A stretch of DNA of 40,598 nt from Planctomycetia bacterium. GTDB taxonomy: Bacteria > Planctomycetota > Planctomycetia > Gemmatales > Gemmataceae. How positions within the stretch are numbered: position 1 is the first letter of the stretch; every line of letters begins with the position of its first letter. Made by a program: the position numbers and the translations under genes. The stretch is taken from the NCBI GenBank assembly GCA_005808665.1, contig SYLG01000088.1, forward strand, positions 1 to 40,598, written 5' to 3'. This document shows, piece by piece, positions 1-40,598 of this stretch. Below the pieces are notes generated by a model that saw nothing but the letters and a program-made list of their open reading frames with translations, was not told where the DNA came from and ran no database searches.

Positions 1-486
1 AATCGTCCATGGCTGACAAATCCTTTTGTCTGGATGCGAAGTTAGGCAACCCAGGCAAGAATCATGACAGCTGTCATTACGAAAGGAAAGACCGAAAACA
101 GCGTTTTCCCCCGGGATAATCAACCGGCCGGGAATTGCTGTTTGGGAGCCAAGAAGTTCGAGCAGTGCTTTTAAGTTTTGGTCGCTGATTTCGGGAGAAA
201 CCCCCACTTCGACAAGGGGGTCCGAAATACCGTTACCAATCTGAGGTGAGCATCGAACCCTCCCAATTCGCCGAATTTGGATGATCTTCTCAAAAGGGAC
301 GACGAACTCCGGCCCGCAACCTGTATCGAACACTTGCCGAAAAGTGATTCCCTCGGTGGTTGATCCAATATATGCGGCGGTAAACCAATAGCCCCCACCC
401 TTATTGCCAAACTTCCTGACAAATTCATTGGCACTCAAGGGGTCATCGAAGTATAAATTGCTATTACTGTCCGGTTCTTCGCTCAT
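1..486 (-). CDS. Hypothetical protein, 3' end outside the window
   Basis: An uninterrupted frame of 162 codons runs from an ATG at 484-486 to the left edge without a stop. AAGGAG lies 8 nt upstream of the ATG (complement of 495-500), which makes this a convincing start. The product has no signal peptide or membrane segment in the visible part. Its middle (FDTGCGPEFVVPFEKI, about residues 58-73) looks like a compact beta-rich fold. A cysteine cluster follows at residues 140, 144, 147 and 157 (C-x3-C-x2-C-x9-C), which could bind metal. I do not recognise the family. A possible promoter lies about 100 bp upstream. Being real is well supported by the ribosome-binding site and open frame; the function is unknown. 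Confidence 0.7.
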   Translation of the reverse strand, partial: MSEEPDSNSNLYFDDPLSANEFVRKFGNKGGGYWFTAAYIGSTTEGITFRQVFDTGCGPEFVVPFEKIIQIRRIGRVRCSPQIGNGISDPLVEVGVSPEISDQNLKALLELLGSQTAIPGRLIIPGENAVFGLSFRNDSCHDSCLGCLTSHPDKRICQPWTI

Positions 487-574
487 TGAAGTTTCTCCTT
501 AAAGCCACTGTAATGGTCATCTACCACTCGAAATGCGTTGAAACGACCAATTTTGTTGCCATTCCTGTGGTATA

Positions 575-612
575 CTCTATTTATATTAAGATTCGAATGA
601 TCAATCTGTCAA
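575..612 (-). promoter_or_regulatory. Possible sigma-70-type promoter for the gene at 1-486
   Basis: On the minus strand a perfect TTGACA (complement of 607-612) is followed after 17-20 nt by the AT-rich stretch TTAATATAAATAG, which holds poor to fair -10 matches. It lies about 95 bp upstream of a well-formed start codon in an otherwise gene-free region. Planctomycete promoters are poorly defined, so this is a consensus resemblance only. Confidence 0.35.
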
Positions 613-1021
613 TACGAATTTGACCAAAAAGTCTAATTGGATAGCAATAGAACTTGCACAGGTAGCTGGAATTGGTTTCACCCATGTTGGCAGGTTTGGT
701 TAATTCCTTTGGAAAAGCAAAAGCTAGTCCTGGAGCCTTCAATTTTCGTTTCTGAAAAACCCTCCTAACCCAATTTTTTGGTTGGTAAGAGGTATTGCCA
801 TTCTCAGGTGCGTCGTGGAATCCATGGGTGAATTGTGTTGTTATGGCCCAAACCCACAAAACCATTGCCCGTTGGGGTTCACCACTCCGCAGGATTTATG
901 CTGCCCATCGCTGGGATTGAATACAGACTTGAGATAGAGAAGCCCAATCACAATTTTGACAGCTGCACTATGTCGATTTTTTTTACGCCTTGCAGTTTAT
1001 TGAATCTGCCGAGCCCTGCAC
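613..1021. other. Intergenic stretch without a recognisable gene
   Basis: Together with 487-612 this forms a gap of about 530 bp between two minus-strand genes. Short open frames exist on both strands but none has a ribosome-binding site, recognisable motif or codon pattern like its neighbours. No clear terminator was found after the amidohydrolase gene that ends at 1022. Confidence 0.5.
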
Positions 1022-1975
1022 TTAGGTTGGAAAAAAAAGTCGCTCCGCGGTTTTTTGCAGCAGTTGTTCCTTGTCCCCTTGACTTAGGAAATCGAGCTTG
1101 TGTTTGATGAGGTTGATGGAATCCGCATAATTATGCCCCGGGTTCACCTGAAACGGACAGTCACTAGCCCACATCAGTCGCGATGGTCCATAGGCATCGA
1201 GCAAACGGCGTATCATGGGTCCCATGTCCAAATAGTCCTTCTGTTTGCTAAAGGCATAATAGGCAGAGATTTTTACGCTCGTTTTCTTGTGGCGAGCCAG
1301 CCGGCAAAGGTTATCCAGATCCTTTTCCTGGTTCGGACCAATCCGGCCAAAATGGTCAATCACCACAGTAGTCTCCGGATGTTTTTCGCACATGGCGTCA
1401 ATTTGTAGCAAGTTTTCGGGGTTGGTCAGGCAACAGATCGCCTGCCCGGTTCGGGCGGCAGTCTTCCACATCTCCACCATGCCATCCCCTTCAAGCCATT
1501 TTTTTGGATCCTTAAAGGGTAAAATGCGAAACCCTCGAACCCCCACTTTGCCAAGATCCTTCATGGTTTGTCCTGGCTTATTGTTTTCGTCAATGACGGC
1601 GACCCCTGAAAACACCCCTTTGTGAAGTTTCATCATGTCGGTCATGTACGAGTTGTCCAATCCGTAAAAACTCATCTGGATGAGAACGATGCGGGTGACA
1701 CCAACAGGCTTGCAATGGTTGAAAAGTTCAACTGGGGTAAAACTGGCCGGGGCCATATCGGCCTTCTTGAACCCCTTTGCCAAGGGATAACGAAGGGTAT
1801 CAGGCGTCCATACATGAACATGGGCATCAATCCACTCTTCCTTTTTTGATTCCTTGGCAGCCGCAGGCCTCCCTTCCAAAAGGCCAAGGGTTCCGGCCAG
1901 GCCAGAGGCGACAAAACCTCTGCGGGAAACCGTGGTATCCTGAATTAGGGGGGTATGGGTAACACCTTCGTCCAT
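1022..1975 (-). CDS. Tat-exported amidohydrolase-2 family protein
   Basis: Predicted metal-dependent hydrolase of the amidohydrolase-2 family (TIM barrel), probably acting outside the cytoplasm. A twin-arginine signal (SRRGFVASGLAGTLGLL) lies at about residues 17-33. The barrel opens with DAHVHVW, the HxH metal ligands, and later strands carry VVIDHFGRIG and, near the end, MWASDCPF with the conserved Asp. The length of 317 residues is normal for the family. I chose the ATG at 1975 because AAGGAG sits 9 nt upstream and it puts the Arg pair near residue 18; an in-frame GTG at 2044 would add 23 residues but lacks a ribosome-binding site. It starts 71 bp after the ceramidase-like gene and is probably cotranscribed. 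The substrate is not evident; lactonase-like or decarboxylase-like chemistry is known in this family. Confidence 0.88.
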   Translation of the reverse strand: MDEGVTHTPLIQDTTVSRRGFVASGLAGTLGLLEGRPAAAKESKKEEWIDAHVHVWTPDTLRYPLAKGFKKADMAPASFTPVELFNHCKPVGVTRIVLIQMSFYGLDNSYMTDMMKLHKGVFSGVAVIDENNKPGQTMKDLGKVGVRGFRILPFKDPKKWLEGDGMVEMWKTAARTGQAICCLTNPENLLQIDAMCEKHPETTVVIDHFGRIGPNQEKDLDNLCRLARHKKTSVKISAYYAFSKQKDYLDMGPMIRRLLDAYGPSRLMWASDCPFQVNPGHNYADSINLIKHKLDFLSQGDKEQLLQKTAERLFFPT

Positions 1976-2046
1976 GGCAATTTTCTCCTTGATTGCTTGT
2001 CTTTGAATTTCACTATAGGATTTGGCCATGAAGAGTTCCGCCACAA

Positions 2047-3291
2047 TTACGGTCGGGGGCTATTTTCCACAAACTGCAAGGCGGCCTTAATGTAGATCTC
2101 TCCGGTCAGCTCGCCCAGCGAGGTTCGGGTGATGTAGTCGTAGCGTTTGAAGCTTTGCCAATCCTCCTTGGTAAGGATGTAGCCAAAGGCGTCGTTGGTC
2201 AGGCCAAAAAGCAAATTGTGCTGCCCCTTCATTTTACGCTTCAAATAAAAACCAATGTTGGGCAAGGCTTCGCCCGGAATGGTGAGGATTTGAGCGTTAC
2301 CAATGTTCACAAGGTTGACCTGGGTCTCCACGGTTTGAGGGACCTTGGTTTTGTTACCCGAAAACGACGCCAAAAGTTGTCGCATCAGGGGTGAATCCAC
2401 AGGAAGCGATAGGGTAAACGCATCGCAAAACAGCTTTGGATTTTGTTGGGTTTGGGCTTGGGAAACAATCCGCAATGCCTCGTCCGCCAATAGGTGGCCA
2501 ATCCGTTGGCATTCCGCCCAGGTACCAATGTCCTTGCCATTTGGGCCGCGATTGTCTGCAGTAACCATGCCCCCTTGGGCACTGTTCATGAAAATCCCGG
2601 TCCCACCCCCTTTTTCGGCAATTCGGTCGTAAAGAGGGCCGATAAGGTCCGGGCTTATGATGCCCCGGTTTGAACCGATAACCTCGGGATGGATCGCATA
2701 ATTCACCAGGGTGGCAAAGGGTTGGCCCTTTGCGTCCAAGGCTTGGAGAATGTGGCACCTGGGATCGTAGAGTTGTTCGGCATAATAGTTGAAGGCGATT
2801 TTTCCTTTGGCTTCGCCTGTTTGGATTTTGAGTGAGGCGGGTTGGAGTTTGGCAATTGCTTCGTGGATGGACTCGGCCATCAGGTCGCAGACCCGATCGT
2901 GGTACTTCGGTTCAGCGGCGGTCCCGCCCTTTCCATCAGGAAAACCGTAGCAGTCCGGAGCACTGTGGGTGTGGGTGGCCCCGATCAGGATGTTCTTGGG
3001 CAAAATCCCTTTTACCTTGGCCCGGACCCGATTGCCAAGGGTGGCAGGAAAGCCCAGAAAATCCGCGCTTACAAAGGCCACCCGGGTTGACCCTTCTTCG
3101 AAAACCAAAGCCCGAACCTGCAATTCGCCCTCTTTTTTGTCGGTTGGCTTCGAAGGGCCGACACCGCCGGAAACGGGTAAAAGCGGGTCAGGTGTTACAT
3201 TGCGGACAGAAATGCCAGCCCGAAATTCCCCCCGGGTGCTCCCCCCAAAAAACAATAGTCCAAGAGAAAGGACTAAAAAAGATCGTTTCAT
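2047..3291 (-). CDS. Exported neutral/alkaline ceramidase-like protein
   Basis: A 414-residue protein resembling the N-terminal catalytic domain of neutral/alkaline non-lysosomal ceramidase, a zinc amidase, in a form common in planctomycetes. A signal peptide (MKRSFLVLSLGLLFFGGSTRG) occupies about residues 1-21. The domain begins with FRAGISVRNVTPDPLLPVSG and contains IGATHTHSAPDCYG at about residues 102-115, the family's His-rich zinc site; the conserved LVNYAIHPEVIG follows near residue 200. It is shorter than true ceramidases (600-700 residues), as it lacks the C-terminal immunoglobulin-like domain. Many such planctomycete proteins are annotated only as 'ceramidase N-terminal domain', and the true substrate may not be ceramide. 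It is first in a probable two-gene unit with the Tat amidohydrolase. The ATG at 3291 precedes the signal peptide; its ribosome-binding site is weak. Confidence 0.88.
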   Translation of the reverse strand: MKRSFLVLSLGLLFFGGSTRGEFRAGISVRNVTPDPLLPVSGGVGPSKPTDKKEGELQVRALVFEEGSTRVAFVSADFLGFPATLGNRVRAKVKGILPKNILIGATHTHSAPDCYGFPDGKGGTAAEPKYHDRVCDLMAESIHEAIAKLQPASLKIQTGEAKGKIAFNYYAEQLYDPRCHILQALDAKGQPFATLVNYAIHPEVIGSNRGIISPDLIGPLYDRIAEKGGGTGIFMNSAQGGMVTADNRGPNGKDIGTWAECQRIGHLLADEALRIVSQAQTQQNPKLFCDAFTLSLPVDSPLMRQLLASFSGNKTKVPQTVETQVNLVNIGNAQILTIPGEALPNIGFYLKRKMKGQHNLLFGLTNDAFGYILTKEDWQSFKRYDYITRTSLGELTGEIYIKAALQFVENSPRP

Positions 3292-3502
3292 GGTATAAAA
3301 ACCTGCCGGATGGGCAAAGGGTTAATCTTCGGGACCAGAAACCAAAGAAAAGTGACTCTGGTACATGGTAAAGATAACCGGGTGCAGTCCCAAAGAAATC
3401 TGCTCCATTCATTCACAACGAAGGAGAAGGGCCAAACCCTTTGGGTTAGTGCCAAGAGGCTAGGCAAGGACAGGTACTCCCCAAGGCAATCTTCCCAGTT
3501 TG

Positions 3503-3567
3503 CCCAATCATCCCGCATTTAATTGCTTTCTTGATTTAACCCAATCATCCCAAATTAACAATTTGGG
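3503..3567. promoter_or_regulatory. Direct repeat plus perfect hairpin upstream of the histidine kinase
   Basis: CCCAATCATCCC occurs twice in direct orientation, at 3503-3514 and 3540-3551 (37 bp, about 3.5 helical turns, apart). The second copy overlaps a perfect 8-bp inverted repeat with a 3-nt loop (CCCAAATT at 3549-3556, AATTTGGG at 3560-3567). The block lies 150-210 bp before the kinase start, in a gap between divergent genes, so it is a candidate operator. It is not followed by a T-run, so it is unlikely to be a terminator. Confidence 0.35.
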
Positions 3568-3714
3568 GTAGGTTTACCACTTTTTCAGTCAAAAAAATTG
3601 ACCTCTCTTTCAACCAGGCAACCGTGTTACACTTCTCCCGCCGAAGGTTATGTCCACAGAAAGGACCTGCCTTGGTTTCTGGTTTGGTTGTTGGCCGGGG
3701 AAGGGAGTCCTCTG

Positions 3715-5331
3715 GTGAACCGGGGTTGGCGGATTCGCCATAAATTGCTTTTGGGGGTCGCACTCTTTGTTGCGATGCTGGTTTTCCTCATTGGTGGCAC
3801 CCTGCAGGGCCTTTGGTCCTATTATCAAACCACCCTGGCGGTAAAAGCTACGGTGTTGGAATTGCGCTATGCAGATATGTTGCGCTCCAGCATTTCCCCG
3901 CTTTTGTCTTGTGTTGCCAATACCCCTGAACCCGATCATGAAGCGATCCGCGACCAATTGCGTCAAAGCCGTCTGAACCTTGGTCTGCTAGGCGTCGCCG
4001 CCCAAGACAACAGCACCTATCAATTAACACCCTCCGACACCAGTTACACCACCCAAATGGTCAGTGTTCTGGAAGCCGACCTGAACGCCATCACCCAAGC
4101 CCAAAACGCCCCATCCACAGTGGATGAAACCCGGGCAAACCTCGCCAAAGCGGTGGCTCGCCTCGACCGGGATAGTACGGATTTACGCGAGAAACTCTAC
4201 GATGACCTCGATTACAGGTTGGCCAAAACGCGTCGCCATTACCAACTGAGCCTTTGGATCATCATTCCAACAAGTCTTTTTGGCCTGCTGCTGACGCTGG
4301 AATTATTGCGGTTTTTCTACGGATGGGTCATTCAACCTGTTCGCGACCTCGAATCAGGCGTCAAACGAATCGCTTCGGGCGACTTCGCTCATCGGATCAA
4401 ACTCAATTCGGGCGATGAAATGCAGGACCTCGCCAGCCAATTCAACGGGATGATGAACCGCCTCCAGGATGTTTACAAGGACCTTGAAAAACAGGTCAAT
4501 GACCGGAGTCGCCAACTTGTCCGCTCGGAACGGCTGGCAAGTGTAGGCTTTCTCGCAGCCGGGGTCTCGCATGAGATCAACAATCCCTTGGCCTCCATCG
4601 CCTTTTGCGCCGAGTCCCTGGAAGGGCGACTCAAGGACCCCGAAGGGTTCTCGATATCCAACAAGGCAACCTTTGAACGCTATTTGCAGATGATCCAGAA
4701 CGAAGCGTTTCGCTGCAAAAAGATAACCGACAAACTCCTCGCCTTTAGCCGTAGCGGTCCAACCACCCGCCAACCGACGGACATAAAGGGAATCATTGAT
4801 GCGGTTAACGAGGTCATTGATCACCTGCCTGCCAAACAGGGAAAAATCATCCGGTTTGACCCACCCCATGAGCCGTTGATAGTAACGGGAAATCCCGAGG
4901 AATTGAAATCGGTGGTGATCAATTTGGCGGTAAACGCCCTGGACAGTATGGACCAGGGCGGCCTTCTCGACATTCAAATTGGTCAAAGCATGAACACAGT
5001 CATCATGCGTTTTACGGACACCGGGTGCGGGATGGACAAGGAATCACTCAACAACATCTTCGAACCTTTCTTTACCCAAAAAAAATCGGGGCGGGGAACC
5101 GGCCTTGGCCTTACCATTTGCCATTGCATCATTCAGGACCATGGTGGAACAATCGAGGTACAAAGCGAAGGTTTGGGTAAAGGGAGTACATTCATCGTGC
5201 GATTGCCCCTAGCCCAAAGCAATGCCTTTCCCAGGCCCATGGCCCAACCAGGTTCGCGGGAGATTCTTGGATTCCCCGAAGTAAACCCATTCCGTGCCAT
5301 TGAAATGGGCACATCCCGGCGTGCCGCCTAA
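3715..5331 (+). CDS. Membrane sensor histidine kinase (HAMP, HisKA, HATPase)
   Basis: Two-component sensor kinase, 538 residues. From this start, TM1 is at about residues 10-33, a periplasmic domain of about 145 residues follows, and TM2 is at about 178-201. A HAMP linker (about 205-260, VIQPVRDLESGVKRI) leads to the dimerisation domain with the phosphoacceptor His at about residue 286 (AAGVSHEINNPLASIAF). The ATPase domain shows the N box (NLAVNALDSM), DTGCGM, FEPFFTQKKSGRGTGLGL and a final glycine box, so it is complete. I chose the GTG at 3715 because GGGAG lies 7 nt upstream and a basic n-region then directly precedes TM1; an in-frame TTG at 3598 gives 39 more residues but lacks a ribosome-binding site. 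The response regulator starts 27 bp downstream, so the two are surely a cognate pair. The signal sensed is unknown; the sensor domain matches nothing I recognise. Confidence 0.93.
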   Translation: MNRGWRIRHKLLLGVALFVAMLVFLIGGTLQGLWSYYQTTLAVKATVLELRYADMLRSSISPLLSCVANTPEPDHEAIRDQLRQSRLNLGLLGVAAQDNSTYQLTPSDTSYTTQMVSVLEADLNAITQAQNAPSTVDETRANLAKAVARLDRDSTDLREKLYDDLDYRLAKTRRHYQLSLWIIIPTSLFGLLLTLELLRFFYGWVIQPVRDLESGVKRIASGDFAHRIKLNSGDEMQDLASQFNGMMNRLQDVYKDLEKQVNDRSRQLVRSERLASVGFLAAGVSHEINNPLASIAFCAESLEGRLKDPEGFSISNKATFERYLQMIQNEAFRCKKITDKLLAFSRSGPTTRQPTDIKGIIDAVNEVIDHLPAKQGKIIRFDPPHEPLIVTGNPEELKSVVINLAVNALDSMDQGGLLDIQIGQSMNTVIMRFTDTGCGMDKESLNNIFEPFFTQKKSGRGTGLGLTICHCIIQDHGGTIEVQSEGLGKGSTFIVRLPLAQSNAFPRPMAQPGSREILGFPEVNPFRAIEMGTSRRAA

Positions 5332-5358
5332 TTGATTTACCCAGGAAGGTAACCTCCT

Positions 5359-6783
5359 ATGAAACCCCTCCGGATTCTCCTTGTTGATGATGAAGCCACC
5401 ATTCAGGAGGTCATGCGTACCGAGTTGAGTCGCCTGGGCCACAAGGTAACCGCTTGTCCCAACGGTCAGGCCGCCATAAAGTCACTGGAAAAGCAGACCT
5501 TTGACGCCGCTGTCCTGGATTTGCGGATGCCCGGAATGTCCGGAATCGAAGTACTCGAACATCTCAAGGCCGTTGCCCCCGACACGGAGGCGGTGGTAAT
5601 GACCGGTCATGCGAGCATGGATACCGCCATCGAAGCGATCCGGTTGGGTGCCATGGATTACATCACCAAACCGGCAAAAATGATGGATATCGAGGCAATC
5701 CTCCTCAAGGTCCAAAGCAAACTGGATCTGAAGAATCAGAATAGTGCCCTCAAAAGTCGGGCCAAAGCCGCGGAAGGGCCTTCGATTCTGGTAGGCAACC
5801 ACCCACAAATGACCCATGTTTTACAGCTCATCGCAACCGTGGCCCCGACCGATTCCCCGGTCCTGATCCTTGGTGAAACAGGAACAGGGAAGGAACTTGC
5901 CGCCCGCACCATTTACATGCAAAGCCGTCGGGCCAACGGCCCTTTCATCCCGGTTAACTGCGGAGCGTTAAGCGAACATCTTGTTGAAAGTGAACTATTC
6001 GGACACAAAAAGGGTGCTTTTACCGGAGCCGACCGCGACCATAAGGGTCTTTTCGAAGTGGCCAACGGTGGCACGCTCCTTCTCGACGAGGTCGGTGAGC
6101 TTTCCAAAAGCCTCCAGGTAAAGCTGTTACGCTTCCTGGAATGTGGGGAAGTCCGGCGTGTCGGTGAAAATGAACCCTTTCAGACAAATGTCCGGGTCCT
6201 TTGTGCCACCAATCGCGATCTAAGGACGATGGTGGCCCGGGATGAGTTTCGCGAAGACCTCTACTTCAGGATCAACGCATTTGAAATCCGGATGCCTCCC
6301 TTAAGGGAGCGTATTTCAGACATTCCGGATCTAGTTTATCATCTACTGGCCAGGGCTTCCAACCGCCCCTTTGAGCAGGTCACCGGGCTCGTCTCCCTGG
6401 AAGCCATGAACGCCCTCATTAACTACCGCTGGAGCGGCAATGTCAGGGAAATGTGGAATGCGATGCAATATGCCTGGGTCATGGCCAATGCGTCGGGAGG
6501 AATGATCCTCCCCGTACACCTTCCGCCCTTTGTTTTCAGTCAACCCCTCCCCATGAACATGGGAAGCCAGAATTTTGGCGGCAATGGCATGCACCAGGCG
6601 CATTCCTTCGATGCCCCCAAGACAGTGACCCTTGAAGAGGTTGAGCGTGACCAGATCCTCAGGGTTTTGGACAAGCACCAGGGAAATAAACCCGCGGTTG
6701 CGGCGGAACTGGGCATCAGTCTCAAAACGCTTTACAACAAACTCAACCGGTATGCCGAATTGGGCCTGGCGGCGGTGGGATAA
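5359..6783 (+). CDS. Sigma-54-dependent response regulator (NtrC family)
   Basis: Enhancer-binding transcription activator of 474 residues with the full NtrC layout. The receiver domain (1-120) has the acidic pair D10/D11, phosphoacceptor D54 (VLDLRMPG) and K104 (YITKPAK). The AAA+ domain has Walker A GETGTGKE at 172-179, the sigma-54-contacting GAFTGA loop at 219-224 and Walker B TLLLDEVGEL at about 239-248. A Fis-type helix-turn-helix lies at about 447-469 (AVAAELGISLKTLYNKL). It should couple phosphorylation by the upstream kinase to ATP-driven opening of sigma-54 promoters. A ribosome-binding site (AGGAAGG with ACCTCCT following) precedes the ATG. No obvious -24/-12 promoter was seen before the neighbouring genes, so its targets are probably elsewhere. 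Confidence 0.96.
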   Translation: MKPLRILLVDDEATIQEVMRTELSRLGHKVTACPNGQAAIKSLEKQTFDAAVLDLRMPGMSGIEVLEHLKAVAPDTEAVVMTGHASMDTAIEAIRLGAMDYITKPAKMMDIEAILLKVQSKLDLKNQNSALKSRAKAAEGPSILVGNHPQMTHVLQLIATVAPTDSPVLILGETGTGKELAARTIYMQSRRANGPFIPVNCGALSEHLVESELFGHKKGAFTGADRDHKGLFEVANGGTLLLDEVGELSKSLQVKLLRFLECGEVRRVGENEPFQTNVRVLCATNRDLRTMVARDEFREDLYFRINAFEIRMPPLRERISDIPDLVYHLLARASNRPFEQVTGLVSLEAMNALINYRWSGNVREMWNAMQYAWVMANASGGMILPVHLPPFVFSQPLPMNMGSQNFGGNGMHQAHSFDAPKTVTLEEVERDQILRVLDKHQGNKPAVAAELGISLKTLYNKLNRYAELGLAAVG

Positions 6784-6786
6784 AGG

Positions 6787-6808
6787 ATTTGGTAAAAGGC
6801 AACCAAAT
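6787..6808. terminator. Weak hairpin between convergent genes
   Basis: ATTTGGT (6787-6793) and ACCAAAT (6802-6808) form a 7-bp stem with an 8-nt loop immediately after the regulator's stop and before the end of the convergent pseudopilin gene. No T-run follows on either strand, so termination is only a guess from position. Confidence 0.25.
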
Positions 6809-6826
6809 ATCACCCTGGGAAATATT

Positions 6827-7633
6827 TCAGTCACCCGAAGCAGGTGTCACCAGGGCCCAAAAAAGGGCGGGCGACATTCCCACCGAAACCGTTCGGACCG
6901 AACCATCAAGGAACCCGATGGGAATTTGGGAACCGTGGCAACTCACGGGATTGCCCAAAGGACATATCCCCGGATCAGGCCTCGGATAAAAGGTCACCCC
7001 ATTCGTGGATCCCAGACATTGATTTGTACCAGGTTGGTGAACGGGCATTGCATCCTCCATGAATTGGTAGGCAAAAGAGGCAGGGCGGGTCCCATCGTTT
7101 TCAGGCGTTCCATTCTGTAGCCACACATCAAAGTGCGAATAACGGATAATCGCATATCGTTCCGCAAACCCTATGGTGTTCGAAAGTCCATCGGTGATTG
7201 AGTTAGGAAGGTGGTTTCCGACCTTGTAAGCCAGTGCGTTGAAAGGATAAGAAGTCATGCACCGAATCGTCTCATCCTGCCAATCCGACCTCCAAGTGGG
7301 GTCAGAAGGACACCGCAAAAAGGGGACCTTTGGATAGGTGCTTTTCCATTGATTATTGGGACCGCCCAATTGAAGGTTATTTCCAGTATACTCCAATATC
7401 CCCGGATAGGGTGTCGAGGTAAGGCTTGTGGATAAACCAGTCGGCATTACTGGATTATCCCCGGTCCATAGGGCGTTACCCAGGAGGATCTGCTTCAAAT
7501 GATTTTGGCACCAGATCTGGTTTGCTTTTTGGCGTATTTGCGAAATCGCTCCCAACAGGATACCCATCAAAACCGCAACCAGGGTCAAAACCAAAAGCAT
7601 TTCCAACAGAGTAAATGCATAGCGCATTTTCAT
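6827..7633 (-). CDS. DUF1559-type pseudopilin (prepilin-like N-terminus)
   Basis: A 268-residue type II-secretion-like pseudopilin of the DUF1559 family that is hugely expanded in planctomycetes. The N-terminus is a short basic leader followed by FTLLEMLLVLTLVAVLMG: Phe at +1, Glu at +5 and a long hydrophobic helix, as in proteins cleaved by prepilin peptidase. The residue before the cleavage point is Ala (RYA/F) rather than the usual Gly. The rest is a globular domain containing DGLSNTIGFAERY, a segment typical of DUF1559, and a C-terminal region with CHGSQIPIGFLDGSVRTV, the family's 'H-x-G-G/A-x-N-x-x-F-x-D-G-S-V' ending. Such proteins are assumed to sit in the envelope, but their exact role is not established. 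It follows a small exported protein gene by about 100 bp on the same strand. Confidence 0.92.
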   Translation of the reverse strand: MKMRYAFTLLEMLLVLTLVAVLMGILLGAISQIRQKANQIWCQNHLKQILLGNALWTGDNPVMPTGLSTSLTSTPYPGILEYTGNNLQLGGPNNQWKSTYPKVPFLRCPSDPTWRSDWQDETIRCMTSYPFNALAYKVGNHLPNSITDGLSNTIGFAERYAIIRYSHFDVWLQNGTPENDGTRPASFAYQFMEDAMPVHQPGTNQCLGSTNGVTFYPRPDPGICPLGNPVSCHGSQIPIGFLDGSVRTVSVGMSPALFWALVTPASGD

Positions 7634-7733
7634 TGGACCACTCCAGTTATTTTACATCATGTGTACCTACAGCGAAAGTCGTAATATTTTTCATTTTTGT
7701 TATTGGATCTAATTCATAAAGAGTAGATTTAAA

Positions 7734-8048
7734 TCACAAAGTACCAACAGGAGCAATGTATGGTGTATTTACAGTGTTAAATTTTCCAACAGGAAATATA
7801 ACAGCATTCAAATTTGCATTAATTTTGCCTGGTGGATTATTGGATGTAAACACCCCTTTTGGACTCAATGTGCCATATTCCACTGTTACCGAGGGCATAT
7901 TTTTAAAACTAAATGATCCAACAACAGTAACTTTTTTTGCAAAATCATTCGAAGCTGAATGTGAGATCGTGGACGAGCTCACGGACGCTCCAGACCCAAT
8001 CAACCCTGCCATTACTCCCAACAAAATGAAACACCGAAATATTTTCAT
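7734..8048 (-). CDS. Small exported protein, unknown function
   Basis: A 104-residue frame with a clear signal peptide (KIFRCFILLGVMAGLIGSGA, about residues 2-21). The mature part is rich in Ser, Thr, Val and Asn and resembles an extracellular beta-sandwich. The DNA is noticeably more AT-rich than the flanking genes, as are the gaps on both sides, which may indicate transfer or simply weak selection. AAAGGG lies about 9 nt upstream of the ATG. The opposite strand carries an open frame of nearly the same length, but that one has no signal peptide or motif, so I prefer the minus strand. No family is recognised. Confidence 0.5.
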   Translation of the reverse strand: MKIFRCFILLGVMAGLIGSGASVSSSTISHSASNDFAKKVTVVGSFSFKNMPSVTVEYGTLSPKGVFTSNNPPGKINANLNAVIFPVGKFNTVNTPYIAPVGTL

Positions 8049-8313
8049 ACCAGAACCCTTTTAGTAAATACCGCCAATAGTGATAAAGCTATTTAAATTA
8101 TCCCCCTAACCCAAAAAGAGTCAATGGTATATTTGGGGAAATTTCTCGATATTTTATATATCCAAGGATATCTTAAAATAGCCAAAACCCTGGCAAACAA
8201 GGGACACTTGGGATTTGAGAAAGGATTGTTCAGGAATGGGAATTGGTACTCGTATCAAATCCACAAACTTTCCAACCTGGCCATTTTGTCTATTATCGGA
8301 TCTTGAAAATAAA
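8049..8313. other. AT-rich intergenic stretch
   Basis: About 265 bp of AT-rich sequence between two minus-strand genes. A 60-codon plus-strand frame (8124-8306) has no ribosome-binding site or recognisable features. Nothing is called here. Confidence 0.5.
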
Positions 8314-8985
8314 CTATTTTCGTGCCACAAGGGTCCAGTGCCGGTCGCTGGTCATGGTTACAGATTGGGGATTCAGCCCTGCGAGGTAGGCCATCTCGGC
8401 GGCTTCCTCAAGGGTTAGGGCCGCATGGAGCGAATCCCAAAAAAGTTTTTTCTGGGACACTTCGGCCCTATGGGCATGAAGTTCGACAAGCTGGTCGATT
8501 TCCGACTCTGTCGCCGGACGACACAGGTCCCGAACAAAGATCATTCCCCCCGGGGCACACACCCGGACCATTTCCCATAACGATTGGAGCGGTTCGGGAA
8601 TGTGGTGGATGATGCTGTTGGAAACGACCCCCGCAAACGCCCCGTCTTCAAAGGAGAGCCGTTTGGCATCGCAAAGTTCAAGCCCGATTTGCCCCTCCAG
8701 GCCCAATCGCTTCAGGTGCGCACCGGCTAGATCAAGCATCGAATGTGCCATGTCGATTGCAGTCACATGGAGTCCTGGAACTGCCCCAACCATGGCGATG
8801 GGGATAAGGGCCGTACCTGTCCCCACATCCAGGATTTTGGTCCCGGGAGGGAATGATTCTGTCCCTACCGCCTTGGCCCAATCCTCGACAAAGGCCCGGT
8901 TCACCCCACCATGATCCATCCGGTCATACGCCAAGGATTCGGCCGGATCGTCCATCACCTCGGGTTCCAAAATGCGCGGGATCAC
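8314..8985 (-). CDS. Class I SAM-dependent methyltransferase
   Basis: A 223-residue Rossmann-fold methyltransferase. Motif I is ILDVGTGTALIPIAM at about residues 45-59, then the acidic end of strand 2 (VTAIDMAHSMLDLA), a SAM-contact region near CDAKRLSFEDGAFAGV and the post-motif SNSIIHHIPEPLQSLWEM, all of UbiE/Methyltransf_11 type. The substrate cannot be deduced; it is a soluble cytoplasmic enzyme. It reads divergently from trpS, sharing a 131-bp gap. The first start is a GTG at 8985 with a weak GGCAAG upstream; an ATG at 8955 (MDDPAESLAYDRM) is a fair alternative that would remove 10 residues. Confidence 0.88.
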   Translation of the reverse strand: MIPRILEPEVMDDPAESLAYDRMDHGGVNRAFVEDWAKAVGTESFPPGTKILDVGTGTALIPIAMVGAVPGLHVTAIDMAHSMLDLAGAHLKRLGLEGQIGLELCDAKRLSFEDGAFAGVVSNSIIHHIPEPLQSLWEMVRVCAPGGMIFVRDLCRPATESEIDQLVELHAHRAEVSQKKLFWDSLHAALTLEEAAEMAYLAGLNPQSVTMTSDRHWTLVARK

Positions 8986-9016
8986 TTTTATTCTTGCCTT
9001 TTGTCAGGATTGGTGC

Positions 9017-9101
9017 TTGGGACTCGAACCCAATGGGGATGCCTGTAAAATAGGACTTTTACCGCAAGATTGGTTGGGCCAACCCCGAGCCGAAGGCTCC
9101 C
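9017..9101 (+). promoter_or_regulatory. Hairpin-rich leader region of trpS
   Basis: Four short inverted repeats follow one another just before trpS. They are TTGGG/CCCAA with a 7-nt loop (9017-9033), whose minus strand reads exactly like a tRNA T-arm (TTCGAGT loop), then CCT/AGG around 9042-9054, GGTT/AACC at about 9072-9084, and GAGCC/GGCTC with a GAA loop (about 9087-9099) ending next to the GGGAG ribosome-binding site. A complete tRNA could not be folded on either strand. The arrangement may be a cis-regulatory leader of trpS or a decayed tRNA; neither is proven. Confidence 0.3.
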
Positions 9102-9116
9102 AGGGAGTGATTTGGA

Positions 9117-10124
9117 ATGACAGAACCGAAGGCTCCAAACGGGCCAAAACGCGTGCTTTCGGGGGTGCAACCATCGGGAAAGCTTCACCTTGGTAATTAT
9201 TTCGGAGCTGTTCACCAACACATTGAACTGCAGGAACAGGGCAACGCCTTTTATTTCATTGCCGACTACCACGCCTTGACCACGCTGCAGGACGCTTCCA
9301 AGCTTCGGGAAAATGTGAGGGATGTGGCACTCGATTACCTTGCGCTTGGTTTGGACCCTGACAAAGCCGTTTTTTTCAGGCAATCCGATGTCCCTGAAGT
9401 ATGTGAACTTACCTGGTTTTTGTCTGTGGTGGCCCCGATGGGAATGCTGCAAAAAGCAGTCAGTTTTAAAGAAAAAATTGAAAAGGGAATCGACGCCAGT
9501 GTTGGCCTTTTCAGTTATCCCCTACTAATGGCTGCGGATATTCTCGCCTATCGGTCGCATTTGGTTCCTGTGGGAAAGGATCAGGTCCAACATTTGGAAA
9601 TGACACGGGACCTGGCGGAAAAATTCAACCGGGTTTTCCAGAAAGAGGTTTTTCCCATTCCTGAATATCGGCTCAGCCGGGAAGCAAAAGTTTCGGGGAT
9701 CGACGGTCAGAAAATGAGCAAAAGCTATGGTAACACCATCGAGATCTTTGCCGAGGGCAAGGCTCTCAAAAAGGTTGTGATGTCAATCGTTACCGATAGC
9801 ACGGCAGTGGCCGATGCCAAGGATCCGGACAAATGCAATGTGTACGCCCTTTGGAGCCTGTTTGCCGATGAGGCGGCCAAGGCTCAGATGCGGCAACGCT
9901 ACCTGGCGGGTGGCCTTGGTTATGGAGAAGTAAAAAAAGGACTATTGACCTCGATAGAGTCGTATTTTGAAGCCGCCCGGGACAGGAGGAGGCGGCTCGC
10001 CTCCCATCCTTCCGAGGTCGAGGAGGTCCTCAGGTCCGGTGCTGTCAAGGCACGGGCTGAGGCCAAAATGACCTTGGAACTGGTTCGCGAAGCGGTTGGC
10101 ATGCGTGGGTCACCAATCGCTTAA
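9117..10124 (+). CDS. trpS: Tryptophanyl-tRNA synthetase
   Basis: Class I aminoacyl-tRNA synthetase that charges tRNA-Trp with tryptophan in the cytoplasm, 335 residues, the usual length for bacterial TrpS. The HIGH-type signature is GVQPSGKLHLGNYFGA (HLGN at residues 24-27) and the KMSKS loop is GQKMSKSYGN with KMSKS at residues 199-203. The tryptophan-pocket region includes FYFIADYHALTT and LLMAADILAYRSHLVPVGKDQ. The ATG at 9117 has GGGAG about 11 nt upstream. It stands alone on the plus strand, divergent from a methyltransferase gene. The 11-mer CCGAAGGCTCC occurs both in the leader (9090-9100) and inside codons 4-7 (9126-9136), bracketing the initiation site. Confidence 0.97.
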   Translation: MTEPKAPNGPKRVLSGVQPSGKLHLGNYFGAVHQHIELQEQGNAFYFIADYHALTTLQDASKLRENVRDVALDYLALGLDPDKAVFFRQSDVPEVCELTWFLSVVAPMGMLQKAVSFKEKIEKGIDASVGLFSYPLLMAADILAYRSHLVPVGKDQVQHLEMTRDLAEKFNRVFQKEVFPIPEYRLSREAKVSGIDGQKMSKSYGNTIEIFAEGKALKKVVMSIVTDSTAVADAKDPDKCNVYALWSLFADEAAKAQMRQRYLAGGLGYGEVKKGLLTSIESYFEAARDRRRRLASHPSEVEEVLRSGAVKARAEAKMTLELVREAVGMRGSPIA

Positions 10125-10189
10125 TGTCAAAGCGATGGAACCTGGGGAACCTTTCGGGTGGGTCGTTTGGATTCCCAATTACTACCTTC

Positions 10190-10216
10190 CCGGGGGTTGG
10201 GACCCCCGGCTTGTTT
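10190..10216 (+). terminator. Probable terminator downstream of trpS
   Basis: CCGGGGGT (10190-10197) and ACCCCCGG (10202-10209) form a perfect 8-bp GC-rich stem with a TGGG loop, followed by CTTGTTT. It lies 66 bp after the trpS stop. The T-run is interrupted, so strength is uncertain. Confidence 0.5.
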
Positions 10217-10400
10217 GGCTATTGTCTTCGGATAGGAATTCTCCCGGGATCACTCCATCCTTTTTGGCTTAGGCCAACCAAAGTCAAAAAAATGGAAGAA
10301 AGGGGTTGCTGCCTGAACCTGGATGTCTAACAAAAAGTCATCAGCTGTTTGTCAGCTGTCGATTCCGGATCGACGATTTTCCGATCCTGTGGGAGGGCTA

Positions 10401-10514
10401 ATGGACACAATTCTGGACTTCTTTGGCAGCACCACCACCATGCTCGTTTTGGTGGGAATACTCGTGGTACTTGCCATTGGCTATTTCCTGACCAAAGGAA
10501 AAGCCGACAACTAA
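10401..10514 (+). CDS. 37-residue single-span membrane peptide
   Basis: A short frame with a strong ribosome-binding site (GGGAGG, 5 nt before the ATG) encodes 37 residues. After a polar start (MDTILDFFGSTTT) comes one transmembrane helix (MLVLVGILVVLAIGYFLT, about residues 14-31) and a short basic/acidic tail (KGKADN). I chose the ATG at 10401 over an upstream in-frame start at 10323 because the latter has no ribosome-binding site and adds an unstructured stretch. Orientation by the positive-inside rule puts the C-terminus in the cytoplasm. No family is recognised; similar orphan peptides often join membrane complexes, but no partner is evident here. It ends 27 bp before the convergent cytochrome gene. 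Confidence 0.6.
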   Translation: MDTILDFFGSTTTMLVLVGILVVLAIGYFLTKGKADN

Positions 10515-10541
10515 ACACCTTCAAACAGGGATTGTTGGGCC

Positions 10542-12612
10542 TTACGGTTTCCCGTTTAGAATCTTGGCAAACCAACGGCGCAAATCTCCCTCACCCGAAT
10601 GGGTCAACCGGACAAGTGTATCAAATTCGGTTTGGGCACGATCAGGTTGTTGGGTTTGAACCAGACATTCCACCAGGAGTTTGCGGGATTGGACCCCAGC
10701 CGGTTGAGAGGTGATTGCCTGTTCCAGATAAGGGAGTGCTTCGGCAAACTTCCCTTGGGTTTTGAGAATGTCAGCCACCATAACCAGGTGGGTTGCGTTC
10801 TCAGGCGAGATTTCCGCCAACCTCTTCGCCAAAACAAGGGCGCGGGGAAATTTCTTGGCCCGAACCGCGGCCAAGGTGGTTCCCAAAAGGAGGAATTCCT
10901 CCTTCGGTTTGGTTTTGATAATCCTTTCCCAAACCAAAAGGGATTCCGCAAAGCGGCCTTCCCTGGTAAGGCGGTTGGCCTGCCAGGTCCAAAGCTCGAT
11001 ATCACCAGGTCTTTGGGGAAGTAGGTTGTCCAGTTTTTTGGCAAGGAAGCCAGCAAGAGGGTTTTGGGTCGAGGTCATTCCTTGATTCATCAGGGAGAGG
11101 GCGATCACCAGTTCGCGATCTTCCTCCGGGGTGGCAGGCCCCGGAAAGCCAACAAGGGGTAGCTCGCCAGGAAGTAACGAGCGCCCTTGGGCCTCCTCGA
11201 CCGGAGGCTTTCGCCTGATGCGATGGTCGCTAAGAGCGGTGTGGGCAATATCAGCACTGGCCCGACGGGGAAGATGGCAGGCAGCACAGTCATTCTGGCG
11301 CGCAAGGCGGTGCACCAGAGGTTGGGAACAGGGAGGTATAATCCCCCTCGTCGGGTCTGTTTTCCCGGGTGTGGCGACGGTTGTCGCCACACCCACTTTT
11401 GGAAAATCGTTGGCATGGCATTTAAGGCATTGATTCCGGTTCCACTCTTTCCGATCCTTCTCGGGTGGCATGGAATGCGGGTCGTGGCAGGTTATGCAAC
11501 CCAAAGCACCGGCACTTTTCTGAAAGCATTTGCTGGCATGAAGTTGCTCTACTTGGCCTACCGCCAAGTTTTTTTCCCCAAGCACAGGGTTTCGTCCCCA
11601 AACCACCACAAAGTCCGATAGCTTCAAATCGGGCCTCCAGTTTTCCGTTCGTAACCCTTCCTTTTCCACCCGTTTTTCTCCCTGAAGGTGACACTGGTTA
11701 CAAACCGCATCGCGAAGTTCCGGCTCCAACCTGGCCGGATTGACCACAGAAGTATCCGGTGGCTTTTTTTCCTCCCGATTGGGTTCCTTTCCAAAAGCTG
11801 TCGCCGGGTCATCGGCTCTTTCATCACAATGCAATTTCCCGGGACCATGACACCTTTCACAACCGATCCCCAGATTTTTTGCGGCAAATGGTTCATACTT
11901 GTTCTTTGTACCCGCAATCAAGTTCATCCGATTGGTATGGCAAAACAAACAAAGCCTGGTGATGGGTCGGCCGGGGGTTTCCTGGTCGGGTTCCAAACCG
12001 GGGGAAATGTCCCAAAGGCCAACCCCCGAAAACCAACTCATCGAGGTTTGGTAGAGCCACCCATGCTGATCCAGGATATAGGACCTTCCTTCCCCGGTGG
12101 CCAGAACCAATGGCAACGGAGTAATCCACCTCCCTTGTGACAACCGGGCGGGATTTGTTGTCCAGGAAAGATTCGGACTGGTGGAACCCCTTTTCCCCCC
12201 TATTTTCGATCTTATAAGTCACATTCCCATTGGTCACCGAGGTTTGCGATCCTGCATCAAAATGCTCGATGCCCGTTCTCCCGGCAAGGTCAGGTTTGCC
12301 GGAATACGAGGACGACCTCGCCATGGTGTGGGTTCCATGATAGCTGTCGCAGATCCCCTGGTGGCAAACCCGGCAAGCATCATCCCCAACATATTCCACC
12401 CCTGGCCGGACATTGCGCCAAATCACCCCTTTGGCCAACCTCGGGTCCGCCACCTCAACCAACGGAAGACCCTCCACATCCGGGTCCGCCCCAAGGGGGT
12501 CAGGGACATTGGGATTGGGCCCTTTGAAACACCAGAAACAAACAAGGATTCCAAGGGCAAAAGCCACTAATACCGCAATTTTCCAAATGGGGTTTTTCAA
12601 GTTGGCTTCCAT
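10542..12612 (-). pseudogene. Heptahaem cytochrome c with TPR tail, frameshifted
   Basis: Two overlapping frames together make one exported multihaem cytochrome. The 5' frame (from the ATG at 12612; a GTG at 12621 is also possible) has an N-terminal membrane anchor (WKIAVLVAFALGILVCFWCF) and one CxxCH (CRVCH). The 3' frame has six more: CLFCH, CERCH, CNQCH, CITCH, CLKCH and CAACH, followed by about 140 residues of tetratricopeptide repeats. The frames join at SVAIGSGHRG/RSYILDQHGWLYQ; related cytochromes read continuously through a GSG-x-x-GRSY segment. At the join AAGG is present twice in tandem (CCTTCCTT at 12084-12091 on the plus strand), and removing one copy restores GSGHRGRSY exactly. 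The gene is therefore inactivated by a 4-bp duplication, or the base calls are wrong. If intact it would be a periplasmic electron-transfer protein of about 690 residues. It lies downstream of polX on the same strand. Confidence 0.82.
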
Positions 12613-12783
12613 TGATTTCACACGGGACTTCGTTCAAGGATTCTTAAGACTATTATACCTATGGCCCTTTTGCGCAAGAATTTTTCAAGGGAATTCCAAT
12701 CCCGATAGCCGTCAAGGTTTTGACAATTGGAACCTATCCTGTTCCGATCCCAAAACCCTTTATCCAGGCGTGGACCCCATTCG

Positions 12784-14559
12784 TCATCTCTTTCTGTCCT
12801 TTCGGTCCTGGAGGTATTGTTTTACCTCAAGGACTCCCCGTGTGTTGAATACATCCCCGGCCTCGCACCAACCCCTTCTGGCAACCTCCAACCCATAACG
12901 AATATTGGCAATCTCACCGGGGGCGTGGGCATCGGGGTTGATCACCAACAGGATTCCAAGATTCCTGGCCCGCCTTACATGAATCCAATCAAGGTCCAAT
13001 CGCCAGGGATTGGCATTGATCTCGATCATTACCTGATGTTTCAAAGCTGCAGCCAACACCGCATCAAGGTCCACTCCATAGGCGTTTCGCCGAAGCAATA
13101 ACCGACCGGTCGGGTGACCAAGCATCGTTACCGAGGGATGGGATATTGCCTTGATGATCCTCGCCGTCATCACTTCTTTTGGTTGGTTCATAAACATATG
13201 GACGCTAGCGACCACATAATCAAACCCCTCCAACAACGCATCATCAAAATCAAGCGACCCATCCTCCAGGATGTCCACCTCGGTTCCCTTGAAAATGTGG
13301 ATCCCCTCCTGTTTCGCATTAAAGTGATCCACTTCTTTCCATTGATTTTTGACCCGATCCGGGGTCAAGCCATTGGCGATACCCAACGACTGGCTATGGT
13401 CCGCAACACCAAAATACGAAAGTCCCAATTCCCTGGCGGCAAACGCCATCTCCCCGAGGGTTGCGATCCCGTCACTTGCAGTGGTGTGGTTATGAAAAAT
13501 CCCCTTGAGAGCCCCCATGGGGATTAGTTTGGGCAGGCCAATCATTGCCTTTGGGTCTGCGGCATCAATCTCCCCGGTCATCTCCCTCAATTCGGGAGGG
13601 ACAAAAGCAAGTCCAAGGTGGCGATAAATGGATTCTTCGCTGGGACAGTCAAGAGGACCCTCCGGACCAGCAAGTGCATATTCATTGAGTTTGTAACCGG
13701 CCTCGGAGGCAAGGCTCCTGAGGCGCACATTGTGCTCTTTGGATCCTGTAAAATACGCAAGGGCTGGGGCAAAGTTTTCCGGGGCAACCACCCTCAAGTC
13801 TGCACCCAACCGGGAACGGCCAGATAACACCATCGGATTACGGACTTCCAAAACGACGCTGGCTTTGGTTTGCCCCCTTCCGGATATATGAACAACCAGA
13901 GGATGAGCGACAAAAGCGTCCATTACACCTTCGGGATCCACCCCGACGGCCAGGGTGGCAACAATATCAATGTCTTTAACCGTTTCCCGCAACCGCCGGA
14001 GACTTCCCGCAATCTCGATCCGTTGAACCCCTTGGATTTGCCGCAGGGTTTTTACCAGGTCATTGGCCACTTCCAGGGCAACCGGTCGGTGAACCCGACC
14101 TTCGCCTTCCTTCAGGAAGGCAATTCCTTCCAGGATGTTATCTTGTGTCTTTGGACCAAATCCCTTGACCTTGGCGATCCGGTCCTCCTCGCAGGCTTCC
14201 TTGAGGGAAACAAGCGAGGCAATTCCCAACTCCTCGTAAAGAGTCTTAACCTTTTTGGGGCCGATTCCAGGTAGGCTCAACATTTCCAGGAGTCCGGGAG
14301 GGACCTGGCTCCTCAGGATTTCGAGTTCCTCCAAACGGTTGGTCTTGTGCAGGGTTTCGATCTTTGTCAAAAGTGCCTTACCAATCCCGTCAACCTTACC
14401 AAGAGTGCCTTCCGCAATCAGGGTATCCAGGGGCTGGGTCAAGGTTTCCAAAGCCCGGGCTGCTTTGCGGTAGGCATTGATCTTGAAAACATTTTCACCC
14501 CTGAGTTCAAGAAGGGTGGCGATTTCGCCAAGGGCAGCGGCTATTTCATTGGCGTCCAT
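12784..14559 (-). CDS. polX: Family X DNA polymerase / 3'-5' exonuclease (PolX)
   Basis: Repair polymerase of 591 residues, the usual length of bacterial PolX. The N-terminal 8-kDa-like and helix-hairpin-helix regions (about 1-150) include LPGIGPKKVKTLYEELGI and VKGFGPKTQDNILEGI. The nucleotidyltransferase centre is AGSLRRLRETVKDIDIV (about residues 185-201), with the GS motif and the metal-binding DxD. The C-terminal PHP exonuclease domain (about 350-580) has HNHTTASDG, GVADHSQS and later INPDAHAP, giving the metal ligands. It probably fills gaps in base-excision repair. I chose the ATG at 14559 with GAGG 11 nt upstream; a TTG at 14589 would add 10 residues. It follows the UbiA gene by 88 bp on the same strand. 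Confidence 0.96.
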   Translation of the reverse strand: MDANEIAAALGEIATLLELRGENVFKINAYRKAARALETLTQPLDTLIAEGTLGKVDGIGKALLTKIETLHKTNRLEELEILRSQVPPGLLEMLSLPGIGPKKVKTLYEELGIASLVSLKEACEEDRIAKVKGFGPKTQDNILEGIAFLKEGEGRVHRPVALEVANDLVKTLRQIQGVQRIEIAGSLRRLRETVKDIDIVATLAVGVDPEGVMDAFVAHPLVVHISGRGQTKASVVLEVRNPMVLSGRSRLGADLRVVAPENFAPALAYFTGSKEHNVRLRSLASEAGYKLNEYALAGPEGPLDCPSEESIYRHLGLAFVPPELREMTGEIDAADPKAMIGLPKLIPMGALKGIFHNHTTASDGIATLGEMAFAARELGLSYFGVADHSQSLGIANGLTPDRVKNQWKEVDHFNAKQEGIHIFKGTEVDILEDGSLDFDDALLEGFDYVVASVHMFMNQPKEVMTARIIKAISHPSVTMLGHPTGRLLLRRNAYGVDLDAVLAAALKHQVMIEINANPWRLDLDWIHVRRARNLGILLVINPDAHAPGEIANIRYGLEVARRGWCEAGDVFNTRGVLEVKQYLQDRKDRKR

Positions 14560-14647
14560 CTTTTTCAAATCCTCAATACCATTAACCAACCTATTATTTT
14601 GAGTGCCAGACCAGGAATGTTCCTCGTGGAACAGGCACCCAGTTCAA

Positions 14648-15547
14648 CTATCCGGGGTTGACCTGGTGCCAGGCAAGCTGAATGCTAATCACCAGCCACA
14701 AGCCCAAACTTACGCCGATGTTCATCCAAAAGAAAGCCAATTCGATCCGCTTTAATTCCCCCGGTCGAACCAGGAAATGTTCGAAGCAAAGGAGAAGGGC
14801 GACCATGGCCAGCCCAGTCCAATAGATTCCTCCCATTTTGGGTTCCACCAAGGGAAGGAGTGCCAAAAAGACCACCATGATTCCGTGTGAAAGGCCGGCC
14901 AGACGCAAAGCCAAACCTGGACCCAAACGACTGGGTAAGGAAAAAAGGCCCACCTTGCGGTCAAAGGCTTCATCCTGACAGGCATAGATGATATCAAACC
15001 CGGCCACCCAAAAAAGGACTGCAAAGGATAGGATCGAAGGAACAGCAAGCTCTGTCCAAATCTGGTCCCCCCGAATGGCCACCCAAGCCCCGGCTGGGGC
15101 ACAGGCAAGGGCCAAACCCAACCAATAGTGTGCCAGGCTGGTAAACCGTTTGGAAAACGAATACCCCAGGAGCCAAAGGAGGACCGGGACACAAAAATAA
15201 AGCGGATACCAATTGCCAAGGGGCAAGAAAATAAGCGTTCCCAAAACAAAACCAATAGAGGAAAGTCCGACAAACCAGCTGACACTCCTTACAGAGAGTT
15301 GGCCGGAAGGAAGATGGCGAAAGGCAGTTCGGGGATTTTCCGCATCCCACTGGCGATCGATTAACCTGTTAAAGGCCATCGCTGCCGACCGGGCACATCC
15401 CAGACAAACGATGATTCCCAACAGGGTCAAGGGTTCAAATCCTTGCCGATCCCAGGCAATCATGGCGGATGCCAGAGCAAACGGCAGGGCGAAAAGGGTA
15501 TGGCTGAAGCGGATCAATCCTAGCAGTTTTGTGGTCAAATTCGGCAT
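14648..15547 (-). CDS. UbiA-family prenyltransferase (4-hydroxybenzoate polyprenyltransferase-like)
   Basis: An integral membrane prenyltransferase of 299 residues with about eight or nine hydrophobic helices. The first Asp-rich motif is FNRLIDRQWDAENPRT (about residues 59-74), with the NRxxDRxxD signature and the NPRT that follows in this subgroup. The second is YACQDEAFDRKVGLFSLP (about 188-205). It transfers a polyprenyl chain to an aromatic acceptor in quinone biosynthesis. The FSHTLFALPFA start and NPRT match the 'UbiA-like' subgroup that acts in the futalosine menaquinone route (MqnP) in many bacteria without ubiquinone. That assignment is an inference; no other quinone gene is in the window. 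GGGGTG lies 5 nt before the ATG. Confidence 0.92.
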   Translation of the reverse strand: MPNLTTKLLGLIRFSHTLFALPFALASAMIAWDRQGFEPLTLLGIIVCLGCARSAAMAFNRLIDRQWDAENPRTAFRHLPSGQLSVRSVSWFVGLSSIGFVLGTLIFLPLGNWYPLYFCVPVLLWLLGYSFSKRFTSLAHYWLGLALACAPAGAWVAIRGDQIWTELAVPSILSFAVLFWVAGFDIIYACQDEAFDRKVGLFSLPSRLGPGLALRLAGLSHGIMVVFLALLPLVEPKMGGIYWTGLAMVALLLCFEHFLVRPGELKRIELAFFWMNIGVSLGLWLVISIQLAWHQVNPG

Positions 15548-15940
15548 TTATTCACCCCAGCCCCTTTCCCCCTCATCCTAGAATGCGGGGGAACCCATGG
15601 AAAAGAGGTGGGAAAAACAGAAATCAGGGGTTAACCCTTGGGACAAAAATCTTTAGCATGGTGGGTAAGGAGCATGCCTTATCGCCTTTGCGGTAGGGCC
15701 GCCACCACCCGGTGGCACGGGGACCATGACCCTTTTTTGGGGTTACCGTTGCTTGGATAGTCGGGGCCTGGCCAGGCCTTGATGCGTGCACCGTCCCCGT
15801 CATCCGGGGTGTTTTGGTGAGGACGCATTTTGGGCCAAACCGCCTAATAATTACAGTCCCAATCTCCCAAACCTCCGGGGTTTGTTTCTCCGGGTCCGTT
15901 TTCTGATAGATGGCGCCATGGGGCGTTTGAGGGTTTTGCT
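15548..15940. promoter_or_regulatory. Divergent regulatory gap and structured nusA leader
   Basis: This 393-bp gap separates the divergent UbiA and nusA genes and holds no convincing coding frame. It contains several inverted repeats: a perfect 14-bp palindrome GGCCTGGCCAGGCC (15765-15778), a CCACC/GGTGG hairpin near 15700-15715, and CAAACC/GGTTTG with a 5-nt loop and trailing TTTCT (15868-15889), about 50 nt before the nusA start. The last could act as a weak attenuator. nusA is autoregulated in well-studied bacteria, but regulation here is only inferred. Confidence 0.35.
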
Positions 15941-17320
15941 ATGAACGGTGTCGACCTGATCAAGGGTGTGGATTTTCTCAACCGGGAAAAAAATATCCCC
16001 CGCGAGCTGATTTTCTCCGGGATCGAAAAAGCCGTTCGTTTGGCAATCTCCAAGAAATACGAAACCGAGGAGGGAATCATTGTCTCGATCAATCGCGAGA
16101 CTGGTGACATCAACGCCCGTTACGGGGATGTTATCCTTACCCCGGACGAATTGGGCCGTATCGCTGCCCAATCGGCCAAGCAGCTAATGATTCAGAATTT
16201 TCGCGAAGCCGAATCGGAAGAAGTTTACAACAAATACAAGGACCGCAAGGGAGACATCGTTTACGCCATCGTCCAGCGGGTCGAACGGGGCCTTGCCCTT
16301 TGCAACCTCGAAGTGGACAAGGCCGAGGCGATCGTTCCCAAAAGTGAACAAATTCCAGGTGAAATGCCACACACCAACGAACGCCTCAAGGCAATCATTC
16401 TGGATGTAAGGCGCACAGGTAACCGGGTCAAGATTGTCCTATCCCGAACCCACCCTGACTTTCTTCGCCGCCTTTTTGAAGAAGAAATCCCCGAAATCCA
16501 GGACCATGTTGTGGAGCTACGGGCGGTTTCCCGAGAAGCTGGCCACCGATCCAAGGTCGCCGTTTCCTCCGTGGATATGAAGGTCGACTGTGTGGGGGCC
16601 TGTTTGGGTACCAAGGGCAATCGCATCAAATCCATCATCGAAGAATTGGGAGGCCAGGAACGGATTGATGTCGTCCGCTGGAATGATTCCCTCCAGGTTC
16701 TCATCGACAACACGCTAAAGCCTGCCAAAGTCGACGAAGTATTCCTTTATGAAAAGCTCGGTCGCGCCATCGTCCTGGTAAAGGATGACCAGCTAAGTCT
16801 GGCCATTGGCCGAAAGGGTCAAAATGTCCGCCTGGCATCGCGGTTGGTAGGTTGGGACATTGAGATCATGACCGAGACGGAATTCACCGGAAGCCTTGAA
16901 AAGGCGGAGGCCTACTTTAACCAAATTCCTGGAATTACCGACGATCTGGTTCAACAATTCATTGAGGCAGGTTGCCTGAGTTATTCCGATCTCGAATGCC
17001 TGGAGCCCGAATACATCGCCGAGCTGGCTGGGATCACGGAAGAAGCCGCCGATGATATGCTCGAGTGGGCAGAGGAAACCGCCCGCACCATGGAGGTTGA
17101 ACCTCGAACCCGCGGCCCAAGGGAAGCCACCCCGGTTCAACCGGTTGACACGGGTGACTACGCCGTGGATGAAGGTCTTTTGGGTGATAGTACGGCTGAA
17201 GAGGCCGAGGTTGCCGAGGTTGTCGTCGATGAAGAACAGCAGGATGCCGTTTCGGATTTCCTAAACACCCCAACCGAAACAGAAACCGGGGCAACTCCTG
17301 AAGGCGAAGTGAAGGAATAG
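15941..17320 (+). CDS. nusA: Transcription termination/antitermination factor NusA
   Basis: RNA-polymerase-bound elongation factor of 459 residues that modulates pausing, termination and antitermination. The N-terminal domain (1-115) starts with a helix containing PRELIFSGIEKAVRLAI. An S1 domain follows (about 120-195, DIVYAIVQRVERGLALCNLE), then KH1 with GHRSKVAVSS and ACLGTKGNRIKSIIEELGG (about 205-240), and KH2 with LSLAIGRKGQNVRLASRL (about 285-305). After a helix-hairpin-helix-like region (320-390) comes an acidic, low-complexity tail of about 60 residues. GAGGG lies 8 nt before the ATG. Neither rimP upstream nor infB downstream is present, so the usual rimP-nusA-infB order is broken; the gene is followed directly by a terminator. 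Confidence 0.96.
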   Translation: MNGVDLIKGVDFLNREKNIPRELIFSGIEKAVRLAISKKYETEEGIIVSINRETGDINARYGDVILTPDELGRIAAQSAKQLMIQNFREAESEEVYNKYKDRKGDIVYAIVQRVERGLALCNLEVDKAEAIVPKSEQIPGEMPHTNERLKAIILDVRRTGNRVKIVLSRTHPDFLRRLFEEEIPEIQDHVVELRAVSREAGHRSKVAVSSVDMKVDCVGACLGTKGNRIKSIIEELGGQERIDVVRWNDSLQVLIDNTLKPAKVDEVFLYEKLGRAIVLVKDDQLSLAIGRKGQNVRLASRLVGWDIEIMTETEFTGSLEKAEAYFNQIPGITDDLVQQFIEAGCLSYSDLECLEPEYIAELAGITEEAADDMLEWAEETARTMEVEPRTRGPREATPVQPVDTGDYAVDEGLLGDSTAEEAEVAEVVVDEEQQDAVSDFLNTPTETETGATPEGEVKE

Positions 17321-17352
17321 CCCCAAGTTTTTGATCCCCCATTGGGCTCCCA

Positions 17353-17399
17353 AAAAACCTCAAGGCCCGGAGGATATTCCCCCGAGCCTTGTGGTTTTT
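17353..17399. terminator. Bidirectional terminator between nusA and the sigma factor gene
   Basis: Arms 17353-17370 and 17382-17399 pair over 18 positions with two mismatches around an 11-nt loop. The outer arms are AAAAACC and GGTTTTT, so each strand ends in a T-run. It lies 32 bp after the nusA stop and 15 bp beyond the end of the convergent sigma factor gene, so it can serve both. Confidence 0.85.
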
Positions 17400-17414
17400 G
17401 CTTATCCTTATCGG

Positions 17415-18191
17415 CTAGAATCCAAATTCGGGGCGCCTTTCGGCAAGTTGGTTCTGAAGCCTTTGAACGATGCTTGAGTGCATCTGGCTCACCCTGGATT
17501 CACTCAGGTCAAGGGTACTCCCGATCTCCTTCATTGTCATGTCCTCATAATAATAGAGGATAATGATAAGGCGTTCATTGCGGTTGAGCCCCCGGGTTAC
17601 CAGGTGCATCAGGTCGCGATTTTGAATCTTGTGGGTGGGATCTTCGGCCTTCTTGTCCTCGATGATATCAATCTCGCGGACATCCTTGTAGCTGTCCGTT
17701 TCATACCATTTTTTGTTGAGGCTGACCTGGGTTACCGCAGTTGCTTCCGCGGCGAGTTTGTTGAACTCTGCCACAGGGAGGTCCATTTTCTTGGCCATTT
17801 CATCAGGCAAAGGTGGGCGACCCAATGACCCTTCGAGTTGTTTGCGGGCAGCTTCCACTTTGCCGGCTTTGCTTCGGACAAGACGGGGAACCCAATCCAT
17901 GGTTCGTAGCTCATCAAGCATTGCCCCGCGGATTCGTGGAACACAGTAGGTCTCAAATTTGACACCCCGTTCCAGGTCGAACGCTTCAATGGCATCCAAC
18001 AGGCCGAAAAGTCCGGAGCTTGACAGGTCGTCCAATTCGACGCCATCAGGCAGCCGGTTCCAGATCCGTTCCGCATTGTAGCGGACCAGACGCAGATATT
18101 TTTCCATCAGAAAGTTGCGTAGTTCGATGGTGGGATTGGCACGATATTCACGCCAAACCTGATTGGTGTCGACTTCAACTTCTGTTTGCAT
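17415..18191 (-). CDS. FliA/WhiG-type RNA polymerase sigma factor
   Basis: Alternative sigma-70 family factor of the FliA/WhiG group, 258 residues, a normal size. Region 2 includes RNFLMEKYLRLVRYNAERIW and DDLSSSGLFGLLDAIEAF with FETYCVPRIRGAMLDELR (about residues 25-95), the group's strong signature. Region 3 (about 105-165) contains LGRPPLPDEMAKKM. Region 4 ends with LNRNERLIIILYYYEDMTMKEIG and LDLSESRVSQMHSSIVQRL, the -35-binding helix-turn-helix. I chose the ATG at 18191, which gives the expected N-terminus (MQTEVEVDTNQVW); an upstream start at 18266 adds 25 residues unlike the family. No flagellar or sporulation gene is nearby and no anti-sigma gene is adjacent, so the regulon is unknown. 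It is convergent with nusA. Confidence 0.94.
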   Translation of the reverse strand: MQTEVEVDTNQVWREYRANPTIELRNFLMEKYLRLVRYNAERIWNRLPDGVELDDLSSSGLFGLLDAIEAFDLERGVKFETYCVPRIRGAMLDELRTMDWVPRLVRSKAGKVEAARKQLEGSLGRPPLPDEMAKKMDLPVAEFNKLAAEATAVTQVSLNKKWYETDSYKDVREIDIIEDKKAEDPTHKIQNRDLMHLVTRGLNRNERLIIILYYYEDMTMKEIGSTLDLSESRVSQMHSSIVQRLQNQLAERRPEFGF

Positions 18192-18856
18192 GCCGCTCGC
18201 CCCCAAGAGCTGGACCGGGAATCCCGGTCCGTTAAAAATGACACTCCAGAGAGGAAAAGAAAACAACCGGATGGGTTACAGACCATGGGTCCAAACCCTT
18301 CTCCGGGAGATTCCCTCCCCCCGGACCACCTGTACCGACGAACCCTTTCGGGAACCCCCCGCCGGTACAGGTTGGCCGAAGCCAAAAAGCCTCAACATGC
18401 CATCTGTCTTCCATGACACCACGGATAAGGAATCCTTGGCATCCACTAATGTCGGGTGTCCCGGTCAGCCTTCTTTAATGAAACCCAAATCGGATCGCAT
18501 TTGAAGAATTTTCAAAAACCCAGGTTCGCCTCCAGCAAAGTCCCCACTTCGCCTGTTGCCAACCGGTTCCTGACCGTTAACCTTCCAATCGGCTTGAATG
18601 AAGCACAATTGCGTCCCCACGCTTTTGGGCTTCCTCAGGTCCGATGGCGGGCAAATAGTGTTTTTCCCGCACCCATGTCAAGTTTGAAATCCTCACAAAA
18701 GGAGAAGATTTTTTTGAAAGAAATGCAAATTCCAACGGATGTGCCGGATATGCCGACAACCCGGGTCAGGGAGTTACGGTAAAGTATGCTGTCTGCTAAA
18801 GACAAAGCCGTGCCCGTTTGGGACAATACGGGGAAACACCCTTGGAGTTCTGTCCC
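18192..18856. other. Gene-poor stretch upstream of the sigma factor
   Basis: About 665 bp in which several overlapping frames exist on both strands, none with a ribosome-binding site and a recognisable product. It must contain the promoter of the sigma factor gene. The AAGGAG at about 18701 is followed only by a 20-codon frame starting at 18723. Nothing is called. Confidence 0.45.
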
Positions 18857-19276
18857 ATGAATGGCTGGTTGATCAAGATGCTTTACCTTTCGTCTACCCT
18901 GCCTCTGGGTGGGGTGGCGATTCCCCCAGTCGTCCCGGACCCCGATCCTGCCGAACCCCACCGGACCCAACCGGTACCCCAGGTTTTGGGAAATGGGTTT
19001 GCCGATAGAAAACTTTCCTTTGGGGATGATCCGCTTCAAGGTCACGACACCGGGCATCCGGATTACACCCTTCCCGAAGGATTAGGGTGCACGGGTTTTT
19101 ATCGGGGATCTCCAAGAACCATTTGGAACCATGCTTCGGTGGATGGTGCGGGCGAGTTTCGACCAAGAATTCTGTATGTTCCCGGCGAAGGGTCCTTCCG
19201 GTCCCTGGATGGCAGGCCCATGCCCCAAATGCGGGCCCTGCCACAATTCTGGAACATGGGTAGCCCAATTGAATAA
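18857..19276 (+). CDS. Possible hypothetical protein, weak support
   Basis: A 139-codon frame begins at an ATG with GGAG about 9 nt upstream. Its N-terminus (MNGWLIKMLYLSSTLPLGG) is weakly signal-peptide-like and is followed by a Pro/Asp-rich stretch (PPVVPDPDPAEPHRTQPVPQ), as in the linker of an exported protein. Part of the frame favours G or C at third positions like neighbouring genes. Opposite-strand frames of similar length overlap it and no motif is recognised, so it may not be real. It would be the first of a short plus-strand series with the 55-residue membrane protein and the aldo/keto reductase. Confidence 0.3.
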   Translation: MNGWLIKMLYLSSTLPLGGVAIPPVVPDPDPAEPHRTQPVPQVLGNGFADRKLSFGDDPLQGHDTGHPDYTLPEGLGCTGFYRGSPRTIWNHASVDGAGEFRPRILYVPGEGSFRSLDGRPMPQMRALPQFWNMGSPIE

Positions 19277-19326
19277 AATGCCTTCATGGGTTTTTCATGG
19301 GCCTCAATTGACAGGTTGATCCACCA

Positions 19327-19494
19327 ATGAGCCACGATAGTGAACCGGTTGTTCCTGGTAAGGAAGGGCCAACGGACAGGGCCCTCCTCAAAAAATTGAG
19401 CTTCCTGCTCCTTTCGGTTTTCCTTTTTGGCATCGGCCTTTATTCCTGGATCGCTTATGAAACCACCCTCACCGGCCACTGGTCGGGTTTCTGA
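19327..19494 (+). CDS. 55-residue single-span membrane protein
   Basis: A 55-residue frame with a polar N-terminus (MSHDSEPVVPGKEGPTDRA), one transmembrane helix (LSFLLLSVFLFGIGLYSWIA, about residues 24-43) and a short outside tail ending TGHWSGF. The basic residues before the helix (RALLKK) predict a cytoplasmic N-terminus. The ribosome-binding site is weak. It ends 38 bp before the aldo/keto reductase, and a shared transcript is likely. The function is unknown. The sharp amphipathic layout and the position support it being real. Confidence 0.55.
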   Translation: MSHDSEPVVPGKEGPTDRALLKKLSFLLLSVFLFGIGLYSWIAYETTLTGHWSGF

Positions 19495-19532
19495 TTCCCC
19501 TTGATTTCTTCCGCACCTTGCAAGGCCAACCA

Positions 19533-20522
19533 ATGAGCATCCTCCGCAAACTGGGTCGAAACGGCCCGCAACTTTTCCCGGTCGGTTTCGGGAGTTGGGC
19601 GTTAGGTGGTCAATGGGGTTCCCAGGATGATGGGGAATCGGTCAAGGCCCTCCATCGAGCCCTGGACCTTGGTGTCAACCTGATTGACACCGCCGCAGGC
19701 TATGGGGATGGTCATAGCGAAAGAATCATTGCCAAGGCCCTGTCGGAACGATCCGACAAACCCTTTCTTGCTACCAAGACCCCGCCCTTGCCCGGTCCGT
19801 GGCCACCTTCTCCCTGGTGCCTGGCCCGCGAACGCTATCCGGAAAAATACTTGATTGCCAATGTCGAAGAACGACTCAGGAACCTTGGGGTGGAGCGGAT
19901 CGACCTATTACAACTGCATACCTGGACCAGGGCTTGGAACAGGGACCCCTATCCCCTTGAGGTATTGGCAAAACTCAAAAAGCAGGGCAAGATTGGCTTG
20001 GTCGGCCTTTGTACCCCGGAACAGGACCAAAACTCCGTGATCGGCCCTATGCGGGTTGGCCTGGTCGATGTGGTCCAGGTGATCTTCAACCTTTTTGACC
20101 AGGAGGCTGCCGCAGAAATTTTGCCCGATGCGGCCAGGCAACAAACAGGTATCATCGTCCGGGTCCCCTTGGACGAGGGTTCCCTTTCAGGGAAGTACAC
20201 TGGCCACCACATATTCCCCGACGGGGATTTCAGGACCTCCTTTTTCCAGGGGGATCGGCTCGTCCGCACGGTGGCTCGGGTGGATGCCATCAAGGCGGAC
20301 ATCGCCGAGTTTGACCTTGGGCCAGAATGGACCCTGCCACGGGTTGCCCTCCGCTATGCCTTGGACCAGGCTGGAGTGAGTATCATCATTCCAGGAATGC
20401 GAAACCTGGGCCAGGTAGAGGACAACACCTCGGTGGCCAATTTACCTCCCTTGCCTCCAGAGTTTGCCACCCGGCTTCGCCGCCACAATTGGCTCCGGGG
20501 CGTTTGGTATGGGGGCAAATGA
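19533..20522 (+). CDS. Aldo/keto reductase family oxidoreductase
   Basis: An NAD(P)H-dependent aldo/keto reductase of 329 residues with a TIM-barrel fold. It opens with FPVGFGSWALGGQWG, and the family signature NLIDTAAGYGDGHSERIIAKAL holds catalytic Asp and Tyr (about residues 54-62). The catalytic Lys is in FLATKT (about residue 80). LGVERIDLLQLHTW carries the catalytic His, and the C-terminal nucleotide site includes ALDQAGVSIIIPGMRNLGQVEDN. The substrate is unknown. I chose the ATG at 19533 (MSILRKLGRNG) with AAGG upstream; an in-frame TTG at 19518 adds only five residues. The secreted propeller protein follows after 53 bp on the same strand. Confidence 0.93.
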   Translation: MSILRKLGRNGPQLFPVGFGSWALGGQWGSQDDGESVKALHRALDLGVNLIDTAAGYGDGHSERIIAKALSERSDKPFLATKTPPLPGPWPPSPWCLARERYPEKYLIANVEERLRNLGVERIDLLQLHTWTRAWNRDPYPLEVLAKLKKQGKIGLVGLCTPEQDQNSVIGPMRVGLVDVVQVIFNLFDQEAAAEILPDAARQQTGIIVRVPLDEGSLSGKYTGHHIFPDGDFRTSFFQGDRLVRTVARVDAIKADIAEFDLGPEWTLPRVALRYALDQAGVSIIIPGMRNLGQVEDNTSVANLPPLPPEFATRLRRHNWLRGVWYGGK

Positions 20523-20575
20523 TTTTCCCGGCTTTCTCCGGTTCCTACCTTTGCCAACTTTGAAAGGAATCTATC

Positions 20576-21490
20576 ATGGTTTTTCTTTCTTTTTTTTGTC
20601 GTCCCCTGATGGGGCTACCGCTGGTTCTCCTTCTTTCAGGAGGGCTTTTGGCGGAAGAACCGATCTCCCACAGTTTCCTGGCAACAGGCGGTGCCACCTA
20701 CATTCGCTCCCATGATGGGAAAATCACCTGGCAGTTCCCGCATGGTTCCCGCGACGGTGAAGTTTTGGAGGACCGGTCGGTCCTTTTGGCCCTCTCCAAA
20801 AGCAAGGCCCATCCGGGAGGAGCGGCCGCCATTGTTGATCCTTCGGGTAAAATTGCCTTTCTTTACGAAGGGACCCAAACCGAGGTCAACACCGTACAAA
20901 TGCTCAAAAGCGGGGCGATCTTGATGACTGAGGCAGGGGCAAAACCCCGGATTCTTGAAATAAGCCGCGAGGGCAAAATCCTCGCCGAGGTGGCCATCCA
21001 GGCTCAAACCAGGGACCACCATCTGCAATCGCGAATGACCAGAAAGTTGGCAAATGGCAATTATCTTGTGCCCCAATTGCTGGACGAGGTGGTTCGCGAA
21101 TATACTCCCGGTGGAAAAATTGTTTGGGAGGTAAAGACTCCCTATTGGCCTTTTACGGCGATCCGTCTACCCGATGGCAACACCCTGATCGGTTGTACCC
21201 TGAAAGATTTGGTGATCGAGGTCGATTCCATGGGCAAATTGGTTTGGCAGGTCGACAATAGGGATCTGGGAAGTCGCTTGATTAATGACGCCTGCGGGAT
21301 TCAGCGCCTCCCCAATGGCAACACCGTTATCACCAGCCATCATGCCCAAAAAGACGAGGTGCGCCTGGTCGAGGTCAATCGGGACAAAAAGGTGGTTTGG
21401 ACCCACAGGGACCAGGCCAAGCCTGGCATCCACCACTTCCAGATCCTGGACACGAATGGCGTGAAATTATCGAATCAAAAATGGCGGTAA
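20576..21490 (+). CDS. Secreted beta-propeller protein (PQQ-like/arylsulfotransferase-like repeats)
   Basis: A 304-residue exported protein. A signal peptide covers about residues 1-26 (hydrophobic core LMGLPLVLLLSGGLLA). The mature part is made of repeated blades with the pattern 'GKI-W-...-PNGN-T-L-': examples are GKITWQFPHG, REGKILAEV, GGKIVWEV, LPDGNTLIGC, MGKLVWQVDN, LPNGNTVITSH and DKKVVWTH. Repeats with DGNTLI are typical of six-bladed propellers seen in many planctomycete envelope proteins. It has no haem or PQQ-binding residues that I can identify, so an enzymatic role is not supported. AAAGGA lies about 9 nt before the ATG. Confidence 0.85.
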   Translation: MVFLSFFCRPLMGLPLVLLLSGGLLAEEPISHSFLATGGATYIRSHDGKITWQFPHGSRDGEVLEDRSVLLALSKSKAHPGGAAAIVDPSGKIAFLYEGTQTEVNTVQMLKSGAILMTEAGAKPRILEISREGKILAEVAIQAQTRDHHLQSRMTRKLANGNYLVPQLLDEVVREYTPGGKIVWEVKTPYWPFTAIRLPDGNTLIGCTLKDLVIEVDSMGKLVWQVDNRDLGSRLINDACGIQRLPNGNTVITSHHAQKDEVRLVEVNRDKKVVWTHRDQAKPGIHHFQILDTNGVKLSNQKWR

Positions 21491-21630
21491 ATCCGGGAAA
21501 ATGCCAAGCGAATGCCTTCCGATAGCCGTTTCATGTCAATCGAAACCGAATCACGATATCCCAAATCCGGTGGTTCACCACAAAGCCCAAGTCCTAACCG
21601 TTCGTTCCTGGTGGCTAGCCAGCTAATTTG

Positions 21631-22080
21631 CTATGCCTCAGGCGATTGGTCGATCTGGATACTGAATCCGTCCAGGTCGATTTCGTCCCCTTTGTCGGGA
21701 TCGACCGGCCCCCCGCCCCGAATGAGACCAAGGCGGACAAAAACCTGAATGGTAGCAGGTTGGCCATGGATGTCATAGCCATTTGAAGTTACATTCCCTT
21801 CGACGACAAAACACCAGAGCCTCTCCTCGCCATTTACGGGAGAAGCCTCTTCCTGCCAGGCTTTCAGGGTTCGGATGACGGCTTGCAAGGCCGATTTCCA
21901 GTTTTTCACATCATCAACAATTACATGTTGGCCATCCACATCTTCATCCACCCGCAGTTTGCCAGACTTTCGCAGGTTGTCAAATATGCGGTGTTCAAGG
22001 GCGGTGGAGCGCCATGGATCACGAAGGTGGAGGTGGACTCGGGGTGTTTCAAAAGTAAGGCCAAAAATTTGGATGCGCAT
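21631..22080 (-). CDS. Conserved-looking hypothetical protein
   Basis: A 149-residue soluble protein that I do not recognise. It opens MRIQIFGLTFETPRVHLHL, then a helical part (ALEHRIFDNLRKSGKLRVDED, VDDVKNWKSALQAVIRTLKAW) and a beta-rich half ending with an acidic stretch (GDEIDLDGFSIQIDQSPEA). It begins 34 bp after the DHH phosphoesterase gene ends; a longer version starting at 22179 would overlap that gene by 65 bp, so I prefer the ATG at 22080 with GGAATC before it. It is the last of a likely three-gene unit with the EVE-domain protein and the DHH phosphoesterase. Confidence 0.65.
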   Translation of the reverse strand: MRIQIFGLTFETPRVHLHLRDPWRSTALEHRIFDNLRKSGKLRVDEDVDGQHVIVDDVKNWKSALQAVIRTLKAWQEEASPVNGEERLWCFVVEGNVTSNGYDIHGQPATIQVFVRLGLIRGGGPVDPDKGDEIDLDGFSIQIDQSPEA

Positions 22081-22114
22081 TAAGGATTCCGCAAAGTAGA
22101 CGAAAGGGAAAAGA

Positions 22115-23158
22115 TCAGCTCTGTAGATTTTGTAGAAGTTCCTTGCGACTAACCAGTCTTTGGCCCCGTTGTTCATCAATTTGCAAAACCTTCAGGAGCC
22201 TCCGTCGTAATTCGACCTGTACCGATTCCAAAAGGGCCACACCTGGCCCCGGCAATGGAACACACCCGCCCGCCCGACGGTCGTGACCGCCGGCCCGGCC
22301 CATGTCACCCACCACTTTTTTCAACAATTCCCCCGCTTGGGCGTTGGCTTTGGCAGCGCGCATGGAAAGGATCAATTGGTTATCGTGGAGGCCTACACAT
22401 ACTGCCCAATCAACCTCTTCAAAGCGGATAAGATATTCCACCACCTCCGCAGCGAGTTCGGGCTGGGGCAGGTCTGAGATCCAGCTGATGATTAGGTTGT
22501 CGTATATAAACGAACTTTGCAAAGCCTGCACCAGGCAGCCAAAGTAGCTTTGGGGCAGCCTGGCATGGCGGATTCGGGCCAAAAGATTTTTGTCTGCCAA
22601 AGGAAAGAGGTATTCCTGGGCATTATCGTCGTTGGGACCTGCTTCCCGGGGAAAACCTGCCAGTTCCGTTTCGATACCGTACCAAAGTCCGGTGGCCACT
22701 TTTCGCTCGGGTTCAACCCCTTGTTCGCGAAGGTAACTGGTGACCAGGGTACAAGTTGCGCCCAATGCAGGCCGAATATCCACAAACAACACATCTTCCA
22801 AATCCCCACGGGTTTCGTGGTGATCAATAACGAAGTGAACGGGTATTTCTCCATCGAGGTTGTGCCTCCCCGTATTGGGTTGGCTATCCACCATGACTAC
22901 CATTTCGTTGGCAATGAGTTCAATTTCCTCGATGGGGATCAAATCCAAACCAAGGCATTCGACCATGGCCTTGTTTTCGGCCCGACTGATGATCCCATCG
23001 CGGGTCAAACGGGTGGGAATATCCCATTTTTCCTGAACAAGTTGGGCCAAACCCATCATGCTAGCCAAGCTGTCTGGGTCGGGTTGGACATGGCTTAGAA
23101 ATGTCACCCGGGATGCATCACCAAGGCGTTCCAAAAAACGATCAGATCTTCTTGCCAT
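22115..23158 (-). CDS. DHH-family phosphoesterase (NrnA/RecJ-like)
   Basis: A 347-residue DHH-DHHA1 phosphoesterase, a type that hydrolyses short oligoribonucleotides, pAp or cyclic-dinucleotide products using manganese. The DHH motifs are visible in order: FLSHVQPDPDSLASMMGL (motif I, about residues 20-37), MVVMVDSQPNTGR (motif II, about 86-98), FVIDHHETRG (motif III, about 109-118), and the DHHA1 substrate loop GDMGRAGGHDRRAGGCVP (about 284-301). The first motif has HVQPDPDS rather than the common H-x-N-P-D-x-D-A. The size and domain order fit NrnA-like nanoRNases, but the exact substrate cannot be read from sequence. The EVE-domain gene ends 14 bp upstream, so the two are cotranscribed. 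Confidence 0.9.
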   Translation of the reverse strand: MARRSDRFLERLGDASRVTFLSHVQPDPDSLASMMGLAQLVQEKWDIPTRLTRDGIISRAENKAMVECLGLDLIPIEEIELIANEMVVMVDSQPNTGRHNLDGEIPVHFVIDHHETRGDLEDVLFVDIRPALGATCTLVTSYLREQGVEPERKVATGLWYGIETELAGFPREAGPNDDNAQEYLFPLADKNLLARIRHARLPQSYFGCLVQALQSSFIYDNLIISWISDLPQPELAAEVVEYLIRFEEVDWAVCVGLHDNQLILSMRAAKANAQAGELLKKVVGDMGRAGGHDRRAGGCVPLPGPGVALLESVQVELRRRLLKVLQIDEQRGQRLVSRKELLQNLQS

Positions 23159-23172
23159 ATTGGACTAAAACC

Positions 23173-23670
23173 TCATCCTTCCCGGGAGGGAAAAACCCCT
23201 CCAGGAGATTTCATTTGGGCCATGGAGTCAATCCGTTTGGCAATTGCCCTTTCCACGGGCATTACAGATAGTCTTGAATTGGTCACCAGATCCCATTTGG
23301 CAAGGTCGGGGTCGGCTTTGATTTCAGCAAGGGTCACTTGCCGGGCAAGTTTGAATAAAGGCCGAACCTTTACGCCGACCGCCTTTTCATCGGAAGAACC
23401 GGGAATAGGTAGAGGCCCCGAGACGACCTCCATGACTCCAACGATCGCTTTGATTTTGCCGGTTTGATAAAAGTAGGCGTAATCCCCCACACTCACCTTG
23501 CGAAGGTGGATCCTGGCCAGGGCATTATCCACTCCATCCCAAAGGGTTTCCCCTTCGGCAACCAGTCGGTCGTAAGAGTAAGTTTCGGGCTCTTCCTTAA
23601 ACAGCCAAGTTTTCGATTTTGCATCCCGCAAGCTTGGATTCACACCGGCAGCAGGTTCATCCCGAGACAT
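23173..23670 (-). CDS. EVE-domain protein
   Basis: A 165-residue protein composed mainly of an EVE domain, a PUA-like fold that reads modified bases in DNA or RNA. The family signature is clear: SKTWLFKEEPETYSYDRL near residue 20, LWDGVDNALARIHLRKVSVGDYAYFYQTG (split here for position: about 40-70), then IVGVMEVVSG and a terminal RLSVMPVE. The ATG at 23670 gives a short hydrophilic N-terminus as in relatives; an in-frame TTG at 23775 would add 35 residues. EVE proteins are sometimes found beside modification-dependent restriction systems; here it sits with a DHH nuclease, not in the type I locus, which lies 4.5 kb away. The ligand is unknown. Confidence 0.88.
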   Translation of the reverse strand: MSRDEPAAGVNPSLRDAKSKTWLFKEEPETYSYDRLVAEGETLWDGVDNALARIHLRKVSVGDYAYFYQTGKIKAIVGVMEVVSGPLPIPGSSDEKAVGVKVRPLFKLARQVTLAEIKADPDLAKWDLVTNSRLSVMPVERAIAKRIDSMAQMKSPGGVFPSREG

Positions 23671-24201
23671 TTTGAGCGGAGAAGTAAACCTCTCCCCGTG
23701 GCCCAGCAGGACATGGGTCCCCCATGCAACCCCCACCGACAGATTTATCTTACCCTTAAAGGAGGAAATCAACAATCGAAATCAGGGGGCACTACAAAAC
23801 AAAATACCCAAACTTCCCCTTCTTGCCAAAGCCCCAGGAAAAATGCCGCCCTTAACCCAAGGCACTAATGGATCGCCATTTTTAAATTCACAACTTCTTG
23901 TTTATTCAATACTTAGAGTAAAAAAATGGCACCATTAATCCCCCCAAGGGGAGCCCTTTGTCCTTTGGTTTGGCTTGAAAAACAGGCACACCTTCACAAC
24001 CCGGATTACCCATTTCAGGGGAGGAGGTAATCCCTTGCCTTGTTTCCTTGCCACAAAAGCTAGAAGGCATCCTTGGGGCATTGGTGCTGGGGATACTATT
24101 CTAAGGGGTATCGAATCCTTCCATTGATCCATCGAACCTTCCGTTCACCAAAGGGAACCAATAGGTGCCAGACGGAAAAGGATCGTTTTTAGGGACCCGT
24201 T
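23671..24201. other. Divergent intergenic gap, no gene seen
   Basis: About 530 bp between the divergent EVE-domain and PQQ-propeller genes. It holds an AT-rich block around 23875-23930 that may contain promoters. A GGAGG at 23761-23765 is on the plus strand but leads into no long frame. No RNA gene or repeat was recognised. Confidence 0.5.
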
Positions 24202-25551
24202 TTGATTTCCTTCCCCAAACTTCTTGGCAGCCCTTTGCGATTCCTTTTCCAAGGGGCGTTATTAACCGCCACCATTTTCCAGTGGACCCTTTTTTCCCAA
24301 ACAGAAAGTTCCCCGGGCCAAACCCCTTTCCTCAAGTCAAAGCAAACTTTCAAAGGCACCCAAAACATCTCATGGCGGTTTGATGGGAACGGTCAATTCC
24401 CTGACATCCATCCTCCCCATGAATGGGGACCGGGCAAAAACATCCTTTGGAAATCCCCCCTCGAAATGGGAGGTTATTCCTCTCCCATTGTGGTGAAAAA
24501 CAAAATCTTCGTCACGGAGGAAATGGGAAGCCTCGTCTGCCTTGATCTATCGGAGGGGAAACTACTATGGCGAAAAGATCTTTTCAGCCTGAATAGCAAA
24601 GACATCCCCTCGGAATTGTCCAAAAAACTTATGCGGGGATGCGGGGGAGATAGCAAACAATCAACTCCTACCCCGACAAGCAATGGCGAATTGGTCTTTT
24701 ATATCAATGCCATGGGACTTTGTGCCTGTTATGACCTGGATGGCAACCTGCTCTGGATCCGGATCATCGAGACGGCAGAAGACGAGGAACACTTTAGTGC
24801 CTCACCTGTTTTCGACGGGGACAGGATCCTCCTTTCGTGGGGAGGGATGTTGGTTCTTGACGCAAAAAGTGGCAAGACCCTGTGGAAAAACGATGCGGTC
24901 AGGACCACCCATGGGACACCGCTCATTACCACCATTGGAGGGGAAAAGGTGGTCATTACGCCTACAGGGAATATGGTTCGATTGGACACGGGTGAAGTGC
25001 TTTGTAGTGACTTGTTCCACTCCACCTATACCACCCCGGTGGTGGAGGGGAATGTTCTTTATGTCATTGATTCGGAGGCGCAAGCCCTGGAACTTCCCGC
25101 CAAGGTCAGCAAGGGAATGCAGCCAAGGTCCCTTTGGAAAACAAAACTGCAGGGAACCTTTATGGCATCCCCCATTTACCGGGACAGCCTTTTTTACACC
25201 CTTGAAAACCTCAAATGTCGCCTGCACATCCTCGAAGCAAAAACCGGAAAACTCCTGACCTTTACCCGAATCGTTGATGCCGAAAGTGGCGAGGAACGGA
25301 TCGAAACAGGGAGGCGGGTAGACGGATTGAAACCGGCTCATTACGCCTATGCAAGTCCGGTTGCGAGCCAAAAACATCTCTTTTTCTTCGATGATGCGGG
25401 GAATGCTACAGTCCTTGAACCGGGCCCTAACGGCAAGGTGGTCCGGGTAAACAGACTCGGGGACGCCCTTTCCGGCAGCCCTTTTTTCATCCAGGAAAAA
25501 ATCATTCTGAGGGGAATAAAATCCCTTTACTGTATCGGGGAAAAACCATGA
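24202..25551 (+). CDS. Secreted PQQ-like beta-propeller protein
   Basis: A 449-residue exported propeller. The start is a TTG with AGGGA about 8 nt upstream; it precedes a signal-peptide-like segment (FLFQGALLTATIFQWTLFSQ, about residues 14-33). Blades of the PQQ_2/BamB type repeat down the chain: WKSPLEMGGYSSPIVVKNKI, GSLVCLDLSEGKLLWRKD, ELVFYINAMGLCACYDLDGN, SASPVFDGDRILLSWGG, LVLDAKSGKTLWKND and YASPVASQKHLFFFDDAGNA. Such proteins share a fold with quinoprotein dehydrogenases, but no quinone-binding residues are evident, so a structural or binding role outside the cell is as likely as catalysis. Its TGA overlaps the ATG of the next propeller gene (ATGA), showing translational coupling. Confidence 0.87.
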   Translation: MISFPKLLGSPLRFLFQGALLTATIFQWTLFSQTESSPGQTPFLKSKQTFKGTQNISWRFDGNGQFPDIHPPHEWGPGKNILWKSPLEMGGYSSPIVVKNKIFVTEEMGSLVCLDLSEGKLLWRKDLFSLNSKDIPSELSKKLMRGCGGDSKQSTPTPTSNGELVFYINAMGLCACYDLDGNLLWIRIIETAEDEEHFSASPVFDGDRILLSWGGMLVLDAKSGKTLWKNDAVRTTHGTPLITTIGGEKVVITPTGNMVRLDTGEVLCSDLFHSTYTTPVVEGNVLYVIDSEAQALELPAKVSKGMQPRSLWKTKLQGTFMASPIYRDSLFYTLENLKCRLHILEAKTGKLLTFTRIVDAESGEERIETGRRVDGLKPAHYAYASPVASQKHLFFFDDAGNATVLEPGPNGKVVRVNRLGDALSGSPFFIQEKIILRGIKSLYCIGEKP

Positions 25552-27017
25552 CCAAACCGGTTCATCAGGGAAACTGGATTGTATTACCGCCCAAATGGAT
25601 CCTTTTAATCCTATATGCCATGGTCGCCCCATCCCTGAAAGGAGCCGATTGGCCTCAATGGGCAGGCCCATTTGCCAACTGTGTTACCGATGAAACAGGA
25701 TTACTTAAGCATTGGCTCCCTGGTGGCCCAAAAATCCTGTGGCGCATCCCGGTAGGAACAGGCTCCAATCATCCCTCGGTGCTTGGAGATGATCTTTGCT
25801 TTGCCCAGTTGGATCAGGACTCCTTGCATGAGACCATCCGCCTGGTGGACACAACCAACGGCAAGGAAAAGTGGCACCACACCTATGAGGTCCCGCCTGT
25901 TTACCATGTAGGATGGGGCGAGTTGGGTGTTCGGGCCACCCCGACTCTTACGGAACATTTCGTTTATGCGGTAGGAACCTTTGGCCATGCCTTCTGCCTG
26001 GAAAGAAAGACAGGGAAAATCGTTTGGAAACAAAACTTGCGGGAACAGTCCCCTTACCTGGACGGCACGCTGAAAAATGCGGGCAACCTCGAATGGAAGG
26101 GTTTTAACGGCTCCCTGGTTCCGAGGGGTGACAAAATTGTTCTCCATTACTGGCAAGGGGGCAACCCGGCGATTCCTGCCTGGGAAAAAACGGTTGTTAC
26201 CGACAAAATGCAGGTGTTCGCCTATAGTGCCCTCACCGGCAAGGTCCTTTGGAAGTTCGAGGAAACCTGTAAACCGGGCACCCGGGGACCAGGCCTTGTC
26301 ACCACCTCAGGGCTACCCATCACCTTCAACAATACCGATTGCATTGTGATTCATGGCAACCGGGAATGGAAAATCCTCCGGATGGCGGATGGAAAACAGG
26401 TTTGGAATTGGCAATGTTCCGGGCCCAATGAAGCACCCGCCTGGGCCAGTGGCTCGTTAAAACCTGTCGGAAAAAACCTTTATCTGGATGAGTTGAATGG
26501 CTGGCAAAAATCGCTGGTCGAATGTGATTTCACGGAAAGTGATCCCAAACCCAAAATCCACTGGACAGGAAACCAGGTTCATGAAGCCATTACCCCGCCT
26601 GTGATCGTAGAGGGTCATATCTTCGGGTTTTGGATCGATAACCGGGATGAGGCCTCGGAACTTGGGAACAGGCCCGGTCATGCAGGGTTTTCCCTTCGAT
26701 GTACAGAATTGAAAACCGGAAAGTTGCAATGGTCCAAGCCAGGGTTTCGGATGGGCCTTTCCCTTAGCGCAGCAGAAGGCCACCTATATGTTCGCAGTCA
26801 CCAAACGCTAACCTTGATCGAGATCAACCCTAAAGAGTATGTCGAAAAGGGAAAGATAGAAAAATTGCACACCTTGAAAAACACCGGGCCCCGCAGTCAA
26901 AAGGGATTGCTGGATTGGAATATGCCAGTCATTGCCGGAGGAAGAATGTATATCAGGACTCCCGGGGAGATCCTCTGTTATGACATCAAAGATCCTGGTC
27001 CAAAGATAGTAAAATGA
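25548..27017 (+). CDS. Second secreted PQQ-like beta-propeller protein
   Basis: A 489-residue exported protein with a signal peptide (KWILLILYAMVAPSLKGADW, about residues 17-36) leading to DWPQWAGPFANCVTDETGLL, the 'WPQW-x-GP' opening typical of planctomycete PQQ_2-repeat proteins. Blades include KILWRIPVGTGSNHPSV, VDTTNGKEKWHH, LERKTGKIVWKQNL, YSALTGKVLWKFEE and LRCTELKTGKLQWSKPGF. The last blade ends PGEILCYDIKDP, the common terminus of the family. It overlaps the previous propeller gene by 4 bp and the FGE-like lipoprotein gene starts 20 bp later, so three products are made together. It may act with its neighbour as a pair in the periplasm; this is inferred from the coupling only. Confidence 0.9.
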   Translation: MTKPVHQGNWIVLPPKWILLILYAMVAPSLKGADWPQWAGPFANCVTDETGLLKHWLPGGPKILWRIPVGTGSNHPSVLGDDLCFAQLDQDSLHETIRLVDTTNGKEKWHHTYEVPPVYHVGWGELGVRATPTLTEHFVYAVGTFGHAFCLERKTGKIVWKQNLREQSPYLDGTLKNAGNLEWKGFNGSLVPRGDKIVLHYWQGGNPAIPAWEKTVVTDKMQVFAYSALTGKVLWKFEETCKPGTRGPGLVTTSGLPITFNNTDCIVIHGNREWKILRMADGKQVWNWQCSGPNEAPAWASGSLKPVGKNLYLDELNGWQKSLVECDFTESDPKPKIHWTGNQVHEAITPPVIVEGHIFGFWIDNRDEASELGNRPGHAGFSLRCTELKTGKLQWSKPGFRMGLSLSAAEGHLYVRSHQTLTLIEINPKEYVEKGKIEKLHTLKNTGPRSQKGLLDWNMPVIAGGRMYIRTPGEILCYDIKDPGPKIVK

Positions 27018-27036
27018 GGATTAAAGGGGGTTTTTC

Positions 27037-28008
27037 ATGAAAAACCAAAGGCATGCAATCCGTATAAACACCTCCTTCCCAATAATGCCCTCCACCATTT
27101 ACTTTATCTTGCTCCTTGGGACCATGGTTTTGGGATGCCATCGAACCCAATCGATTCCCAATCAGAAAGAGGCACTATCCCAGAGCGAAGCGGACCCCTT
27201 TGATGGATTGAAGGCGGGCGAGGAACGCCAGGTGGCCCTGATCAAGCTCTGTTGGTGTCCTGCGGGCCAATTCACCATGGGAAGCCCTGCTACCGAACCG
27301 GAACGGCGACCGGGTGAGGATCAAGTCCAGGTGACATTGGGGCGAGGATTCTGGATGGGAAAATATGAGGTGACCCAGGGACAATGGAGCCGGATTGTCG
27401 GAGAGTTTCCGGGAAAATACACCGCCGGGGAAGGTGCGGAATTTCCGGTTTATGACATCAATTACCGGGCAATGGAACAGTTTTGCCAAAAGCTGACCCA
27501 AGCCTCCCACGAGCCAGGCGATTTGCCAAAAAGCTGGGAGTTTCGCCTTCCTACTGAGGCGCAATGGGAGTACGCCTGTCGTGCCGGAACCAAAACGGCC
27601 ACCTCGTTTGGAGATTCCTTGACCAGTACCCAGGCTAATTTTCAGGGGAAGCCCTACAACGGGGCCGGGCTTGGGCCATCCCTTGGACAAACGGCCAAGG
27701 TGGGGAGTTATCCGGCAAATCCGTGGGGGTTTCATGACATGCACGGAAATGTGTTTGAATGGTGCCGGGATTGGTACCATGCCACCCTCCCCGGGGGTGC
27801 GGATCCGGATCTGTATTGGGCCAAGGCAACCGCTTTGAAGAATCGGACCGGTGACTATTCCCGGGTAAGGCGGGGGGGATGCTATGCGGATGAGGGGTGG
27901 CCTTGTCGTTCTGCCTTTCGTTTGCGTTTTGAGCCGGACAGACACCACGATCACATCGGTTTCCGCATTGTTGCCGTACAACCCAACAAAAAGGTTGAGC
28001 CCAAATAA
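27037..28008 (+). CDS. FGE/SUMF1-family lipoprotein
   Basis: A 323-residue protein with a lipoprotein signal (ILLLGTMVLGC, Cys at about residue 34) followed by a formylglycine-generating-enzyme-like (FGE-sulfatase) domain. Hallmarks are CPAGQFTMGSPATEPERRPGE (shown from its first 20 residues at about 75-95), FWMGKYEVTQGQWSRIVG, VYDINYRAMEQFCQKLT, FRLPTEAQWEYACRAGT, PWGFHDMHGNVFEWCRDWY, RRGGCYADEGWPCRSAFR and the terminal IGFRIVAV. True FGEs oxidise a sulfatase Cys to formylglycine; most planctomycete members lack evidence of this and are better seen as C-type-lectin-fold proteins. No sulfatase gene is in the window. AAAGGGGG lies upstream of the ATG, and the gene closes the operon of two PQQ propellers. 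Confidence 0.9.
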   Translation: MKNQRHAIRINTSFPIMPSTIYFILLLGTMVLGCHRTQSIPNQKEALSQSEADPFDGLKAGEERQVALIKLCWCPAGQFTMGSPATEPERRPGEDQVQVTLGRGFWMGKYEVTQGQWSRIVGEFPGKYTAGEGAEFPVYDINYRAMEQFCQKLTQASHEPGDLPKSWEFRLPTEAQWEYACRAGTKTATSFGDSLTSTQANFQGKPYNGAGLGPSLGQTAKVGSYPANPWGFHDMHGNVFEWCRDWYHATLPGGADPDLYWAKATALKNRTGDYSRVRRGGCYADEGWPCRSAFRLRFEPDRHHDHIGFRIVAVQPNKKVEPK

Positions 28009-28084
28009 CCGGTTCGTTCACCAAGGACCGAAAAACTGGGCTTTTCAGGGCTCTTTGCCAAGGACAAACCAGGACGGCATGATC

Positions 28085-28117
28085 CCCTCCTAATCAAAAT
28101 CGGTTTGGAGGGTTTTT
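28085..28117 (+). terminator. Probable terminator closing the PQQ/FGE operon
   Basis: CCCTCC (28085-28090) and GGAGGG (28107-28112) form a 6-bp stem around a 16-nt loop, followed directly by TTTTT. It lies 76 bp after the lipoprotein stop and before hsdM, marking the boundary of the restriction locus. Confidence 0.55.
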
Positions 28118-28180
28118 CAGGGACGAATACATTAACAGAATCACAATCCTCGTTTTCCTCCCCTTTTGGAGTTCCTCCCC

Positions 28181-29791
28181 ATGGGTCGTCGCAAAAAAGA
28201 GATTGGAACTTCCGACCTGTTTGAAGGAACCGGCGAACCTCCCCCAAAAAGGTCCGCCAAATCTGCCAAATCGCCAACCACAAAATCGTTTGAACAGGAC
28301 CTTTGGGAAGCTGCGGATCAAATGCGGGCCCACATGGACGCTGCGGAATACAAACATGTCGTGCTTGGCCTGATTTTCCTGAAATATTTGTCGGACCGGT
28401 TCTACGAACAAAAAGCCAAACTGGAAAAAACCCCCGGGGCACTTCCCGATGACCGGGACGAATACGCGGCCGACAATGTTTTCTGGGTGCCCAGTGAAGC
28501 CCGTTGGGAAGGTATCCAGGCCAACAGCCGTCAACCCGACATTGGCAATCGAATCGATGCCGCCATGATCGCCATCGAAAGGGAAAACCCGGTTCGGCTG
28601 AAAGGCAAACTCACCAAAGACTATGGGCGTCCCACCCTCGACAAAACCGTCCTAGGAGGGGTGGTGGACCTGGTATCGAACATCAACCTGGCGGGAGAAA
28701 ATCAGGACCTTTTGGGCAAGGTCTATGAATACTTCCTGGGCAAATTTGCCGCCGCAGAGGGAAAACTGGGTGGACAGTTTTATACCCCATCCTGCATTGT
28801 TCGTTTGCTCGTCGAAATGATTGAGCCCTTAAAAGGAAGGGTGTACGATCCATGTTGTGGATCAGGCGGGATGTTTGTCTCTTCGGATCGATTTGTTCTT
28901 GCCCATGGCGGGAACCTAAAAGACCTTTCGGTTTACGGACAAGAATCCAATCCCACCACATGGCGTTTAGCCGCCATGAACCTTGCCATTCGTGGAATTG
29001 AGGCGGATCTGGGACGAAACTACGCAGATTCCTTCCATGACGATCAGCACAAAGACCTTAAGGCAGACTTCATCCTTGCCAATCCCCCTTTCAACATCAG
29101 CGAATGGGGAGGCGAAAGGTTAAAAGAAGATTCCCGGTGGAAGTACGGCCTTCCCCCCGAGGGAAACGCCAACTACGCATGGCTCCAGCACATGATCCAT
29201 CACCTTTCTCCGGGTGGCATGGCAGGGATCGTGCTTGCAAATGGGTCGATGAGCTCCAACCAGTCCAACGAAGGCAACATTCGCCAAAAACTGATTGAAG
29301 CCGATCTGGTGGATTGCATGGTAGCTCTGCCCGGACAACTTTTCTCCACCACCATGATTCCCGCTTGCCTATGGTTTCTAACTCGTTCGAAGACCAAGGC
29401 GAATCAGAGGGCCAGGTCAGGGGAAACCCTTTTCCTTGATGCCCGCAAACTGGGAACGATGATCGACCGAACCCAGCGGATACTGACGGATGAGGACATC
29501 AAAAAAATTGCCGATACCTACCATGCCTGGCGGGGAACCAACCCGCAAACCTATGAAGATGTGGCCGGCTTTTGCAAATCGGCAAAACGGGAGGAAATCG
29601 GGAAACATGGTTTTGTCCTTACTCCCGGGAGGTATGTCGGGGCCGAAGCGGTGGAGGACGATGGCGAACCTTTTGGAGAAAAAATGCAGCGGCTTGTGAC
29701 CCAACTGTATTCCCAGTTTGACGAGTCGGCGAAACTGGAACAGCAAATCAAGGCAAACCTCGAAAACCTGAATTGGAAAGCCAAACCATGA
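28181..29791 (+). CDS. hsdM: Type I restriction-modification DNA methyltransferase subunit HsdM
   Basis: Modification subunit that, with HsdS, methylates adenine in the target site and protects host DNA; 536 residues, a normal length. The N-terminal helical domain (about 30-190) starts [20 protein letters not shown]. The SAM site is [14 protein letters not shown] at about residues 221-234 and the catalytic motif IV is [11 protein letters not shown] at about 298-308. The usual 'GQ-FYTP' segment ([18 protein letters not shown]) marks the start of the catalytic half. I chose the ATG at 28181 with GGAG before it; an upstream TTG at 28166 adds five residues. Its TGA overlaps the ATG of the HEPN gene (ATGA), so the toxin-antitoxin pair is translated from the same message. 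Confidence 0.96.
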
Positions 29792-30204
29792 AACTGGATT
29801 TTTCCAGCCTGGAAAATGCGACCGCCTCGCTGGAACGGTCCCTCAAGGCTCAGGCTGCCTTCGAGGCCACCCTTCCCCTGGAACTTAAAGAGACCGTACG
29901 CAGTGGCATCATTCAGAATTTTGAGATCGCCTATGAACTGGCCTGGAAAATGATGAAACGCTGGCTTGAGACAAACATCAATGCTGAATCCGTCGATGGC
30001 GTGACCCGACGCGAGTTGTTTCGGCAAGCTGCGGAAAATCGCCTGATCGATGATGTGGATCTTTGGATGAGCTTTCATGCGGCAAGAAACCAAACCTCTC
30101 ACACTTACGACAACGAAACGGCAGAGGAGGTCCGCGAAAGTGCGGAACACTTCCTTGCCCAAGCCCAGTCGCTCCTCATTTCCCTGCGGGCTCGCAATGA
30201 TTGA
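29788..30204 (+). CDS. HEPN-domain toxin (nucleotidyltransferase substrate-binding, HepT-like)
   Basis: A 138-residue all-helical HEPN protein of the HI0074/HepT type. The motif RNQTSHTY (about residues 102-109) matches R-x4-H-x-Y, the catalytic RNase motif and modified Tyr of HepT toxins. The conserved helix [20 protein letters not shown] is also typical. In characterised HepT/MntA pairs the HEPN protein is an RNase that the partner silences by adding AMP groups to that Tyr; activity here is inferred. The start overlaps hsdM by 4 bp and its stop overlaps the MNT gene start by 8 bp, the tight toxin-antitoxin arrangement. Its place inside a type I restriction operon suggests a back-up defence or addiction role. 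Confidence 0.9.
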
Positions 30205-30562
30205 TCTCGCTCCGGAACAGTTGGCTATCGTGCGAAGCCTGCTGGCAGCCCAGGTTCCCGATTGCGAAGTTCGCGCCTTCGGCTCCCGGATCACGGGAAA
30301 AGCAAAGCCCTACTCTGACCTCGACATCGTCCTGTTCGGTCCCGCCAGGCTCTCCCTCGGTCGCTTGGCCACATTGCGCGAAGCCTTTGCGGAGTCGGAG
30401 CTTCCCATCCGCATTGACCTGATCGACTGGCACGCCCTTTCGGAAAACTTCCGCAACATTATCTCGGCAAAATTTGAGGTACTCCAAAATTCCACACTTT
30501 CGGATGCCGATTCGGCAAAGCAAGAACAATCAATCCTGGGAAACCTCAAAGGGCCAGGTTAG
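30197..30562 (+). CDS. MNT-domain nucleotidyltransferase antitoxin (MntA-like)
   Basis: A 121-residue minimal nucleotidyltransferase. FGSRITGKAKPYSDLDIVLFG (residues about 28-48, given here only as its GS and DLD ends: GS at 29-30, DLD at 41-43) fits the G-S-x10-D-x-D signature of MntA antitoxins exactly, with metal-binding Asps intact. A further Asp on the later strand (IDLIDW) completes the site. It should AMPylate and neutralise the HEPN partner encoded just upstream. The C-terminal tail after about residue 95 (SDADSAKQEQSILGN) is not part of the domain, and its DNA resembles part of the 138-bp repeat found downstream. I chose the ATG at 30197; an earlier in-frame start at 30077 would overlap most of the HEPN gene. 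Confidence 0.9.
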   Translation: MIDLAPEQLAIVRSLLAAQVPDCEVRAFGSRITGKAKPYSDLDIVLFGPARLSLGRLATLREAFAESELPIRIDLIDWHALSENFRNIISAKFEVLQNSTLSDADSAKQEQSILGNLKGPG

Positions 30563-30613
30563 GGCAGGTGGACTGTTTAAAGGGACCAAAGGGGGTGGAT
30601 TTTTACCAGTAAA

Positions 30614-30757
30614 ATGCTCAAAGGGACCAAAAGGACGCTAAAGGACCAAAATGCACTTTCGTCACTTGGGTCCTTTTTGTCCCTTTTAACAATTTCGCCC
30701 GTGCAGTTTGCCGATTCCCCAAAGGGGGTGGGTTATGGCCGGTGAAAAGCCCAAAGG
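30614..30757 (+). repeat. RM-locus repeat, copy 1 (upstream of the four-helix-bundle gene)
   Basis: First full copy of a repeat with a 138-bp period. It starts ATGCTCAAAGGGACC and runs through an AAAGGACC/GGTCCTTT inverted repeat, the conserved segment TTTTAACAATTTCGCCCGTG (from 30684) and a CCGATTCCCCAAAG block. It ends with a Gly/Lys-rich start region (AAAGGGGGTGGGTTATGG) that serves as ribosome-binding site and ATG of the four-helix-bundle gene. The unit itself stays open for 43 codons from 30614 to a TGA at 30743-30745, overlapping the downstream ATG at 30735. A partial copy (AAAGGGACCAAAGGG) precedes it at about 30579-30594. Confidence 0.85.
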
Positions 30758-31373
30758 GACTCCTAAGAACCAAAACTCCTCTTCCTCCCCTCCAAAAAGC
30801 GAGGGGTTTATCCCCCCACATGGCGGCTACGAACAGCTCCTTTCCTTCCAGAAAGCTCGCATTGTTTATGATGGCACGGTGCGCTTTTGCGAAAGGTTCG
30901 TTGACAGGCGTAGCCGTACCACCGACCAAATGATCCAGGCGGCCCGGTCTGGCAAACAGAACATCCTCGAAGGAAGCCAGGCTAGCGGTACCTCCAAGGA
31001 GACCGAGATCAAACTTACCAATGTCGCACGGGCCAGCCTGGAAGAACTGCTGGAAAATTACCGCGATTTTCTGCGGGTGCGCCGAATTGCAGAATGGCCC
31101 AGGGACCACTCCCACACCCGCCGCTTAAGGGAACTCAACCGCCAACCGAACGCCACCTATGAAACCTTCTTGAAAGGTATCGAGAATCCCGACCCGGCCA
31201 TTGCCGCCAATGTGATGATTGGGCTTATCAAACTCACCAATTTCCTGCTTGACCAGCAACTCCGCCGCCTTGAACAGGACTTTCTGAAAGAAGGGGGTTT
31301 GCGAGAAAAGATGACCCGTGCCCGCCTGGCCGCCCGCGCCAAACAACAAAGGGGGCAGGAATATGGCATGTGA
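30735..31373 (+). CDS. Four-helix-bundle protein (S23-like with suffix domain)
   Basis: A 212-residue protein of the four-helix-bundle family related to proteins encoded in 23S rRNA intervening sequences, with the extra C-terminal 'suffix' domain. Typical sequence: YEQLLSFQKARIVYDGTVRF, FVDRRSRTTDQMIQAARSGKQN (helix 2, shown in part), ILEGSQASGTSKETEIKLTN, LEELLENYRDFLRVR, then the suffix with NVMIGLIKLTNFLLDQQLRR. The biochemical role is unknown; members often ride in type I restriction loci. Its first 15 or so residues (MAGEKPKGTPKNQNSS) are encoded by the RM-locus repeat rather than by family sequence, as is the ribosome-binding site. The ATG at 30735 is preceded by AAAGGGGGTGG. Confidence 0.85.
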   Translation: MAGEKPKGTPKNQNSSSSPPKSEGFIPPHGGYEQLLSFQKARIVYDGTVRFCERFVDRRSRTTDQMIQAARSGKQNILEGSQASGTSKETEIKLTNVARASLEELLENYRDFLRVRRIAEWPRDHSHTRRLRELNRQPNATYETFLKGIENPDPAIAANVMIGLIKLTNFLLDQQLRRLEQDFLKEGGLREKMTRARLAARAKQQRGQEYGM

Positions 31374-31402
31374 AAAATACCAAGGGACCAAAGGAGGCAG
31401 GA

Positions 31403-31908
31403 TTTTGGGTGGTGAAAGGCTCAAAAGGACCAAAGGGACGCTAAAGGACCTAAAGGCACTTTCGTCGCTTGGGTCGGGGGGGTGGGCTATGGTGGGTGAA
31501 ATGCCAAAAAGGACCAAAATGCACTTTCGTCGCTTGGGTCCTTTTTGTCCCTTTTAACAATTTCGCCCGTGCAGTTTGCCCATTCCCCAAAGCGGGAGGG
31601 TTGGTTTTTGGTGGGTGAACTATTTAAAGGGACCAAAGGGACGCTAAAGGACCAAAATGCACTTTCGTCCCATGGGTCCTTTTTGTCCTTTTTAACAATT
31701 TCGCCCGTGCCGTTTGCCGGTTCCCCAAAGCAGGAGGGTTGGATTATGGCCAGTGAAATGCTCAAAGGGACCAAAGGGACGCTAAAGGACCAAAATGCAC
31801 TTTCGTCGCTTGGGTCCTTTTTGTCATTTTTTCTAAGGGTGCCCGTTGAGGTCACCGATTCGGCCAAGCAGGACCAGGCCTTGAATGCAAACCGGAGGGG
31901 ATTTGGTT
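31403..31908 (+). repeat. RM-locus repeat array, copies 2-5 (upstream of hsdS)
   Basis: Four further copies lie head to tail. Copy 2 (about 31410-31484) lacks its 3' half. Copy 3 (about 31493-31611) lacks the GGGACGCTAAA segment. Copy 4 (about 31612-31749) is full length, and copy 5 (about 31750-31908) diverges in its second half before meeting the hsdS start. The landmark GCACTTTCG lies at 31521, 31659 and 31797, exactly 138 bp apart, so copies 3-5 are in codon register (46 codons). The translated unit reads LKGTKGTLKDQNALSS and then SFLSFLTISPVPFAGSPK. Each full copy has AAAGGGAC/GTCCCTTT-like nested inverted repeats. A short partial copy sits at about 31383-31400. Confidence 0.85.
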
Positions 31909-31922
31909 ATGGTTGGAGATAA
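31746..31922 (+). CDS. Possible repeat-encoded leader peptide overlapping hsdS
   Basis: A 58-codon frame starts at an ATG with an excellent AGGAGGG 9 nt upstream, both inside repeat copy 4. It encodes MASEMLKGTKGTLKDQNALS, then SFLSFFLRVPVEVTDSAKQD, and ends GFGYGWR with a TAA at 31920-31922. The hsdS ATG (31909) lies inside this frame's last codons, so ribosomes finishing it would be placed at the hsdS start. It may be a translated leader that couples expression, or a chance frame kept open by the 46-codon repeat length. No family is recognised. Confidence 0.35.
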   Translation: MASEMLKGTKGTLKDQNALSSLGSFLSFFLRVPVEVTDSAKQDQALNANRRGFGYGWR

Positions 31923-33174
31923 TTGGCCACTCGTTCCGCTCGGCGAAGTTACGGAGAACTTCGATGGTCGTAGGGTCCCGGTTAAAGAGATCGAACGCAA
32001 GCCTGGTCCATTTCCGTATTACGGGGCCTCTGGAATCGTGGACCGTGTTGATAGCTACCTTTTCGATGGTGAATATCTGCTCATCGGCGAGGACGGCGAG
32101 GACGGCGAGAACTTGAGGACTCGCCAGACCCCGATAGCATTTATAGCGGATGGTAAGTTCTGGGTGAACAACCATGCACACATCGTTCGGGGGAATCATT
32201 TCGCCGAAACACGGTTTCTTTGCTACATCCTTTCTCAAACAGACATCAGCGGCTACCTCACCGGCTCGACGATGCCCAAGCTCACCCAGGGCAATTTGAA
32301 TCGTCTACCCATCCCCCTTCCTCCCCTCCCCATTCAACGCCGCATTGCCTCCATACTTGGTTCCCTCGACGACAAGATCGAACTGAATCGCCAGATGAAT
32401 GAAACGCTGGAGGCGATGGCGAAGGCGTTGTTCCAAAGCTGGTTTGTCGATTTCGATCCTGTCCATGCCAAGGCTCAAGGCAAAAAGCCGGAAGGAATGG
32501 ATGAAGCCACGGCTGAACTGTTTCCTGATTCCTTTGTGGAATCTGAGCTTGGGAAGATTCCGAAGGGGTGGAAGGCAAAGCGCTTGCCTGACACCATTGA
32601 AGTCAATCCGCCGCGCAGATTGAGGAAAGGAACAATTGCACCCTACCTCGACATGAAAAACCTGCCAACGAGAGGCCATTCCGCCGAGGAAGTCCTCCAA
32701 CGAGGATTCAGTTCCGGCACCAAATTTCAAAACGGCGACACGCTCTTTGCCCGAATCACCCCCTGTTTGGAGAACGGCAAAACTGGGTTTGTAGATTTCC
32801 TCGAAGAAGGCCAAGTCGGCTGGGGATCCACCGAATACATCATCCTCACCCCGAAGCCGCCGCTCCCACCGCAATTCGGTTACCTCCTTGCTCGCTCAGA
32901 CGCACTACGCACCCATGCCATCCAAAACATGACCGGCACAAGCGGACGTCAGCGAGTCCCGGCTGAATCCCTTAACACATTCTGGCTCGCTTCCCCTCCA
33001 CCACCAATCGCCCGCCGCTTTGATGAGGTGACGGTGTCGGTGATGGCGGCAATCAAAGCGAATGTCAATCAATCCCGCACCCTCGCCACCCTCCGTGACA
33101 CCCTCCTTCCCAAGCTCCTCAGCGGGGAATTGAGCGTGGCGGGCCTCGAATCCAAACAAAAGGCAAGCCTGTGA
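31909..33174 (+). CDS. hsdS: Type I restriction-modification specificity subunit HsdS
   Basis: A 421-residue DNA-recognition subunit that directs methylation and cleavage to a bipartite target. Target-recognition domain 1 (about 5-145) contains FPYYGASGIVDRVDSYLFDG and NNHAHIVRG. The first conserved helix pair follows (LPPLPIQRRIASILGSLDDK, about 142-161, then IELNRQMNETLEAMAKALF). Domain 2 (about 210-365) ends in the second conserved helix with LATLRDTLLPKLLSGELSV. Both halves are complete. Residues about 60-68 are GEDGEDGEN, made by a 9-bp DNA repeat (32086-32112), where relatives usually have one GEDG. GGAGGGG precedes the ATG. It is separated from hsdM by the toxin-antitoxin pair, the four-helix gene and the repeats. 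Confidence 0.95.
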   Translation: MVGDNWPLVPLGEVTENFDGRRVPVKEIERKPGPFPYYGASGIVDRVDSYLFDGEYLLIGEDGEDGENLRTRQTPIAFIADGKFWVNNHAHIVRGNHFAETRFLCYILSQTDISGYLTGSTMPKLTQGNLNRLPIPLPPLPIQRRIASILGSLDDKIELNRQMNETLEAMAKALFQSWFVDFDPVHAKAQGKKPEGMDEATAELFPDSFVESELGKIPKGWKAKRLPDTIEVNPPRRLRKGTIAPYLDMKNLPTRGHSAEEVLQRGFSSGTKFQNGDTLFARITPCLENGKTGFVDFLEEGQVGWGSTEYIILTPKPPLPPQFGYLLARSDALRTHAIQNMTGTSGRQRVPAESLNTFWLASPPPPIARRFDEVTVSVMAAIKANVNQSRTLATLRDTLLPKLLSGELSVAGLESKQKASL

Positions 33175-33241
33175 TCCACATTCAATCCCTCGCTGACCTG
33201 GAATTGTTGCGGCTTTGGAGCTCGAAGGGTGGTTTTTTACC

Positions 33242-33281
33242 CCAAAGCCTTAGGACCCCCTTTGCGAAAGGCCTTTGGAGC
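33242..33281 (+). promoter_or_regulatory. Hairpin in the hsdS-hsdR gap
   Basis: CCAAAGCCTT near 33242-33251 pairs with AAGGCCTTTGG near 33268-33279 with one bulged base. The 142-bp gap between hsdS and hsdR is otherwise featureless and is the only unusually long space in the second half of the locus. It could tune hsdR expression relative to the methylase; no T-run follows, so a strong terminator is unlikely. Confidence 0.3.
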
Positions 33282-33316
33282 GAAATTCAAAATTAACCTT
33301 CCCAAGGATGTTTCCC

Positions 33317-36300
33317 ATGCCCAGCCTTATTGATGAAGCCGCCGTAGAAGGAATGACCCTTGAGTGGTTCCAGGAACTCGGGTACGCCATTGGAAACGCT
33401 GAAGATCCGGAATTTCAATCCGAACGGGAAACCCTGGGGGATTGCCTTCTCCGGAATCGCCTCGAGGCATCGCTTGCCCGGATCAATCCCAAAGCCCAAC
33501 CCACAAGCCTCCGGGAAGCCCTTAGGCAAATCCTCCTGGTCGATTCTGCCCATCTCCTGAACAACAATCATCAATTCCATCGGCTTCTCGTCGAGGGGAT
33601 CGACTGTGAGGTCAAACGGCCAGATGGCTCCGCAGGGGCGGAAAAGGTCTGGTTGGTGGATGGGGCGAACCCGGACAACAATGACTGGTTGGTCCTTCAG
33701 CAATTTACTGTGGTCGAGAACAACAAGAAGCGCCGGGCGGACCTTGTGGTTTTTGTCAACGGATTACCCGTTAGCGTCATCGAGCTGAAGAATCCCAGCT
33801 CCGAACAAACGAGCATTCGCCAAGCCTATGACCAACTCCGAACCTACTTATCCGAGATTCCGACTTTGTTCGTTTGCTCGGAGCTACTCATTATCTCCGA
33901 TGGGATTCACGCCAGGCTTGGAACCATAAGTTCCGACTTTGAACGATTCCTCCCGTGGAGAACGGTGGATGGTAGGGCCATCGTCCCCAAGGATCTTCCC
34001 GAATTGGAACCTCTGATCAACGGGGTATTCAGGAAAGAATTCTTCCTTGAACTTGTCCGCAATTTTGTTGTTTTCGAGAACTTCGGGACCAAACAAATCA
34101 AGAAAGTCGCTGGGTATCACCAATTCCATGCTGTTAGGAAGGCTGTTGCCTGTACGGTTAAAGCTGCCAATCCTGATGGGGATCGGAAAATCGGGGTGGT
34201 TTGGCACACCCAGGGAAGCGGCAAATCACTCACCATGGTCTTTTATGCAGGAATGCTAGTCAAGGAACCTGCCCTTGAGAATCCAACCCTTGTCATTGTG
34301 ACCGATAGGGACGATCTGGATGGGCAACTTTGTGACACCTTTGGACGCTGTTCCGAACTCTTAAGACAAAAACCAAAGCAGGCAGACAGTCGGGAAAATC
34401 TGAGGGAGTTGCTCAAGGTCAACACCGGCGGTATTGTGTTTACCACCATGCAAAAGTTCATGGCGGAGACGGGAGAAACATTCCCTGAGTTGTCCAAGAG
34501 GCGAAACATTATTGTCATCGCCGATGAGGCCCACCGGACCCAATACGGTTTGCGGGTGAAAATGGACAAGGAAACAGGAGAGGTCAAGGCGGGGTTTGCC
34601 GCCAACCTCCGCAGAGCTCTTCCCAACGCCTCCTTCATTGGGTTTACCGGAACACCCGTGGAGAACCGGGACCACAGCACCCCTTTGGTTTTTGGCAATT
34701 ACATCGACACCTATGACATCCTGAGGGCGGTGGAGGATGGAGCCACGGTTCCGATTCTCTATGAACCCCGATTGGCAAAGTTGGACCTCAATGAGGCTGA
34801 AATTCCCAAATTGGATGAGGAGTATGAACAACTTTCAGAGGTAGAGGAAGCAACCAAGGGGAAACCCACCTCCAAATGGGCAAAGGTGGAAGCAATTGTT
34901 GGATCAGACAAAAGGCTGGACAAGGTAGCAAAGGATTTAGTGGAGCACTGGGAGAAGCGCTACAACGGGTTGGAAGGCAAGTGCATGATGGTTTGTATGA
35001 GCCGCCGCATTGCGGTTGAGATGTACAACCGCATTGCAAGACTTCGCCCCAACTGGGTCTCCCCCAATGATGATGAGGGACGGGTGAAAATTGTTATGAC
35101 TGGATCCGCTGCGGATGGGCCAGATTGGCAGCAGCACATTGGCACAAAACAAAGACGGGAGAAAATCGGTCAACGACTCAAAGATCCCAAGGATCCTCTC
35201 TTTATGGTATTGGTTCGGGACATGTTCCTTACCGGTTTTGACGCTCCCTGTCTCCATACCCTCTATGTGGACAAACCCATGCAGGGACATGGATTGATGC
35301 AGGCAATTGCAAGAGTCAATCGGGTCTTCAAAGACAAGCCGGGGGGTCTGGTTGTGGATTATCTGGGCCTGGCGGAAAATTTGAAACGAGCCCTGGCGGA
35401 TTACACGGAAGACGACAAAAACCAAACGGGAATTCCCATTGAAGAGGCAGTCGATGCGTTCCTAAGTTTGTTGGAGGTCTGCCGGGACCTGTTCCACGGG
35501 ATTGATTACCTCCCTTCCCTGAAGGGAGAACCTAAAGACAGGCTTCTGATCATGAAAAAGATGATGGATCATGCCTTGGATCCTGGACGAAGGCCCAAGG
35601 TCATGGCTCAAGTGAACCAATTGACAAAGGCGGCAGCTCTGGCGACACCTCATCCTGAGGTAATGGCGGTTGAGGAGGAAATTGCCCTCTTTCAAGCCAT
35701 TCGGGCATTGATTGCCAAAGACGGCAGCTTTGTTGAAGTTCGGGCCAACGCACCAAGAGTCGATTGGGACTCGGCCATCAAGCAACTGGTGAGCCGTGGA
35801 CTATCCGGAGGGGAAGTGGTCGATCTTTTTGAGGCGGCGGGGCTCAAAAAACCAAGCCTCGGTATCTTTTCCGAGGAGTTCCTGAAGGAAGTACGGCAGC
35901 TTCCCGAGCGCAATCTGGCGGTGGAGGCTCTCAGACGCCTGTTGGACGCGGAAGTGAAAAGGTCAGGGCGAAAATCGATTGTCAAGGAAAGACGGTTTTC
36001 CGAACTATTGGAAGGGCTCCTGGCCCGTTACAAAAACCAGGCCATCACCAGCGCTCAAGTGATTGAGGAACTGGTCCAGCTCTACCGGGACCTGATAGCC
36101 TCCCAGAATCGGGGCGAGGAAATGAAGCTCACGGAGGAGGAGATTGCCTTTTACGAGGCGCTGGAAACCAGTGATGCTGCCGTGGCAGGGCTTGGAGAAC
36201 CGCTTTTGGTGAAAATTGCCCAGCACTTGACCAAAATCATCCGGGAGAATGCTTCCATCGATTGGCAAAAGCGTGAAAGTGTAAGGGCCAATCTCCGAAG

Positions 36301-36409
36301 GTTGGTGCGCCGGACCCTGGCCAAGTTTGGGTATCCACCGGATAAATTGCCCAAAGCCGTGGAAACCGTGATTGAACAGGCGGAGAGATTGGCGGAGTTG
36401 GCAGCTTAA
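33317..36409 (+). CDS. hsdR: Type I restriction endonuclease subunit HsdR
   Basis: DNA-translocating, cleaving subunit of 1030 residues, a normal length. The PD-(D/E)xK nuclease site is RADLVVFVNGLPVSVIELKN at about residues 139-158. The SF2 helicase motor has Walker A HTQGSGKSLTMVFY (about 297-310), motif II VIADEAHRTQYG (about 399-410), motif III GFTGTPVE (about 441-448) and motif VI QAIARVNRVFKDKPGG (about 661-676). The C-terminal helical domain contacts the methylase. The ATG at 33317 has AAGGA 8 nt upstream; a second ATG at 33308 adds three residues. All active-site residues are present, so the locus appears functional. It is the last gene of the locus. Confidence 0.96.
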   Translation: MPSLIDEAAVEGMTLEWFQELGYAIGNAEDPEFQSERETLGDCLLRNRLEASLARINPKAQPTSLREALRQILLVDSAHLLNNNHQFHRLLVEGIDCEVKRPDGSAGAEKVWLVDGANPDNNDWLVLQQFTVVENNKKRRADLVVFVNGLPVSVIELKNPSSEQTSIRQAYDQLRTYLSEIPTLFVCSELLIISDGIHARLGTISSDFERFLPWRTVDGRAIVPKDLPELEPLINGVFRKEFFLELVRNFVVFENFGTKQIKKVAGYHQFHAVRKAVACTVKAANPDGDRKIGVVWHTQGSGKSLTMVFYAGMLVKEPALENPTLVIVTDRDDLDGQLCDTFGRCSELLRQKPKQADSRENLRELLKVNTGGIVFTTMQKFMAETGETFPELSKRRNIIVIADEAHRTQYGLRVKMDKETGEVKAGFAANLRRALPNASFIGFTGTPVENRDHSTPLVFGNYIDTYDILRAVEDGATVPILYEPRLAKLDLNEAEIPKLDEEYEQLSEVEEATKGKPTSKWAKVEAIVGSDKRLDKVAKDLVEHWEKRYNGLEGKCMMVCMSRRIAVEMYNRIARLRPNWVSPNDDEGRVKIVMTGSAADGPDWQQHIGTKQRREKIGQRLKDPKDPLFMVLVRDMFLTGFDAPCLHTLYVDKPMQGHGLMQAIARVNRVFKDKPGGLVVDYLGLAENLKRALADYTEDDKNQTGIPIEEAVDAFLSLLEVCRDLFHGIDYLPSLKGEPKDRLLIMKKMMDHALDPGRRPKVMAQVNQLTKAAALATPHPEVMAVEEEIALFQAIRALIAKDGSFVEVRANAPRVDWDSAIKQLVSRGLSGGEVVDLFEAAGLKKPSLGIFSEEFLKEVRQLPERNLAVEALRRLLDAEVKRSGRKSIVKERRFSELLEGLLARYKNQAITSAQVIEELVQLYRDLIASQNRGEEMKLTEEEIAFYEALETSDAAVAGLGEPLLVKIAQHLTKIIRENASIDWQKRESVRANLRRLVRRTLAKFGYPPDKLPKAVETVIEQAERLAELAA

Positions 36410-36622
36410 GGGCCTAACCGTCCGTCCTTTTTCGTTTTCGACAGGAAATTCAGGAAGGGTTTTTCCAGGAAACGATTGGAAATAGAGGCGTATTGGCTCC
36501 GAGGGAATCCTGGCTAAGGAGGCGGTTCCTTTTCCTGGTCGTTTTCCCTAGAATACCCTCACGCCAGGCTTGCCCAAAGCAATGCCTTGGCGACATGTAA
36601 TCCTTGGATGCAAGGAATCGAT

Positions 36623-36693
36623 GCGGGATTGGCCTATCGGCTGGGCACCAGCTTCCCAAGCTGGCCAGAGGAGTTCGACTCTCCTATCCCGCA
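36623..36693 (+). tRNA. tRNA-Gly(CCC)
   Basis: A full cloverleaf of 71 nt folds here. Acceptor GCGGGAT pairs with ATCCCGC followed by discriminator A. The D-arm stem is GCCT/GGGC with a GG-containing loop, and the anticodon stem CCAGC/GCTGG encloses TTCCCAA, giving anticodon CCC for glycine codon GGG. The T-arm is AGGAG/CTCCT with loop TTCGACT. CCA is not encoded. A CTTTTTT run follows immediately and probably ends transcription. It lies 213 bp after hsdR, at the right edge of the restriction locus. Confidence 0.95.
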
Positions 36694-36752
36694 CTTTTTT
36701 CTCCTCTATGGCCCCCTGTTTTTCATGGACAGGCAAGGTATTGTGGCCCTAA

Positions 36753-38675
36753 TCAATTGGCCCTGATGTCGTAACAGAAAAGGATTTCCTGATCGCGAAT
36801 GTACAATTTTCCATTGGCGACAACGGGATGGGCCCAGGCGGGGACTCCGCTTCGTTCGGGTTGCTCAAACCGGCCACGCTCAATGAATTTTTCACGCGAG
36901 GGCTCGACTAGGAGTATGGATCCCAATTCGGATCGCAAATAGAGGCGATTGTCCGCCCAGAGCAGTGACCCTTTGGGAGCCTTTCGATCCCTCCACAGGA
37001 CTTTTCCCGACTGGAAATCGAGACATACCAGGGACCCGCCTTCGTTCCCGCCATGGGCCCCGTACAGCGTTCCCTCCAGGACCACCATCCCCCCATGATG
37101 GTTTTGCATGCTGTTGGAAAAATAGACCTCCTCAGCCTGGAATTCCCCATTCTTTCCCTTCTTGAGTTTTGCCGCCCCGCCCCCGCTTCCATAGGCCGAG
37201 GAGGCAAACAACAGCCCATCCTGAAAGATCGGGGTGGAGCAGGTAATCCCCATCCGGTTGGCGGGGTGATCATACCGCCAAAGGAATTTGCCGTCCGAAG
37301 CAGAAATACCTACAAGGGCTTCCGCTGTTAGCTGGACATATTGTCGTTTTCCCTCCACCGTAATCGGGATGAGGGAAGCGTACCCGGCCCCGGAACGGGG
37401 ACCGCCAAAGCCTCCCTGGCGACCACCTGGCCCCCCAAATGTAAAATTGGTGGTTCCGGAATTCAATTGGCCCCCTTCGAATCCCTGATCGGCAAGCCAT
37501 TCCTTGCCCAAAGAGTCCTTGAAGGGACTGGTTTGACCGGCCTTGATGCGAATGGTTTTGGCCCCTTTCATATCGTTGGGCTGGGGAATGATTTCTATGG
37601 CCTTGACCAGCGGATTTTCGACCTGCCTTGTGAAAGTGATACGCAGTTCCCCATTACTTACTTCGACAGGAACGGACTCAATGTAGGCCTTGCGAAACCC
37701 GCCCGCCTTCACCCAGATATCAAAGTCCTTGAATTCTTTACCTTGGACATTGAACGAAAACAGGCGCTGGCCAGCTTGGGTAATCCCCTGAAATGTCTCC
37801 GCAAAGTAGAGTTTAACAAGGTAGTCCCCATTGGGGATTTTTCGGGAGAAGGCCGTCATTCCCCAATGTTCTCCAAGGTATAACCCGGGATCTTTGGTTC
37901 CCGTAACGGGGAGAGTGGCTCCCCGATTTCCGGGGGGAGCATTGGGCGGGGTGGGGCGAAACGGGGTATCCTTCCGGTCTGGCCGGGTGTTCCCCGGGCT
38001 GGCAGGTGTCCCAGGCATTCGGCTTTTCCAGGCAGTCTCGCCTGTTTTTTTGTCAAGAGCCACCACCAGGGCCTCCGGGCCCCCCGGGGTACAGACCAAA
38101 AGGTCCCCATCAATGAGAGGAGATTCCCGGTAGCTCCACATGGGAGGAACTCCGCCAAAATCGGTTGTCAAGCTCCTTCGCCACAGGATCTTTCCCATTT
38201 CGAGGCCAAGGCAAGCCACGGTTCCGCCCATCCCGATGACATAAAGCCGGTCGTTTTCAACCGTCGGAGTGCCGCCAGGGCCTTCCCTGGATTGGTGCAT
38301 TCTTTGTTGAACGGCATCTCCCAGCACGGTCGCCCAGACTTCTTTGCCATCGCCCTCGGATAGGGCCCAAACGATTTCCTTGCCATCCCGATGGCTCATC
38401 CCCAGGATCAGGCCTTTGGCGATAGCAGGGGCACTGTCCCCTCCCCCAAGGCCTTTGATTTGCCAAGCAAGATTGGGGCCTTGAGTCGGCCATACCTGAA
38501 GGAGCCCCTTCTCTTTGGAAATTGCGTCCCGGTTGGGCCCCTGCCATTGGGGCCAATCGTCAGCCTTGGCGGGGGATAAAGCGATCACCAAACCAAACAC
38601 CATCGTTCCTAGGGCGAAGGCCAGGGTGGTCACCCAGGATCGATTGGGTTTCACGAATGAAATGGAATAAGCCAT
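36753..38675 (-). CDS. Secreted PQQ-like beta-propeller protein with malectin-like insertion
   Basis: A 640-residue exported protein. A signal peptide (about 14-38, [20 protein letters not shown]) precedes [20 protein letters not shown], the planctomycete PQQ_2 opening. Propeller blades occupy about 40-225 ([45 protein letters not shown]) and about 400-640 ([44 protein letters not shown]). Between them, at about 255-365, is a malectin-like carbohydrate-binding domain: [55 protein letters not shown] Gly-rich linker ([13 protein letters not shown]) follows. GGGAG lies upstream of the ATG. The insertion suggests that it binds glycans at the cell surface; no catalytic function is evident. Confidence 0.9.
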
Positions 38676-38983
38676 GGCTGGAAACTCCCAAAAATCAGGG
38701 TCGAACGCCGGTGGAGCCGTAGCCCCATTGTCTCTCTTAAATTAGGCACCTAAACCCCCGTCAATGGGGGAAAAAAGATTTTCCCCATTTTCTTTTGTAA
38801 CCCGGGGAAACCAGCCTTTTATTTTGCTAGCATTAGGTTTCATTTTAGGGGTATTCCCGTTGGTTCCCACCATAAGGTTCAAGCTACGGTTTATCAATCG
38901 TTTCAGGGCCCTCCCCCAACAGCCACCCATTTTTTAAACTGACATTGTTCAGGTAAATGGGCTGATGAGTTGGGCATGGGTAT
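38676..38983. other. Divergent intergenic gap
   Basis: About 308 bp between two divergent secreted-protein genes. It contains an AT-rich block near 38815-38850 (TTTTATTTTGCTAGCATTAG) that could hold a promoter. No gene, repeat or terminator was identified. Confidence 0.45.
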
Positions 38984-40396
38984 ATGAAAAAGATTTTGCT
39001 GGTCCTGTTCCTTGCCGTTGCCCCTATCTCCCAGGCCGCGGATCGACCTCTTTCCCTTCATCCGGGAAACCCCCACTATTTCCTTTTTCGGGGCAAACCG
39101 ACCCCGCTTATTACCTCTGCCGAACATTATGGTGCCGTTCTCAATCTGGATTTTGATTTCACAAAGTATCTTGACGAACTCCAATCGCACGGGTTTAACC
39201 TGACCAGGGTGTTCACCGGAGTTTATTGCGAAGACTCCCACTCTTTTGGTATCGCCCGCAATACCTTGGCACCCAAAGAAGGGAAATTGATTTGTCCTTG
39301 GCCGCGTTCGGAAAAACCAGGCTATTTCGGCGGAGGGAACAAATTCGATCTGGATCGCTTTGATGAAGGGTATTTCACCCGGCTGAAGGAGTTCCTTGCC
39401 AAGGCAAGTCAACGGGGAATCGTCGTCGAACTTGTGCTTTTTTGCCCTTTCTACGAGGATTCCATGTGGAATCTCAGTCCCATGAATGGGAGGAACAACA
39501 TCAATGGGTTTGGTGCGCTTTCACGCCTTTCGGTTTATGATTTCAAAAAAAACGGCAAACTCCAGGCGCTTCAGGAATCCCTGGTGAAAAAACTGGCTGA
39601 AGAGTTGAATTCATTCGACAACCTGTACTTTGAAATATGCAATGAGCCTTATTTCGGTGGGGTGACAGGGGAATGGCAATCGCGAATCGTGGATGTGCTG
39701 GTGGAAGCCGGGAAAACCCTGCCAAACAAACACCTGATCGCCCAGAATATCGCCAATGGATCGAAAAAGGTTGTGAAACCCCATCCCGCCGTATCCATTT
39801 TCAACTTTCATTACACCAGCCCTCCTACCGCCGTGAAGGAAAACTATGCCCTCAACAAAGTCATTGGCGAGAATGAAACCGGATTCAAGGGGACAGGGGA
39901 CACGCACTACCGGATGGAAGCTTGGGAATTTCTTTTGGCGGGGGGTGGGCTCTACAACCACCTCGACTACTCCTTTGCGGCCGGTTATGAAAAGGGCAAC
40001 TTCCCTTATCCGGCCAAATCCCCGGGTGGAGGCAACCTCGAATTCCGGAAGCAGATCGCCTTTCTCAAGCGTTTCCTGGAAGGGTTTGATCTCCTTTCCA
40101 TGAAACCCGATGAAACCCTGATAATTGGGGGATTGACCGGAAAAACCAGGGCGATGGGGCTCAGTGATAAGACCAGGCAGTATGCCTTCTATTTTTTCAA
40201 CGGCCCCAAGGTGAGGCCCTTGGTTGCCTTACCGAAAGGAAGGTACAAGGTGGAATGGTTTAGCCCGCTGACCGGAAAAATGTTGAAGGCCGAATCGGTT
40301 TCCGCCGTAGGACCCCCGATCGAACTGGTATCGCCCCCGTTTGACCCGGATCTGGTTCTCCGGATCAGGGCAATTGGCACGGACGAAACAAAATAG
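38984..40396 (+). CDS. Secreted glycoside-hydrolase-like TIM-barrel protein
   Basis: A 470-residue exported protein with a classic signal peptide (MKKILLVLFLAVAPISQAAD, cleavage near residue 19). The catalytic part resembles clan-A glycoside hydrolases of the DUF4038/apiosidase-like group. FLFRGKPTPLITSAEHYGAV is the first strand; HGFNLTRVFTGVY follows. NLYFEICNEPYFGG (about residue 219) carries the likely acid/base Glu in the 'NEP' motif, and VIGENETGF (about 293) the likely nucleophile Glu. A C-terminal beta domain (about 385-470) with YAFYFFNGPKVRPLVALPKG and WFSPLTGKML resembles the 'putative collagen-binding' domain common in these proteins. The substrate is unknown. The ribosome-binding site is weak. 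It is divergent from the malectin-propeller gene, and the two may both act on polysaccharide. Confidence 0.85.
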   Translation: MKKILLVLFLAVAPISQAADRPLSLHPGNPHYFLFRGKPTPLITSAEHYGAVLNLDFDFTKYLDELQSHGFNLTRVFTGVYCEDSHSFGIARNTLAPKEGKLICPWPRSEKPGYFGGGNKFDLDRFDEGYFTRLKEFLAKASQRGIVVELVLFCPFYEDSMWNLSPMNGRNNINGFGALSRLSVYDFKKNGKLQALQESLVKKLAEELNSFDNLYFEICNEPYFGGVTGEWQSRIVDVLVEAGKTLPNKHLIAQNIANGSKKVVKPHPAVSIFNFHYTSPPTAVKENYALNKVIGENETGFKGTGDTHYRMEAWEFLLAGGGLYNHLDYSFAAGYEKGNFPYPAKSPGGGNLEFRKQIAFLKRFLEGFDLLSMKPDETLIIGGLTGKTRAMGLSDKTRQYAFYFFNGPKVRPLVALPKGRYKVEWFSPLTGKMLKAESVSAVGPPIELVSPPFDPDLVLRIRAIGTDETK

Positions 40397-40598
40397 CCCA
40401 AGACGGCGGAAAATTAGGCCTGAGCTTTTGACCAACAATAAGAGCATGGGGACATTCTTTGTATGCGTTCACGGGTTTTAGTGCTAAACGGGTATAGGAA
40501 TAGTAGCCAGGGTCCCGATTTTCTCAACCCTGTAGTGGGATGAGTCGAGGTGAGGGAAGCTTTTTCCTGAAGGATTCGATGCAAGACCTGATGTATTC

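What the first reader, a model, noticed from the sequence alone, without database searches (positions are those of the whole stretch)
10542..12612. Four-base tandem duplication splits a heptahaem cytochrome
The 5' and 3' frames each match parts of one multihaem cytochrome/TPR protein. AAGG is doubled at the junction (12084-12091), and deleting one copy restores GSGHRGRSY, the family's expected sequence. All downstream CxxCH motifs and TPRs are intact, implying a very recent mutation, a phase-variable site or a sequencing error.
Basis: partly seen in the sequence, partly recalled or inferred. Interest (0 to 1): 0.58.

Follow-up and report, generated by a model that had tools for sequence, protein, structure and literature searches.

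The report
Frameshifted heptahaem cytochrome gene, probably recent
In one freshwater planctomycete genome, a gene for a seven-haem electron-transfer protein is knocked out of frame by a four-letter tandem duplication that both of its closest relatives lack: an ordinary, probably very young break, or an assembly error, with no sign of a switch.

Summary
On the minus strand, 12612-10542 is one gene for a membrane-anchored heptahaem c-type cytochrome with C-terminal TPRs. It is split at 12084-12093, where a tetranucleotide occurs 2.5 times in tandem. Both same-genus genomes held have the orthologue intact across this site, with a 4-nt gap against the window exactly there. In 42 of 45 distinct homologous genes, seven or more CXXCH motifs lie in one open frame spanning the site; the other three are two probably end-truncated copies and one distant one. 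Neither half has decayed: dN/dS against the nearest relative is 0.09-0.15, with no clear excess of amino-acid changes. All 15 other syntenic genes compared are in frame.

Best reading: slippage added one unit very recently and inactivated the gene. An assembly error is the main rival and cannot be excluded without reads. Phase variation is not supported: only 2.5 units, and 13 other tetranucleotide runs as long or longer occur in the window. Programmed frameshifting is not supported: no relative has the break, and AGG is not rare and has its own tRNA.

Side finding: a 134-nt stretch around haem 7 is unusually conserved at synonymous sites. Unexplained.

The parts
10542..12612 (-). Frameshifted gene for a membrane-anchored heptahaem c-type cytochrome with C-terminal TPR repeats
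11893..12612 (-). 5' open frame as it stands, ending in about 65 out-of-frame codons after the break
10542..12218 (-). 3' open frame (stop-free stretch); carries haems 2-7 and the TPRs, no export signal seen
12084..12093 (-). 2.5-unit tetranucleotide tandem run; 4-nt surplus relative to both congeners
12526..12588 (-). hydrophobic N-terminal segment, likely uncleaved signal anchor (read by eye, no predictor run)
   Evidence: translation; similar segment in both congeners
12361..12375 (-). CXXCH haem motif 1 (5' frame)
11937..11951 (-). CXXCH haem motif 2 (3' frame)
11847..11861 (-). CXXCH haem motif 3
11688..11702 (-). CXXCH haem motif 4
11484..11498 (-). CXXCH haem motif 5
11415..11429 (-). 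CXXCH haem motif 6
11274..11288 (-). CXXCH haem motif 7
10608..10997 (-). TPR region
11230..11363 (-). block unusually conserved at synonymous sites among the three genus members (side observation)

Best explanation
The gene encodes an exported, membrane-anchored heptahaem c-type cytochrome with a C-terminal TPR domain, probably an electron-transfer protein (function inferred from domains). One strand-slippage event at a short direct repeat added one 4-nt unit, shifted the frame between haems 1 and 2, and so inactivated the gene in the sampled lineage. The 5' product would carry the anchor and one haem and end in about 65 wrong residues. The 3' frame has no export signal, so its six haem sites would not be loaded. 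Shown: two frames of one conserved protein, the 4-nt surplus at the repeat, intactness in relatives, no detectable decay. Inferred: the slippage mechanism, loss of function, and that the sequence is correct.
For: Both congeneric genomes (G001 and G002) are open across the site, with a 4-nt gap exactly at the repeat. 42 of 45 distinct homologous genes carry at least 7 CXXCH motifs in one frame spanning the site. dN/dS window-G002 is 0.093 for the 5' part and 0.126 and 0.150 for two overlapping 3' pieces; eight neighbouring genes give 0.046-0.102. Unique amino-acid changes, window against G002: 6:6, 16:11 and 11:6 (the last two pieces overlap). 15 of 15 other syntenic genes compared are each in one frame. 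The five other matches of the 3' half in this genome lie in four genes, none of which shows a break, so some redundancy is possible.
Against: No reads and no second genome of this species could be examined, so an assembly error predicts the same pattern. dN/dS averages over the whole divergence and would miss a loss confined to the last part of the branch. No expression or protein data exist here.
Confidence: 0.62

Rival explanations
1. Assembly or sequencing error: the real gene is intact and the extra unit was introduced in the consensus.
For: No decay in either half; the genome is a 186-contig assembly; published work finds that many frameshift pseudogenes in public bacterial assemblies are assembly errors, above all at low coverage (PMC11017572, abstract and passages).
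Against: The change is a clean 4-nt tandem duplication, not a homopolymer indel; no other broken gene among 15 syntenic genes; the same paper reports generally fewest such pseudogenes in Illumina assemblies, but the platform here is unknown.
Confidence: 0.3
2. Phase-variable (contingency) locus: unit gain and loss switches the cytochrome off and on.
For: A tetranucleotide unit, slippage-type change, otherwise intact gene.
Against: Only 2.5 units; 14 tetranucleotide runs of 10 nt or more in the window, this one included; no repeat at the site in either congener; mid-gene position, whereas H. influenzae tetranucleotide switches sit at or near the start with two exceptions (PMC2651432).
Confidence: 0.04
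3. Programmed +1 ribosomal frameshifting yields full-length protein.
For: Both frames stay open and under purifying selection; they overlap for about 320 nt; the site is purine-rich.
Against: No other genome examined has the break; no frame-0 stop at the site; AGG is not rare (9.5 per 1000 codons) and has a cognate tRNA-Arg with anticodon CCT.
Confidence: 0.02
4. The two halves are separate functional proteins, the 3' one begun at an internal start.
For: A TTG at 12116 in the 3' frame has an AGGGAGGT stretch upstream.
Against: No signal sequence for a product with six haem motifs; the split would fall inside a predicted beta domain; no homologue was seen to be split there.
Confidence: 0.02

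Closest known systems
Planctomycete heptahaem cytochrome-TPR proteins (unnamed family; orthologues L007/L026 and L008/L027)
   Same: Seven CXXCH motifs with matching spacing, N-terminal anchor, beta region between haems 1 and 2; C-terminal TPRs; 74 to 90% identity to the two congeners
   Different: The window copy is out of frame at 12084-12093
Pfam Cytochrome_C554 (PF13435), Paired_CXXCH_1 (PF09699), TPR families
   Same: PF13435 and PF09699 score over their cut-offs in the 3' half; 14 and 17 of 18 aligned relatives match them at E 0.001
   Different: They cover only parts of the haem region; nothing matched the 5' half
DmsE-family and GSU2203-family decahaem cytochromes (NCBIfam TIGR03508, NF041028)
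   Same: Weak local similarity around haems 2-4 (E 6e-10 and 3e-9)
   Different: 39 and 36 bits against cut-offs of 192 and 325; seven haems, TPR tail: not members
Short-repeat slippage mutations such as the lacI CTGG hotspot (recalled, no call)
   Same: Gain of one tetranucleotide unit shifts the frame
   Different: lacI starts from three units (recalled); the run here is shorter

Membership tests
Heptahaem cytochrome-TPR family | Seven CXXCH motifs in conserved order | tested here: met
   1 in the 5' frame plus 6 in the 3' frame
Heptahaem cytochrome-TPR family | C-terminal TPR repeats | tested here: met
   PF14559, PF13428 and PF07719 above cut-off
Heptahaem cytochrome-TPR family | One continuous open frame | tested here: not met
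   frame change at 12084-12093; so it is a disrupted copy of the family's gene
Pseudogene | Frame broken relative to orthologues | tested here: met
Pseudogene | Relaxed selection or further lesions | tested here: not met
   no further stop or frame change; dN/dS 0.09-0.15
Phase-variable SSR locus | Three or more tetranucleotide units | tested here: not met
   2.5 units; cut-off from PMC2651432
Phase-variable SSR locus | Length variation within the population | not testable with these tools
   one genome per species held; no reads
Programmed +1 frameshift gene | Conservation of the break and shift signal | tested here: not met
   both congeners open across the site

The most novel reading that the evidence does not exclude
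The 4-nt unit is gained and lost within the population, so that cells differ in whether they make this cytochrome: a slippage switch on an electron-transfer protein in a free-living planctomycete.
Probability: 0.04. Interest if true: 0.5.

Novelty: new member of a known kind. Interest (0 to 1): 0.13.

Why it matters
Little beyond this genome: it shows that the annotated split is one disrupted gene, not two, and gives a clean example of a 4-nt duplication at a short direct repeat. If confirmed by reads it marks very recent loss of one of several cytochrome paralogues. If not, it is a caution about calling gene loss from a metagenome-style assembly.

Tried and rejected
Other broken genes in the syntenic part of the window: one apparent frame change near 18250 proved to lie upstream of the start of the gene at 17415-18266, so it was dropped. 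RNA structure in the conserved block: z-scores -0.31 to -1.33 for four folds, not supported. Block as a mobile or repeated piece: one copy in its own genome; among 95 family genomes (own included) it matches only the three genus members plus one weak 47-nt match; no exact match in viral contigs with one 35-nt pattern; no match in plasmids. Structure: the AlphaFold model of the L026 orthologue has mean pLDDT 63.5. Foldseek's 50 listed hits are nearly all TPR proteins (MamA first), which says nothing about the haem part. The search of solved structures with the alignment likewise listed TPR and designed-repeat chains among its 60 rows. Papers: 'multiheme cytochrome' + 'tetratricopeptide' + 'Planctomycetes' gave none; two searches gave no paper on this family by their listings. 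Searches were read as listings, apart from the two papers cited.

Full report
WHAT IS THERE. The window is contig C65 of a 4.48-Mb, 186-contig genome. On the minus strand, 12612-10542 encodes a seven-CXXCH, TPR-tailed cytochrome in two frames. The 5' frame stops at 11895-11893; the 3' frame is open from about 12218 to 10542. At 12084-12093 a tetranucleotide stands 2.5 times in tandem.

IS IT A BREAK? Within about 100 nt of the site the DNA alignment with both congeners has no gap except one of 4 nt, in both relatives, at the repeat. Both relatives read through in one frame. In one search I screened all held loci for frames with at least four CXXCH motifs. After removing the window itself and repeated fetches of the same gene there are 45 distinct genes; 42 have at least seven motifs, including the N-terminal one, in one open frame spanning the site. 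The other three are L006 (4 motifs, a distant match), and L010 and L036 (6 each, both near a contig end, so probably truncated). L028/L053 hold only the 3' part of the G002 gene and were not counted.

HOW YOUNG? Window against G002, dN/dS is 0.093 (5' part, 169 codons), 0.126 and 0.150 (two overlapping 3' pieces, 289 and 273 codons). Eight neighbouring genes give 0.046-0.102. With G001 as outgroup, amino-acid changes unique to the window and to G002 are 6:6, 16:11 and 11:6, a slight excess on the window side; neighbours also vary (for example 19:9 and 15:8 in intact genes, and 5:12 the other way). The cytochrome values are somewhat higher than most neighbours', but so are they between the two intact copies of G002 and G001 where this can be computed (0.103 and 0.190). 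So there is no sign of decay, but a loss in the last part of the branch would not show.

IS THE GENOME ERROR-PRONE? ORFs of G001 and G002 were compared with the window by tblastn. The matched region is window 1.0-23.7 kb. Besides the cytochrome, 15 genes are each matched in one frame: 1031-1990, 2050-3321, 3691-5328, 5353-6780, 8317-8985, 9117-10118, 12790-14574, 14651-15547, 15941-17311, 17415-18266, 19518-20522, 20576-21490, 21631-22179, 22115-23158, 23173-23775 (coordinates). An apparent change near 18250 lies before the start codon of its gene. The rest of the window was not tested for breaks. Reads are not held, so an error at this one site cannot be excluded. Cooley and Wright 2024 (PMC11017572; abstract and passages) show such errors to be common in public assemblies.

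WHAT WOULD IT DO? The 5' product keeps the hydrophobic anchor and haem 1 and then reads about 65 wrong codons. The 3' frame carries haems 2-7 and the TPRs without an export signal (by eye). In the AlphaFold model of the L026 orthologue, of low overall confidence, the break falls in a beta domain between haems 1 and 2. Loss of function is therefore likely (inference). The 3' half has five other matches in this genome, in four genes, none of them broken.

SWITCH OR RECODING? The run has 2.5 units. In H. influenzae the survey cut-off for tetranucleotide repeats is three units, and switches lie near the start with two exceptions (PMC2651432, passages). Fourteen tetranucleotide runs of 10 nt or more occur in the window, this one included, and the octamer itself is not significantly enriched (6 against 2.9 expected). 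For +1 recoding there is no stop at the site, AGG is used 9.5 times per 1000 codons in 13 window regions (one of these included an upstream stretch with a stop), and a tRNA-Arg with anticodon CCT exists (30 of the 45 tRNA matches were given to it). No relative examined has the break.

SIDE OBSERVATION. Within the same gene, 11230-11363 (haem 7) is far more alike among the three species than the rest. Same-amino-acid codons are identical in 36 of 41 against 158 of 322 elsewhere in the 3' part (window-G001), 40 of 43 against 260 of 384 (window-G002) and 34 of 40 against 166 of 333 (G001-G002). The best 30-codon window over 13 gene pieces reaches 0.93 there, the next 0.73, overall 0.47. The block was chosen after looking, so the Fisher values (1e-6, 3e-4, 2e-5) are optimistic; the binomial value for the best window, 8e-8, stays below 0.001 after multiplying by 3197 windows. 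All three pairs are reduced alike, which fits local constraint better than one gene conversion (inference). Two G002 contigs end in it with an exact 149-nt overlap. Its cause is unknown.

VERDICT. Observation confirmed; an ordinary frameshift allele, real with probability about 0.62 and an error with about 0.3.

Noticed in passing
window 11230-11363 (minus strand): Block around haem motif 7 with strongly reduced synonymous divergence among all three genus members; single copy, genus-specific, no clear RNA fold. Unexplained nucleotide-level constraint or local recombination.
   Followed up: partly
L052 and L053 (G002 contigs C30 and C76): The two contigs break inside that same block with an exact 149-nt end overlap, as if the assembler met a shared path there.
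   Followed up: partly
window 6827-7633 (minus strand): DUF1559/N-methylation pilin-like gene with no sense-strand match in the fetched syntenic stretches of G001 or G002: possible insertion or local loss.
   Followed up: no
window 12116 (minus strand): TTG in the 3' frame just upstream of the break with an AGGGAGGT stretch before it; probably chance.
   Followed up: no

Follow-up and report, generated by a model that had tools for sequence, protein, structure and literature searches.

An S23/IVP-type four-helix-bundle gene between private hairpin repeats in a planctomycete restriction operon: a probable IVS-like insertion cassette outside rRNA

A type I restriction operon of a Planctomycetia bacterium contains, between hsdM and hsdS, a gene that encodes a four-helix-bundle protein and is flanked by repeats on both sides. 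The window, meaning the whole stretch of DNA that was analysed, comprises 40,598 nucleotides of contig SYLG01000088.1, and the genes occur in the order hsdM, nucleotidyltransferase pair, repeat copy A, four-helix-bundle gene with suffix domain, repeat copies B to E, hsdS and hsdR. The segment from copy A to copy E is referred to below as the cassette.

28166..29791, + strand: hsdM of the host operon, upstream of the cassette (PF02384/PF12161; TIGR00497 below cut-off)
29788..30562, + strand: nucleotidyltransferase pair (PF08780, PF01909, TIGR01987; NF047752 below cut-off)
29788-30204, + strand: HI0074-like substrate-binding subunit of that pair
30201-30562, + strand: MNT-type nucleotidyltransferase of that pair
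30574..30734, + strand: copy A, left terminal hairpin, with both arms and an SD-ATG end (folding z -4.1)
30735..31373, + strand: four-helix-bundle protein with C-terminal suffix domain, S23/IVP-Avd fold (TIGR04258, TIGR02436, structure model)
31374..31477, + strand: copy B, right terminal repeat, most of the right hairpin arm missing (folding z -1.7)
31478..31597, + strand: copy C, right terminal repeat, most of the left arm missing (folding z -1.6)
31598..31735, + strand: copy D, right terminal repeat, a full 138-bp unit with both arms (folding z -3.1)
31736..31900, + strand: copy E, right terminal repeat with both arms, its tail running into the hsdS ribosome-binding site (folding z -1.8)
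31909..33174, + strand: hsdS of the host operon, downstream of the cassette (PF01420, E 4e-29)
33275..36409, + strand: hsdR of the host operon (PF18766, PF11867, TIGR00348)

The nucleotidyltransferase pair is a second insert between hsdM and hsdS and lies outside the cassette. It is a possible toxin-antitoxin module nested within the operon; no HI0074/MNT pair was found 3' of hsdM among the 29 hsdM relatives compared. Within hsdS, CGGCGAGGA forms 2.8 repeats at 32085-32109, a short protein repeat.

The initial annotation of this DNA described at least five hairpin-bearing repeat copies with a landmark spaced at exactly 138 bp, and this description holds. The sequence GCACTTTCGTC occurs at 30653, 31456, 31521, 31659 and 31797, with intervals of exactly 138 bp between the final three, and TRF reports a 138-bp array at 31508-31831 (89% matches, score 529); an independent repeat search yielded the same family. 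The five copies span 30574-31900, with three of them in the 138-bp tandem, and overlapping core stretches are 90-98% identical. As had also been stated, this is not a CRISPR array: the copies are contiguous, and no unrelated spacers separate them. The conserved SD-ATG end is present at 30735, 31489, 31746 and 31909, but is broken at the C/D junction, where ATGG reads TTGG. Coding continuity through the tandem had been read from an open frame at 31545-31922; that frame results from a period divisible by three and does not speak for coding. The tandem copies differ from each other and are therefore not one repeat read several times, although their number may have been miscounted in assembly. A 22-nt sequence, CCGATTCGGCMAAGCARGAMCA, at the end of the MNT gene (30507-30528) recurs with 86% identity at the end of copy E (31855-31876), and the tails of the 138-bp units resemble it; the recurrence could be a trace of insertion or of tandem growth.

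A feature absent from that annotation is that each copy is itself composed of 9-bp units. GGAC and GTCC recur every 9 (or 10) bp inside each copy, which makes the 138-bp unit a hairpin assembled from nonamers. In copy A, for example, GGAC units at 30624, 30633 and 30643 are followed by a loop, GTCC units at 30670 and 30679, and the SD-ATG end. These two motifs together reach 35 per kb in the copies, compared with 9 per kb elsewhere in the window. When the RNA is folded, copies A and D clearly outperform shuffled sequences, whereas B, C and E do so weakly, and the copies are too alike for their alignment to reveal compensatory pairing. No Rfam family matched window positions 30000-32200 at E values up to 0.1, and a known RNA family is thus not indicated.

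The product of the gene between copies A and B belongs to TIGR04258 (E 3e-21, 74.9 bits against a cut-off of 40) and also scores above the cut-off for TIGR02436 (E 8e-7), with PF05635 below its cut-off; the 5' end of the gene contains part of a repeat unit. An AlphaFold model of the conserved part has a pLDDT of 87. Its best PDB match is 2GSC (Z 16.4), and it also matches the S23-family structure 2RLD (Z 13.8) and the Avd protein of diversity-generating retroelements (DGRs; Z 11-12, 4DWL at 11.2). The S23 matches exceed those to unrelated structures, whereas Z values like those for Avd are within reach of helical bundles alone. A sequence search against solved structures returned nothing, and no match from Foldseek alone had an E-value below 0.001. 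Four-helix genes of the S23/IVP type are present in 36 of 79 sampled genomes of the Planctomycetota, with up to 25 copies in one, and TIGR04258 genes in 30 of 392 genomes of the phylum. The open-licence literature searched gave no function for the S23/IVP genes, and in PMC, within open-licence papers, no text on TIGR04258 was found.

The repeats had been proposed as a family that colonises defence operons. All matches to the 138-bp unit in the 4.48-Mb genome lie on one contig within 1.4 kb (the assembly has 186 contigs, so that collapsed repeats are possible), and the genomes of 58 relatives contain none; it is therefore not a dispersed repeat family. REP- and MITE-type palindromic repeats are short intergenic hairpin DNA with many genomic copies. 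The cassette units differ from these in that each was confined to a single locus in the two genomes searched and goes with one particular gene. The four-helix gene and its arrays are also absent 3' of hsdM in 29 hsdM relatives for which the downstream sequence is covered; these nearest relatives are only 63-69% identical, and none in the data is a close relative with an empty site at the same locus. In one of the loci compared (L241), a 58%-identical hsdS directly follows hsdM. Nor are the repeats tied to hsdS, since relatives of the four-helix gene have the same architecture in ATP-synthase, transporter and CRISPR-cas contexts, among others. The repeats belong to the four-helix-bundle gene, and no evidence was found for a recombination hot-spot that swaps hsdS. 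As for the suggestion that they set translation or mRNA stability within defence operons, the hairpins do exist, and it is plausible that they affect how the mRNA is processed or translated, but the defence-family part of the idea is not supported.

A scan of species genomes supplied 80 suffix-type (TIGR04258) genes from many phyla for comparison; their loci are interrelated rather than independent samples, and most come from metagenome bins. Autocorrelation in their flanks is prominent only at lags of 9, 18 and 27, a pattern not seen 600-1500 bp away. The 4-mer most frequently repeated at +9 is GGAC/GTCC, with 126 occurrences near the suffix genes and 19 far from them (30-fold per base). Against 1000 draws of random places in the same loci, a count of 117 compares with a null mean of 2.0 and a maximum of 17. 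The density of GGAC repeated at 9 bp is 4.02 per kb at suffix genes, 0.07 at HsdM loci and 0.09-0.13 at plain four-helix loci. The pooled unit is the nonamer GGACNNMWR. Units vary between loci, for instance GGACCTCAA in an acidobacterium and GGACCCATA in a planctomycete, yet the arms pair regardless, so the hairpins have been rebuilt from different sequence. Hairpins exceed 99% of shuffles in 26 of 76 suffix loci, and a near-perfect example (L062) has stems before the start codon and around the gene end. The data do not support strict complementarity at the nonamer's two free positions; NN is often unpaired across the arms, and perfect double-stranded RNA is thus not the conserved property. 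No dominant period was seen in 45 of the 80 suffix loci or in 13 of 41 plain four-helix loci, which implies that the arrays are not obligatory or that they decay.

Positions 5 and 6 of the nonamer use A, C, G and T evenly, whereas the other positions are constrained. Such evenness, like the Avd fold match, could be expected of a DGR-related retro-type element, in which an Avd-like protein and a reverse transcriptase acting in trans would copy the hairpin RNA and mutagenise NN. This is highly improbable. The cassette protein is like DGR Avd (4DWL, 8UB7) in fold, but the neighbours of the cassette in the window are hsdM, the nucleotidyltransferase pair, hsdS and hsdR, with no reverse transcriptase gene beside it, and adenines at the other positions of GGACNNMWR are not randomised.

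Three further observations concern the suffix and four-helix loci. At L026 and L028 (genomes G206 and G309), the suffix gene adjoins a Cas4-like reading frame and arrays are absent; these perhaps represent a stable cas-associated lineage. At L098, L114, L121, L122, L125, L126, L128 and L130, 9-bp arrays of the type ATARGACCT, with an in-frame period, occur inside the four-helix gene itself, about +343 from the match start, at one place of the protein. At L043, a 528-bp block consisting of a 9-bp array and the suffix domain is duplicated (795-1322 and 1389-1916, 99% identity).

Plain TIGR02436 genes are likewise bounded by short arrays in inverted orientation, with periods of 7-9 bp and units mostly of 7 or 8 bp. 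Left and right flanks are complementary above 99% of swapped pairs at 20 of 40 plain loci, compared with 4 of 85 HsdM control loci. This test measured local complementarity with swaps; RNA duplex energy was dropped because it was dominated by base composition and uninformative. Copies within one genome (G070) carry different units, among them the 7-mer AGTTACA, the 8-mer CTAAGAGA and a 9-mer, and the arrays are therefore private to each cassette. Another genome (G071, loci L215-L220) has 20 four-helix genes near GC-rich 6- and 7-bp arrays (CGGGGAT, ACGTGA), which look like another period class.

Two sites in relatives allow a comparison with and without the cassette. In Thiocystis violacea DSM 208 and in a second genome (G465), arrays and gene lie between atpF and atpA, two genes that in G470 and G477 are joined by a short linker with no cassette. 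In G070, a 603-bp piece comprising an 8-mer array, the reading frame and further 8-mer arrays starts at the upstream stop codon and ends at the start of the next gene, where G364, of the same genus, has 21 bp. That arrays plus gene form one insertion is thus well supported at these two sites; neither a target-site duplication nor a mobility enzyme was found. The Thiocystis array has no match elsewhere in its genome, and its left and right hairpins have an identical loop sequence, GACCGATTGGCTCAGTTGTC, just as copy A and copies B-E in the window have a loop sequence in common.

Units and copy numbers differ between the sister insertions of Thiocystis violacea and G465, as they do between copies in one genome. 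Variation of this kind might suggest a mutational by-product, with inverted repeats expanding by replication slippage into functionless hairpins and the gene hitchhiking in horizontally moved DNA. That account is distinctly unlikely, given the roughly 30-fold enrichment of arrays near the genes relative to far parts of the same loci, their near absence from control loci, and the retention of a 9-bp period and GGAC core by the suffix subfamily across phyla. In the one pair compared, Thiocystis and G465, the gene is under purifying selection (dN 0.037, dS 0.404).

The nearest relative of the Thiocystis protein is from Hydrogenedentota, and the four-helix family is patchily spread across phyla: its tree requires 41 phylum changes, against a minimum of 14. 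Phylum-change counts alone are no proof of transfer, but taken with the Hydrogenedentota relative they point to gain rather than loss as the polarity of the events. The cassette is co-directional with both neighbours at 38 loci and opposite to both at 8 (p 9e-6). The genes directly beside it are of many kinds, among them those of type I and other restriction systems, cas genes, and ATP-synthase and transporter genes; defence loci may be over-represented. The cassette is not restriction-specific: an element specific to type I systems is ruled out by the neighbour survey, the empty sites and the hsdM relatives that lack it.

The recurrence beside type I restriction and cas genes nevertheless brings to mind a module that serves its host, the four-helix gene and hairpins having been recruited to tune the operon (here the dosage of hsdS) through mRNA stability or attenuation. 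The order hsdM-gene-hsdS is found in several phyla (L070, L079, L101, L129), the co-orientation with neighbours would suit such a role, and most units have an SD-ATG end able to start the next gene. However, the neighbours are very diverse, operons at the empty sites are intact without the cassette, and the closest hsdM relatives lack it; host regulation is accordingly an unlikely explanation.

The closest parallel among described elements is the intervening sequence (IVS) of 23S rRNA, known from Leptospira and Coxiella, which has an open reading frame for an S23p/IVP four-helix protein and inverted repeats that fold to a stem (PMC4990558). These sequences are sporadic, horizontally spread and described as selfish, and are processed by RNase III; the S23 relative of the cassette protein forms a homopentamer (PMC4990558). 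Like them, the cassette in the window encodes an S23p/IVP-type four-helix bundle, as seen in the TIGR02436 match and the 2GSC and 2RLD fold matches, and has ends that fold to a stem, although each end folds on itself (copies A and D, and relatives). It differs in lying between protein genes (hsdM/MNT and hsdS) rather than inside a 23S rRNA gene, and in having ends made of 7-9-bp tandem arrays with private units. The Coxiella S23p has been reported as apparently not made and decaying (PMC4990558), unlike the selected gene of the Thiocystis/G465 pair. The cassette thus seems to work like a 23S IVS, but is not classed as one because of its location outside rRNA.

Two other accounts share single features with the cassette. 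Geobacter metallireducens has tandem 7-8-bp repeats, several classes of which are paired on opposite strands, similar to the short-period units here (PMC2700814). As described there, those repeats differ in being multicopy families with a shared unit, interpreted as regulator sites or RNA elements, and the available part of the account gives no link to a four-helix-bundle gene. Genes annotated 23S_rRNA_IVP, of the same protein family, have been noted beside defence genes in cas loci, in an account whose available part mentions neither flanking arrays nor evidence of insertion (PMC3936711).

The 138-bp repeats probably form the hairpin ends of an insertion cassette that resembles an IVS but lies outside rRNA and encodes a four-helix-bundle protein. 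Such a cassette would consist of a left hairpin, the gene with its S23/IVP-Avd fold, and one or more right hairpins, and would have entered an operon already in place as a single piece, in this case between hsdM(-MNT) and hsdS. The hairpin arms are short-unit arrays; in the suffix type the unit has 9 bp, with GGAC as its core and two positions free, and in the plain type it mostly has 7-8 bp. Each cassette end would fold into a stem in the transcript. By analogy with the 23S IVS, RNase III-type cleavage probably allows these stems to isolate the cassette from the host mRNA, so that insertion into an operon would be tolerated. Proteins of this fold are known to assemble as pentamers, and the one encoded here probably binds the structured RNA of its own cassette. 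The private units are probably renewed by slippage and arm-to-arm correction, and the tandem copies C-D-E are probably later local duplications of the right end.

On balance we lean towards a widespread and undescribed class of insertion elements, in which a four-helix gene with privately owned short-period hairpin arrays lodges in operons, mostly in sense, and each protein subfamily has its own period, 9 bp in the suffix type (GGACNNMWR) and mostly 7-8 bp in the plain type. Cassettes of this kind across many phyla have apparently not been reported as a class; no linkage of four-helix genes with tandem arrays was found in the open-licence PMC literature, a coverage that does not prove absence from the literature. 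The cassette is a variant among S23p-encoding insertion elements, with a fair chance of deserving a class of its own, and a recurrent and testable class thus seems to have been overlooked. Viewed as cargo of operon-inserting hairpin cassettes, four-helix genes gain a context, and their function becomes a question about RNA that can be tested. The same view would explain why odd short tandem repeats turn up in operons for restriction, CRISPR and housekeeping functions. That each protein subfamily goes with a particular repeat period is specific enough to be tested.

A phage or plasmid element is not indicated: at E 1e-5 there was no match among phage records and a single one among plasmid records, from Prevotella nigrescens. 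The viral contig collection holds a single relative, on one IMG/VR contig (L131), with GTCGGACNN arrays nearby.
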